DNA of 29,019 bases from the IMG/VR virus record IMGVR_UViG_3300036985_004639, positions 1 through 29,019 of that record; one strand, written 5' to 3'. Positions 1 to 29,019 of the stretch are shown here, one piece after another (positions within the stretch are counted from its first letter, which is position 1; each line of letters opens with the position of its first letter). The notes beneath the pieces were generated by a model. That model did no database searches. It was not told the DNA's origin and saw only the letters and a program-made list of their open reading frames with translations. The DNA is from a virus. The translations under genes were made by a program, and so were the position numbers.

Positions 1-2
1 GC

Positions 3-83
3 CGAGAGGTCTGGCTGCAAAGCGCAGGCACGGAAAGCGCAACCTCGGACGTGGAGCTGGTGGCATTTCTGCGGCGCGGTTAA
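3..83 (+). CDS. 3' end of an unidentified gene (partial)
   Basis: An open frame enters from the left edge and stops at TAA 81-83, giving 26 residues that end in VELVAFLRRG. The frame has no start in the window. It lies on the same strand as everything downstream and ends 37 bases before the next ATG, so it is probably the preceding gene of the same late cluster. The fragment is too short and generic to assign a family. Confidence 0.5.
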   Translation, partial: REVWLQSAGTESATSDVELVAFLRRG

Positions 84-120
84 TCTTCCCTATCCCAGTC
101 AATCCGGCTACCATATTTAC

Positions 121-531
121 ATGCGCGTGAAAAATAGAATCCTGATCGCGGATACCGATCGCTCGGTACTCCACAATTTTGCGGAATACCTGCGCGAAAA
201 TGCTTTTTGCGCAATTACCACCCAATCAACGGTAGGGGCGTTGACCCAGCTTATCGAGGCCGGGCCTCCTATTGATTTATTTTTGGTGGATTTCGAAATC
301 GCAAAAGCGGGGGATTGGCACTTGATCCGATATATTCGGCGGACGCTGGTAATCACCCCGGTGCAATTGCCGATCATAGTATTCGCCCCTATTCTGGGGG
401 TGGATATCGAAATGACCCTCATGCGGGAAGAAATTAACGACTGGCTAGAAAAGCCCGTATGTCCGCTGGCTTTACTGCTACCTAAAATACGAGCCCTACT
501 CGGGCTAGAAGGGGCTACCAGTGGACAGTGA
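121..531 (+). CDS. orphan response-regulator receiver (REC) domain protein
   Basis: The 136-residue product is a single CheY-like receiver domain with no output domain. Strand beta1 (ILIADTD) carries the acidic pair Asp11 and Asp13. Strand beta3 (DLFLVDFE) places the expected phospho-acceptor at Asp57. The beta5 motif EKP supplies Lys111-Pro112. The conserved Thr/Ser after beta4 appears to be Ala89 (PIIVFAP), which may change the switching behaviour. In canonical family members, the Asp is phosphorylated by a histidine kinase. There is no clear Shine-Dalgarno sequence before ATG 121. The end of the gene overlaps the next gene by 11 bases, so it belongs to the phage cluster and is not an isolated host gene. 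The fold call is fairly firm; the role (host signalling decoy, regulator or structural adaptor) is unknown. Confidence 0.72.
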   Translation: MRVKNRILIADTDRSVLHNFAEYLRENAFCAITTQSTVGALTQLIEAGPPIDLFLVDFEIAKAGDWHLIRYIRRTLVITPVQLPIIVFAPILGVDIEMTLMREEINDWLEKPVCPLALLLPKIRALLGLEGATSGQ

Positions 532-997
532 AACGCGCACTCTGATCACGGCCGTGGTGGGTAGTTTCGCCGTAACCACAACGGTGATTGGTATCCTTTT
601 CCGGCAATTGCTCAAGAGCTATCGAGACCACGACGCGCAACGGTTCGAGGTGCTCCGGAGCGAGTACACCATGCAGATAGAGGCGCTCCGAAAAAGCGCG
701 CAGGATACGATCGAAGCGCGAAGAGAATGCGAATTGCGGGAGAATGGCGCGTTGAAGCGGCTCGAGGACGGGATCGAAAAAATCCGGGACAGATGGGAGC
801 AGTTTGTCCGGGATGACGCGGCCATGGAAGCCACCCGCGGGCGCAAGGTGGATGCCCTATTCAACGTCGTCGATTATGTAAAAGAAGAGGTGCGCGGATT
901 GAAGCCAGTGATATTTCAACGGCTGGATGAGGGATACCGCAAAATAAAAACAGAGGTGATCCAAGAAATCCGGGCAGATTTACGGAAAGGTGCGTAG
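521..997 (+). CDS. membrane-anchored coiled-coil protein
   Basis: The start is GTG at 521, preceded by a purine-rich GAAGGGG (508-514), and it overlaps the receiver gene by 11 bases. The 158-residue product has one hydrophobic segment at about residues 8-29 (LITAVVGSFAVTTTVIGILF). A long charged helix rich in Glu, Arg and Lys follows and should form a coiled coil through about residue 110. This is a bitopic inner-membrane topology with a long soluble helical tail. Inner-membrane spanins and some holin-associated proteins look like this, but no diagnostic motif is visible and no lipoprotein partner with a Cys lipobox is seen nearby. Function is therefore open. A tie to the receiver protein through co-translation is an inference from the overlap. 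Confidence 0.6.
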   Translation: MDSETRTLITAVVGSFAVTTTVIGILFRQLLKSYRDHDAQRFEVLRSEYTMQIEALRKSAQDTIEARRECELRENGALKRLEDGIEKIRDRWEQFVRDDAAMEATRGRKVDALFNVVDYVKEEVRGLKPVIFQRLDEGYRKIKTEVIQEIRADLRKGA

Positions 998-1000
998 GCC

Positions 1001-1204
1001 ATGGACATTGAAACCGACGCTACCCCCACCCCGCGATACAGCGCAGAGTACAGCCCACTATGGGATAATAGAGGCATGCTAGAGCAGTTTGATTTGCTGC
1101 AAGCGGTTTTCGAATCCATGCTTGATGAAATCCGATCTTTTCGGGAATTGATGCAGGAACCCTCGGGGGAATTGGGAGCTAGCCTAGAAAGGGGCAAATC
1201 ATGA
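1001..1204 (+). CDS. small hypothetical protein
   Basis: This 67-residue acidic protein starts at ATG 1001, three bases after the previous stop. It ends in an ATGA overlap with the next gene (ATG 1201, stop TGA 1202-1204). Residues 1-25 are Thr/Pro/Tyr-rich and probably disordered; residues 27-50 (LEQFDLLQAVFESMLDEI) look like an amphipathic helix. No family is recognised. Its tight coupling to both neighbours is the main reason to treat it as real. Confidence 0.5.
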   Translation: MDIETDATPTPRYSAEYSPLWDNRGMLEQFDLLQAVFESMLDEIRSFRELMQEPSGELGASLERGKS

Positions 1205-1578
1205 CCATTATCGTCAAGCGTTTTGGGTGGGGTGAGCTGGTAGGCGTATTGCTCGGGTTGTTTATCGGATTGTTGTCCGCAAGCCTGGCCCAGAAGTTTA
1301 TTAGCCAGCAGGGGCCCGACCAGGCCAAGGCGCTGACCCCCTGGAAAGGTATCTGCGCCCAGACCCAGCAGCTCGCCCTTGTCCTCGAGCAGCAATTCCA
1401 GGCCATGGATACCCGCCTGGATAATATTGAGACGCAAACGGCTGGGCTGATAAAGGGCCAGGGCGATATTTTGCGGCATTTTTCCCTTCCGCCTATCGGG
1501 CTCATGACCATTCGCGTGGTGCCCACCATTCCGCTGATCGATGAGTGGGATTTGCGAGAATGTTTCAAAGAGCCCTAG
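1201..1578 (+). CDS. small single-span membrane protein
   Basis: The 125-residue product begins with a short basic stretch (VKRFGWG), followed by one strongly hydrophobic segment at about residues 12-30 (ELVGVLLGLFIGLLSASLA). A Gln-rich helical region (about 50-90, QQLALVLEQQFQAMDTRLDN) and a short C-terminal domain come next. ATG 1201 overlaps the upstream stop, so translation is coupled. Together with the 521-997 protein, this makes two single-span membrane proteins in four genes. That would fit a lysis or envelope module, but no holin, antiholin or spanin family signature can be confirmed by eye. Confidence 0.55.
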   Translation: MTIIVKRFGWGELVGVLLGLFIGLLSASLAQKFISQQGPDQAKALTPWKGICAQTQQLALVLEQQFQAMDTRLDNIETQTAGLIKGQGDILRHFSLPPIGLMTIRVVPTIPLIDEWDLRECFKEP

Positions 1579-1642
1579 TCTTTCCAATTTCCAGCATTTG
1601 CGGCAAGATAGTGGGTAGCACCACCAGAGAAAGGGCCAGGCG

Positions 1643-2665
1643 ATGGCGTCGATCGTGATCCAGATGGCAATCGAGGACCTCCAGGCGGTAATCGCGGCCT
1701 GGACTCACATAAAAATTTACCGATCCACCGATGGGCTGACCGGGGAATACGTGGAGATCAGCGAGCCCCACTCCAGGCCGGTGTTGCACAAATACCTGAC
1801 CCAGTATGATTTCACCGATTTTTACGGGGACGCGGATTTCTGGTACAAGTCGGCCTACCTCAATGAGGGCTCGGGGATCGAGTCGGAGCCTACTGCGGCT
1901 TTCCAGGGCACCCTGGACGCGGCCCTGGACATCATGTCGGTGAAGGAATTGAAGATCAATTACCTGTGGGGTGTGAACCTGACCGACGATTTTGGCTCGC
2001 CGTACCCGGATTCCATGATGGAATTCTATCTGCGCTCGGCGGTGGATACGGTCGAAAAAAAGCTCGACATCATGATCCGAAGCAAGGAAATCACGGACGA
2101 GGCGCACGATCTGATCCCCGATGACTACCGGGAGTATATGTGGATCAAAACCAAAGAAAAGCCGGTGCAGAGCATCACGTCCGTGAAGCTGGTGATGCCG
2201 GCCAATAGCCTGGTGCAGACATTCACCGGGGACGATATTTTGCTCGACCAGCAATTCGGGGTGATCCAGATCGTGCCTCCGGCGCTGGATGCGGGCAGCG
2301 TCTTGCTTTTCTCGGGCGCGGGGGCCTACCCGTGGGCCCGCAACCTCGTGCGGCGTATCCCGCACGCGTGGCGCGTGACCTATACCGCTGGCTTCGCCCG
2401 GGGCGAGGTCCCGGAGAATATCCGGCACCTGATCGGAATGTACGCGGCCATGGGCCCGCTCAATATCGCCGGAGACCTCATTGCTGGGGCCGGAATTGCC
2501 AGCCAGTCACTTTCCATTGACGGACTTTCTCAAGCAATATCAACTACTTCCAGCGCGACTAACGCGGGGTACGGGGCCAGAATTTTGCAATACTTGAAGG
2601 AAATCAAGGACATGCTCCCAGAAATGCGCAAGGCGTACCATGGAATAGGGTTTGTGGTGGCGTAA
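1643..2665 (+). CDS. head-tail connector-like protein with an Fn3-like N-terminus
   Basis: The 340-residue product starts at ATG 1643 after the purine-rich AGAAAGGG. Residues 20-85 read like a fibronectin-III-like beta sandwich: KIYRSTDGLTGEYVEI near the start, and WYKSAYLNEGSGIESEP as the closing strands. Residues 100-260 are predominantly helical with a central beta part. The position just upstream of neck and sheath genes suggests a connector or head-completion adaptor that joins portal to tail. The assignment rests on synteny and size rather than a diagnostic motif. The C-terminal helix (ARILQYLKEIKDMLPEMRKA) is well defined. The 64-base gap before the gene holds no visible terminator. 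Confidence 0.5.
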   Translation: MASIVIQMAIEDLQAVIAAWTHIKIYRSTDGLTGEYVEISEPHSRPVLHKYLTQYDFTDFYGDADFWYKSAYLNEGSGIESEPTAAFQGTLDAALDIMSVKELKINYLWGVNLTDDFGSPYPDSMMEFYLRSAVDTVEKKLDIMIRSKEITDEAHDLIPDDYREYMWIKTKEKPVQSITSVKLVMPANSLVQTFTGDDILLDQQFGVIQIVPPALDAGSVLLFSGAGAYPWARNLVRRIPHAWRVTYTAGFARGEVPENIRHLIGMYAAMGPLNIAGDLIAGAGIASQSLSIDGLSQAISTTSSATNAGYGARILQYLKEIKDMLPEMRKAYHGIGFVVA

Positions 2666-2666
2666 C

Positions 2667-3479
2667 ATGCCGACGATCACAATGCCAGCGGTTCCAGTGC
2701 TCGGGGTGCCCTACGGGGCGAAAGAGAGCGGCAATCGCGCCGACTTCAAGGCCGAGTCGTTCGACATGTTGATCGAGACCAAAGGGTATCAATACGCGTG
2801 GACGCGGGCGACGATGTGCCCTTGTGAGTCGGTGGCGACGCAAACCAAAACAGCAGATCCCAATTGCCCGCTGTGCAACGGAGGCGGGTGGATCTATTTC
2901 GGCGGGAGCGTACCCCAGCCGCAAGCGCAGATCGGGACCCTGACCGAGGTGCAGGAAAAAATCGTGACCGCTACCAGCGCCATGGTGATTCGCGGGATCG
3001 CGACCTCGATCCAGGCCGAATATCGCCCCTGGGATAAGCTGGGCAATTGGATGGCCGGCACCATGCAGATCACGGTCCGCGCGGAAAACATGCTCGGGTT
3101 TTACGATAAGCTGGTATGCCTGGATGCCCAGATCGTCTATGCCGAGCTGAGAGAAATGCCGTCGGGAAACAAATTGCCCACCCGGTATCTGATCACGGCG
3201 ATCAACATGGTGCGGAGCAACACCCAGGTTTATCAGATCGGGGTGGATTACTACCTCGAGGACGGCGAAATCTGGTTTTACGAGGAGCACCGGCCCGAGA
3301 CGGGCGATCGGCTCACGGTCCACTACCTGTGCCACCCGACCTATCTGGTGACCGAGCACCCGCACGTTGCGCGGGTGACGGTAACGAAATTCAAGGCCGC
3401 CGTGAACAAGACCCCCGTGGGTACGCCGCGGGCACTACCCAATCAGGCGATCATCCGATACGACTTTTTGCCCGGATAG
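2667..3479 (+). CDS. structural neck-region protein with a four-cysteine zinc-binding-like motif
   Basis: I place the start at ATG 2667, one base after the preceding stop, rather than at the in-frame ATG 2652 inside the upstream gene; this gives 270 residues. Cys51-x-Cys53 and Cys67-x2-Cys70 (MCPCES and NCPLCNGGGWIYF) form a pattern typical of a zinc ribbon or rubredoxin-like knuckle. The rest is beta-rich, with VDYYLEDGEIWFYEEHRPETG near the middle. Proteins with one such knuckle occur in connector/neck positions of tailed phages, where the metal site probably stabilises the fold. I recognise no enzyme motif. A neck or tail-completion role is inferred from its place between the connector and gp10-like genes. 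Confidence 0.5.
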   Translation: MPTITMPAVPVLGVPYGAKESGNRADFKAESFDMLIETKGYQYAWTRATMCPCESVATQTKTADPNCPLCNGGGWIYFGGSVPQPQAQIGTLTEVQEKIVTATSAMVIRGIATSIQAEYRPWDKLGNWMAGTMQITVRAENMLGFYDKLVCLDAQIVYAELREMPSGNKLPTRYLITAINMVRSNTQVYQIGVDYYLEDGEIWFYEEHRPETGDRLTVHYLCHPTYLVTEHPHVARVTVTKFKAAVNKTPVGTPRALPNQAIIRYDFLPG

Positions 3480-3487
3480 GAGCGCGC

Positions 3488-4333
3488 ATGATCGTGATCG
3501 GTAATATCGAGCGGATCATTCCCCTGGAGGTAATGGGGCAGCTCCAGCCTCCCGAGGTGGACGCGGTGTTGGAGAATATCGCCGCGGGGGCGCGGGACAA
3601 GTGGATATCACTGGCTCGAGAGGACAAGTCGCATTTCCGCTTCGAGTATATCGACGGGATCAAAGAGGTGCAGCTATCCCCGGGAATGGCGACGATCGCG
3701 CTGACTGGCGAGGTCCCGCACCTGCTAGAAAACGGATCTGGTGCGACCGACATGCGGGATTTTCTCCTCGGGCCGAATGTCCCGACGGTAGCGCGCGGAA
3801 AGCGCGGAAAGCACGCCGCGAAAAAGGGCGGCTACTACCGGTTTATCCCCATGCGGCATATGACCCCGGGCACTGCGGCTGAACCTCGAGGCCAGACGTT
3901 CGGGCAGGAGATGGGCAAAGCCTACGCAGGCAAGCTCGGCGAAGTCGCGGCCAAGAAATTGGGCAAGACGGTTTACGGGGCCGTTTCTCAATTTACCGGG
4001 CCGGCCGGGGCGGCTAATGCCGCCACCCGGACCAACCCCTACGGGGGAAAGACCCAGTGGGGCGCGAAATTGCCCGCTGGTGTCGGGGGCGTGGGCCTGC
4101 TCAAGCCCCACCACAAGACCGATATCTATGCCGGCATGTACCGCATGGAGAAGACCTACAAGGCAAAAACCCAAGCGTCGTTTGTGACCTTTCGGACCAT
4201 CTCCACCAATGTCACCGAGGGGTGGATGCGCGGGGCTATTCGCGCCAGGCATTATGCGCAAAAGGTTGGCGATTACGTGGATAAAATAGCGGCTGGCGCG
4301 TTCGAAGCCTACCTCAAAGGACGAGCATCATGA
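3488..4333 (+). CDS. HK97-gp10-like neck/tail-completion protein
   Basis: The true start is ATG 3488, eight bases after the previous stop and behind GGATAGGAG; the open frame continues upstream only because it lacks stops inside the previous gene. The 281-residue product has an N-terminal helix (EVDAVLENIAAGARDKWISLA). A segment near residue 80 (VPHLLENGSGATDMRDFLLG) resembles the HK97-gp10/neck family pattern of a hydrophobic strand followed by an acidic turn. A basic stretch (GKRGKHAAKKGGYYRF) and a Gly/Ala-rich central part follow. Such proteins sit at the head-tail joint. Size is larger than the usual gp10 (about 120-200 residues), so the family call is tentative. It overlaps the next gene as ATGA. 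Confidence 0.45.
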   Translation: MIVIGNIERIIPLEVMGQLQPPEVDAVLENIAAGARDKWISLAREDKSHFRFEYIDGIKEVQLSPGMATIALTGEVPHLLENGSGATDMRDFLLGPNVPTVARGKRGKHAAKKGGYYRFIPMRHMTPGTAAEPRGQTFGQEMGKAYAGKLGEVAAKKLGKTVYGAVSQFTGPAGAANAATRTNPYGGKTQWGAKLPAGVGGVGLLKPHHKTDIYAGMYRMEKTYKAKTQASFVTFRTISTNVTEGWMRGAIRARHYAQKVGDYVDKIAAGAFEAYLKGRAS

Positions 4334-5001
4334 TCCACCGATATCTGTACGATGCGCTCAAGATCGGGATTGCCCAGTTGACCAGCACCCCGGAATACCT
4401 GGATGACATTTTCACCCGGAGCTACGGGCTGGAGGCCTCCGAGGTCGCGGCCATCAAAACGTATTTTGCTGCGCACCCACCCACGGTGGTCAACGGGTAC
4501 GCGCGGGTGGATGTGCAATTTCCGGCAATCGCGATCGTCCTGGGGCGAGAATCCGAATCGGACAAATACCTCGGGGAGTCGGCGGGCGTGGTGACGGACG
4601 AGGAGGACGATCTTTTCAATGCCGACATTACCGGCGCGATCTGGCAGTTTGTCTATAATCTGGAAATTTACGCCGAGAATCCGGACGTGGTGACCTGGTA
4701 TTACGAGATCGCCAAACAGATAATCCAGGACGCGCGGGATTTTTTCATCGATCGGGGTGTGTTTGAAATTCAGCTTTCGGGTTCGGACATGGCCCCGGAC
4801 CCAGCTTACATGCCTGAGCACCTTTTTGGGCGTCAATTGACGGTGGAGTGCAAGCGAGAAATGGAAATCATCCACCGGCATACAATCGCGGGTAAAGCCT
4901 TTGAGGTGGCCGGTGTACATATTGACAGCTCTGGCAGTCCTAGCGATCCTGGTGGGGAAACATTATCTCTGGTGACCACGTATACAGAAGGAGATTCCTG
5001 A
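4330..5001 (+). CDS. tail terminator / neck-like protein
   Basis: ATG 4330 overlaps the preceding stop (ATGA). The 223-residue product is a mixed alpha/beta acidic protein. An early helix (IHRYLYDALKIGIAQLTS) precedes strands such as ARVDVQFPAIAIVLGRE, then DITGAIWQFVYNLEIYAENP and a helix WYYEIAKQIIQDARDFFI. The size, the two-helix plus sheet pattern and the location directly before the sheath gene match tail terminator or tail-completion proteins that cap the tail tube. I see no signature strong enough to separate terminator from another neck component. The C-terminal 25 residues are Ser/Gly/Thr-rich and probably flexible. The next gene's Shine-Dalgarno AAGGAG (4988-4993) lies inside this gene. 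Confidence 0.45.
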   Translation: MIHRYLYDALKIGIAQLTSTPEYLDDIFTRSYGLEASEVAAIKTYFAAHPPTVVNGYARVDVQFPAIAIVLGRESESDKYLGESAGVVTDEEDDLFNADITGAIWQFVYNLEIYAENPDVVTWYYEIAKQIIQDARDFFIDRGVFEIQLSGSDMAPDPAYMPEHLFGRQLTVECKREMEIIHRHTIAGKAFEVAGVHIDSSGSPSDPGGETLSLVTTYTEGDS

Positions 5002-5002
5002 T

Positions 5003-5320
5003 ATGGGAAAAACCACCTATAATCCGGATTACACCATGGCAGGCACTTCGAAAATTCCCCCTTCCAAAGCAGATCCCGTTGTGGAGGCGAACCCCCCCGC
5101 GTCCGAAGGGCTCGAGGCCCCGGAAATCACCCAGGTGGATATTCCGCCGGCGGTAGAATTGCCCGCGGTGCGCCTCGAGGTTTTCGCCAGAGTGCACGGC
5201 GCAAAATGGGATCAATTCGCTGGCTTTCGCGCCTGGGCCACCCAGCAAAAGCTGGCCCCTCGATCGGTTCCGGAATGGCGCGCCGAATTCCTGAAGTTTC
5301 AGAAAAAGCCAACCAAATAA
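5003..5320 (+). CDS. small pre-sheath hypothetical protein
   Basis: ATG 5003 follows AAGGAGATT and starts one base after the upstream stop. The 105-residue product has a Pro/Glu-rich, probably disordered first 55 residues. A compact C-terminal segment (VFARVHGAKWDQFAGFRAWA, then VPEWRAEFLKF) follows that looks like a small helical domain. Such short proteins with a WxxFAGF-type helix are common between neck and major tail genes. I cannot name a function. Tight spacing on both sides (12 bases before the sheath start) supports co-expression with the sheath. Confidence 0.5.
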   Translation: MGKTTYNPDYTMAGTSKIPPSKADPVVEANPPASEGLEAPEITQVDIPPAVELPAVRLEVFARVHGAKWDQFAGFRAWATQQKLAPRSVPEWRAEFLKFQKKPTK

Positions 5321-5332
5321 GAGGAGAAGACC

Positions 5333-7636
5333 ATGGCCAGCAGCATTTTTTTCGGAGGCAGGCTGATCAGCGTGCCGGGCTCTTACAGTGTGGTGGACGC
5401 CAGTGGGCTGGAGTCTGTCGGGCTGAGCGCGGCCGGGATCGTGGCGGTGATTGGGGAGGCCGAGGGCGGTATCCCGGTTTCGGAAATCGCCGACATCGAC
5501 GATTTCATCCGGTGCCGGAAGCCGGAAAAGGCGCGGGAGTATTTCCGCGCGGGCCCGCTCCGGGAAGCGGCGGACATGGTATTCGCTCCGGCGAAGGACG
5601 TGGCCATCCCGGGCGGGGCGGTCGAGATGGTGGCCATGAAGGTCAACCCGGCCACCCAAGCCACGGCACCCCTGGCCAACACCTACGGGGATGCGCTCAC
5701 GTTGACCAGCAAGGACTACGGGGCTTTCACCAGCCAGGTGAATGTCACGATCGAAACCGGGACCAGCCAGGGCAAGCTGGTGACCATCACGTTCGAGGAC
5801 GTGGTGGAGTCGGCGGACGATCTGGGCGGTGACGCGTTTTTCACGATCACTTACACCAAGGGGACCGGTGGCTGGGGCACCATGACCAGCGAGGTCGCCA
5901 GTGGTGGCCTGATCGCTTGCCGCGGGACCCGTACCAACCTCGGGCTGGACGACCAGATCGCGGGGCAGTTGTCGGGCAATAGTCGGGTCGAGGCGAAATC
6001 GTCGAGTGCTTCGGATACAGCCATCCAGTTGATCGTTTACGGCCTGGCAGCGGCGGGAACGGTCCAGCAAGAGAGCATCATCCTCGCCGGCACCACGGTG
6101 GTGGCGGGGCTTCTGACTTTCTCGAAAGTCATGGGCGCGCGGATAGTCGGCACGGCCGTGGGAACAATCACGCTCCAGCTCCTAGCGGCCGGGGCAACGG
6201 TGTTGACGGTAGCAGCAGGGGCCAACACGATGAAGGGCTTGACCCCCTGCGCTACTCTGTACGTGGGCAATACGATCGTTTACGCGATATCCAGCGGGGC
6301 CAGCACCAAGAGCGTGATCCTGATCGGTACGAGCGCGGCCGGAGCGGCGCAGATCGAAAAGGTGGTGTTGACCGGGGTGGTTTCCAAGCCCGGAGTTTCC
6401 ACCTGGAGCGAGATCACTTATATCGCCCTCGGCGAGGTCGAGGCGGCCCAGACGATCACTTTCTCGGCGGTGGCGCTCCAGACCACGACCCTGCAAAACA
6501 CCATGCAGAAGGTCGCGGACTACGTGAACGGGCGAAACAACGGGACCAATGGTTTCGTCCTCACCCAGATTTTGGGGCTGTACACCTTCGACCCGGCCAA
6601 CCTGGACGTGACGCTGGGCGCAGGCGGCGCGGTGGACTGCTACACGGTGAGCCCGAGCTATTATGCCAACCTGTGGCGGATCGTGGATTGGATCAATCAG
6701 AATAGCGCCTTTGTCACTGCGGAAGCGGCGACCGGCGCCAAGGGCGGAGCCCCGAGCAACACTACAGCAGCGGTATATCTGTCCGGCGGTAGCGAGGGGA
6801 CCACGGCGGCCGAGCACTGGCAGTTGGCTTTCAACCTCCTGAAACAGATCCGAGTCAACACGGTGGTGCCCCTGACCGCTGACCCGGCGGTGCACGCCAT
6901 GGGCGACGCGCACTGCGCCTATATGTGCGGGATCGGCCGGAGCGAGCGCGACCAGGTGGTAGGCCTGAAAAATACGGCCATGACCGACCTGGCCACCAAG
7001 ACCGAAACAAAGACCCAGATCGTGGCGCTCAATTCGCGGCACACCCGGGCGGTATCCCAGGCGATGGAGCGGTACAACACGGCCGGCGAGCGGGAGGAGT
7101 TTGACCCCTGTTACCTGGCTGCGGTGGTCGCTGGGATGCAGGCGGGCTCGACCGTGGGCGAGTCGCTGACTTTCAAGTACGCAAACGTGCTCAAGCTCCG
7201 GCAGGCCTCGAGCTGGAACCCGACCGATGACGCCGAGGAGATGATCCAGGCGGGCCTTTGCTTCCTGGAGCTGGTGGACGGGATCGGTCGGCGGGTGGTC
7301 CGAAACAACACCACCCATCTGGCGACCAACAATTCCAGTTATGTCGAAGCAAGCGTCAATGAGGCGGTGAATTTTGCCGTTTACAACCTGCGCGGAAACC
7401 TCGAGGTGGCCGTCGGCCGCAAGGGCTTCTCCGGGACGGTCAACGGCACCAAGGGCGTGGCAATCGCCTCCCTCGGGTTGCTCAAAGACGAGGAAATCAT
7501 CGTGGCCGATCGGTCGCTGGCCGTGGAGCTAGCCGTGGATGTGATGGAGGTGTCCGTGGAGATGGCCCCAGTCATTCCGGTGAATTTTGTGAAAACAACC
7601 GTCCACCTCGTCACGACGCGGATCGCCGCGGTGTAA
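5333..7636 (+). CDS. contractile tail sheath protein
   Basis: The 767-residue product starts at ATG 5333 behind GAGGAGA. The N-terminus (MASSIFFGGRLISVPGSYSV) matches the sheath pattern of a short arm followed by a P-G-xY strand. The C-terminal third has the conserved sheath core: YMCGIGRSERDQVVGL, LAAVVAGMQAGSTVGESLT and a final strand VNFVKTTVHLVTTRIA. It would polymerise around the tail tube and contract during injection. T4 gp18 is 659 and Mu gpL 495 residues, so this one is enlarged. The extra length lies at about residues 130-390, which holds two related beta-rich segments (about 236-282 and 331-380). The direct downstream tube gene confirms the context. Confidence 0.9.
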   Translation: MASSIFFGGRLISVPGSYSVVDASGLESVGLSAAGIVAVIGEAEGGIPVSEIADIDDFIRCRKPEKAREYFRAGPLREAADMVFAPAKDVAIPGGAVEMVAMKVNPATQATAPLANTYGDALTLTSKDYGAFTSQVNVTIETGTSQGKLVTITFEDVVESADDLGGDAFFTITYTKGTGGWGTMTSEVASGGLIACRGTRTNLGLDDQIAGQLSGNSRVEAKSSSASDTAIQLIVYGLAAAGTVQQESIILAGTTVVAGLLTFSKVMGARIVGTAVGTITLQLLAAGATVLTVAAGANTMKGLTPCATLYVGNTIVYAISSGASTKSVILIGTSAAGAAQIEKVVLTGVVSKPGVSTWSEITYIALGEVEAAQTITFSAVALQTTTLQNTMQKVADYVNGRNNGTNGFVLTQILGLYTFDPANLDVTLGAGGAVDCYTVSPSYYANLWRIVDWINQNSAFVTAEAATGAKGGAPSNTTAAVYLSGGSEGTTAAEHWQLAFNLLKQIRVNTVVPLTADPAVHAMGDAHCAYMCGIGRSERDQVVGLKNTAMTDLATKTETKTQIVALNSRHTRAVSQAMERYNTAGEREEFDPCYLAAVVAGMQAGSTVGESLTFKYANVLKLRQASSWNPTDDAEEMIQAGLCFLELVDGIGRRVVRNNTTHLATNNSSYVEASVNEAVNFAVYNLRGNLEVAVGRKGFSGTVNGTKGVAIASLGLLKDEEIIVADRSLAVELAVDVMEVSVEMAPVIPVNFVKTTVHLVTTRIAAV

Positions 7637-7648
7637 AGGAGCGAAAAA

Positions 7649-8104
7649 ATGGCAACCGCCGCAAAAGGTAGGATAATGACTGGGGCACGGGCCCTGTTCA
7701 TGATCAATTCAGTCAAGGTCGGGTACGCCAAGACGGTGACCGTCGCGGAGTCGATCGATTATCAGCCGGTAGAGGTAATCGGAAATATCGAGGTCGAGGA
7801 GCACGTCCCGGTGGCTTACCGGGTGAGCATGACCGCCGCATTTTTCCGGCTGGTGGGGGAGACGGTCAAGAGCCTGGGGTATTTTCCCACCGCGGGCACC
7901 AGCTCCGACGACCACCTGACCAACATCCTCACGGTGTCCGATGTGCTCCAGGCGACGATCGAGGACACCAAGACTGGCAAAGTTCTTGCTACCCTGGAGC
8001 AAGTCAAGCTAGTCTCAAACAATTGGAACCTGGACGCTCGAGGTATCATGGGCAATGACGTGGAATTCGTGGCGATCCGCGTGAAGGATGAATCGGAAGC
8101 CTAG
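7649..8104 (+). CDS. tail tube protein
   Basis: The 151-residue product starts at ATG 7649 behind AAAGGAGCG, 12 bases after the sheath stop. Its size and beta-rich pattern fit the myovirus tube family: an early strand (GARALFMINSVKVGYAKTVT), VEVIGNIEVEEHVPVAYRVS, and the closing strands EQVKLVSNNWNLDARGIM and VEFVAIRVKD. Tube subunits stack as hexameric rings inside the sheath and form the DNA channel. The sheath-tube order immediately before chaperones and tape measure is the classical arrangement. An intrinsic terminator follows within 40 bases, as expected for a highly expressed major structural gene. Confidence 0.88.
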   Translation: MATAAKGRIMTGARALFMINSVKVGYAKTVTVAESIDYQPVEVIGNIEVEEHVPVAYRVSMTAAFFRLVGETVKSLGYFPTAGTSSDDHLTNILTVSDVLQATIEDTKTGKVLATLEQVKLVSNNWNLDARGIMGNDVEFVAIRVKDESEA

Positions 8105-8134
8105 CGAGAAGTGCCGGACTATTTAGGACCGGCG

Positions 8135-8180
8135 AAAAAGAGCTTTCAAGGTTTCCCCCCACCTTAAAGCTCTTTTTTTA
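8135..8180 (+). terminator. Rho-independent terminator after the tail tube gene
   Basis: A stem AAGAGCTTT(C)AAGGT pairs with ACCTTAAAGCTCTT around a TTCCCCCC-containing loop, with one bulged C. The 3' side runs into seven Ts (8173-8179), which extend a matching A-run on the 5' side. Directly upstream, GCCGG (8113-8117) can pair with CCGGC (8129-8133), a second smaller hairpin. This is the only clear terminator in the window and would partition high-level sheath/tube transcripts from the chaperone and tape measure genes. Confidence 0.88.
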
Positions 8181-8214
8181 TGATCTTGCCCCCGGGCCCT
8201 CCTATCTGTCATTT

Positions 8215-8228
8215 TTGATCCAGATCAC
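8215..8228. promoter_or_regulatory. candidate CRP/FNR-type dyad
   Basis: TTGAT-CCAG-ATCAC matches the FNR/Anr consensus TTGATnnnnATCAA at nine of ten defined positions and also resembles a CRP half-site pair. It lies in the 145-base gap between the tube and chaperone genes, downstream of the terminator and 22 bases before ATG 8250. I could not find a convincing -35/-10 pair nearby. It may be a chance palindrome; no phage regulator is known to act here. Confidence 0.25.
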
Positions 8229-8249
8229 TTTTCGCAAAGGATGCTCAAA

Positions 8250-8735
8250 ATGGACTCGAAAGAGCTAGCCAATCGACTGAACCCGCGTCACCTGGAAGTG
8301 CCCGAAGTAGAGGCCTTGCAGGCGGCCATGGCCGAAGAGGACCCCTTCCTGGTTATCCCGTCGGAGAAAAAGCCCAACCCAAAAGATAATCGGGAATACC
8401 CGTTCGTTTTTTCTCACACCGATGGGCATGGGAAAATCTGGAAAGGGAATTTCACGAACAAGGTGCTGACCATCCGAGACCGCCAGTCGGTGGGGGTGTT
8501 GCGGGCGCGGCTGGCCTCCGGGGTGCCGGTGGTGGCCCTGGATGACATGACCCAAGAGATCAATCTCATGATCGCGCACCTCACGTTTTCTCTGACCGAG
8601 CGGCCGGACTGGGCCAAGGATCTGCAAAACCTGGACGACATCCGGTTGCTGCAAGAGCTATACCTGGAGGTCGCCTCTCACGAGGCGCATTTTCTCGGAT
8701 ACGCAAAGGATAAAGCGGCAAGCGGAGCGCAATAA
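8250..8735 (+). CDS. tail assembly chaperone, first protein (gpG-like)
   Basis: I choose ATG 8250, which sits nine bases after AAAGG (8236-8240), over ATG 8241, which abuts it; the product is 161 residues. The protein has a conserved core (YPFVFSHTDGHGKIWKGNFT, then SVGVLRARLASGVPVVALDD) and a helical tail (LQELYLEVASHEAHFLGYA). Position between tube and tape measure, size, and the open overlapping frame at the 3' end identify it as the first tail assembly chaperone. In tailed phages, these bind the tape measure and recruit tube subunits and are absent from the virion. The sequence alone would be weak evidence; synteny carries the call. Confidence 0.7.
   Translation: MDSKELANRLNPRHLEVPEVEALQAAMAEEDPFLVIPSEKKPNPKDNREYPFVFSHTDGHGKIWKGNFTNKVLTIRDRQSVGVLRARLASGVPVVALDDMTQEINLMIAHLTFSLTERPDWAKDLQNLDDIRLLQELYLEVASHEAHFLGYAKDKAASGAQ
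8596..8735 (+). other. overlap compatible with +1 or -2 ribosomal frameshift between chaperone genes
   Basis: The frame of the downstream chaperone is open from just after TGA 8593-8595, through the 3' end of the first chaperone gene, to 9057. This gives a 140-base overlap. Joining the two needs a +1 or -2 shift. At the stop, CAA TAA T would allow a +1 move into AAT AAG GCG. Read this way, the fused protein continues NNKAGLVRLKHWWAGKYKLP without a break. No classical -1 slippery heptamer is relevant to this phase. The exact site is not determined. Confidence 0.4.
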
Positions 8736-8748
8736 TAAGGCGGGGCTG

Positions 8749-9057
8749 GTGCGGCTGAAGCACTGGTGGGCGGGCAAGTACAAGCTCCCCCCCAATCATT
8801 CGCTTTTTGAAACGCAATCGGTGGCCGAGCTGGTGCTCGAGCAATACGAGGACCTCTATTACCAGCGGGCCGAGCTGGAGGCGAACCTGGAGGATCTTTC
8901 TGGAGACGCGTTGCGGGAGGCTGAGCGCAAGATTAGGGAAATAGGCAAGGCGCTCGGCGAGAAAGTGGATGGAGAAGACGATTTGATCGACAAATGGGAA
9001 AGGGAGCTGGCCGAAGGAAAAATCCCCAACCTGGAGGAGCGACCCGATGGACATTAA
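8749..9057 (+). CDS. tail assembly chaperone, second protein or frameshift extension (gpT-like)
   Basis: Read from GTG 8749 (with AAGG 8737-8740 upstream), the product has 102 residues. It begins RLKHWWAGKYKLPPNHSLFE, a pattern I associate with the T-type extension of tail assembly chaperones, then a Glu/Leu-rich coiled coil (about 35-80). It overlaps the tape measure start by 11 bases. It could be made independently by reinitiation 13 bases after the first chaperone's stop, or as the C-terminal half of a frameshifted fusion; in most phages the second form dominates. The chaperone role follows from position and pattern. The GTG start is therefore provisional. Confidence 0.65.
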   Translation: MRLKHWWAGKYKLPPNHSLFETQSVAELVLEQYEDLYYQRAELEANLEDLSGDALREAERKIREIGKALGEKVDGEDDLIDKWERELAEGKIPNLEERPDGH

Positions 9058-11311
9058 GACCAATGTGGTGATCCAGGCCGAAACCCGCGGATTCGACAAG
9101 GCGCTGCGGGAGACCTTGGGCCTCACCCAGGGCGCACTCCAGGGCCTCAAAGACCAGGCGTCCGTCTATACGACCGTGCAAAAACAGGTGACGTTGCTGC
9201 AAGGCAAGATCGCGGAGCTAGCCAAACAGCAAATGGTGCTGAATCAGGAAATCACCAAGCTCGAGCGCGGTACTGAGGCATACGATTCTTTGAAAGAGTC
9301 GATAAAAGCTACTAATGAGGAAATGCAAAGCACTGAGCGACAGGTTCAGCTCACCACCCGGGCTTTCCGGTCAGAAGCGGATGCAGCCAAGAAATTGGCC
9401 GAAGCCCTCCAGGGCGTGAACGACAAGCAAACCTCCCAGAAGGGAGGGGCGCGCGGTTCTTTCACCCAGGGCTTGCTCCAGGGGGTGGCTCCAGGAGGGG
9501 CTGGTTTCCTCCAGCGGGGCCCTGGGATGAAGCAACAATTCCTGGGGCAGATGATTGGGCATGGAGCCAAGGAAGGGCTCGGAGGGCTTCTCTCGTCGCC
9601 TGTACAGGGCCTCGGGGGGATCTCCCGGGCGATGTCCGTGCTCCCGGGCGGGGGCCTTGTTGCGGGAATGATGGAAAACGCGATGAAGCACGCGGATACC
9701 GGGATGGCTTGGCGAGAGCAGCAATTCGCGGCGGCACCCTTCATGGGGGGCGGTGCATTGGGGAATATAGGCCCTATGCAAGATATCAATGCGGATTACG
9801 ATAGGCAAAAAGCAGATTTGCGCTTTGGAGGAGCTGATGCGATAAAAGCTAACTATACCAAGGAATTTAACCGCCAGATGCCAATGGCGAAAATGAATTA
9901 TGATGCTGAAAAGCATGCGTGGGACCCAGAAAATGCGCCTGATATAAGCCAATTAGCGGGAAAAGGCCCGGGATTTAGGCGGGCTAACGCTGAATTGAAA
10001 AAAAAAGCAGAATACCAATGGGGATCGGTTAAAGAGGATTACTTAAAGCAATTCGATAAATCGGCCGCATTGGCTATTGAAGATCGAAGCCGATTGCTTG
10101 ACCTGAAACGCAAAGAGGAACTAGCCCCCATTCACGCCGCACGCGAAGCGCCTTTTGAGGGGGCTAGGCGCGCTGGATACAATCTCATGGGCAAGACCCG
10201 CCAACAATCCACCGAGGAGGCGCTGGGCCTGGTACAGGCCGGTGGCGGGACGGTCCAGGGAGCACTCCAGTCGGGAATGCTCCCGACGGCATTCGCGGCG
10301 AAAACCGCTTTCGGGGTGGGCTCGGAGACCTCCGGGGCCTTTCTGGCGGCTGGGAGGCGAGGGGGCCTTGTCGGAGGAGCGGGCAAGGGGGCTGAAGGCC
10401 TGTCCAGGTCCTTATCGGACGCCGTGAAGCTGGGTTTGACGGGTTCGGACGCAATCAAATACCTCCAGACCATTGCATCGGGGATCGCGGCCTGGGAGCA
10501 ATCCGGAATTGAATTCAACAAAGACTCGTTTCGCAATATGGCCGATTCGCTCAATTCCGGGGGGATCGCCATGTCGCGGGCAATGAATATCGCTAGCGGC
10601 TTCCAGAATTACACCCAAGGAATGGGGCAGCGGGGGATTTCCGGAGGCCGGGATTTGATGCTCCTCCAGATGATGGGAGGCTTCAAGGGGGGCGGTGCCG
10701 ATGACCTCGAGCAGGCAACCCTCCAGCTCGAATCCATGCAGCAGCAGGGCGGGGTCAATGCGGTAGAGGCCGGGGGCCCGATGGGCGACTTCATGCAGCG
10801 CATGATGGAGATGGGCGGTGGGGGAGCTTCTGGCCGGCGCTTCCTTCGCGGGCAGCTCGGGCAGATGGGTATCCAGACCTCGGGACTGGAAATCAATGCC
10901 ATGGCCGAGCGGCTCACCGGCGAGCAGCTCTTGACCCCCGAGCAGCGAGATCAGATGGCAGCCGACAAGAAACGGCGGGAAGCCGGAGCCCAGCTCGGGG
11001 CAGATATTGCGACCCCTGGGGGGCTCCAAAAATTGGCAGCCGGTATGGTCCCGGGTGTGGTCAAAAACCAGGCGCAGGTGCAAGAGGAGCAGCTTGCGGT
11101 AGGCCTGAAAATGATTCCAGCCATGCAGACCTTGGCGCGGACCTCGGCGACCATGGCCGAGGCCTTCTCGAACCTCGCCGGCGGGGAGCAGGGGGCCCTC
11201 AACAAATTTCTGAAAGTCATAGAGGGCGCGACGGTTGCTCTGGATGAATTCACGAAAAACGTCGAAAAATACGGAGTAGCCAAGGCGCTAGGTATGCTGG
11301 GAGCAAATTAA
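9047..11311 (+). CDS. tail tape measure protein
   Basis: The 754-residue product starts at ATG 9047 behind GGAGGAG. Residues 10-125 form a long heptad-like coiled coil (VTLLQGKIAELAKQQMVLNQ and neighbours). A Gly/Met-rich middle and helical C-terminus follow. The tape measure sets tail length and occupies the tube lumen; at roughly 1.5 angstrom per residue, 754 residues predict a tail near 110 nm, an inference from the general rule. No peptidase or lysozyme motif is visible. The segment at about residues 245-345 (9781-10080) is unusual: I count about 43% G+C there against about 62% in the sampled line at 10621-10680. Its Lys/Asp/Tyr-rich composition differs from the flanks, suggesting an acquired insert. 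Confidence 0.85.
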   Translation: MDIKTNVVIQAETRGFDKALRETLGLTQGALQGLKDQASVYTTVQKQVTLLQGKIAELAKQQMVLNQEITKLERGTEAYDSLKESIKATNEEMQSTERQVQLTTRAFRSEADAAKKLAEALQGVNDKQTSQKGGARGSFTQGLLQGVAPGGAGFLQRGPGMKQQFLGQMIGHGAKEGLGGLLSSPVQGLGGISRAMSVLPGGGLVAGMMENAMKHADTGMAWREQQFAAAPFMGGGALGNIGPMQDINADYDRQKADLRFGGADAIKANYTKEFNRQMPMAKMNYDAEKHAWDPENAPDISQLAGKGPGFRRANAELKKKAEYQWGSVKEDYLKQFDKSAALAIEDRSRLLDLKRKEELAPIHAAREAPFEGARRAGYNLMGKTRQQSTEEALGLVQAGGGTVQGALQSGMLPTAFAAKTAFGVGSETSGAFLAAGRRGGLVGGAGKGAEGLSRSLSDAVKLGLTGSDAIKYLQTIASGIAAWEQSGIEFNKDSFRNMADSLNSGGIAMSRAMNIASGFQNYTQGMGQRGISGGRDLMLLQMMGGFKGGGADDLEQATLQLESMQQQGGVNAVEAGGPMGDFMQRMMEMGGGGASGRRFLRGQLGQMGIQTSGLEINAMAERLTGEQLLTPEQRDQMAADKKRREAGAQLGADIATPGGLQKLAAGMVPGVVKNQAQVQEEQLAVGLKMIPAMQTLARTSATMAEAFSNLAGGEQGALNKFLKVIEGATVALDEFTKNVEKYGVAKALGMLGAN

Positions 11312-12811
11312 ATGCCGACCACTGATTACCGCCCCGGGTACCAGGGCTCTGAAACAAGCTGGGTCAAGGTGGTGGTGTACCAGCGCACGGACGATCCATT
11401 TCTGGCCTCGGACGGGGTGCCGATCGAATTTTCTGGAAAACGAGCATCGGATAAAAATCCCGCGCTGATCGGGGTGAATACAGATAAAGCAATTGGTGTT
11501 CCAGGTAATTTCAATTTCACTGTAAAAGCTGACTCCGAAATATCGGACCTACTGAATATCATCGTGGATGACGCGTGGGTGGACCTGGTGTTCTACCGGC
11601 ACGATCAACCCTGGCATGTCATGCGCGGGCTGGTGGATGAAATTCGACGCTCGGAGACGGTGGTCAACGCCGCGACGGTGCAGACCTATACGATTAGCGG
11701 CCGGGATTTCCAAAAAATCTGGGAGCTGACCCCAGTCTGGTTTTCGCCCTATGCCGGCGCGGATCTTATCTCCGAGTCAATTGCTTTCGAGGTGTTCAAA
11801 GGAATTCCTGAAATCATCGGGGACCCGGCAACCGCGGTGCAGGCCTACTTGAAAAAATTCCTGGAGGCCGTAGGGCAATCGGCTGGGGTGAATTGGTGGC
11901 CACCAGATGGGATGCCATCGGCGACCGAGGGGGATTTCCTGGGTTCGGTGACGTTCAATGCCGATAATTTCTTGAACGAGCCTGGCCGCAAGGCATTCAA
12001 TCCGAATTTCATGCAACCCGACGGTACCCTTTGGGCTCTGGCAAAACAGCACTCTGACCCGGTTTTCACCGAGCTATATTGCGATGTGCTCCCGGACGGG
12101 GACCCGTTCAGCGGCCGGCTGGAGGCTGGAGACCCCCTCGAGCCTTCCGATACTCAAATGACGGTGGTGCTGCGCGATCGCCCTTTCCCGGTGACGGACC
12201 CTTTGATCGGAAATTTCTCTGACTCCTGGGATCGACTGCCCACCCACACGGTCCCGCGACAGCAGCTCCAGACGGTAGAAATCGGTCGATCGGGTCACGA
12301 GCGTTTCAACGCTTATTTTGTGGCCAGCATGCTGCACCAGGAGACCATGGGCAAGCACGGGCTCACTCTCATGGCCCCGCTCGTCGATAAGGAGGACATC
12401 AAGCGCCACGGGATGCGCCGTTTCGACGTGCAAAGCTCCCAGATGCCCGATGACCTGGATCCCACCGTCATGGCTGAAAAACAGCGGCGGATCGTGCGAG
12501 ATTGGTATTGTCTCAACCCCTATTTCCTCTCGGGGACCTTGGGGCTCGGGATGGGTCGGCCAGACATCCGGATCGGGAATAAACTGGTGATCCCTGGAGC
12601 TATTTCCCAGGATCAGAATGAAACCTATTACGTTGAAACTGTAGGGCATTCCTGGACGTTCGGGCGCGGTACGCGCACCCAGGTGGGGGTCACGCGCGGG
12701 TGGATCGGGAAAGACGCGTCCATGCGCGAAACCCTCCAGAAAATCTCGAACCGCTACAAGGTGCCGGCCATCGTGGACGAGTCGCTGATCGGCTGGGGAG
12801 AAATGGCATAA
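11312..12811 (+). CDS. baseplate hub protein (gp27/XkdQ-like)
   Basis: ATG 11312 follows the tape measure stop directly. The 499-residue product has the hub pattern in its N-terminal part. GVPGNFNFTVKADSEISDLL and DAWVDLVFYRHDQPWHVMRG correspond to paired barrel strands, followed by GLVDEIRRSETVVNAAT and YTISGRDFQKIWE. Such proteins form the trimeric hub that links the tube to the central spike. The C-terminal part (IRIGNKLVIPGAISQDQNET, then YYVETVGHSWTFGRGTRTQV) also fits hub domains that end in a beta domain. Placement between tape measure and spike supports this strongly. It overlaps the spike gene by one base at TAATG. Confidence 0.75.
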   Translation: MPTTDYRPGYQGSETSWVKVVVYQRTDDPFLASDGVPIEFSGKRASDKNPALIGVNTDKAIGVPGNFNFTVKADSEISDLLNIIVDDAWVDLVFYRHDQPWHVMRGLVDEIRRSETVVNAATVQTYTISGRDFQKIWELTPVWFSPYAGADLISESIAFEVFKGIPEIIGDPATAVQAYLKKFLEAVGQSAGVNWWPPDGMPSATEGDFLGSVTFNADNFLNEPGRKAFNPNFMQPDGTLWALAKQHSDPVFTELYCDVLPDGDPFSGRLEAGDPLEPSDTQMTVVLRDRPFPVTDPLIGNFSDSWDRLPTHTVPRQQLQTVEIGRSGHERFNAYFVASMLHQETMGKHGLTLMAPLVDKEDIKRHGMRRFDVQSSQMPDDLDPTVMAEKQRRIVRDWYCLNPYFLSGTLGLGMGRPDIRIGNKLVIPGAISQDQNETYYVETVGHSWTFGRGTRTQVGVTRGWIGKDASMRETLQKISNRYKVPAIVDESLIGWGEMA

Positions 12812-13761
12812 TGGCTAGTAATGTCATAGGGTTTGGCACAAGAATCCAGGAGGGCATTCCCCGACGGCCGGCGAGTCGGGGCGAGCAGCGCGCGGGCGGG
12901 CTCATGTTGCGGGGGGTGGTCATGGCCACCTACGTCTCTGACTCCCCCGGGCACCCGCACGAGGAGGACACCAGCAATCCGCCGGTGGCCGTCTACTGCG
13001 ATGTGCTCGTAATGCCCTCCATCTCCCGCCAGAGGTGGTTTGGGCTTCGGGGGGTGCTGGTATCCCAACCCCGCGGGGGAATGCACCACGGGGCCGTCTG
13101 GAAGCCCAGAGCCACCACGGTGGACCTCTCGAGCAGCCTGGACTCCTCTGGCGCGATCGCGAATCCCGCCTATCTCGACGGGGATCACGTCCTGATCGGG
13201 TTTTTGAACGACAATCTATCCCAGCCGGTGATCCTGTCTGGGTTGCCGCACCCGTCCACGGACATGGGAAACGAGACCAAAGACCTGGGTTTTCGCATGA
13301 AGCTCAAGGTTGCGGACGGGGACCCAGAAATCTGGAAACACCATGGGATCTGGTGGGGCGTGACCGACGCGGGGGATTTCCTGGTAGATACCACTTACGC
13401 GAACAACGGCAAGCTGGCGGCGGATGGGAAAGAGGCCGCGCCGAAAACCGACGGCTCGGCCGGGAATTTCACCGTCCGACTTCCGACCGGAGCCAAGCTC
13501 ATTCTGAAGATCGCCGACGGGGCGTCAATTGAGTGGTCGGGGTCGGCGGCGACAGCCCAGCTAATCGTGGGCAACGGGGCGGTCAAGGCGGCCATCGCCG
13601 ACCACTTGCAGCAGCTTTGGGGGACGCTCAAGAGCTGGCTGGAGGCGGTGACTGTGCCCACGGGGATGGGGCCCAGCGGGACGCCAAGCAACACCCCAGC
13701 GACCGCCTGGAACACAAACATCAATTCCAATCAGCTCAAATTTCCCGACAACGGAGCGTAA
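12811..13761 (+). CDS. baseplate spike protein (gpV / gp5 OB-fold-like)
   Basis: The start is ATG 12811 in the overlap TAATG; an earlier in-frame ATG at 12700 lies inside the hub gene and is rejected. The 316-residue product has an OB-fold signature at residues 123-147: YLDGDHVLIGFLNDNLSQPV followed by ILSGLPHP. This is the hallmark of gpV, gp5 and VgrG spike proteins. Before it, VSQPRGGMHHGAVWKPRA forms the other OB strands. The C-terminal part (LPTGAKLILKIADGASIEWS) is beta-helix-like, ending in a helix. The spike caps the tube and pierces the outer membrane on contraction. No lysozyme domain is present, unlike T4 gp5. Confidence 0.85.
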   Translation: MASNVIGFGTRIQEGIPRRPASRGEQRAGGLMLRGVVMATYVSDSPGHPHEEDTSNPPVAVYCDVLVMPSISRQRWFGLRGVLVSQPRGGMHHGAVWKPRATTVDLSSSLDSSGAIANPAYLDGDHVLIGFLNDNLSQPVILSGLPHPSTDMGNETKDLGFRMKLKVADGDPEIWKHHGIWWGVTDAGDFLVDTTYANNGKLAADGKEAAPKTDGSAGNFTVRLPTGAKLILKIADGASIEWSGSAATAQLIVGNGAVKAAIADHLQQLWGTLKSWLEAVTVPTGMGPSGTPSNTPATAWNTNINSNQLKFPDNGA

Positions 13762-13762
13762 C

Positions 13763-14239
13763 ATGGCGCTGAGTGCGAGCACGTTGAAAAGCCAGATCGA
13801 GAATATGGCGAATACGGACACCGAGGTGACCGCTTGTAGCAATTGGGCTACGGGCTTCGATGAGTATTTCAAGGGCGCAGGGTGCAATGGGGCTCCGGTA
13901 GCTCCGGCGGCACTGGTGGCGGCCAAGGCCGCCATGCAAGGGGCGCTGGCGGGCATGAGCGGGCCAGGACAGGGGTCGGTGAAGCTCCAGGCGGCCATTG
14001 TCGCCTACTGGGGGGCCCTGATCCCAGCGGTAGCCTGGCCTCCTGCGACGGTCATTACCCCCCCTCCAGGGCTTGCTGGTTTGGCTCCGGCGCTGGTGGC
14101 GGTATTCCTGGCCAATACTACCGGGAAAAAAAGCAAGGCGGATTCAGCCCAGACAATCGCGAACGCGATTCATGCAATTATGATCGTGGGTGGCTTGGGT
14201 GTTTTTCCGCCTCCGATTGGGCCCATGCCCATTTTGTAA
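13763..14239 (+). CDS. small Ala/Gly-rich baseplate-region protein
   Basis: ATG 13763 lies one base after the spike stop. The 158-residue product is Ala/Gly/Pro-rich and mostly helical. Recognisable segments are PAALVAAKAAMQGALAGMSG, LQAAIVAYWGALIPA and a Pro-rich VITPPPGLAGLAPALVAVF. It ends in a hydrophobic GGLGVFPPPIGPMPIL. The hydrophobic stretches are not long enough to be convincing membrane spans. Location between the central spike and the LysM wedge protein suggests a baseplate component or spike accessory. I do not recognise a named family. Confidence 0.5.
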   Translation: MALSASTLKSQIENMANTDTEVTACSNWATGFDEYFKGAGCNGAPVAPAALVAAKAAMQGALAGMSGPGQGSVKLQAAIVAYWGALIPAVAWPPATVITPPPGLAGLAPALVAVFLANTTGKKSKADSAQTIANAIHAIMIVGGLGVFPPPIGPMPIL

Positions 14240-14250
14240 AGGAGACTTCC

Positions 14251-16224
14251 ATGGCGGTAGCTTCAACGCTCGCATACGTCAAAGAGCTTCTCCGGCAAAA
14301 AATGGCCCAAGATGAAAATTTTCAGAAACGATTTCTCCATTTTTTTGAATTGCAGGTCCCGAAAGAAGTCGCTTATATCGAAAATCTTACTTTTCTTTTC
14401 CCGATTATCCTTCCGCCCCAGAGCTATTCCATGGAGGAGCCGTTTGCCGCGGAATTGAGCTTTACCCAGGGGGGCGGGCTCTGGGCAGAAGAAAATGGGA
14501 TCGTCCGGAGAATAATCCGGTTGCGGGGGAATACTGGCTGGAAACCGCGATCGCTCAAAGTAGAATTTAATTCCCCCAAAGCGGTGGATATTGCGAATTC
14601 GAAACAATCATACTCGCGGAAATTGCCGGATACCGTACTTTCCGCAATTTCCGGGCAGCGCCATTTCCAGTATCTCCAGGATTCAGTATTCCGGGCCTAC
14701 GCGGACCTGAAAGCCGACCCAGCCACGGCGAAAGACACCAAGCTGATTTACCACAACCCCCAGGATATGGAGCACTGGGTGGTGGTCCCTAACCGGTTTA
14801 CCCTTCTGCGGGATCGCGCCCAGCCGTTGCTGTACAACTACGATATCGAATTGTTTGCCGTCGAGCGCGGAGAAGACATTGACGCGGATTTTTCCGAGGA
14901 CAAATCCATTTTCGATCTCGTAAAAGGCGCTATGAGCCTGGTGAAATTAGGGCTCGATCTATTGCAGGGGGCCATCAATGACTTGATCGCGCTGGAGGGC
15001 GTGATTATGGGGTTTGTGAAAAACATCGATACCCTGATCGCTCGAGGTGTCGAGGTGGGGGAAGCGGTCCAGGATTATGTCGAGGGGCGCGCGGAATTGA
15101 TCGATGCTACTTTTGATTATGTGGCGGCGCACCTTACAAATTGGGAAACCGCGGCCGGGACAATCGCGATGTACATGGATCGCAATGAAGGGGATAAATC
15201 GGTACCAGAGGAGGTATTACAGAAAATCCGAAAGGTGGCCGATGCGATCAATTTGATATTGGCGCACCCGGAGCTTTTCGAGGAGCCCGTCGAGGCCGCG
15301 GTGCGAAAGACGCGGGAGGACCAGGAATTCCGCCGAGGGATCAATTCCAATCGACAAGTGCAGGCCCTCATAAGCCCGGCGCCGACCTCGTTCGAGGCGG
15401 TGCGGGAAAGGGGCACCGAGCTGACTCCTGGGGACGTGCAGATCGGCGAGGGGGATATTCTGGCCGGGAGCACCATTCCAGTGTACCGCAATGCTCGGCA
15501 AATCGTCCTCACCGCGGATGACACCTTGCCCAGCCTGGCAGCACGGTATCTGGGAGACGCGCGGAAATGGCAGCTTTTGGCGATGTTTAATGGGCTCAAA
15601 CCCCCTTACATCGATAACCAAGCGTCTCCCCCATTGGCTCGAGGCGTGGGTACAGGTTCGACGGGTATCGGAGGAGCTTCTGGCCCGCTCGAGCGTCCGT
15701 TCACCGGTGTGCTGGGTATTGGATCGAAAATCGCAATCCCGACCAATACGCGATCGGTGCAGGATATGGGTATTTTGCCGGTGCTGGGTGCGCGCACGGA
15801 ATTGCCGGCGGAAGAGCGGGCCCTCGGGGCGGACTTTTGCCTGGAAGCGGTTCCAGTAACGGTCAATTCCAGCCAGGTCAAATACGATATCCCGATTGAT
15901 ACGGAAATGGGATCGACCGACGCCAAGATCGTGCGGGGGATGGCCAATCTGAAACAGGCGATCGTGATCCGCTTGTGCACTGAACAGGGCACTGATTTGT
16001 TGTATCGCCGTCTAGGCGTCAAGCGGTTAATCGGATTGCGAAGCACCCTGGTGGACCTCGAGCTTTGCCGCTTTCGGATTTCGCAAGCTATCTCCGGCGA
16101 TCCGCGAATTGTGACTGTAAAGAGCGTGGATCTCGTGCAAACAGACGATATGCTGGAAGTGGATTTAGTGGCCGAGGTAAGGGGTTTTTCGGAAAAACAA
16201 GAGATCCATACTACGATCCAATGA
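14251..16224 (+). CDS. fused LysM baseplate protein and gp25-like wedge protein
   Basis: The start is ATG 14251 behind an excellent AAAGGAGA; the open frame extends upstream but that part lies in the previous gene. The 657-residue product has three parts. Residues 35-110 resemble the N-terminal domain of LysM tail proteins (FLFPIILPPQSYSMEEPFAA, then IRLRGNTGW). Residues 220-350 are a long helical insert. A LysM domain follows at about 415-460 (TADDTLPSLAARYLGDARKW). Residues 540-657 form a gp25/gpW-like wedge domain: MGSTDAKIVRGMANLKQAIV, then LGVKRLIGLRSTLVDLELCR and DMLEVDLVAEVRG. T4 keeps the LysM protein gp53 and gp25 as separate neighbours in the wedge; here they appear fused. Confidence 0.78.
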   Translation: MAVASTLAYVKELLRQKMAQDENFQKRFLHFFELQVPKEVAYIENLTFLFPIILPPQSYSMEEPFAAELSFTQGGGLWAEENGIVRRIIRLRGNTGWKPRSLKVEFNSPKAVDIANSKQSYSRKLPDTVLSAISGQRHFQYLQDSVFRAYADLKADPATAKDTKLIYHNPQDMEHWVVVPNRFTLLRDRAQPLLYNYDIELFAVERGEDIDADFSEDKSIFDLVKGAMSLVKLGLDLLQGAINDLIALEGVIMGFVKNIDTLIARGVEVGEAVQDYVEGRAELIDATFDYVAAHLTNWETAAGTIAMYMDRNEGDKSVPEEVLQKIRKVADAINLILAHPELFEEPVEAAVRKTREDQEFRRGINSNRQVQALISPAPTSFEAVRERGTELTPGDVQIGEGDILAGSTIPVYRNARQIVLTADDTLPSLAARYLGDARKWQLLAMFNGLKPPYIDNQASPPLARGVGTGSTGIGGASGPLERPFTGVLGIGSKIAIPTNTRSVQDMGILPVLGARTELPAEERALGADFCLEAVPVTVNSSQVKYDIPIDTEMGSTDAKIVRGMANLKQAIVIRLCTEQGTDLLYRRLGVKRLIGLRSTLVDLELCRFRISQAISGDPRIVTVKSVDLVQTDDMLEVDLVAEVRGFSEKQEIHTTIQ

Positions 16225-16233
16225 GGTGAGCCC

Positions 16234-17646
16234 ATGCCCCGATTTCAAACGAAACGATACGAGCAAATCCTGACTGAAATGCTAGCCAAGCTCGTGGCGC
16301 GCACGGACCTATCCGATATTTCCGATTCAGCGGCGGTGAAACACTTGCTGGCTACGGCGGCCCGACAAGATGACGAGCAATACTACCAGATGCACCTCCT
16401 CTTGCAGCTTTTCTCCATAGACAAAGCGACCGGCGAGGATCTGGACGAGCGGGCGATGGATATCCAGCCCGGGACCATCGTGCGGGCGGCTGCGACTAAA
16501 GCCGTGGGGACGGTGGTGCTCACGCGCGCGGGTACCACGGGGACTATCATCCTTCCGGCGGGAATTCGGATGAAAACTGCGGGGGGAATAATTTTTGTGA
16601 CTACGGCGGCGGGGAGTATCACCGCGTCGAGCCCCGAGCAGATCGGCGGGCATGGGGTCGGCCGGGATTCTGGGGTGATCCCTGTTATCGCGGAAGTTGC
16701 TGGCGTGGCTGGAAATGTGACCTCGAACACGATCATAAAGTTTGTCAGTAAACCGGTAGGGGTCGATTCAGTGACAAACCCTTCCGGCTGCATCCACGGG
16801 GTGGACACCGAGACCGACGCGGCATTTCGAGCGCGGATCAAGCTATTTGTGGCCTCACTTGGGCGATCTACGGTGCCGGCGATCGAAAGTTGCGTCCTTC
16901 AGTTAATTGATCCGGATACCGGGGCGGTGGTCCTTTACAGCAAGGCGGTGGAGGACATCATCAACCCGGGGAATGTAACGCTGTACATCGATGACGGCAC
17001 CGGTTATGCCGAAAGCGCGGAAGCGGTCACCGGGGAAGAGCTGACCGAGGGGCTCGGAGGGCCTCCGGCGGATACCGCGGCCGGAGGAGAAACTACGCTG
17101 TATCTGGATTACGCGCCGATCAAGCTGAATGCTGGCATCACCCTGGTTAGCTCGGAGCGTGGGGAGTTGACCGAGGACGACACCTATTTTGTCAACCCAG
17201 CCAGTGGGCAGATTGTTTTTGACCCGGCGCTGGTGGCGACAGAAACAATCACGGCGCATTATCACAAATACCTGGGGCTGATTGCTCTGGCGCAAAAAGT
17301 AGTGGATGGCGATCCGGACGATCGAGTGAATTATCCTGGCTACCGGGCGGCGGGGATTCTGGTGGTGGTGCAGGCCCCCCAGGTGCTCATGCAGACGGTA
17401 TTAATATCTGTGACGGTGGCGGAAGGGTACGATGACGCAAGCGTGAAGGTGGAGGTGGCCGAGGCGATCAAGACATACATCAATAGCCTGGGTATTTCTC
17501 GGGATGTGCTCCGCTCGGAGCTGATTTCCAGAGCCCAGCGAGTGACTGGGGTTTACGACATCGTGCTGACCACTCCAGCGACGAACGTGATTCTATTGGA
17601 TGACCAGCTAGCGCGGGTTTCCGACCAGACCATTACTGTGAACTAG
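16234..17646 (+). CDS. baseplate J-like wedge protein
   Basis: The 470-residue product starts at ATG 16234 behind GAGGTGAG. It has the baseplate J pattern: an N-terminal helical part (TDLSDISDSAAVKHLLATAA, then GEDLDERAMDI); an early beta domain (GTVVLTRAGTTGTIILPAGI, then GGIIFVTTAAG); and the later signature (VDTETDAAFRARIKLFVASL) that precedes helix GRSTVPAIESC. The C-terminal part carries VQAPQVLMQTVLISVTVAEG. J/gp6-like proteins form the wedge ring that transmits the contraction signal to the sheath. The region around residues 265-350 (EELTEGLGGPPADTAAGGE onwards) is an extra beta-rich insertion. Directly follows the gp25-like gene, the usual W-J order. Confidence 0.88.
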   Translation: MPRFQTKRYEQILTEMLAKLVARTDLSDISDSAAVKHLLATAARQDDEQYYQMHLLLQLFSIDKATGEDLDERAMDIQPGTIVRAAATKAVGTVVLTRAGTTGTIILPAGIRMKTAGGIIFVTTAAGSITASSPEQIGGHGVGRDSGVIPVIAEVAGVAGNVTSNTIIKFVSKPVGVDSVTNPSGCIHGVDTETDAAFRARIKLFVASLGRSTVPAIESCVLQLIDPDTGAVVLYSKAVEDIINPGNVTLYIDDGTGYAESAEAVTGEELTEGLGGPPADTAAGGETTLYLDYAPIKLNAGITLVSSERGELTEDDTYFVNPASGQIVFDPALVATETITAHYHKYLGLIALAQKVVDGDPDDRVNYPGYRAAGILVVVQAPQVLMQTVLISVTVAEGYDDASVKVEVAEAIKTYINSLGISRDVLRSELISRAQRVTGVYDIVLTTPATNVILLDDQLARVSDQTITVN

Positions 17647-17655
17647 GGGGTTGCC

Positions 17656-18060
17656 ATGGCCATGGAAATTTCAGCTATCTCCCCCGAAGTCGTGCTGGAA
17701 AACGGGGGTCATAAAATTGAGGTGACGGGAACTTTCAACCTCGGGCATGAATACATGATCTACCTGGGGACCAAAAACGGAATTTTCGATCATGCCTGCT
17801 ATTCGGGAGTACCCGGGCAGGGTAACGTAATTCGGCCGTATACCGCAACCGCTTTGGTGGCGTACACCCCGCGACTGTATCTCGGATCTGGGCAGCACGT
17901 CACGGTACGGGATCTCACTGTTCCCGAAATCGAGACGCTGGCTGCGGCGCTCACGGTATGCTACGAGTGGTTTTCGTCTGCGGTTTTTTCGATTCGCAAG
18001 CTACTCCCGAATTTTTACAAAACTGGCCCGAGGGACATTGACCAGGTGGCCCCTATCTGA
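17656..18060 (+). CDS. small protein with TIG/IPT-like domain
   Basis: The first ATG (17656), behind AGGGGGTTG, is preferred over ATG 17662. In the 134-residue product, residues 5-90 read as an IPT/TIG-like Ig fold: ISPEVVLENGGHKIEVTGTF, then HEYMIYLGTKNG and YTPRLYLGSGQHVTVRDL. Residues 92-115 form a helix. In many phages the gpI protein follows J, but this is too short and differs; the gpI-like region is instead found inside the 19936-24090 gene. It is probably a baseplate-periphery adaptor for the fibres that follow. The TIG assignment is by pattern only. Confidence 0.5.
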   Translation: MAMEISAISPEVVLENGGHKIEVTGTFNLGHEYMIYLGTKNGIFDHACYSGVPGQGNVIRPYTATALVAYTPRLYLGSGQHVTVRDLTVPEIETLAAALTVCYEWFSSAVFSIRKLLPNFYKTGPRDIDQVAPI

Positions 18061-18068
18061 GGTGACAT

Positions 18069-19907
18069 ATGGCGTACAAAGGCAAAGTCTACACATCGTT
18101 TTTGGGATCGGCCTACCACCAGATCGAAATCATCCGGGATTTCCTTCTGGCCTGCGGCTGGAAGCTAGTGGGCCCCACGGCGACGGCGGCCATGCGTACC
18201 GCGCAGGATGACCTCCATGGGCATATCCTGGGCTGGTATCTGCATTCCAATGGCGAGGACGGCACCAAGGATCTGCACCTGCATATGGGGGTGCAGGAGG
18301 ATAGCGCCTCGCCGATGTCCTGCCCCTCCTATTCTTACCTGTCCGCGAATATCGATGACACGGTGACCACTATTCCAGTCAATGACTCCAGCGTTTTTGC
18401 CGCTACCGGGCGGGTGAAAATCGGAGGCGAGCTGATCACTTATACCGGCGCTGCGGCCAATGAGCTGACCGGCTGCACCCGGGAGGCGGATGGATCTACC
18501 AAGGCGGCTCATTTTAGCCGAGAGGTAGTGGTGCAGTGCGGGTTTTTCAAGCCCTATTTTGATCTGTATTCTTACCGGGATTTGATCCATTCCATCGCCG
18601 AGTCGGATGATGCTTTGGGGGTTACCTGGGTACTGGGTATTGCTACCACGACAGGAGCCGTTACCGGGCTGGATGGATACAAATCCGGGGCTTTCAAGTA
18701 CGGGGCGCTTCTGCGCGTGCTCGAGGGGGATCACGCGGGCAAGGTCCGGCCTATCTGGGCAGACGTTGCCGGGGATTTGTCTTACGCGCCGTTTTTCAGC
18801 GCACCCGGGCCAGTCAATTGCGATATCGTCTCCCAGGGATTTCTCCCGTGCGTCTCTCGTCGAGACGAACGGGCGGGCGCTAATTGGGCGCACCATACTA
18901 GCGCGCCGAAAGTTGGTTTTGACGGAGACGGGTCAACCGCGTTGCTTTGCGTGGGGAGCAAAGACGGATTTCTGCTAGGTTCACAAATTGGTGAATCCGA
19001 TTACTACAATTTTGTGTACTACGGCACATACATTTCCAATGGCTCGCCGGTGCTAGACGCGATCAGCTCCCATACGGTACCCGGCGGAAATATCCCGGCG
19101 GCGGCAACCATCGTGCACGTTGAGGACACCACCAAGTATGTGGTCGGTCGGAAATACCGGATTCTCGCCCAAGACTACCAGGATTGGATCGATAACTGGG
19201 ATCGGAGCGCGGATACAACTATGGGGGCGACTCCCGGAGATTGGCCAGACCTTGACGTGGACGAGATCCCAACCGAGCTGGTATTGGTCGATTCGATCGA
19301 TGCGGTCAATAGCGAAATCACTTTCCGGACTCCGTTGATTTATTCTTATCGCGCCTATGCAGTAATCGCCGAAGATCCGCAACCGATCATTTCTTACTGT
19401 GATACGGGATCAGTCTTGTCGGGAGATTTAATAAATTCCAGTGGATACGCTATTCAAAATCCATTTTTTGCTGTAGCCACGTACTATTTAGCCTCTTGCC
19501 CGCACCATAGAGTGCGTTGGAGATGTTGTTTTTTGGATCTAGGCAATACGGAAGATCCCTGGGGCCCCGTCGGTGCCCCCAATTATATTCTATGCACTGA
19601 ATGCGCCCGGCAAACAATGAACCCCGGTGAACATATGAATGATGGGCTAGACGGATATACCGACTCCTGGCCATTGGCGTTATACACGGTTGAGGGGGTA
19701 GGCGACGATACCGGCATTAACTCGATAGCGCGATTACTAGGGTATCTCCCTATAATTCGAAAATGCCAGTATGATTTTGAAGAATTCGAAGACGAGAGAG
19801 GCGAAGACTACGGCTACATTATGTGGAATAGGCAAGCTGCGCTATTCGAATGGGTGCAGCACGAGACATTTGGATACCACGTTGTGGGGCCCATGCTTTG
19901 GAGTTGA
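18069..19907 (+). CDS. large tail-surface protein with Cys-rich C-terminus
   Basis: ATG 18069 lies behind GAGGTGA that overlaps the upstream stop. The 612-residue protein opens with a compact domain (KVYTSFLGSAYHQIEIIRDF, then LLACGWKL). At about residues 90-155, it has a beta module (TTIPVNDSSVFAATGRVKIG, then ELITYTGAAANELTGCTREA) often seen in tail proteins. The C-terminal 140 residues, from about 470, contain a cysteine cluster: Cys477, Cys486-Cys487, and Cys509-x2-Cys512 (CTEC). The cluster could bind metal or form disulfides. Nucleotide composition there is visibly more AT-rich than in the first half of the gene. A fibre or adhesin role is inferred from location after the baseplate genes; no enzyme motif is recognised. 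Confidence 0.55.
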   Translation: MAYKGKVYTSFLGSAYHQIEIIRDFLLACGWKLVGPTATAAMRTAQDDLHGHILGWYLHSNGEDGTKDLHLHMGVQEDSASPMSCPSYSYLSANIDDTVTTIPVNDSSVFAATGRVKIGGELITYTGAAANELTGCTREADGSTKAAHFSREVVVQCGFFKPYFDLYSYRDLIHSIAESDDALGVTWVLGIATTTGAVTGLDGYKSGAFKYGALLRVLEGDHAGKVRPIWADVAGDLSYAPFFSAPGPVNCDIVSQGFLPCVSRRDERAGANWAHHTSAPKVGFDGDGSTALLCVGSKDGFLLGSQIGESDYYNFVYYGTYISNGSPVLDAISSHTVPGGNIPAAATIVHVEDTTKYVVGRKYRILAQDYQDWIDNWDRSADTTMGATPGDWPDLDVDEIPTELVLVDSIDAVNSEITFRTPLIYSYRAYAVIAEDPQPIISYCDTGSVLSGDLINSSGYAIQNPFFAVATYYLASCPHHRVRWRCCFLDLGNTEDPWGPVGAPNYILCTECARQTMNPGEHMNDGLDGYTDSWPLALYTVEGVGDDTGINSIARLLGYLPIIRKCQYDFEEFEDERGEDYGYIMWNRQAALFEWVQHETFGYHVVGPMLWS

Positions 19908-19935
19908 CGACTACCGCATTGAGTCGAGGTGACCG

Positions 19936-22900
19936 ATGGGTGCTTCCTTTCTGATTATCGAATCCGCTGGCGATCGGGTACCGGATTCTTACGTTGAAAC
20001 CGCGGTAGTGTCCATTCCTACTTCGTTCAGCGCGCCGTTGAATATCCCTGAAAATACCGTGGATCTAACGTGGGTGAATCCAATCGAACGGATTTTCGAT
20101 CGCGTGATGATCCGCGAATCGACCACGGACCACCCAGCTACTCCAGCGGCCGGGAATTTGGTTTATGAGGGCCCGCTCGAGGCCTACGCGCACGCGACGA
20201 CGCTGTACGAGGTCCACTACTACTCGATTTGGTCGGTGAGCACTGAAGGGGATTATTCAGCCAAGGTTGAAAGCCAATCGGGGCAGGTTGCGGCTCCACC
20301 GGATATCACCGATCTGGTAGTGGATACGGATTTCGCAGAAAGCAAAGTAGTTCTTACCTGGACCAATACCGGGGGCACGTTTGACCATGTAGAAATCTAT
20401 GAAAGCGAATCCGGGTACCCGACGGTTCCAGGCGCGGATCGCCTGGTGTACTCGGGGGCGCTCGAGACCGTTGACGATCCGGGGCTTCTCCTGGGAGTGC
20501 TCCATTACTATGCGATTTGGTCGGTCAATAGCGTAGGCGGATATTCCGATAACGCGGATACAGGCATTTCTGAAATTCTAGGTATCCCGGACGCAATCAC
20601 TGATTTCGGAGTGGAGACAGTTTTTGCGGAAGACAAGGCGACGCTTACCTGGACAAATCCAGCCGGATCTTTTGATCATGTCGAAATTTATGAAAGCGAA
20701 ACGGGTTACCCGACCATACCCGGCGAGGACCGCCTGGTGTACTCTGGCCCGCTCGAGACTTTCGACGATGAAGGGCTCGATCTGGGTGTGGTGCACTACT
20801 ACTCCATCTGGACAGCCAATGTCGAGAATGCCTATTCGCTCACGGCTGATACTGGGTTAACCACCCTCTTACCGCTTCCGGATGCAATCACGGACCTGGA
20901 GGTGATTTCCGATTTTCTAAACGAAAAGGTCACGCTGAACTGGACCAATACCGGCGGATCTTTCGATCATGTCGAAATCTATGCGAGCAATTCGGGTTAT
21001 CCGACGATACCAGGCGCAGACCGCTTGGTATATTCCGGATCGGCGGAAACGGCGGACGATCTATCAGTAGAATTCGACATCCTGCACTACTATGCCATCT
21101 GGGCGGTAAACGCGCTGGATGAGTACTCGCTTTTATCGGATACCGGAATTACCGAAATAGAGGGGCTCCCAGCAGCAATCACGGATCTGGGCCTGGTAAT
21201 GAATACCGAGGCCGGATCTATTACGCTGAGCTGGACGAATCCCGGCGGCACTTTCCACCATGTCGAGCTTTACGAGAGCGAAGCTGGATACCCGGTAACC
21301 CCGGGAGCTGGGCGGCTGGTATACTCTGGGCCCAATGAGACGGTGGATGACCTCGATCTGGATCTAGATCCGATCCACTACTATGCCATCTGGACGGTCA
21401 ATTGTTCAGACGCTTACTCTGCGACCTCGGACACGGTTGCCTCCACCGATGTATTCGGGCCGGACGCCATTTTCCCGTTTGTTGCGACCCCAGGCCCGGA
21501 TCTGATCACGCTGACCTGGACAAACCCAACCGCGGCGGATTTCGCAGGGGTGACCATTCGACGCTCGAGCAGTGACTACCCGGCGACCCCTACCTCGGGC
21601 ACGCCGGTGTACCACAACAGCGGGCACTCCTACGTTGACGCGGGGCTGGTGTACGGCACCACCTATTTCTACTCGGCCTGGGCTTACGATGAGGTGCCCA
21701 ACTATTCCGAGGTAGCGCATGCAACCGGCACACCGGCCCCCAATTACGCGGTGGAGGCCCGACTGGGCCCCGTGGGGCTTATCCAGGCGCTCACCCAGGC
21801 AATCGGAGAATCGGATACTGAAATCGGTGGATTTCGGCTGACCAGGTTGTCGGCCGTGGCGAACGTCGGAGCTACTACTTTTTCGGTTGAATCCACGAGC
21901 GGCTGGGATGAATCCGGCAAGGTGGGCATTGATGGGGTGCTGTACAGCTACGCGGCCAAGACCCTGGCCAGTCTGACCGGGATCACTCATAGCGCGTCCG
22001 GGGTGACGGTTGCCGGCGCGCGGGTAGCGCACCGGATCGAGGCGGTGGTGGCCGATTGTTCCCGCACTTCGAGCGCGGTGGATTTGTGTCGGCGGGCCAT
22101 GCTGGTGGAGTACGCCGAGGCCGAGGACTTGAGCGTGATCGGTCGAAACCTGGGAGTCAACCGGCTTGTTTTCTTTTCTGAGGATGCGCAGTATCGGCGG
22201 CTGATCAAAGCCATGGCCTACAACCCCAAAGGCACTACATTCGGCGTGGAGCTGGTGCTGAATGCCATTCTAGGGGAAGGAAACTATGAGCTATGGGAGG
22301 ATTTGATCCAGCACCCGTGTATCCTGTATGTGTACATTCCCGTCGGCGAGATCATGGGGACCAGCTTTATCGGTCGAGCTTTCCTGGATGCAGCATTTTA
22401 TGGGGTGACCTCTGGCGCTGGAAAAGACACCATAGTGATGGATCACGCGCCCTTGTTCGTCGGCACGGTCCGCTTGCTGGACCTGGGGGAGTTATTTGAT
22501 TTCCGGGTGCGTATCCCCGGAGCAATCACCTACCTGTACCATTCGGATGCGCTGGTGGAGCTGGCGGCTTTCACCTATTCAGGAGCCAGCACTCCAGAGA
22601 CGGATTTTGTTGCCGTGGTTTCGGCGCAAGCGTGCAGTCGCCTGAGCACTTTCGGAGCGACTGTTTTCTACACCATGGCCGACACCCAGGGGGCGCGGGT
22701 TGCTGCGGTCACCGAAGCGGAGGTGAGCTGGCTGATTTCCGTCTCGGGCGCGGTCAAGACCGGTGAGCTGGCGCAGGCGTCAATCACCATTTTCGATGGT
22801 GCTTATCAAATAAATTTGGGGCTAGATACCGACGGCGGCACCGGGATCGAAATCGGGCTGTATGCCACCTCGGGCGGGGGATTCCTGGGAAGCACTTTCA

Positions 22901-24090
22901 CCGGACTGAAATCGACCTGGTACGAGGTATCGCTCCGAAAGCACGGCGCGGATACCGTGGAGCTTTGGGTGGATGGGGATCTGGTGGCGACGGTGGCCTA
23001 CGGGAGCTTTACCGCGGCGACCACCGATCACAAGATCGAGTGGGGGATTCGCGGAGCGCCCAGCTCGGGCCTGGTGGTGGACACCAAACAGCTCGGGGTG
23101 CAGCTCGAGACCGCTACGGACTTCTGGAATGCCCGAGGAGCCCTCGGAGTGGTAGGGACGGCCAACCCCACCCGATTCTCGGATGGAGGGGCCGCTATCC
23201 TATCCGCTGGCGACGTGGGGAGCTATCTGGAGATCACTGGGTCGGGGATCGAGAATGCCCAAGGGGGGAACAATAACGGGCAGTGGGAGATTGACACCCT
23301 GGTGTCTCCGGGGATTGTGACGCTCAAGGGGGCCGTGCACCTGGCCGTGGTGAGTTTTTTGACCGCCTATCCGACGCGGATCACGGTCGAGGACCTCGAG
23401 GCTTTCAGCTACCCCGATGATTTGGGTAAGCAAATCGTGATCACGGATTCAGAGCTGGGAAACAATGGCACCTACGTCATTTCGGATCTCCTGGAGGTGG
23501 GAACCCTGCTGAACCTCGACGAATTCGAGACCCCGGTGGCGGCTCGGACCAATGTTTGCGAGGTGGTGTCTGCAAGTTTTGTGTCGGAATATCGGGCATC
23601 TTATCAGCTTTTCCCGATTTTCTCGACCGAGACCGGGCTGGATTGGGAGCTATCCGACGCGGGGAGCTTCACCGATGAGACCATCACGCTCCGGCAAGGG
23701 GGCTGGGGCACTGCCCTGGTGATGCGCGTGGGGATCGAGGACATGCTTTCGGGACAGCTCTTGCCCGATGCAGGGACGTTCAATGAATTGCTATCGGAGG
23801 CCCCTGAAGCAATTTATCGGTACTACCCATTTTATTTGTATGACCCCTTCGCCACGGCTGAATCCTACCTGGACAGCATTACCGCGGCCGGGGTGCTTAC
23901 CCAGTTTGTGACCGTGATCGAGGGCGGCGGGATCGTGCGGCTGGTGGAGGTCGATCCGGGCCCGCTTGCGCTTAACCTGGAATTCAACACGCCGATGCTG
24001 GGTGCTGGCCCGTTGCTGGACCCGGCGAGCTACACCGTCACGGTACCGTCTACTGAAGAGGACTGGGATGTCGATACGGAGCTTGTTTGA
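19936..24090 (+). CDS. Fn3-repeat, gpI-like and lectin-like multidomain tail protein
   Basis: ATG 19936 follows GAGGTGACC. The 1384-residue product starts with six Fn3-like repeats of about 96 residues (about 20-600), with recurring TWTNTGGTFDHVEIYES and HYYAIW motifs. Residues 604-870 look like a gpI/wedge-type tail protein: SVIGRNLGVNRLVFFSEDAQ, then YNPKGTTFGVELVLNAILGE and CILYVYIPVGE. This includes a beta module like that of the 18069 gene (about 635-710). Residues 880-1065 form a concanavalin-like lectin fold (GLKSTWYEVSLRKHGADTVE, then LWVDGDLVATVAYG). The C-terminus ends in an SbsA-like Ig strand (NLEFNTPMLGAGPLLDPASY). It may bridge the baseplate to fibres and bind glycans. The stop overlaps the next ATG (TGATG). 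Confidence 0.68.
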   Translation: MGASFLIIESAGDRVPDSYVETAVVSIPTSFSAPLNIPENTVDLTWVNPIERIFDRVMIRESTTDHPATPAAGNLVYEGPLEAYAHATTLYEVHYYSIWSVSTEGDYSAKVESQSGQVAAPPDITDLVVDTDFAESKVVLTWTNTGGTFDHVEIYESESGYPTVPGADRLVYSGALETVDDPGLLLGVLHYYAIWSVNSVGGYSDNADTGISEILGIPDAITDFGVETVFAEDKATLTWTNPAGSFDHVEIYESETGYPTIPGEDRLVYSGPLETFDDEGLDLGVVHYYSIWTANVENAYSLTADTGLTTLLPLPDAITDLEVISDFLNEKVTLNWTNTGGSFDHVEIYASNSGYPTIPGADRLVYSGSAETADDLSVEFDILHYYAIWAVNALDEYSLLSDTGITEIEGLPAAITDLGLVMNTEAGSITLSWTNPGGTFHHVELYESEAGYPVTPGAGRLVYSGPNETVDDLDLDLDPIHYYAIWTVNCSDAYSATSDTVASTDVFGPDAIFPFVATPGPDLITLTWTNPTAADFAGVTIRRSSSDYPATPTSGTPVYHNSGHSYVDAGLVYGTTYFYSAWAYDEVPNYSEVAHATGTPAPNYAVEARLGPVGLIQALTQAIGESDTEIGGFRLTRLSAVANVGATTFSVESTSGWDESGKVGIDGVLYSYAAKTLASLTGITHSASGVTVAGARVAHRIEAVVADCSRTSSAVDLCRRAMLVEYAEAEDLSVIGRNLGVNRLVFFSEDAQYRRLIKAMAYNPKGTTFGVELVLNAILGEGNYELWEDLIQHPCILYVYIPVGEIMGTSFIGRAFLDAAFYGVTSGAGKDTIVMDHAPLFVGTVRLLDLGELFDFRVRIPGAITYLYHSDALVELAAFTYSGASTPETDFVAVVSAQACSRLSTFGATVFYTMADTQGARVAAVTEAEVSWLISVSGAVKTGELAQASITIFDGAYQINLGLDTDGGTGIEIGLYATSGGGFLGSTFTGLKSTWYEVSLRKHGADTVELWVDGDLVATVAYGSFTAATTDHKIEWGIRGAPSSGLVVDTKQLGVQLETATDFWNARGALGVVGTANPTRFSDGGAAILSAGDVGSYLEITGSGIENAQGGNNNGQWEIDTLVSPGIVTLKGAVHLAVVSFLTAYPTRITVEDLEAFSYPDDLGKQIVITDSELGNNGTYVISDLLEVGTLLNLDEFETPVAARTNVCEVVSASFVSEYRASYQLFPIFSTETGLDWELSDAGSFTDETITLRQGGWGTALVMRVGIEDMLSGQLLPDAGTFNELLSEAPEAIYRYYPFYLYDPFATAESYLDSITAAGVLTQFVTVIEGGGIVRLVEVDPGPLALNLEFNTPMLGAGPLLDPASYTVTVPSTEEDWDVDTELV
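20020..21750 (+). repeat. six tandem Fn3-coding repeats, about 290-base period
   Basis: Equivalent positions such as the codons for PDAITD recur near 20299, 20587, 20878, 21166 and 21460, a spacing of 288-294 bases. The middle four copies are alike even at DNA level; TTTGATCATGTCGAAAT-type stretches appear near 20382, 20670 and 20961. The outermost copies have diverged. The similarity makes this a likely site of unequal recombination. Confidence 0.8.
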
Positions 24091-24563
24091 TGAAAATCAA
24101 AATTGCCTTTTCACGGGACATGGCAGTGAATGCAGCTTTGATTGCTCCAGGCAATTACGGGATAGTGCTAACCCCCGATGGGGTGCAACCGCAAGTTGAA
24201 TCGGTAGAAGTGCTGGATGCGTTTTCCATCAAAGTAATTTTTGATAAGCCGATGGAGCTAGACTCCATTTTAACTGATCCTGCAAATTACGAAATCGATT
24301 TCCTTTGGAGCCATGTCACTTTTACAGTCGAAGCATTGAGCGCCACGGAAGTGAAGGTGACTTTTAGTGAGGACATGCTAGAAAATGGGGCGCTGGTGGC
24401 TACCGATAATTACGACTTGGAAAACAAAGTAGACCCCCCTACTGAGTGGGATTTTGTTCCGGAGGCGGATACTGCGACTGAAATCATTGTCACGTTTTCA
24501 AATCCCATGACCATCAATCCGGATCTGTATGATCCCGCCAATTACGTGATCAGCGAGGTATAG
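24090..24563 (+). CDS. SbsA-like (Big_5) Ig-repeat protein
   Basis: I choose ATG 24090 in the TGATG overlap, with GGAG (24078-24081) upstream, over TTG 24087. The 157-residue product consists of four SbsA/Big_5-type segments: IAFSRDMAVNAALIAPGNY, KVIFDKPMELDSILTDPANY, KVTFSEDMLENGALVATDNY and IVTFSNPMTINPDLYDPANY. Each carries the family's F-x-x-x-M ... NY core. No enzyme or membrane features are present. The first segment starts abruptly at a mid-domain strand, as if the protein continued from the similar C-terminus of the upstream 1384-residue protein. A spacer or adhesive shaft role is likely. Confidence 0.65.
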   Translation: MKIKIAFSRDMAVNAALIAPGNYGIVLTPDGVQPQVESVEVLDAFSIKVIFDKPMELDSILTDPANYEIDFLWSHVTFTVEALSATEVKVTFSEDMLENGALVATDNYDLENKVDPPTEWDFVPEADTATEIIVTFSNPMTINPDLYDPANYVISEV

Positions 24564-24565
24564 CT

Positions 24566-25729
24566 ATGGCCCTAACAGTAGAGCATGTACAAATTTTGAA
24601 TTCGAAAGAAGTGAAGCTGACCGTACAAGAAATGCGCGATGGGGCAACCTACGAGCTAACCGTCTCGAACGTGCAGGACATCAACGGCGATACGATAGAT
24701 CCGGCCAATGCTACCGCGGAATTTATCGGGATCGGGACCTTGCCGCAAGTGGTGAGTATCGCCAAAGTGGATGTCACCCACCTGTCAGTGCTATTCGATG
24801 AAGTCATGGCCGATGACGCCAATTTCATCAATGCCGCTAATTACGCGGTGACGGGCCAGAGCACTCCAGGCGTGGTCGGTGTTGCGCGATCGGTTGACGG
24901 GCTTACCGCTACTCTGGAGCTGGACGAGGATTTGGAAACCGGGACCTACGGAATAGCTGTAGAAAACGTAGTAGACGCTGGTGGCAATTTAATTGATGGG
25001 GCTCATGATTATGCAGAGACCGCGATAGTTATCGGGCCGTGGCGTGATCATGCTTCTCTGGGTACTAACCTGGTGGCGCATTACAAGATGGAGGATGAAA
25101 CCGATTCTTCCGATAATGGATACGATGGGGCTTATGAAAGCGGGACTCCCGACTCGATTACCGGAAAAATAGGAAATGCTCTGAGCTTTGTTCCCTCGGT
25201 TCGGATGAATATCCCAGCCAATGCGGAATTGAACGCGCTGAATGCTTTTACCATGGCCGGCTGGTTCAAAATTACAACGATCGCCGGTTCATGGCATACG
25301 CTGTGGGGGCGTACCGGGCAAGTGAGCATGACTGTGGTCGGGAGCGGGGATCATGTCGGGAAAGCGTACATGGGAATTTATGTAAACCCGCCCACATATA
25401 CACTCAGGGAAACGCTGACTTCGACGACGGCGCCCGAGAATGAATGGTGCTTTATCGTGGGGTCCTTTAACGGATCTACTGCAACCAAAGTACACATAAA
25501 TGGCGTAGTACGCGGAACCGCGTCTTTTACGAGCACCACCCTTGCTACGGTGGATGAGACCCATCCATGGCGAATCGCGATTGCGCAAAACAATACGGAG
25601 AAAAACGGAAATGAGGACATGCACAGCCCGTTGGCTGGCGGAGCCGACGAGCTAACTGTATGGGGCCGGGAATTGACCCAACCGGAAATAGATTATCTGT
25701 ACAATAGTGGAGCCGGGCGTGCTTTCTAA
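24566..25729 (+). CDS. tail adhesin with Ig-like anchor and LamG lectin domain
   Basis: ATG 24566 lies two bases after the upstream stop, behind GCGAGGT. Residues 1-155 are Ig-like, containing two SbsA-type units (PQVVSIAKVDVTHLSVLFDE, then INAANYAVTG) and are clearly homologous to the start of the next gene. Residues 165-385 form a textbook LamG/concanavalin-like lectin domain: LVAHYKMEDETDSSDNGYDG, then KIGNALSF, FTMAGWFKI and DELTVWGRELTQPEIDYLYN. LamG domains bind carbohydrates, often with calcium, so a receptor-binding role at the tail surface is inferred. It is a 387-residue protein with no recognisable catalytic motif. Confidence 0.75.
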   Translation: MALTVEHVQILNSKEVKLTVQEMRDGATYELTVSNVQDINGDTIDPANATAEFIGIGTLPQVVSIAKVDVTHLSVLFDEVMADDANFINAANYAVTGQSTPGVVGVARSVDGLTATLELDEDLETGTYGIAVENVVDAGGNLIDGAHDYAETAIVIGPWRDHASLGTNLVAHYKMEDETDSSDNGYDGAYESGTPDSITGKIGNALSFVPSVRMNIPANAELNALNAFTMAGWFKITTIAGSWHTLWGRTGQVSMTVVGSGDHVGKAYMGIYVNPPTYTLRETLTSTTAPENEWCFIVGSFNGSTATKVHINGVVRGTASFTSTTLATVDETHPWRIAIAQNNTEKNGNEDMHSPLAGGADELTVWGRELTQPEIDYLYNSGAGRAF

Positions 25730-25744
25730 AGTGAAGGGGACTCC

Positions 25745-28700
25745 ATGGCAGTGCTCACGGTACAATCAGTTGAAATAATCAGCAGCACAACGGTACGCTT
25801 GGAAGTCACCGGTATGCAAGTGGGGGTAGTTTACAATGTAGAAGTGAGCGAGGAGATAGAATCCCTTTCTGGCAGATTGATAGATCCAGCGTACAATGCT
25901 GCGGATTTTACGGGAGACGGCACTATTCCCCAGCTTCTTTCGGTCGTGTTGGTAGACGCGCTGCACATAGATTTGGTTTTCTCAAAGCCCATGATTGACG
26001 ACCCCATATTGCTGTACCCTACCAACTATACCGTAACTGGCGACATGGATAGCGGCACCACCCTGGTGGAGCGCAATGAAGCTGGAGACGGGGTGCGGCT
26101 CACGTTAGCAGATCCTTTGCTGTACGGCGACTATCGCGTTGCCCTGGACAATTGCCCCGATACCGATGGAAATCTTGTACCGCCAGAAAACGCAGAAATG
26201 GATTTTTCCTCTGTTCGAGAAAATCCGGTAAGCGATCTGGTTACGATGCTAACCGACAATACGGACGAGTGCCTGATCGAGGTTAGGGCAATTGGCATAA
26301 TGGTGGATGGAGTATACCCAGAAATCGCACTTAGGCTTTTCGGGGAAGAGGTGGTCCGCTGGAGTGATGTCCGGGGCAAGGTCGAATACTATCAAGCGGA
26401 AAGAAATGGCTATCTGCATGCGGGAAAAGTAACCCCCGCTGATATCCAGGTGGCGTATACCAATGACGTGCTAGGCGGCCCCGAGCAAGAGTGCTTGGCT
26501 TTCTGGGAGCTGGACGCGGCTTCTACAGTAACGGCCGCATACCAATATGAGCGGTTCGATCGCTTTCGCCCTTCCGCAAAAATGACGCTGACTGCCCCCT
26601 CGGCCGGAGGAGATGTCAATCGGCTTAATGCGCTGAGCCAGGATCTCCCCGAGGTGGTGGTGGGTCAGACGGTTATCATTTCTGGCCAGGTTAAAATGCT
26701 GGAGGGAGTTACCGCGCGGGTGCGCTTTACGCTAGGGACGGAAGAGGGGCTCCTGGTATCCACTCTGGATTTGGAGGGGACAGGGGACTGGGAAAGTTTT
26801 CGACTGGAGCCCCTGGTGGCGACTCTGGGGAATACAGAGGGGCGAGTTAGCTTGATCGTGGTATCCCCGGATGTCGGGAGCACTGTGGCCGAATGGCGAG
26901 ATATTCGGGCGGGGCTCGAGCTTCTGGAGAATTGTAATTTCGAGACCACGATCGAGCCCTGGTACACCCATCTCGGGAGCAAGTGTTTCCCTACGCTCTT
27001 GACCGAAGAGGCGGGCCCTTACGGTCACGCCGAGCTTACGATCCTGGAGACAGAGCCCAGCAAGCGGTTTTACCATAGCGTTTCTTTTGATGCTCACCGG
27101 GGCAAGGTGGTGCTTTTTGGCGGGAATGATGGAGTGGTCAAGGGCGATACCTGGGAATATACAACGGCCACCCATACCTGGGCAAAAATAACACCGGCCA
27201 CGACCTCCCCCAGTGCTCGAGGCCTGCACGCCGCGTGCTACGACAGCCTACGGCACCGGGTAATCATCTCCGGCGGGCAAGATAGCGGTGGGGGACATTT
27301 GCAGGACCTTTGGGCGTGGGATGGAGTGGACTGGACCGACATCACGCCGGTGGGCACCAAGCCCGGGGCTCGGCGAGCGCATGCGATTGCCTATGATTCC
27401 AATCGTGACGTGATCATGCTCTTTGGCGGGGTAGCCAGTGTAAAAAACAATGAAACCTGGGAGTATAATTGCGCAACCGGTTTGTGGGCTGAGATTTTCC
27501 CAGTCGCAGGCATAAAACCGTCTCCTCGCCAGTATCACACCATGGAATACGATACCGTGAAAAGACGGCTGGTGCTCTTTGGAGGTAGGACAGAGACCAA
27601 CCATTCGGATGAGACCTGGGAATACAACGGAGGGATTCAATCCTGGGCGCTGATGACAATAGCGGGGGATAAGCCGACCGCGCGGGATGAGCACAAAATG
27701 GCCTATGATTCGGTGCGTAGGCGCATGCTTATTTTCGGCGGGAACGACGGGGCTTACAGTGCTACTTCTTTTGATGACGAAACCTGGGAATATGATAGCG
27801 CGACCGTGAGCTGGAGTATGGTGCAGGGCGGCGGAGATCCTGGAGGTAGCAATCCAATGGGGCGGGTTGCTTTCGGCATGACATATGACTCTATTGCCCA
27901 GCGTAGTGTGCTATTCGGCGGATGGACAGGGGCCATCCGTAATAATGAAACTTGGGAATTTTCAGGGAGCACGACAAGCTGGGCGCTGCAATATGCCGGG
28001 TATGACCCTCTGAATTACGGATCAAGCCATTGGAATTCTATCCTCCAGGCTCCGGGAGAAATCCCCGACGGATCGCAGATCCGACTTCGCGGAAAATTCA
28101 GAGCCCCAGTGGATACTGAATTGCGTATCCACGTATACGCCATACCGTGGACCACGGGGGTGATTGGGGCCTGGGGGCCCTTTTCTGGATCAGGAGACTG
28201 GGAGGATTTCGAACTAGCTGATGTGGTAGTGGATACCGACCATCGCGATGTGCAAATCCGGTTGGCGATCCATCTCCCAGATGCGACAGGGAGCTGGGCT
28301 GACTGGAAAGATATTTCGCTCACGCGAAACATTATCCGAAACGGCACTTTTTCCGACCGAGGAGCGTTGATCGACGCGGTTTTGATTGACGGGAAAATTT
28401 ACGAGACCGAGGGCGCCGAGGTGCTATCCACGGGATCGTGGCTTCCCGGAGACGGGGCGTTACCCAGCCCGGGATACCGGCAAACCGAGGTGCTGACCAA
28501 TAACGGGTATTTCGATTTTGCCGGGGTGAGTGACGAGGAGATCCTGGATGGTGTTGACGCGCGGATCGATACCTACAGGAAAGGAAACGGGGTCATTTCC
28601 GTAGTGAATGGGGTTGGCCAACCGGTGGTAGGGGTTGACGTGACGGTGGAGCAGCTTACCCATTCTTTCCTTTTTGGGTCGGGTATATTCGAATGGTATG

Positions 28701-29019
28701 AGAGTTATGTGGCCCCAGGGTATCCTCCTCTGACCGAGGCCCAGCAGCTTTGGTCCGATACGTGGCGCGCGTTGTTTTTGGACGTTTTCAATTTCGCAAC
28801 CCTCCCCTATTACTGGGTGAGCGGCGAGCTGGAAAATGGGTCCATGCTTCACGCGGCAAATTACGAGGCCCTAGCCTGGTGTCTGGCCAATGGAGTACAG
28901 GCCAAGGGGCACCCTATCTTTTGGAACGCGGACGAGCCAGCGTGGATCAATAATTGGAGTGATCTAGATGCGGTAAAAGCGCGGGTTTTCGGATACCTCG
29001 AAAAGTGTATCGGAAATAG
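25745..29019 (+). CDS. tail protein with Ig-like anchor, Kelch propeller, CBM-like and GH10-like domains (partial at 3' end)
   Basis: Starts at ATG 25745 behind GAAGGGG and stays open to the window edge (1091 codons plus two bases). Residues 1-155 match the anchor of the preceding gene (PQLLSVVLVDALHIDLVFSK). Residues 225-390 look like a CBM4/9-type jelly-roll, and a second copy begins near 392 (ENCNFETTIEPWY). It is interrupted at 440-748 by six Kelch repeats (HTMEYDTVKRRLVLFGGRTE type, each with a GG and a WEY/WEF), then resumes to about 860. From about 938 it follows a GH10 glycanase pattern (DARIDTYRKGNGVISVVNGV, then FNFATLPYYW at 1015-1024 and KGHPIFW at 1054-1060). The catalytic Glu motifs would lie beyond the edge, so activity cannot be judged. 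Confidence 0.8.
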   Translation, partial: MAVLTVQSVEIISSTTVRLEVTGMQVGVVYNVEVSEEIESLSGRLIDPAYNAADFTGDGTIPQLLSVVLVDALHIDLVFSKPMIDDPILLYPTNYTVTGDMDSGTTLVERNEAGDGVRLTLADPLLYGDYRVALDNCPDTDGNLVPPENAEMDFSSVRENPVSDLVTMLTDNTDECLIEVRAIGIMVDGVYPEIALRLFGEEVVRWSDVRGKVEYYQAERNGYLHAGKVTPADIQVAYTNDVLGGPEQECLAFWELDAASTVTAAYQYERFDRFRPSAKMTLTAPSAGGDVNRLNALSQDLPEVVVGQTVIISGQVKMLEGVTARVRFTLGTEEGLLVSTLDLEGTGDWESFRLEPLVATLGNTEGRVSLIVVSPDVGSTVAEWRDIRAGLELLENCNFETTIEPWYTHLGSKCFPTLLTEEAGPYGHAELTILETEPSKRFYHSVSFDAHRGKVVLFGGNDGVVKGDTWEYTTATHTWAKITPATTSPSARGLHAACYDSLRHRVIISGGQDSGGGHLQDLWAWDGVDWTDITPVGTKPGARRAHAIAYDSNRDVIMLFGGVASVKNNETWEYNCATGLWAEIFPVAGIKPSPRQYHTMEYDTVKRRLVLFGGRTETNHSDETWEYNGGIQSWALMTIAGDKPTARDEHKMAYDSVRRRMLIFGGNDGAYSATSFDDETWEYDSATVSWSMVQGGGDPGGSNPMGRVAFGMTYDSIAQRSVLFGGWTGAIRNNETWEFSGSTTSWALQYAGYDPLNYGSSHWNSILQAPGEIPDGSQIRLRGKFRAPVDTELRIHVYAIPWTTGVIGAWGPFSGSGDWEDFELADVVVDTDHRDVQIRLAIHLPDATGSWADWKDISLTRNIIRNGTFSDRGALIDAVLIDGKIYETEGAEVLSTGSWLPGDGALPSPGYRQTEVLTNNGYFDFAGVSDEEILDGVDARIDTYRKGNGVISVVNGVGQPVVGVDVTVEQLTHSFLFGSGIFEWYESYVAPGYPPLTEAQQLWSDTWRALFLDVFNFATLPYYWVSGELENGSMLHAANYEALAWCLANGVQAKGHPIFWNADEPAWINNWSDLDAVKARVFGYLEKCIGN
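27068..27988 (+). repeat. six Kelch-type repeats coding a beta-propeller
   Basis: Six successive units of about 50-60 codons each carry the order aromatic/His - YDS-like turn - V-x-x-FGG - (D/N)xTWEY - W. Examples are HSVSFDAHRGKVVLFGG, HAIAYDSNRDVIMLFGG and GMTYDSIAQRSVLFGG. Six copies would close a six-bladed propeller. The units have diverged at DNA level, unlike the Fn3 repeats upstream. Confidence 0.8.

Follow-up and report, generated by a model that had tools for sequence, protein, structure and literature searches.

A predicted stand-alone receiver in an SPO1-like phage fragment is encoded in a conserved gene pair with a putative membrane-anchored partner

The gene at positions 121–531 (plus strand) of a 29-kb IMG/VR virus record, whose whole 29,019 nucleotides are referred to here as the window, is predicted to encode a stand-alone receiver (REC) protein of 136 amino acids. 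It forms a conserved pair with the gene for a second protein, which we call TMCC. The partnership is the conserved feature, and phosphorylation looks optional; the evidence throughout comes from sequence analysis and structure modelling. Our main reading, to which we assign a probability of about one half, is that REC would serve as the cytoplasmic partner in a two-protein module specific to phages, docked on TMCC and with a late role at the inner membrane, whose phosphorylation site was lost in several lineages. No paper on the REC-TMCC pair was found in the open literature, a scope that leaves out most subscription journals and all bioRxiv preprints, and the same holds for the phage REC-sigma pair described below.

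The initial annotation had described a receiver domain without an output domain. Indeed, the gene is an intact ORF of 136 codons with no room for an output domain, and a search with the Pfam Response_reg profile (PF00072) matched residues 7–115 (E 6.4e-6, 26.8 bits). This score lies below the gathering score of 30.2, which same-family relatives pass (L036 44.7, L111 83.1, G016/L030 41.7 and G031/L056 32.4 bits). The protein was also matched by phrog_731, and receivers of known structure match it at the sequence level. An AlphaFold2 model from a 10-row family alignment (pLDDT 85.5, pTM 0.82) displayed the (beta-alpha)5 order, with strands at residues 6–10, 30–34, 53–57, 85–89 and 107–110 and the phospho-Asp position at the end of beta3. 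With a cut-off of E <= 0.001, Foldseek returned 502 PDB matches; those listed, 50 in number, were receivers or receiver-containing proteins, RssB (~30% identity) among them. The profile match, the confident model and the relatives thus bear out the receiver assignment as a prediction, and a chance ORF was ruled out by homologues, selection and fold. Used alone, the window REC query (P0001) found the near-identical contig as its sole match in viral_contigs, no match in genome_contigs and weak matches only in the phages set.

The TMCC gene (521–997, plus strand; 158 amino acids) begins at a GTG that overlaps the end of REC by 11 nt, and its likely ribosome-binding site, AGAAGGGG at 507–514 (plus strand), lies within the REC coding sequence. 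The proposed translational coupling of REC to the next gene is consistent with both features, and the overlap recurs in relatives: it spans 11–23 nt in the nine contigs measured, apart from L056, where 5 nt separate REC from the ATG used. Two scans with TMCC-only queries yielded 11 contigs, all of which carry REC directly upstream, so that the anticipated receiver-membrane pairing was seen throughout this survey of related phages. The TMCC profile had been built from four of these contigs; the other seven are new, and the pairing in them is therefore independent of how the profile was made. REC and its overlapping TMCC gene are thus a conserved gene pair. No TMCC without REC was seen among the TMCC loci examined, and TMCC sequences were not found in the genome_contigs or phages sets. 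A small third protein (1001–1204, plus strand; 67 amino acids) follows TMCC in 9/11 TMCC contigs by profile. A 125-residue protein with one hydrophobic stretch comes after it (1201–1578, plus strand); it is present only in the window and the near-identical contig, and its membership in the module is therefore tentative.

No informative Pfam or PHROG family matched TMCC. Each of the 11 sequences examined has one hydrophobic N-terminal stretch, preceded by 0–1 and followed by three to five positive charges, a pattern which predicts a single transmembrane helix in N-out/C-in orientation and a charged cytoplasmic domain. Read by eye, the C-terminal domain is probably a coiled coil. The candidacy of TMCC as an Rz-like spanin was rejected on its predicted topology, opposite to the N-in/C-out topology of a spanin, and on the lack of a family match; no spanin match was obtained for the TMCC of L036, L111 or L056 at E <= 0.5.

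The window is a fragment of an SPO1-like myovirus in which REC lies between head genes and the head-tail adaptor. A contig that reaches further upstream (L002, 99.93% identical to the window over 8528 bp) carries genes for a maturation protease and a scaffold, for a major capsid protein of SPO1-like type (phrog_752, 4.7e-82) and for a head protein (phrog_16614); the head-protein gene stops immediately ahead of REC. Downstream, the module is bounded by a head-tail adaptor-like protein (1643–2665, plus strand; phrog_772 and phrog_442), and the tail sheath also follows in the window. The late-cluster setting that the initial annotation had assumed is supported by these head genes and the adaptor, and the possibility that REC belongs to host DNA beside an incomplete prophage was ruled out, as a head protein and an adaptor stand on its two sides in L002 and the window. 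Among deposited phages, the capsid is most similar (~37% identity) to those of Bacillus and Exiguobacterium phages, including SPO1. Most contigs of the survey are fragments. Alignment of the capsid matched 4/11 records; the seven without a match include several short fragments, and L127 was outside the search. As side observations on the tail region, the product of 4330–5001 matches PF23932 SP10_terminator just above the cut-off (28.2 versus 27 bits) at the position expected of a tail-completion protein. The 767-residue tail sheath (5333–7636) aligns with almost the full length of a 489-position sheath profile, and thus holds some 280 extra residues inside it. A very long ORF, open at the window end (25745–29017), presumably carries kelch-like repeats and a glycosidase-like C-terminal stretch.

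The location of the pair between head protein and adaptor raises the idea that REC and TMCC are a virion or assembly factor that helps to build the head or connector. The pair occupies this place in 4/17 contigs that hold both flanking genes and is missing from the other 13, one of which (L017) has the adaptor frame within about 200 bp after the head-protein frame; this occupancy identifies the REC-TMCC module as an optional insert. Moreover, membrane helices are uncommon in virion proteins, and L111 and L127 have no adaptor or head-protein match in the available stretch. We therefore regard an assembly role as quite unlikely.

In a receiver that can be phosphorylated, two acidic residues (DD1 and DD2), the phospho-acceptor Asp (D), a switch Thr/Ser (T) and a Lys (K) are expected, and a receiver without any one of these five is called a pseudo-receiver (Bourret et al., PMC12632262). 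The assignments of the initial annotation to phospho-acceptor (D57), switch (A89) and lysine (K111) were borne out by the alignment positions. Its acidic pair, Asp11 and Asp13, held for the first member: D11 is DD1, while an ungapped alignment across beta1-alpha1 places T12 at the DD2 position and D13, which is invariant within the REC family, one residue past it. The window REC thus lacks DD2 and the switch Thr/Ser and, judged by its aligned residues, is a pseudo-receiver under the published definition, two residues short. Its K-3 residue is W108, a position at which Tyr or Phe is usual in receivers (PMC12632262). In this respect it resembles the pseudo-receivers of atypical response regulators, which likewise miss at least one of the five residues. 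Those treated in that source are cellular, and the word "phage" is absent from its main text; unlike them, the phage REC family comprises complete and pseudo forms within one gene family. The window REC also has its fold and single-domain architecture in common with single-domain response regulators of the CheY/DivK type, and DivK is among the fold matches, but it differs from them in the missing DD2 and switch Thr/Ser and in that no kinase partner was found.

All five residues are present in 6/11 TMCC contigs (L036, L104, L108, L109, L111 and L127), and the remaining five lack at least one of them and are thus pseudo-receivers. DD2 is replaced by T in window/L002, H in L030, L in L056 and R in L105 and L106, the lysine position is E in L030, and Ala occupies the switch position only in window/L002. 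The phospho-Asp is kept in 9/11 contigs and is Glu in L105 and L106. The REC genes of these last two differ by 34 nucleotides and 7 residues (dN 0.026, dS 0.36; dN/dS about 0.07), and their TMCC genes by 28 nucleotides and one residue (dN 0.003, dS 0.28); most other pairs are close to silent-site saturation or nearly identical and were left out of the ratio. The low dN relative to dS means that selection acts on the REC protein even without the phospho-Asp, and REC of L105/L106 is under purifying selection despite Glu at this position. The same result disfavours the explanation that REC is neutral cargo, a gene of host origin that the phage carries along without any use for it: its optional presence and an active site that decays in several lineages would fit such cargo, but with selection at this level and the pair kept in 11/11 contigs we consider it very improbable. 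Trees of REC and TMCC were poorly resolved.

The claim that the window encodes no kinase held up more widely: HATPase_c was found in 0/11 records, the window included, with a control that was positive in 14/14 genomes. One of the records without it, G016 (109 kb), is probably complete, since a 126-bp repeat is common to both ends. A partner histidine kinase, the mark of a two-component system, was thus found in none of the 11 phage records, and a host kinase is possible. As no phage kinase is recognisable, the host or small phosphodonors would have to supply any phosphate.

The lack of a phage kinase, together with the REC fold and a phospho-Asp kept in 9/11 contigs, would also agree with interference in host two-component systems, in which REC, held at the membrane, would be a decoy or phosphate sink that binds histidine-kinase domains and alters host signalling; TMCC would bring REC to the membrane. 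However, alpha1, the kinase-facing helix of receivers, is the least conserved part of REC, with a mean entropy of 1.71 as against 0.50 for beta4, 0.73 for beta5 and 0.90 for alpha5. This comparison covered eight sequences out of ten distinct family REC proteins, counted with L002 set aside and L108 and L109 taken as one. A phosphate sink is unlikely in the window (no DD2 or T), L105/L106 (no D) and L030 (no K) because of these missing residues. A precedent for a phage protein that acts on kinases exists in PIT4 of phage LSL4, but PIT4 is reported as an early gene (PMC10714779), and REC sits among late structural genes. Interference of this kind therefore appears doubtful to us. The broader suggestion of the initial annotation, that REC may intercept host phosphorelays, is weakened for the window member because DD2 and the switch Thr/Ser are missing and 5/11 contigs are incomplete, two of them without the phospho-Asp; it is possible for the six complete members.

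Stand-alone receivers also occur in two isolated Alteromonas phages. In V22 (L128 24959–28235), ORF29 with a hydrophobic N-terminus and charged tail precedes the REC gene ORF30, ORF31 overlaps REC by 32 nt and matches an Rz-like spanin (phrog_4297, 7e-6), and a papain-like amidase gene lies before REC and ORF35, a DUF5675 gene, after it. We take DUF5675 to be lysis-related. In A5 (L129 4252–6366), the CheY-like gp11 is followed by gp12, which is 33% identical to V22 ORF31, and the annotated endolysin gp14, with the same order of small genes. Both CheY-like genes stand in what looks like a lysis cassette. As described in the two publications, they adjoin the host recognition module and are classed as putative auxiliary metabolic genes of class II (PMC7289586, PMC10579305). 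V22 gp30 and A5 gp11 resemble the window REC in that they are stand-alone, have small proteins with hydrophobic N-termini on both sides in a late region of the phage and overlap the next gene at the 3' end. They differ in that V22 is a Myoalterovirus and A5 a member of the Schitoviridae, phages different from that of the window; the relation to the window REC is at fold level only (hhalign 96%, 17% identity). In addition, the neighbours of the V22 REC are an Rz-like spanin and another membrane protein rather than TMCC, and it keeps D7, D8, D53, S83 and K105.

The analogous layout in V22 and A5 is the reason why, among late membrane events, lysis timing is favoured: REC-TMCC would be part of, or tune, the late lysis program, with the host state advancing or delaying lysis, much as the initial annotation had proposed. 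The overlap with a spanin match and the nearby DUF5675 gene in V22, and the path from gp11 to an endolysin in A5, point in this direction. So do an Amidase_2 gene (E 2.3e-12) that adjoins the pair on the other strand in L111 and a papain-like/NlpC-type gene (our own label; members match phrog_1128) upstream in 9/11 TMCC contigs by profile. By contrast, TMCC has no detectable relation to V22 ORF29 or ORF31 and a predicted topology opposite to that of a spanin, and the papain-like gene was not found in window/L002 and L056, where head or adaptor genes flank the module. No lysis family matched the neighbours of the window REC, so that flanking by spanin and endolysin as in V22/A5 is missing there; L111 has its amidase neighbour. 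No recognised lysis gene stands beside the module in the window clade, and in G016 the one peptidoglycan-binding ORF found lies ~50 kb from the pair (66/89 chosen ORFs scanned). Lysis timing is thus tentative by analogy, and possible as the likeliest of the late membrane events.

Divergent receivers are known from other phages as well. The cREC domains of jumbo phages, linked to NAD/ADP-ribose enzymes (PMC7824862), have in common with the window REC that they are a divergent receiver fold in phages. In the subset of ORFs scanned, no such enzyme was seen next to the window REC, and the adjoining products with a match were structural; G016 carries an ADP-ribosylglycohydrolase elsewhere in its record. 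The REC model matched a cyclic-phosphate receiver less well (TMq 0.62) than ordinary receivers (0.78). Further viral receivers are listed in BFVD.

A search with PF00072 yielded three matches in 13 records that have related capsids or adaptors, all to a different REC. It is encoded in G008, G009 and G010, whose capsid is 58% identical to that of L002, and has all five residues; its gene shares a 20-nt overlap with a sigma-70-family gene (Sigma70_r2 E 4e-13 to 3e-15), which a small membrane-type gene overlaps in turn. This operon lies at 6162–7684 in L013, upstream of protease-like and capsid genes, at 320–1848 (minus strand) in L020 and at 284–1824 (minus strand) in L022, three capsid relatives. 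REC (3/13 records) and sigma (3/15) occur in the same three records, and no sigma domain was found in the REC-TMCC records (0/9). Orthology with the window REC was ruled out, as P0001 does not match it and place and neighbours differ. Such coupling of a receiver to a sigma factor, both encoded by the phage, seems to merit a study of its own. In 50 further records (from 80 loci), PF00072 gave five matches. In G016, G019 and G031, as in the window, REC is flanked by capsid and adaptor genes, and the gene that overlaps or adjoins its end is a relative of window 521–997. Another REC (58 bits) lies in a 280-residue open frame in G029 and G030 (L097, L098) and is unrelated to the window family.

The gene pair suggests that REC and its putative membrane-anchored partner are a late-infection device at the host membrane. 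According to our main reading, REC would be made together with TMCC and most likely dock at the inner membrane on its cytoplasmic domain; gene overlap is frequent in phages and is no proof of binding. The lower variability of beta4, beta5 and alpha5 relative to alpha1, measured on eight sequences, speaks for this reading. The founding form was probably a phosphorylatable receiver, fed by host kinases or small phosphodonors because no phage kinase was found. In complete members phosphorylation would modulate docking, an effect lost in others: several lineages, including that of the window, would have lost parts of the phosphorylation site and kept a pseudo-receiver that works through contact with proteins. 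The module would most likely act late in infection at the inner membrane of the host, for example to time lysis or to protect the infected cell. A fuller version, which we hold to be unlikely as a whole, is a phage-specific membrane-docked receiver switch that sets a late membrane event such as lysis timing, in which complete members read the state of host phosphorelays and others are constitutive pseudo-receivers; V22 and A5 would have reached a similar solution, apparently independently.

Phage stand-alone receivers have so far been catalogued among auxiliary metabolic genes with no mechanism attached; the 11 contigs link one of them to a particular membrane partner. The family offers a natural series from complete sites to Glu-for-Asp: equal behaviour of its members would mean that phosphorylation is irrelevant, and differing behaviour that the phage listens to its host. 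How pseudo-receivers work outside plants is described as remarkably little known (PMC12632262), and the REC-TMCC family may serve as a small system in which to ask this question.

Follow-up and report, generated by a model that had tools for sequence, protein, structure and literature searches.

Shared N termini and unrelated heads

Two adjacent genes in a viral DNA record of 29,019 nucleotides (here called the window) encode proteins that begin alike and continue into different domains. What is the common beginning, and how might it hold two heads on one tail? We refer to the products as the LamG protein (gene 24566) and the Kelch protein (gene 25745); all coordinates are given in Table 1. 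The source is an uncultured, contractile-tailed phage, and both genes lie just downstream of its baseplate genes.

A sequence-only reading had assigned a LamG lectin head to the first protein and Kelch, CBM and GH10 domains to the second, and this was borne out by Pfam for LamG and Kelch; the CBM60 match is weak and under its cut-off, and GH10 is supported by a PDB sequence match. Residues 944 to 1075 of the Kelch protein match the beta-xylanase 8b73_A (E 4.7e-14); the Pfam GH10 profile gave only 0.11, below its cut-off, with about 130 residues of the domain encoded before the contig ends. In having the same N-terminal module on two proteins with unrelated heads, the locus resembles shared-anchor multi-receptor-binding-protein systems. 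Scanning both products against Pfam and PHROGs turned up no XD or TD family, an NCBIfam scan of five proteins yielded nothing informative, and Rfam and ARAGORN detected no RNA or tRNA gene within the window.

The same reading proposed that the N termini are paralogous beyond generic Big_5 similarity, and pairwise comparison agrees. BLASTP of residues 1 to 165 of the LamG protein against residues 1 to 172 of the Kelch protein gave 38% identity and 57% positives in an alignment of 142 residues with one gap (92.4 bits, E 5e-29). The unadjusted Smith-Waterman score of the two modules is 246, against a mean of 35 (sd 6.4, maximum 71) for 2,000 shuffles. Among 10 generic Big_5 proteins (nine bacterial and one from a phage locus), the best reached 126 against the first module and 119 against the second. 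By part, the second segment of the module, domain 2, scores 139 between the two proteins while no generic protein exceeds 97. Taken alone, residues 1 to 58 hardly rise above generic similarity, since they score 105 and a bacterial array protein, L048, reaches 98. The shared stretch, put earlier at about 155 residues, ends near residue 143 to 145. The two N termini are paralogous, and unrelated heads follow them.

Table 1. Features of the tail locus within the window
Feature	Position	Strand	Basis or remark
Baseplate-proximal protein (19936 product), 1384 aa	19936..24090	+	Tandem Fn3-like repeats (by eye), core 613-1327, 57-aa C-terminal extension
N-half-like Ig unit in 19936 extension, candidate first socket (weak)	23911..24054	+	z 7.2 to domain-2 N-half of 25745 product (400 shuffles)
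TGATG stop-start overlap, 19936/24090 genes	24088..24092	+	Sequence; GGAG 8 nt upstream of ATG
Candidate adaptor (24090 product, 24087 gene), about 157-158 aa, ATG 24090	24090..24563	+	Four N-half-like Ig units
Adaptor unit u1	24090-24188	+	Unit similarity vs shuffles; HMM
Adaptor unit u2	24189-24311	+	Unit similarity vs shuffles; HMM
Adaptor unit u3	24312-24434	+	Unit similarity vs shuffles; HMM
Adaptor unit u4: orphan Big_5 N-terminal half, adaptor C terminus, candidate socket	24435-24560	+	Unit similarity vs shuffles; HMM; Big_5 only when joined to half1
GAGG, Shine-Dalgarno-like	24555..24558	+	7 nt before ATG 24566
24566 gene (LamG protein), 387 aa	24566-25729	+	ORF
half1 of 24566 product: Big_5 C-terminal half, candidate plug	24566..24739	+	Residues 1-58; matches domain-2 C-halves
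Domain 2 of 24566 product: complete SbsC/Big_5-type Ig domain	24740..25045	+	Pfam, AF2 model, VIA
LamG head (Laminin_G_3, PF13385)	25214..25690	+	Pfam 9.2e-15, 55.5 bits, above cut-off 27.6
AAGGGG, Shine-Dalgarno-like	25734..25739	+	5 nt before ATG 25745
25745 gene (Kelch/GH10 protein), 1091 aa	25745-29017	+	ORF, runs off contig
half1 of 25745 product: Big_5 C-terminal half, second candidate plug	25745..25927	+	z 18.5 to 24566 half1 (shuffle comparison)
Domain 2 of 25745 product: complete Ig domain	25928..26224	+	z 22.3 against the 24566 domain 2 (shuffle comparison)
CBM60-like stretch (weak), 25745 product	26276..26482	+	Pfam 0.0031, 18.4 bits, cut-off 28.2
Kelch propeller, 25745 product	27047..28048	+	Pfam PF24681 1.2e-46, PF13415 1e-42, six stretches
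GH10 xylanase-like domain start, 25745 product	28574..28969	+	PDB sequence match 8b73_A; contig end cuts domain

The module is half an Ig domain followed by a whole one

The sequence-only reading called the shared part an Ig-like anchor. It is of Ig type, but its composition is more particular: a first segment (half1) that corresponds to the C-terminal half of an Ig domain of Big_5/S-layer type, and then one complete Ig domain (domain 2). In the AF2 model of the LamG protein, domain 2 has a pLDDT mostly of 82 to 93 and resembles the S-layer protein SbsC (4uj6; Foldseek E 1.1e-5); a VIA comparison covering residues 58 to 158 gave Z 12.5 and rmsd 3.2 over 97 aligned residues. Pfam Big_5 (PF13205) matches residues 68 to 144 when the whole LamG protein is scanned (24.3 bits, cut-off 23.6) and falls just below the cut-off with domain 2 alone (21.2 bits). 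It finds nothing in the Kelch protein, whose domain 2 alone is also below detection, and nothing in half1 alone of either protein.

The assignment of half1 comes from comparison with the halves of domain 2. The LamG half1 scores z 7.0 and 7.7 against the two domain-2 C-halves and less than 4 against the N-halves. A profile of the domain-2 C-halves picked it as the top non-training match among 1,552 ORF products (iE 0.072 at Z=19000). Four strands are predicted in it (residues 4-10, 16-21, 28-32, and 50-54) at a pLDDT of 57 to 68, a low value that may simply mirror the depth of the alignment, in which half1 is covered by few of the 5 rows. This half-domain anatomy, missed in the sequence-only reading, offers a concrete candidate mechanism for docking.

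The upstream gene ends in the other half

Between the LamG head and the start of the Kelch protein, no N-half was found in any frame. Described earlier for the two head genes, the array extends further: on the upstream side it takes in the 24087 gene and the last part of the 19936 product. The small 24090 product, a candidate adaptor, consists of four N-half-like units, u1 to u4, recovered by leave-one-out HMMs with iE values of 1e-4, 8e-8, 5e-5, and 4e-6, respectively; its AF2 model was unusable (pLDDT 42). This protein ends in a Big_5-type N-terminal half, u4, with no completing segment after it in its own chain. The LamG half1 also weakly resembles u4 (z 5.8) and u2 (z 4.9), because the two halves of a Big_5 domain resemble each other.

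By BLASTP, residues 613 to 1327 of the 19936 product form a core homologous to the baseplate protein of relatives. None of the 16 full-length relatives has the 57-aa C-terminal extension that follows this core (they carry 0 to 18 aa there), consistent with its arrival together with the cassette. The N-half-like unit in this extension obtained a leave-one-out HMM iE of only 0.7 at Z=19000 and had no Pfam match.

Joining the two halves restores a Big_5 match

Neither u4 nor half1 is recognized by Pfam alone, but joined in genomic order, u4 and the LamG half1 match Big_5 at 21.1 bits over profile positions 21 to 96 of 105, compared to 21.2 bits for the intact domain 2. With half1 of the Kelch protein, u4 gave 17.2 bits. 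The match was absent when u4 and half1 were reversed, when either was shuffled, and when the C terminus of the LamG protein was placed before the Kelch half1 as a control. Half1 was likewise not completed by u1, by the end of 19936, or by the domain-2 N-half of the Kelch protein. Pairs made from the upstream units (u2+u3, u3+u4, and end of 19936+u1) gave no Big_5 match. However, u4 does not stand out as the single best partner: u3 with half1 reached 21.5 bits and u2 with half1 17.2 bits. When the end of 19936, the 24090 product, and the LamG protein were joined, two Big_5 stretches appeared and the whole read as one array.

An unsplit bacterial homologue, the 3,135-aa ORF L048 from a genome of the L018 phylum, carries the counterpart of half1 preceded by an N-half in the same chain. 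Joined u4 and half1 align to it without a gap at the junction and score 139 by Smith-Waterman, compared to 98 for half1 alone; none of 300 u4 shuffles reached 139 (maximum 123). The Kelch half1 rose from 73 alone to 106 with u4, again with 0 of 300 shuffles reaching this value. Replacing u4 by the LamG C terminus brought no gain, and u4 added nothing against four other bacterial targets, L049, L052, L054, and L055. At the level of sequence, then, the orphan N-half and half1 are complementary.

These data suggest that the module may act as a docking plug: half1 of either the LamG or the Kelch/GH10 protein would complete the same orphan half-domain, u4, of the 24090 product, so that two chains together build a single Ig domain. 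The two head proteins would compete for, or share out, socket copies around the baseplate. We favor this split-domain reading, and give it close to an even chance of being right, since joined u4 and half1 score like an intact domain, the junction is gapless against L048, and a start signal or a stop-start overlap is present for every gene. By a weaker inference, the 19936 baseplate protein may in turn hold the 24090 product through its N-half-like extension. The array would then register as (end of 19936/u1), (u2 u3), (u4/half1), (domain 2), an arrangement that would place each of two gene boundaries inside an Ig domain. Somewhat less probably than the split-domain reading, the locus may be a relay of split Ig domains in which each protein ends in an N-half socket and the next starts with a C-half plug, linking baseplate protein, adaptor, and interchangeable heads through two-chain Ig folds; any head gene bearing the half-domain could then be plugged in at the same site.

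The main competing explanation is an ordinary Ig stalk, in which half1 closes with the half1 of another protomer or folds alone, the adaptor units pair internally (u1+u2 and u3+u4), and no domain is divided between proteins. Tail fibers are usually oligomers, and Ig arrays are common spacers. The four strands predicted in half1 on its own fit this view, and in the Pfam test u3 completes half1 as well as u4 does, leaving none of the units singled out as its partner. But joined u3 and u4 lack a Big_5 match, the model confidence of half1 is low, and in L048 a half1-type segment follows an N-half within a single chain. We consider a plain stalk rather unlikely.

Occurrence of the module in other genomes

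The sequence-only reading suggested looking in related phages for further genes with the same anchor; none of the genomes searched yielded the cassette again. Of 50,697 phage records and 72,556 plasmids, none contained a tblastn relative of the first module (E 0.01), and none of the phage records matched the second at E 10. Viral contigs searched with the first module, the two-row alignment, and the 24087 product gave no confirmed relative, genome contigs searched with the second module gave none, and the module alignment matched 0 of 7 related viral records. The 24090 product retrieved three phage records (tblastn, E 10), the best being Erwinia phage Yoloswag (E 0.02), a match we took as chance because the genes annotated there run on the other strand. 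A search with the conserved 19936 core did not recover even known relatives; a baseplate-J alignment worked.

PF13205 occurs in 2 of the 35 related records scanned (L034 and L007), out of 43 loci, L002 to L044. Custom profiles applied to every ORF product of the 43 loci matched convincingly in L034 only. There, the Big-like domain at the end of gene 13132-14568 lacks its final strand, and the following gene opens with an entire Big domain joined to a 19936-type core; the stop-start overlap at 14565-14568 falls between the two domains. This is a partial precedent only, as L034 supplies no orphan half.

Gene boundaries and origin of the module

The L034 junction bears on the possibility that the halves are relics, one long Ig array having been cut by gene fission or by an assembly or sequencing error, with a functionless break. 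The continuous array obtained by joining the three products fits such an origin, as does the fact that the cassette is in one record only, with no second contig covering the boundaries. However, every gene has a Shine-Dalgarno-like site or a stop-start overlap, a stop-start junction between two Big-like domains recurs in L034, and the Kelch protein starts at the same domain point as the LamG protein despite a different upstream neighbor. We regard the relic explanation as improbable.

The earlier reading also invoked duplication and domain swapping. A common origin of the two modules is supported, but it is old: the copies are 46% identical in nucleotides, and 19 of the 58 residues they have in common use the same codon, so neither a recent duplication nor a recent swap can be demonstrated, and we dropped recent duplication. 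The low nucleotide identity would also suit two separate captures from bacterial cell-surface proteins, with no duplication in the phage, and half1 alone scores nearly as high against L048 as against the neighboring copy. Against this stand the whole-module score, far above those of the 10 generic proteins, and the position of the modules in adjacent genes, with the same start point and the full domain following the half in both, which make separate capture very improbable.

A programmed frameshift fusing 19936, 24090, and 24566 into one polypeptide is scarcely credible and was dropped: the same shift (-1/+2) would serve at both boundaries, with overlaps open for about 36 nt each, but start signals are present, no slippery heptamer was seen by eye near either stop, and the Kelch half1 would be left unexplained.

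Relation to known attachment systems

In chaperone-usher pili, one subunit completes the incomplete Ig fold of another by donor-strand complementation. There, one short strand is donated; here, about three strands of the N-half would meet four of the C-half, between heterologous proteins. Domain 2 has the same fold as the S-layer proteins SbsC, SbsB, and Sap (Big_5/SbsA_Ig), whose domains are whole within one chain, whereas in this phage tail locus one domain appears to be divided between two genes.

That several receptor-binding proteins can carry one docking module in common is already known. The branched tailspike complex of Ackermannviridae (TSP1 to TSP4) is built with anchor, XD, and TD domains, and it resembles this locus in having several head proteins in one cluster, conserved N-terminal assembly modules, and variable receptor-binding C termini (PMC11414711). 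It differs in using Gp10-like XD and TD modules, in place of an Ig half and a whole S-layer-type Ig domain. The lateral tail fibers LtfA and LtfB of phage DT57C likewise bring two heads to one attachment site and have Ig-like domains in the virion, but LtfB is attached via LtfA, and the available sections of that source do not describe a split Ig domain (PMC10713586).

If the split-domain reading is correct, a joint made from two Ig-domain halves in different genes would be a new mode of attachment, and it would explain how sugar-binding and xylanase-like heads can be exchanged on one tail. It could be tested directly with two small proteins. It also provides a sequence signature for other phages: an orphan C-half at the N terminus of one protein and an orphan N-half at the C terminus of the protein encoded upstream.

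The head proteins share a paralogous N-terminal module

The sequence-only reading had proposed that genes 24566 and 25745 share a paralogous Ig-like anchor beneath different heads. Indeed, an alignment of the N termini of their products, the LamG and Kelch proteins, spans 142 residues with a single gap and 38% identity (E 5e-29), and by sequence the two modules are paralogous. Their unadjusted Smith-Waterman score of 246 compares with maxima of 71 for 2000 shuffles and 126 for 10 generic Big_5 proteins. The whole module is clearly beyond generic Big_5 similarity, but its first 58 residues alone hardly are (105, versus 98 with L048, a bacterial ORF). The heads are as unlike as claimed: LamG in one product; Kelch, a CBM60-like stretch and the start of GH10 in the other. 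Since the Pfam match is weak and the contig end truncates the domain, the GH10 assignment relies on a PDB sequence match (8b73_A, E 4.7e-14). This combination is unusual for a phage head.

The module begins with half an Ig domain

Pfam detection of Big_5 in the LamG protein is restricted to residues 68 to 144. AF2 models residues 1 to 58 (half1) as four strands, at pLDDT 57 to 68, followed by a confident domain of three strands and then four. On this model, domain 2 is an S-layer-type Ig domain, with SbsC the best structural match (Z 12.5) and SbsB and Sap next. The four half1 strands correspond in count, and roughly in spacing, to the last four of modeled domain 2; in sequence, half1 scores z 7.0 and 7.7 against domain-2 C-halves and <4 against N-halves. 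It is also the rank 1 nontraining match to a profile of the two domain-2 C-halves (iE 0.072, Z = 19000) among 1552 ORF products from the window and 43 loci. That search did not recover the Kelch-protein half1, which is linked to the set through the LamG-protein half1 (z 18.5).

The units of the 24090 product, u1 to u4, are N-half-like, scoring z 5.8 to 13.8 when compared with the N-half of the 25745 product. With a deliberately large Z, leave-one-out profiles recovered u1 to u4 at iE 1e-4 to 8e-8 and the unit at the end of the 19936 product at only 0.7.

The missing half lies across the gene boundary

The 24090 product ends in u4, an N-half, and at the sequence level u4 and half1 are complementary across the gene boundary. 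The Big_5 profile matches neither alone. Joined in genomic order, u4 and the LamG-protein half1 score 21.1 bits over profile positions 21 to 96, compared with 21.2 for intact domain 2; u4 with the Kelch-protein half1 scores 17.2. Reversing the order, or joining u3 to u4, gave no match, and shuffling either half abolished it. The LamG-protein C terminus, the true upstream neighbor of the Kelch gene, did not help as a partner. Counting against uniqueness of u4, other units also complete the domain (u3 with half1, 21.5; u2 with half1, 17.2; u2 with the second half1, 13.8). Joined to half1, neither u1 nor the 19936 end nor the domain-2 N-half of the Kelch protein gave a match. Half1 is thus fitted by N-halves from the 24090 product, and u4 is singled out by its chain-end position, not by score.

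An unsplit homologue exists in bacteria. Of 282 genomes from the same phylum as L018, a Myxococcales metagenome-assembled genome (MAG), 9 matched the module alignment; the best match is the 3135-aa L048 (E 1.1e-12), where the half1 counterpart directly follows an N-half in a single chain. Against L048, u4 plus half1 aligns gaplessly at the junction and scores 139, versus 98 for half1 alone (0/300 u4 shuffles reach 139) and 117 with u2 or u3 in place of u4; the Kelch-protein half1 rises from 73 to 106 with u4 (0/300). Among nine further targets, the first half1 gained clearly from u4 in L053 (0/300 shuffles reaching the score) and less so in L034 (3/300), L056 (10/300), L051 (15/300) and L050 (22/300); L049, L052, L054 and L055 showed no gain beyond shuffles.

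We favor a split-Ig plug and socket that would join the head proteins to the 24090 product, a candidate adaptor, and give this reading slightly less than an even chance. The two Ig halves would bind in trans, the same socket would serve both heads, and the 19936-24090 junction may operate likewise. The chief competing reading is that of an ordinary Ig stalk whose halves pair among themselves. Donor-strand complementation occurs in pili; titles and abstract openings in the open-licence PMC literature revealed no phage tail joint built from a split or strand-complemented Ig domain. Docking modules common to several head proteins are known: Ackermannviridae use Gp10-like XD and TD domains as linkers (PMC11414711, PMC8825819), and the branched lateral fibres of DT57C are a further example (PMC10713586).

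The upstream joint and genomic setting

All 16 relatives that align up to the end of the 19936 core (among them L028 and L033, apparently a single gene) stop within 0 to 18 residues of it, while the window protein runs on for 57, and the next genes in the four inspected are other fibre genes. Therefore, the extension, the 24090 gene and both modules, found together in this single record, look like one acquired cassette. N-terminal additions to the same gene in relatives vary widely, from 2 to 471 aa. In a related phage (L034:13132-17060), a 4-base overlapping gene junction separates two Big-like domains; one, lacking its last strand, ends the upstream gene, and the other starts a 19936-type baseplate protein.

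The starts of genes 24090, 24566 and 25745 are each plausible. Between the LamG head and ATG 25745 there is no N-half in any frame, so the second putative plug has no adjoining socket of its own in the window; candidates are u4 and the end of 19936.

Features of the 29,019-base linear IMG/VR fragment, which encodes a contractile tail
Position	Feature	Detail
1-531	Response-regulator receiver, weak match	Pfam 1.3e-5, under cut-off; virus contig start
5333-7636	Sheath-like protein	Pfam 6.5e-5, under cut-off
13882-16224	Tail tube initiator-like protein	
16234-17646	Baseplate J	
17656	ORF	
18069	ORF	
19936-24090	ORF	
19936-21770	Tandem repeats, ~85 residues	Fn3-like by eye, short of Pfam fn3
24090-24563	ORF	TGATG overlap, GGAG upstream
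24566-25729	ORF	GAGG
25745 to contig end	ORF	AAGGGG
25745-29017	Kelch propeller, CBM60-like stretch, start of GH10 xylanase-like domain	One tail-locus protein

Baseplate J matched 16 viral loci, and 42 (including these) when an alignment was the query. The alignment also matched a single locus in the L018 chromosome (CP070713.1), where the J homologue (L018:10001-11614; best segment, 57%) lies beside tail genes, probably in a prophage or tail-like element. Annotated phages whose J proteins are related include the Myxococcus phage Mx1. On these grounds, the host could belong to the Myxococcota. The J homologues of L009, L010, L018, L027 and L034 have 536 to 582 aa, versus 470 in the window, and align to the window J in two segments.

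What the first reader, a model, noticed from the sequence alone, without database searches (positions are those of the whole stretch)
28556..29019. GH10 glycanase-like domain at the tip of a phage tail protein
Residues 938-1091 of the gene at 25745 follow the atypical bacterial GH10 layout: an RK-G-x-V leader with an Ig-like strand pair (GQPVVGVDVTVEQLTHSFLF), FNFATLPYYW, then KGHPIFW. In xylanases the latter is usually GHTLVWH; here His1056 and Trp1060 are kept but the following His is Asn1061. A xylanase-type fold on a phage fibre would be an unusual depolymerase class; most known tail depolymerases are beta-helical. The acid/base and nucleophile Glu lie beyond the window.
Basis: partly seen in the sequence, partly recalled or inferred. 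Interest (0 to 1): 0.9.

Follow-up and report, generated by a model that had tools for sequence, protein, structure and literature searches.

The report
Xylanase-type domain on phage tail fibre
A metagenomic phage with a contractile tail carries, at the far end of one of its tail-fibre proteins, the first half of a xylan-cutting-type (GH10) enzyme domain, which would be a rare kind of sugar-cutting tool for a phage tail, but the sequence stops about 30-40 bases before the first catalytic residue would appear.

Summary
The ORF at 25745, open at the contig end, ends in the N-terminal half of a GH10 domain (residues ~930-1091). Against a profile of 17 relatives from Planctomycetota/Verrucomicrobiota genomes it scores 130 bits (E 8e-39); 2000 shuffles reach at most 8. 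The best solved-structure match is xylanase AcXyn10A, 8B73 (E 1.4e-15). Pfam GH10 alone is sub-threshold because the fragment spans few of its positions.

All 12 columns at least 95% conserved in 40 relatives are kept. The "odd" Asn1061 also occurs in the seven best-scoring relatives, and 38 of 40 relatives carry both catalytic glutamates. In the window these would fall about 30-40 and 345-370 bases past the contig end, so catalysis is inferred, not shown.

The host protein is very probably a tail fibre of an SPO1-like large myovirus. It lies distal to baseplate J, and its first ~145 residues are 38% identical to the preceding ORF, which ends in a LamG lectin-like domain. Between base and tip: weak CBM-like modules and a kelch propeller.

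I found no GH10 in a phage tail gene among 50,697 phage records or in IMG/VR scans. TIM-barrel depolymerases are known but rare. Best reading: virion-borne GH10 depolymerase, a new variant of a known kind.

The parts
28532..29017 (+). N-terminal half of a GH10 domain (residues 930-1091 of the ORF at 25745): leader beta strands, FNFATLPYYW, KGHPIFWN; cut by the contig end
25745..29019 (+). Tail-fibre ORF, at least 1091 aa, open at the 3' contig end
25745..26179 (+). N-terminal base region (residues 1-145), 38% identical to the N-terminus of the preceding ORF; Big_5/Ig-like
   Evidence: Big_5 in the paralogue
26276..26482 (+). CBM60-like stretch (residues 178-246), weak (E 0.003, 18.4 bits, cut-off 28.2)
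26546..26965 (+). First CBM4/9-like beta-sandwich (about residues 268-407); weak Pfam match (E 0.05)
27047..28048 (+). Kelch-type beta-propeller (residues 435-768), apparently inserted in a second sandwich
   Evidence: PF24681 E 1e-46, PF13415 E 1e-42
28049..28462 (+). Remainder of the second CBM-like sandwich (about residues 769-906), related to the first (E 2e-9)
24566..25729 (+). Paralogous fibre protein: same N-terminal base, LamG/ConA-like lectin domain at its C-terminus
24087..24563 (+). Short ORF with related Ig-like repeats (34% over 108 aa to the N-terminus of the GH10 protein)
19936..24090 (+). 1384-aa tail protein with apparent FN3-like repeats (reading of the sequence) and a weak LamG match
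16234..17646 (+). Baseplate J / wedge protein
5333..7636 (+). Contractile tail sheath

Best explanation
The ORF at 25745 encodes a distal tail-fibre protein of a large contractile-tailed phage. Its N-terminal domain, shared with the preceding ORF, anchors it to the particle. Two CBM4/9-like sandwiches, a CBM60-like stretch and a kelch propeller form a glycan-binding or spacing shaft. A GH10 domain sits near the C-terminus as an endo-acting beta-1,4-glycanase that cuts a xylan-like or related backbone in the host's surface polysaccharide or in the matrix around it, so that the tail can reach its receptor. Shown here: GH10 homology of the N-half, conserved active-site residues of that half, gene position, the shared N-terminus, and the kelch and sandwich modules. 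Inferred: the missing C-half with both Glu, catalysis, substrate and assembly on the virion.
For: Clade profile 130 bits against at most 8 in shuffles; PDB match to AcXyn10A, described as an endo-beta-1,4-xylanase in PMC12485897; 12/12 and 10/11 conserved columns kept; 38/40 relatives have both Glu; clade profile against PDB GH10 xylanases down to E 3.5e-143. Tail-module position with sheath, tube and baseplate J; upstream overlapping contig with SPO1-like capsid, protease and scaffold genes. Shared base, different tip with the neighbour. Codon usage of the GH10 part is typical of the phage genes. CBM-rich baseplates that bind host polysaccharide are documented in Herelleviridae phages Vp4 and Deep-Blue (PMC11406892). 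A xylanase 41% identical to AcXyn10A was also active on gellan gum, a bacterial polysaccharide (PMC12485897).
Against: The catalytic half is not in the contig and no other record extends it. Two relatives, L018 and L020, have lost both Glu, so inactive forms exist. The half-domain model is poor (pLDDT 45.5). The CBM assignments are below Pfam cut-offs. Host and substrate are unknown. No virion proteomics.
Confidence: 0.68

Rival explanations
1. The domain is a GH10-derived pseudo-enzyme: it keeps the barrel and the sugar-binding groove but lost one or both Glu, and serves as a non-cutting receptor-binding lectin.
For: Two of 40 relatives lack both Glu; the fibre carries other likely binding modules; SPO1-like baseplates use many CBMs for adsorption (PMC11406892); the window sits on a long branch (1.17).
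Against: The degenerate relatives also carry changed N-half motifs (KAHPLLW, KGASPVRF), whereas the window keeps every near-invariant N-half residue.
Confidence: 0.15
2. A sub-case of the best explanation rather than its opposite: the enzyme is on the virion but aimed at plant-derived xylan or biofilm matrix rather than the host's own surface, letting the phage hold on to or move through the material on which a plant-degrading host grows.
For: Nearest relatives are xylanase-type enzymes of Planctomycetota and Verrucomicrobiota genomes; weak CBM60 (xylan-binding) match.
Against: No habitat or host information; the CBM60 match is below its cut-off.
Confidence: 0.3
3. Assembly artefact: a bacterial GH10 gene joined to a phage tail contig.
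For: The overlapping contig stops at about 19193, so 25745-29019 rests on one assembly; no second copy was found.
Against: The open frame runs unbroken from the phage-type N-terminus; codon usage and GC of the GH10 part match the phage genes; the closest cellular relative is only 36-44% identical.
Confidence: 0.05

Closest known systems
AcXyn10A (PDB 8B73, Acetivibrio clariflavus) and the related Fsa02490Xyn (Fervidibacter sacchari), GH10 endo-xylanases
   Same: AcXyn10A has the leader strands, FNFxTLPFYW and KGHPxxW in the same order; best PDB match; same clade profile
   Different: Free enzymes of bacteria; complete barrel with both Glu; not attached to a phage fibre
GH10 proteins of Planctomycetota and Kiritimatiellota genomes (L002-L005)
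   Same: 33-37% identity over the N-half, including KGHPxxWN with Asn
   Different: Cellular genes of about 450-485 aa; no kelch or tail-fibre modules
Vp4 and Deep-Blue baseplates (Herelleviridae, PMC11406892)
   Same: SPO1-like myophage tails rich in xylanase-type carbohydrate-binding modules
   Different: CBM folds found by structure comparison, and one short region matched to Xyn10B; no GH10 match to these phages by tblastn in the phage collection
TIM-barrel phage tail depolymerases (10 of 984 hits in DepoScope, PMC11326577; Acinetobacter phage TGD domains, PMC11823257)
   Same: TIM-barrel glycan-cutting domain on a phage tail protein
   Different: No match to GH10 at sequence level in the phage collection
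Predicted xylanase of Caulobacter phage Cr30 (cited in PMC5380687)
   Same: Phage protein predicted to cut beta-1,4-xylan
   Different: No GH10 match in Cr30 by tblastn; Pfam on seven of its proteins found no glycoside hydrolase; I could not identify the protein meant
Classical beta-helical tailspikes and depolymerases
   Same: Modular: conserved N-terminal base, variable glycan-active tip
   Different: Different fold and mechanism family; no beta-helix match here

Membership tests
Glycoside hydrolase family 10 | Significant sequence homology to GH10 | tested here: met
   Clade profile E 8e-39, where that clade hits PF00331 at E 1e-40 to 4e-36 and PDB xylanases; 8b73 E 1.4e-15
Glycoside hydrolase family 10 | Passes the Pfam PF00331 gathering score | tested here: inconclusive
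   15.9 bits against 22.1, fragment covers 57 of 311 positions
Glycoside hydrolase family 10 | Conserved N-half active-site residues (His and Trp of GHxxxW; E and G of the beta2/beta3 region) | tested here: met
   12/12 columns at least 95% conserved and 10/11 columns at 80-95% are kept
Glycoside hydrolase family 10 | Canonical EN-x-x-KW motif after beta2 (from general knowledge of GH10; typical, but not required in this clade) | tested here: inconclusive
   Absent: window has TLPYYW. It is equally absent from the endo-xylanase 8b73 (TLPFYW) and from the close relatives, so its absence neither excludes nor supports membership
Glycoside hydrolase family 10 | Acid/base Glu and nucleophile Glu | not testable with these tools
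   Predicted about 30-40 and 345-370 bases beyond the contig end; no extending record found
Glycoside hydrolase family 10 | (beta/alpha)8 barrel | tested here: inconclusive
   Half-domain model pLDDT 45.5
Phage virion-associated depolymerase | Gene in the tail/baseplate module of a tailed phage | tested here: met
   Sheath, baseplate J; capsid on the overlapping contig
Phage virion-associated depolymerase | Conserved anchor with exchangeable distal module | tested here: met
   N-terminus shared with 24566-25729, whose distal part is LamG; that this N-terminus is the particle anchor is inferred
Phage virion-associated depolymerase | Glycan-cleaving activity and presence on the virion | not testable with these tools
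Beta-helical tailspike | Right-handed beta-helix domain | tested here: not met
   No beta-helix family in Pfam; kelch and GH10 instead

The most novel reading that the evidence does not exclude
A phage tail fibre whose distal catalytic domain is a true GH10 glycanase, a depolymerase family not found in any phage tail gene in the collections searched, carried together with xylan-type binding modules and a kelch propeller.
Probability: 0.6. Interest if true: 0.7.

Novelty: new variant of a known kind. Interest (0 to 1): 0.55.

Why it matters
Most predicted phage depolymerases are beta-helices or beta-propellers (97.9% of 984 fold hits in PMC11326577; TIM barrels 1%). A GH10 tip would show that phages can take a plant-biomass-type glycanase onto the tail. 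It would also predict a beta-1,4-linked surface or matrix glycan on the unknown host, and would give a testable route from a fibre sequence to a substrate.

Tried and rejected
Extending the contig: back-translated peptide patterns and the terminal nine residues gave nothing in IMG/VR; the one overlapping contig (L007/G001) extends only upstream and lacks the GH10 gene. Metagenome collection: cap was zero, not used. Other viral GH10: alignment scans found no confirmed relative. A canonical GHTLVWH pattern gave 15 contigs; most were chance matches outside GH10, and the few real GH10 genes are free-standing or partial; the one examined in context (L063) lies with a GH43 xylosidase on the far side of an integrase, so probably host flank. 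GH10 hits in the phage collection are all unannotated 'Bacteriophage sp.' faecal scaffolds; the two examined are bacterial sugar-utilisation loci, so they were rejected as phage evidence. Structure models of the CBM region (pLDDT 31) and of the half GH10 (45.5) were too poor for a fold search. The tree gives no supported sister group. Seven Caulobacter phage Cr30 proteins were scanned for the xylanase cited in a review; none showed a glycoside hydrolase.

Full report
What is there. The window is a whole IMG/VR record of 29,019 bases, evidently a fragment. The ORF that starts at 25745 runs off its 3' end and encodes 1091 residues so far.

Is it GH10? The Pfam model alone is unconvincing (15.9 bits, cut-off 22.1) because only a short part of it overlaps the fragment. 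phmmer against the PDB gives the xylanase 8b73_A at E 1.4e-15 over 132 residues. A genome scan found four relatives at 34-36% identity in planctomycete and Kiritimatiellia MAGs, and whole-genome searches gave about 40 in all. Full-length proteins tested against Pfam hit PF00331 at E 1e-40 to 4e-36. A profile of 17 of them scores the window at 130 bits, E 8e-39, while 2000 shuffles reach 8 bits at most; hhalign gives 99.9%. That profile finds 143 distinct PDB sequences at E<=0.001; those shown are nearly all GH10 xylanases. The N-half of a GH10 domain is therefore certain for practical purposes.

Is it intact? Of 12 columns conserved in at least 95% of relatives the window keeps 12, and of 11 columns at 80-95% it keeps 10. 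The Asn that follows KGHPIFW is shared with the seven best-scoring relatives, all of which have both catalytic Glu; across the 40 relatives the site is His in 18 and Asn in 7. The lack of a canonical EN-x-x-KW motif is shared with 8b73, reported as an endo-xylanase (PMC12485897). Thirty-eight of 40 relatives have both Glu; L018 and L020 have neither, and their N-half motifs are altered too. Spacing in the relatives puts the acid/base Glu 46-49 residues after His1056 in 37 of 38 cases, that is about 30-40 bases beyond the contig end, and the nucleophile usually about 105-109 residues further on. This makes the open question very cheap to answer with raw reads.

What carries it? Sheath, tail tube-like protein, baseplate J and sheath/tube initiator matches identify a contractile tail. 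An overlapping contig, 100% identical over the tested stretch and extending upstream, holds capsid, scaffold, protease and minor head genes; the capsid protein is 37% identical to SPO1-like Bacillus phages, while the sheath is nearest to Pseudomonas and Bordetella myophages, so the host is not settled. The GH10 ORF lies distal to baseplate J. Its first ~145 residues are 38% identical to those of the preceding ORF (E 1e-24), whose C-terminus is a LamG lectin-like domain: one base, two different tips. Between base and GH10 come a weak CBM60 match, a CBM4/9-like sandwich (weak), a strong kelch propeller, and the remainder of a second sandwich related to the first (E 2e-9); that the propeller is inserted into the second sandwich is my reading of the sequence. 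Codon usage of the GH10 part is ordinary for the phage.

How it probably works. By analogy with CBM-rich SPO1-like baseplates that need host polysaccharide for adsorption (PMC11406892), the shaft modules would bind glycan and the GH10 tip would cut it. The substrate is unknown. GH10 enzymes prefer beta-1,4-xylan; Fsa02490Xyn, 41% identical to AcXyn10A, was also active on the bacterial polysaccharide gellan (PMC12485897). Catalysis, substrate and virion location are inferences.

How new. In 50,697 phage records the GH10 hits are unannotated faecal scaffolds, and the two that I examined are bacterial loci. IMG/VR scans found no relative, with the caveat that these scans need short conserved peptides and that near-identical records may be hidden. 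TIM-barrel tail depolymerases exist but are rare (PMC11326577; PMC11823257), and a review cites a predicted xylanase in phage Cr30 (PMC5380687) that I could not confirm as GH10. I therefore file this as a new variant of a known kind.

Noticed in passing
window 121-531 (+): A short ORF with a weak response-regulator receiver match (E 6e-6, below cut-off) lies inside the phage structural module.
   Followed up: no
L006 (MT835797.1) and L065 (MT835631.1): Records deposited as 'Bacteriophage sp.' from human faeces look like bacterial sugar-utilisation loci (GH3 and sugar transport; GH67 with SusC/SusD), not phage.
   Followed up: partly
L063 (IMGVR_UViG_3300013021_000009): A GH10-CBM gene and a GH5/GH43 gene lie on the far side of an integrase from helicase and tape-measure genes: probably host flank of a provirus, a possible source of false viral xylanase calls.
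   Followed up: partly
L018 and L020 (planctomycete genome G002): Large relatives of the GH10 clade that have lost both catalytic Glu positions in the alignment: probable pseudo-enzymes.
   Followed up: no
window 5333-7636: The sheath protein is long (767 aa); its matches cover about 63-65% of it in two pieces, suggesting an inserted domain of some 200 residues or more.
   Followed up: no
window 18069-19907 and 19936-24090: These two tail proteins share a related stretch of about 100 residues (E 8e-6); residues 89-157 of the first match a tail protein of Pelagibacter phages.
   Followed up: no
window 1643-2665 against L009:1532-2554: The overlapping contig differs by at least one substitution in this ORF (R to P), so two close strains may be present in the samples.
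   Followed up: no

Follow-up and report, generated by a model that had tools for sequence, protein, structure and literature searches.

The last gene of the phage contig analysed here encodes a multidomain tail-region protein (P0001) in which a complete six-bladed Kelch propeller is, very probably, nested within a carbohydrate-binding-like jelly roll (copy B), where it would interrupt the loop that links core strands one and two; a GH10 xylanase-like domain follows immediately. The case for this nesting is built on profile comparisons of the sequences that flank the propeller, and its central element is that the two flanks, B1 and B2, behave as complementary parts of one CBM4/9-like domain. 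The window, i.e., the whole IMG/VR virus record of 29,019 bases, holds the gene as a single uninterrupted frame of 1091 codons, and the motifs from which an initial annotation of this DNA had pieced together two carbohydrate-binding-like copies and a Kelch domain all lie within that one protein. In order, it comprises an Ig-like region, a CBM60-like module, copy A, copy B split by the Kelch propeller, and the GH10 xylanase-like domain:

25745..29017, + strand: P0001, tail-region multidomain protein of 1091 amino acids, 3' end cut by the contig end
25745..26236, + strand: Ig-like region, residues 1-164, similar to the N-terminus encoded by the adjacent gene 24566-25729 (Big_5)
26237..26515, + strand: CBM60-like (xylan-binding) module, residues 165-257 (Pfam CBM60 E 0.003, below cut-off; match to L035)
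26516..26920, + strand: copy A, uninterrupted, predicted CBM4/9-like jelly roll, residues 258-392 (AlphaFold model; CBM fold matches; CBM_4_9 HMM positions 59-140)
26915..27046, + strand: B1, putative N-terminal part of copy B, residues 391-434 (CBM_4_9 HMM positions 7-26 alone, 7 to about 50 in the join)
27077..27994, + strand: six-bladed Kelch propeller, very probably inserted in copy B, residues 445-750 (Pfam, AlphaFold, structural matches)
28013..28333, + strand: B2, putative rest of copy B, residues 757-863 (BLASTP to copy A; CBM_4_9 HMM positions 52-137)
28334..28576, + strand: linker and GH10 lead-in, residues 864-944, opening with the CBM-like start motif IIRNGTF
28577..29017, + strand: GH10 xylanase-like domain, N-terminal part, residues 945-1091 (match to 8b73; truncated by the contig end)

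All genes of the window run in the same direction, and a series of large adhesin-like proteins is encoded downstream of genes for a tail sheath (phrog_279 match in PHROGs), a tail protein (phrog_1015 match) and baseplate J (Pfam Baseplate_J and phrog_6). P0001 is best explained as a tail-associated adhesin/depolymerase of a phage with a contractile tail. The preceding gene (24566-25729), which also carries a LamG domain, and the 25745-26236 region have alike Ig-like N-termini, a resemblance between adjoining adhesin genes suggesting tandem duplication of their N-termini.

The six-repeat Kelch domain recognized in the initial annotation is borne out by PF24681 (E 1.2e-46, 159 bits against a cut-off of 50), by Kelch_3 (144 bits against a cut-off of 22, in six stretches) and by six FGG/SGG motifs between residues 459 and 725. 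AlphaFold prediction for residues 388-876, run with an alignment of 13 viral and planctomycete Kelch homologues from which copy A was left out as a row because MAFFT put it inside the Kelch region, yields a closed six-bladed ring at approximately residues 445-750 with pLDDT values mostly above 90. The propeller model matches KLHDC2 with a Z score of 37.9 and an rmsd of 1.9 over 286 residues, as well as the designed six-bladed SAKe6 (Z 33.6, rmsd 1.8), where the correspondence across 266 of 281 residues indicates that the ring is complete. In a closed Kelch propeller the first and last strands share one blade and the two chain ends are hence held close together, which makes such a domain well suited for insertion into a loop.

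For the flanks we turned to a CBM_4_9 HMM of length 144, derived from 39 uninterrupted planctomycete domains found with PF02018 and not including P0001 itself. In the native protein B1 aligns to HMM positions 7-26 with 8.8 bits, a score matched by no shuffle of 2000 and by 0 of 2582 real windows in a decoy test, and B2 aligns to positions 52-137 with 12.2 bits. When the Kelch segment is removed and the cut points are left free, B1 and B2 are read as one domain that spans HMM positions 7-137 (131 positions) at 28.9 bits; the scan was made without use of the Kelch borders, and the best excision, 433/756 to 434/757, nevertheless falls just outside the predicted propeller. Decoys granted the same freedom (13 by 13 positions) peaked at 21.6 bits for 250 real sequences and at 21.2 bits for 250 shuffles of B1, with none of the 500 reaching the native value. 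Lengthening B1 from residue 405 to 435 lifts the join score from 12.6 to 27.0 bits, which indicates that the whole of B1 contributes, and the score drops again with added Kelch residues. At a fixed cut of 440/757 the join scores 19.2 bits, where 2000 shuffles reach at most 6.3 and 0.46% of joins that substitute a real decoy window for B1 attain the same score, and when HMMs were rebuilt from 20 domains drawn at random, 27 of 30 still gave a best match that spans the junction. Together, these data support B1 and B2 as complementary, ordered halves of one CBM_4_9-like domain, and thereby the earlier proposal of a propeller nested in a jelly roll, here from an external profile; the outcome named initially as refuting it, two separate complete domains, is not seen in the profile matches.

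Structure prediction, which had been proposed as a check, delivers only part of the picture: the propeller is modelled with high confidence and copy A moderately well, but the copy B flanks stay at a pLDDT of about 40 in the 388-876 run and no model shows B1 packed on B2, the flanks having failed to fold because the alignment holds no homologue outside the Kelch region. Curated Pfam CBM_4_9 (PF02018) returns no match for copy A, B1, B2 or the join, and Pfam, NCBIfam and PHROGs searches with the copy B flanks likewise give no CBM_4_9 match; our verdict on family is that copy B appears CBM4/9-like and is not a curated member.

Copy A provides a second, partial view of the same fold. B2 (757-863) shares 22 of 94 residues with it (BLASTP E 5e-9; local score 95, shuffle mean 29), and this likeness ends at the Kelch border, with extension into the Kelch tail scoring only negatively, which argues that the beginning of the domain is missing from B2. 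B1, on the other hand, shows no significant similarity to the N-terminal part of copy A, either in direct comparison or by anchored extension. The alignment of copies A and B put forward initially thus stands for their C-terminal parts only, and, with B1 not detectably similar to the first part of copy A, the A/B pair alone is no proof of nesting. Copy A itself does appear as an uninterrupted CBM4/9-like domain, but it begins only at about residue 258, the preceding residues 165-257 being CBM60-like, and it matches the 39-domain HMM at positions 59-140 only. Its AlphaFold model, obtained with B2 as the sole second row, has eight strands, a mean pLDDT of 62 (75-84 in the core) and a pTM of 0.62, and finds its best structural matches in CBM61, CBM16, CBM4-2, the CBM22 of a GH10 enzyme and C-terminal phage tailspike domains; further matches are to phage proteins with a CenC-like carbohydrate-binding annotation. 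As all structural matches remain under Z 8, with those to CBMs up to 7.6, a jelly-roll beta-sandwich is the likely fold class of the model, whereas its family is not settled. Mapped onto this model, the Kelch domain of copy B would fall between strand 1 (278-285) and strand 2 (291-304), in agreement with the initial placement of the break in the loop after the first inner strand.

The same domains could in principle be arranged as beads on a string, with B1 a linker or degenerate CBM start, followed in sequence by an ordinary Kelch domain and by B2 as a sandwich that is shortened but complete. Such sequential arrangement is usual for domains, AlphaFold left B1 unfolded, and copy A, which meets the CBM_4_9 HMM only from position 59, illustrates that members can have an unrecognizable N-terminal part. 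We nonetheless regard this arrangement as unlikely: B1 covers exactly the CBM_4_9 positions missing from B2, and in the right order, the free-cut join outscores every decoy with its best cut at the propeller borders, and the same cut scan upstream of copy A does not rise out of the noise (18.0 bits at best). Much the same borders speak against a chimeric contig, in which assembly or recombination would have placed a Kelch segment into a CBM. The protein is known from a single contig, with no independent one over this part: the sister contig L005 / L044 / L045 (IMGVR_UViG_3300037487_000907), which is 99.9% identical over window positions 1-19195 and reaches further upstream, stops at 19195 and thus short of P0001. 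Yet the frame stays open over all of its codons, base composition by codon position is alike in Kelch and flanks, and the propeller is complete and the cut coincides with domain borders, as would not be expected of a random chimera; we consider an artefact of this kind highly improbable.

A third reading would leave the nesting intact and change only the identity of the host domain, which might be a split jelly roll of non-CBM4/9 type such as CBM6, CBM16, CBM61 or a non-binding virion sandwich. It draws on the copy A model, whose matches to CBM61, CBM16, phage tailspike domains, CBM22 and CBM4-2 all fall in the same range, and on the absence of a Pfam CBM_4_9 call; against it, the CBM_4_9 HMM covers 131 positions of the joined copy B and no other family model matched. 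We hold it to be a real possibility but not a probable one, and retain the CBM4/9-like assignment for the domain into which the Kelch propeller is set.

In residues 165-257 CBM60 (PF16841) scores 18.4 bits (E 0.003), and the same stretch scores 60 against the module that precedes GH10 in the planctomycete protein L035, where shuffles give 28 +/- 5; since the curated cut-off of 28.2 bits is missed, though the similarity to L035 is significant by shuffles, the module is best called CBM60-like only. Nesting of this module in copy A finds no support in the cut scan upstream of copy A with the CBM_4_9 HMM, as reported above. Directly after copy B, at window 28325-28363, a third CBM-like start motif, IIRNGTF, is seen (HMM 6-17, -1.1 bits), followed by the GH10 lead-in. 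Residues 945-1091 resemble the Beta-xylanase 8b73 (phmmer E 3.4e-15), and PF00331 matches at E 8.9e-5, below its cut-off, the domain being truncated; both catalytic glutamate positions of GH10 lie beyond the contig end. The phage tail-region protein thus closes, at window 28577-29017, with a GH10 xylanase-like domain whose lead-in is planctomycete-like.

Homologues without the Kelch segment, which the initial annotation had suggested seeking, did not turn up: searches of viral contigs, phage records and species genomes gave no P0001 orthologue, either with the Kelch or lacking it, and matched only Kelch alone or GH10 alone; one genome match, L043, looks unrelated. Several viral contigs (L008 2684-5203, L012 3854-6193, L010, L011 and L013) encode large structural proteins with a centrally placed Kelch propeller, flanked by sequence that matches no known family. 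As further nested cases L008, L012 and L010 were rejected, their joined flanks giving no match and the post-Kelch part of L008 reaching only 3.7 bits; the L008 protein may be nested too, although this is not supported so far. It is a doubtful generalization that Kelch insertion into loops of virion domains is a recurrent phage route to branched adhesins, with P0001 as one case and L008 and L012 as others.

Each ingredient of this architecture has precedents. According to PMC7848910, xylan utilisation systems commonly contain CBM4 pairs inserted in GH10 barrels, and discontinuous arrangements account for 10-20% of domain combinations. The Bacteroidetes Xyn10C-like GH10 xylanases (GH10|CBM4, e.g., Pm25; PMC7848910) resemble P0001 in combining GH10 with CBM4 modules and in having one domain set inside another, but there two CBM4s sit inside the GH10 barrel, whereas in P0001 Kelch would sit inside a CBM4/9-like domain, with GH10 downstream and the whole encoded in a phage tail region. 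The split CBM20 of TgLaforin (PMC9254107) is likewise a carbohydrate-binding beta-sandwich interrupted by inserts, which are, however, predicted to be unstructured where P0001 has a folded and complete propeller; the two also differ in CBM family. In the Vibrio cholerae sialidase, a Type 2 Asp-box propeller (PMC2716378), a propeller and a lectin-like domain are nested in a glycan-acting protein, as proposed here, but in reverse, the inserted domain breaking the propeller. Kelch propellers are also found in giant-phage structural proteins, including those of PhiPA3 and Noxifer and CBB_552, a Kelch protein present in virions of phage CBB (PMC5259590); the passages on CBB consulted there describe no nesting in a CBM, and these giant-phage Kelch proteins, unlike P0001, have no GH10. 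The Planctomycetota CBM60-GH10 proteins L035 and L036 share with it a CBM60-like module ahead of GH10 and the same lead-in, but have no CBM4/9 copies and no Kelch and are not from phages. A Kelch domain nested in a CBM was not reported in the full text of the open-licence papers searched, and the architecture can to that extent be called novel; as nested insertions as such are common, and both split CBMs and Kelch proteins of phages have been described, P0001 is a new combination rather than a new principle.

In light of these results we propose that the propeller would form a side-arm on a single loop, attached by two short links (approximately residues 435-444 and 751-756) with both chain ends together, so that the insertion would leave the GH10-like domain as near to the CBMs as before. 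The CBM60-like and CBM4/9-like modules could then hold a host-surface polysaccharide (a beta-glycan) for the putative GH10 domain to cut, in the manner of tail-borne depolymerases, and the propeller might provide a second host-surface contact with a ligand of its own. Such an arrangement suggests that a phage adhesin can take up a rigid binding-type domain of 300 residues sideways via a loop, with the order and spacing of binding and cutting domains left undisturbed, and would offer a one-step route to a new surface contact.

A xylanase-like enzyme tied, with several CBM-like modules, to a phage tail region has few parallels that we could find. Phage records yielded no other clear GH10 case, and a degenerate scan of viral contigs, limited to KGHP-type motifs, returned seven chance matches and no GH10. 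A faecal GenBank record labelled 'Bacteriophage sp.' (L002, MT835797.1) does contain GH10, together with a glucosidase-like gene and apparent sugar ABC transporter genes, and looks like bacterial chromosome.
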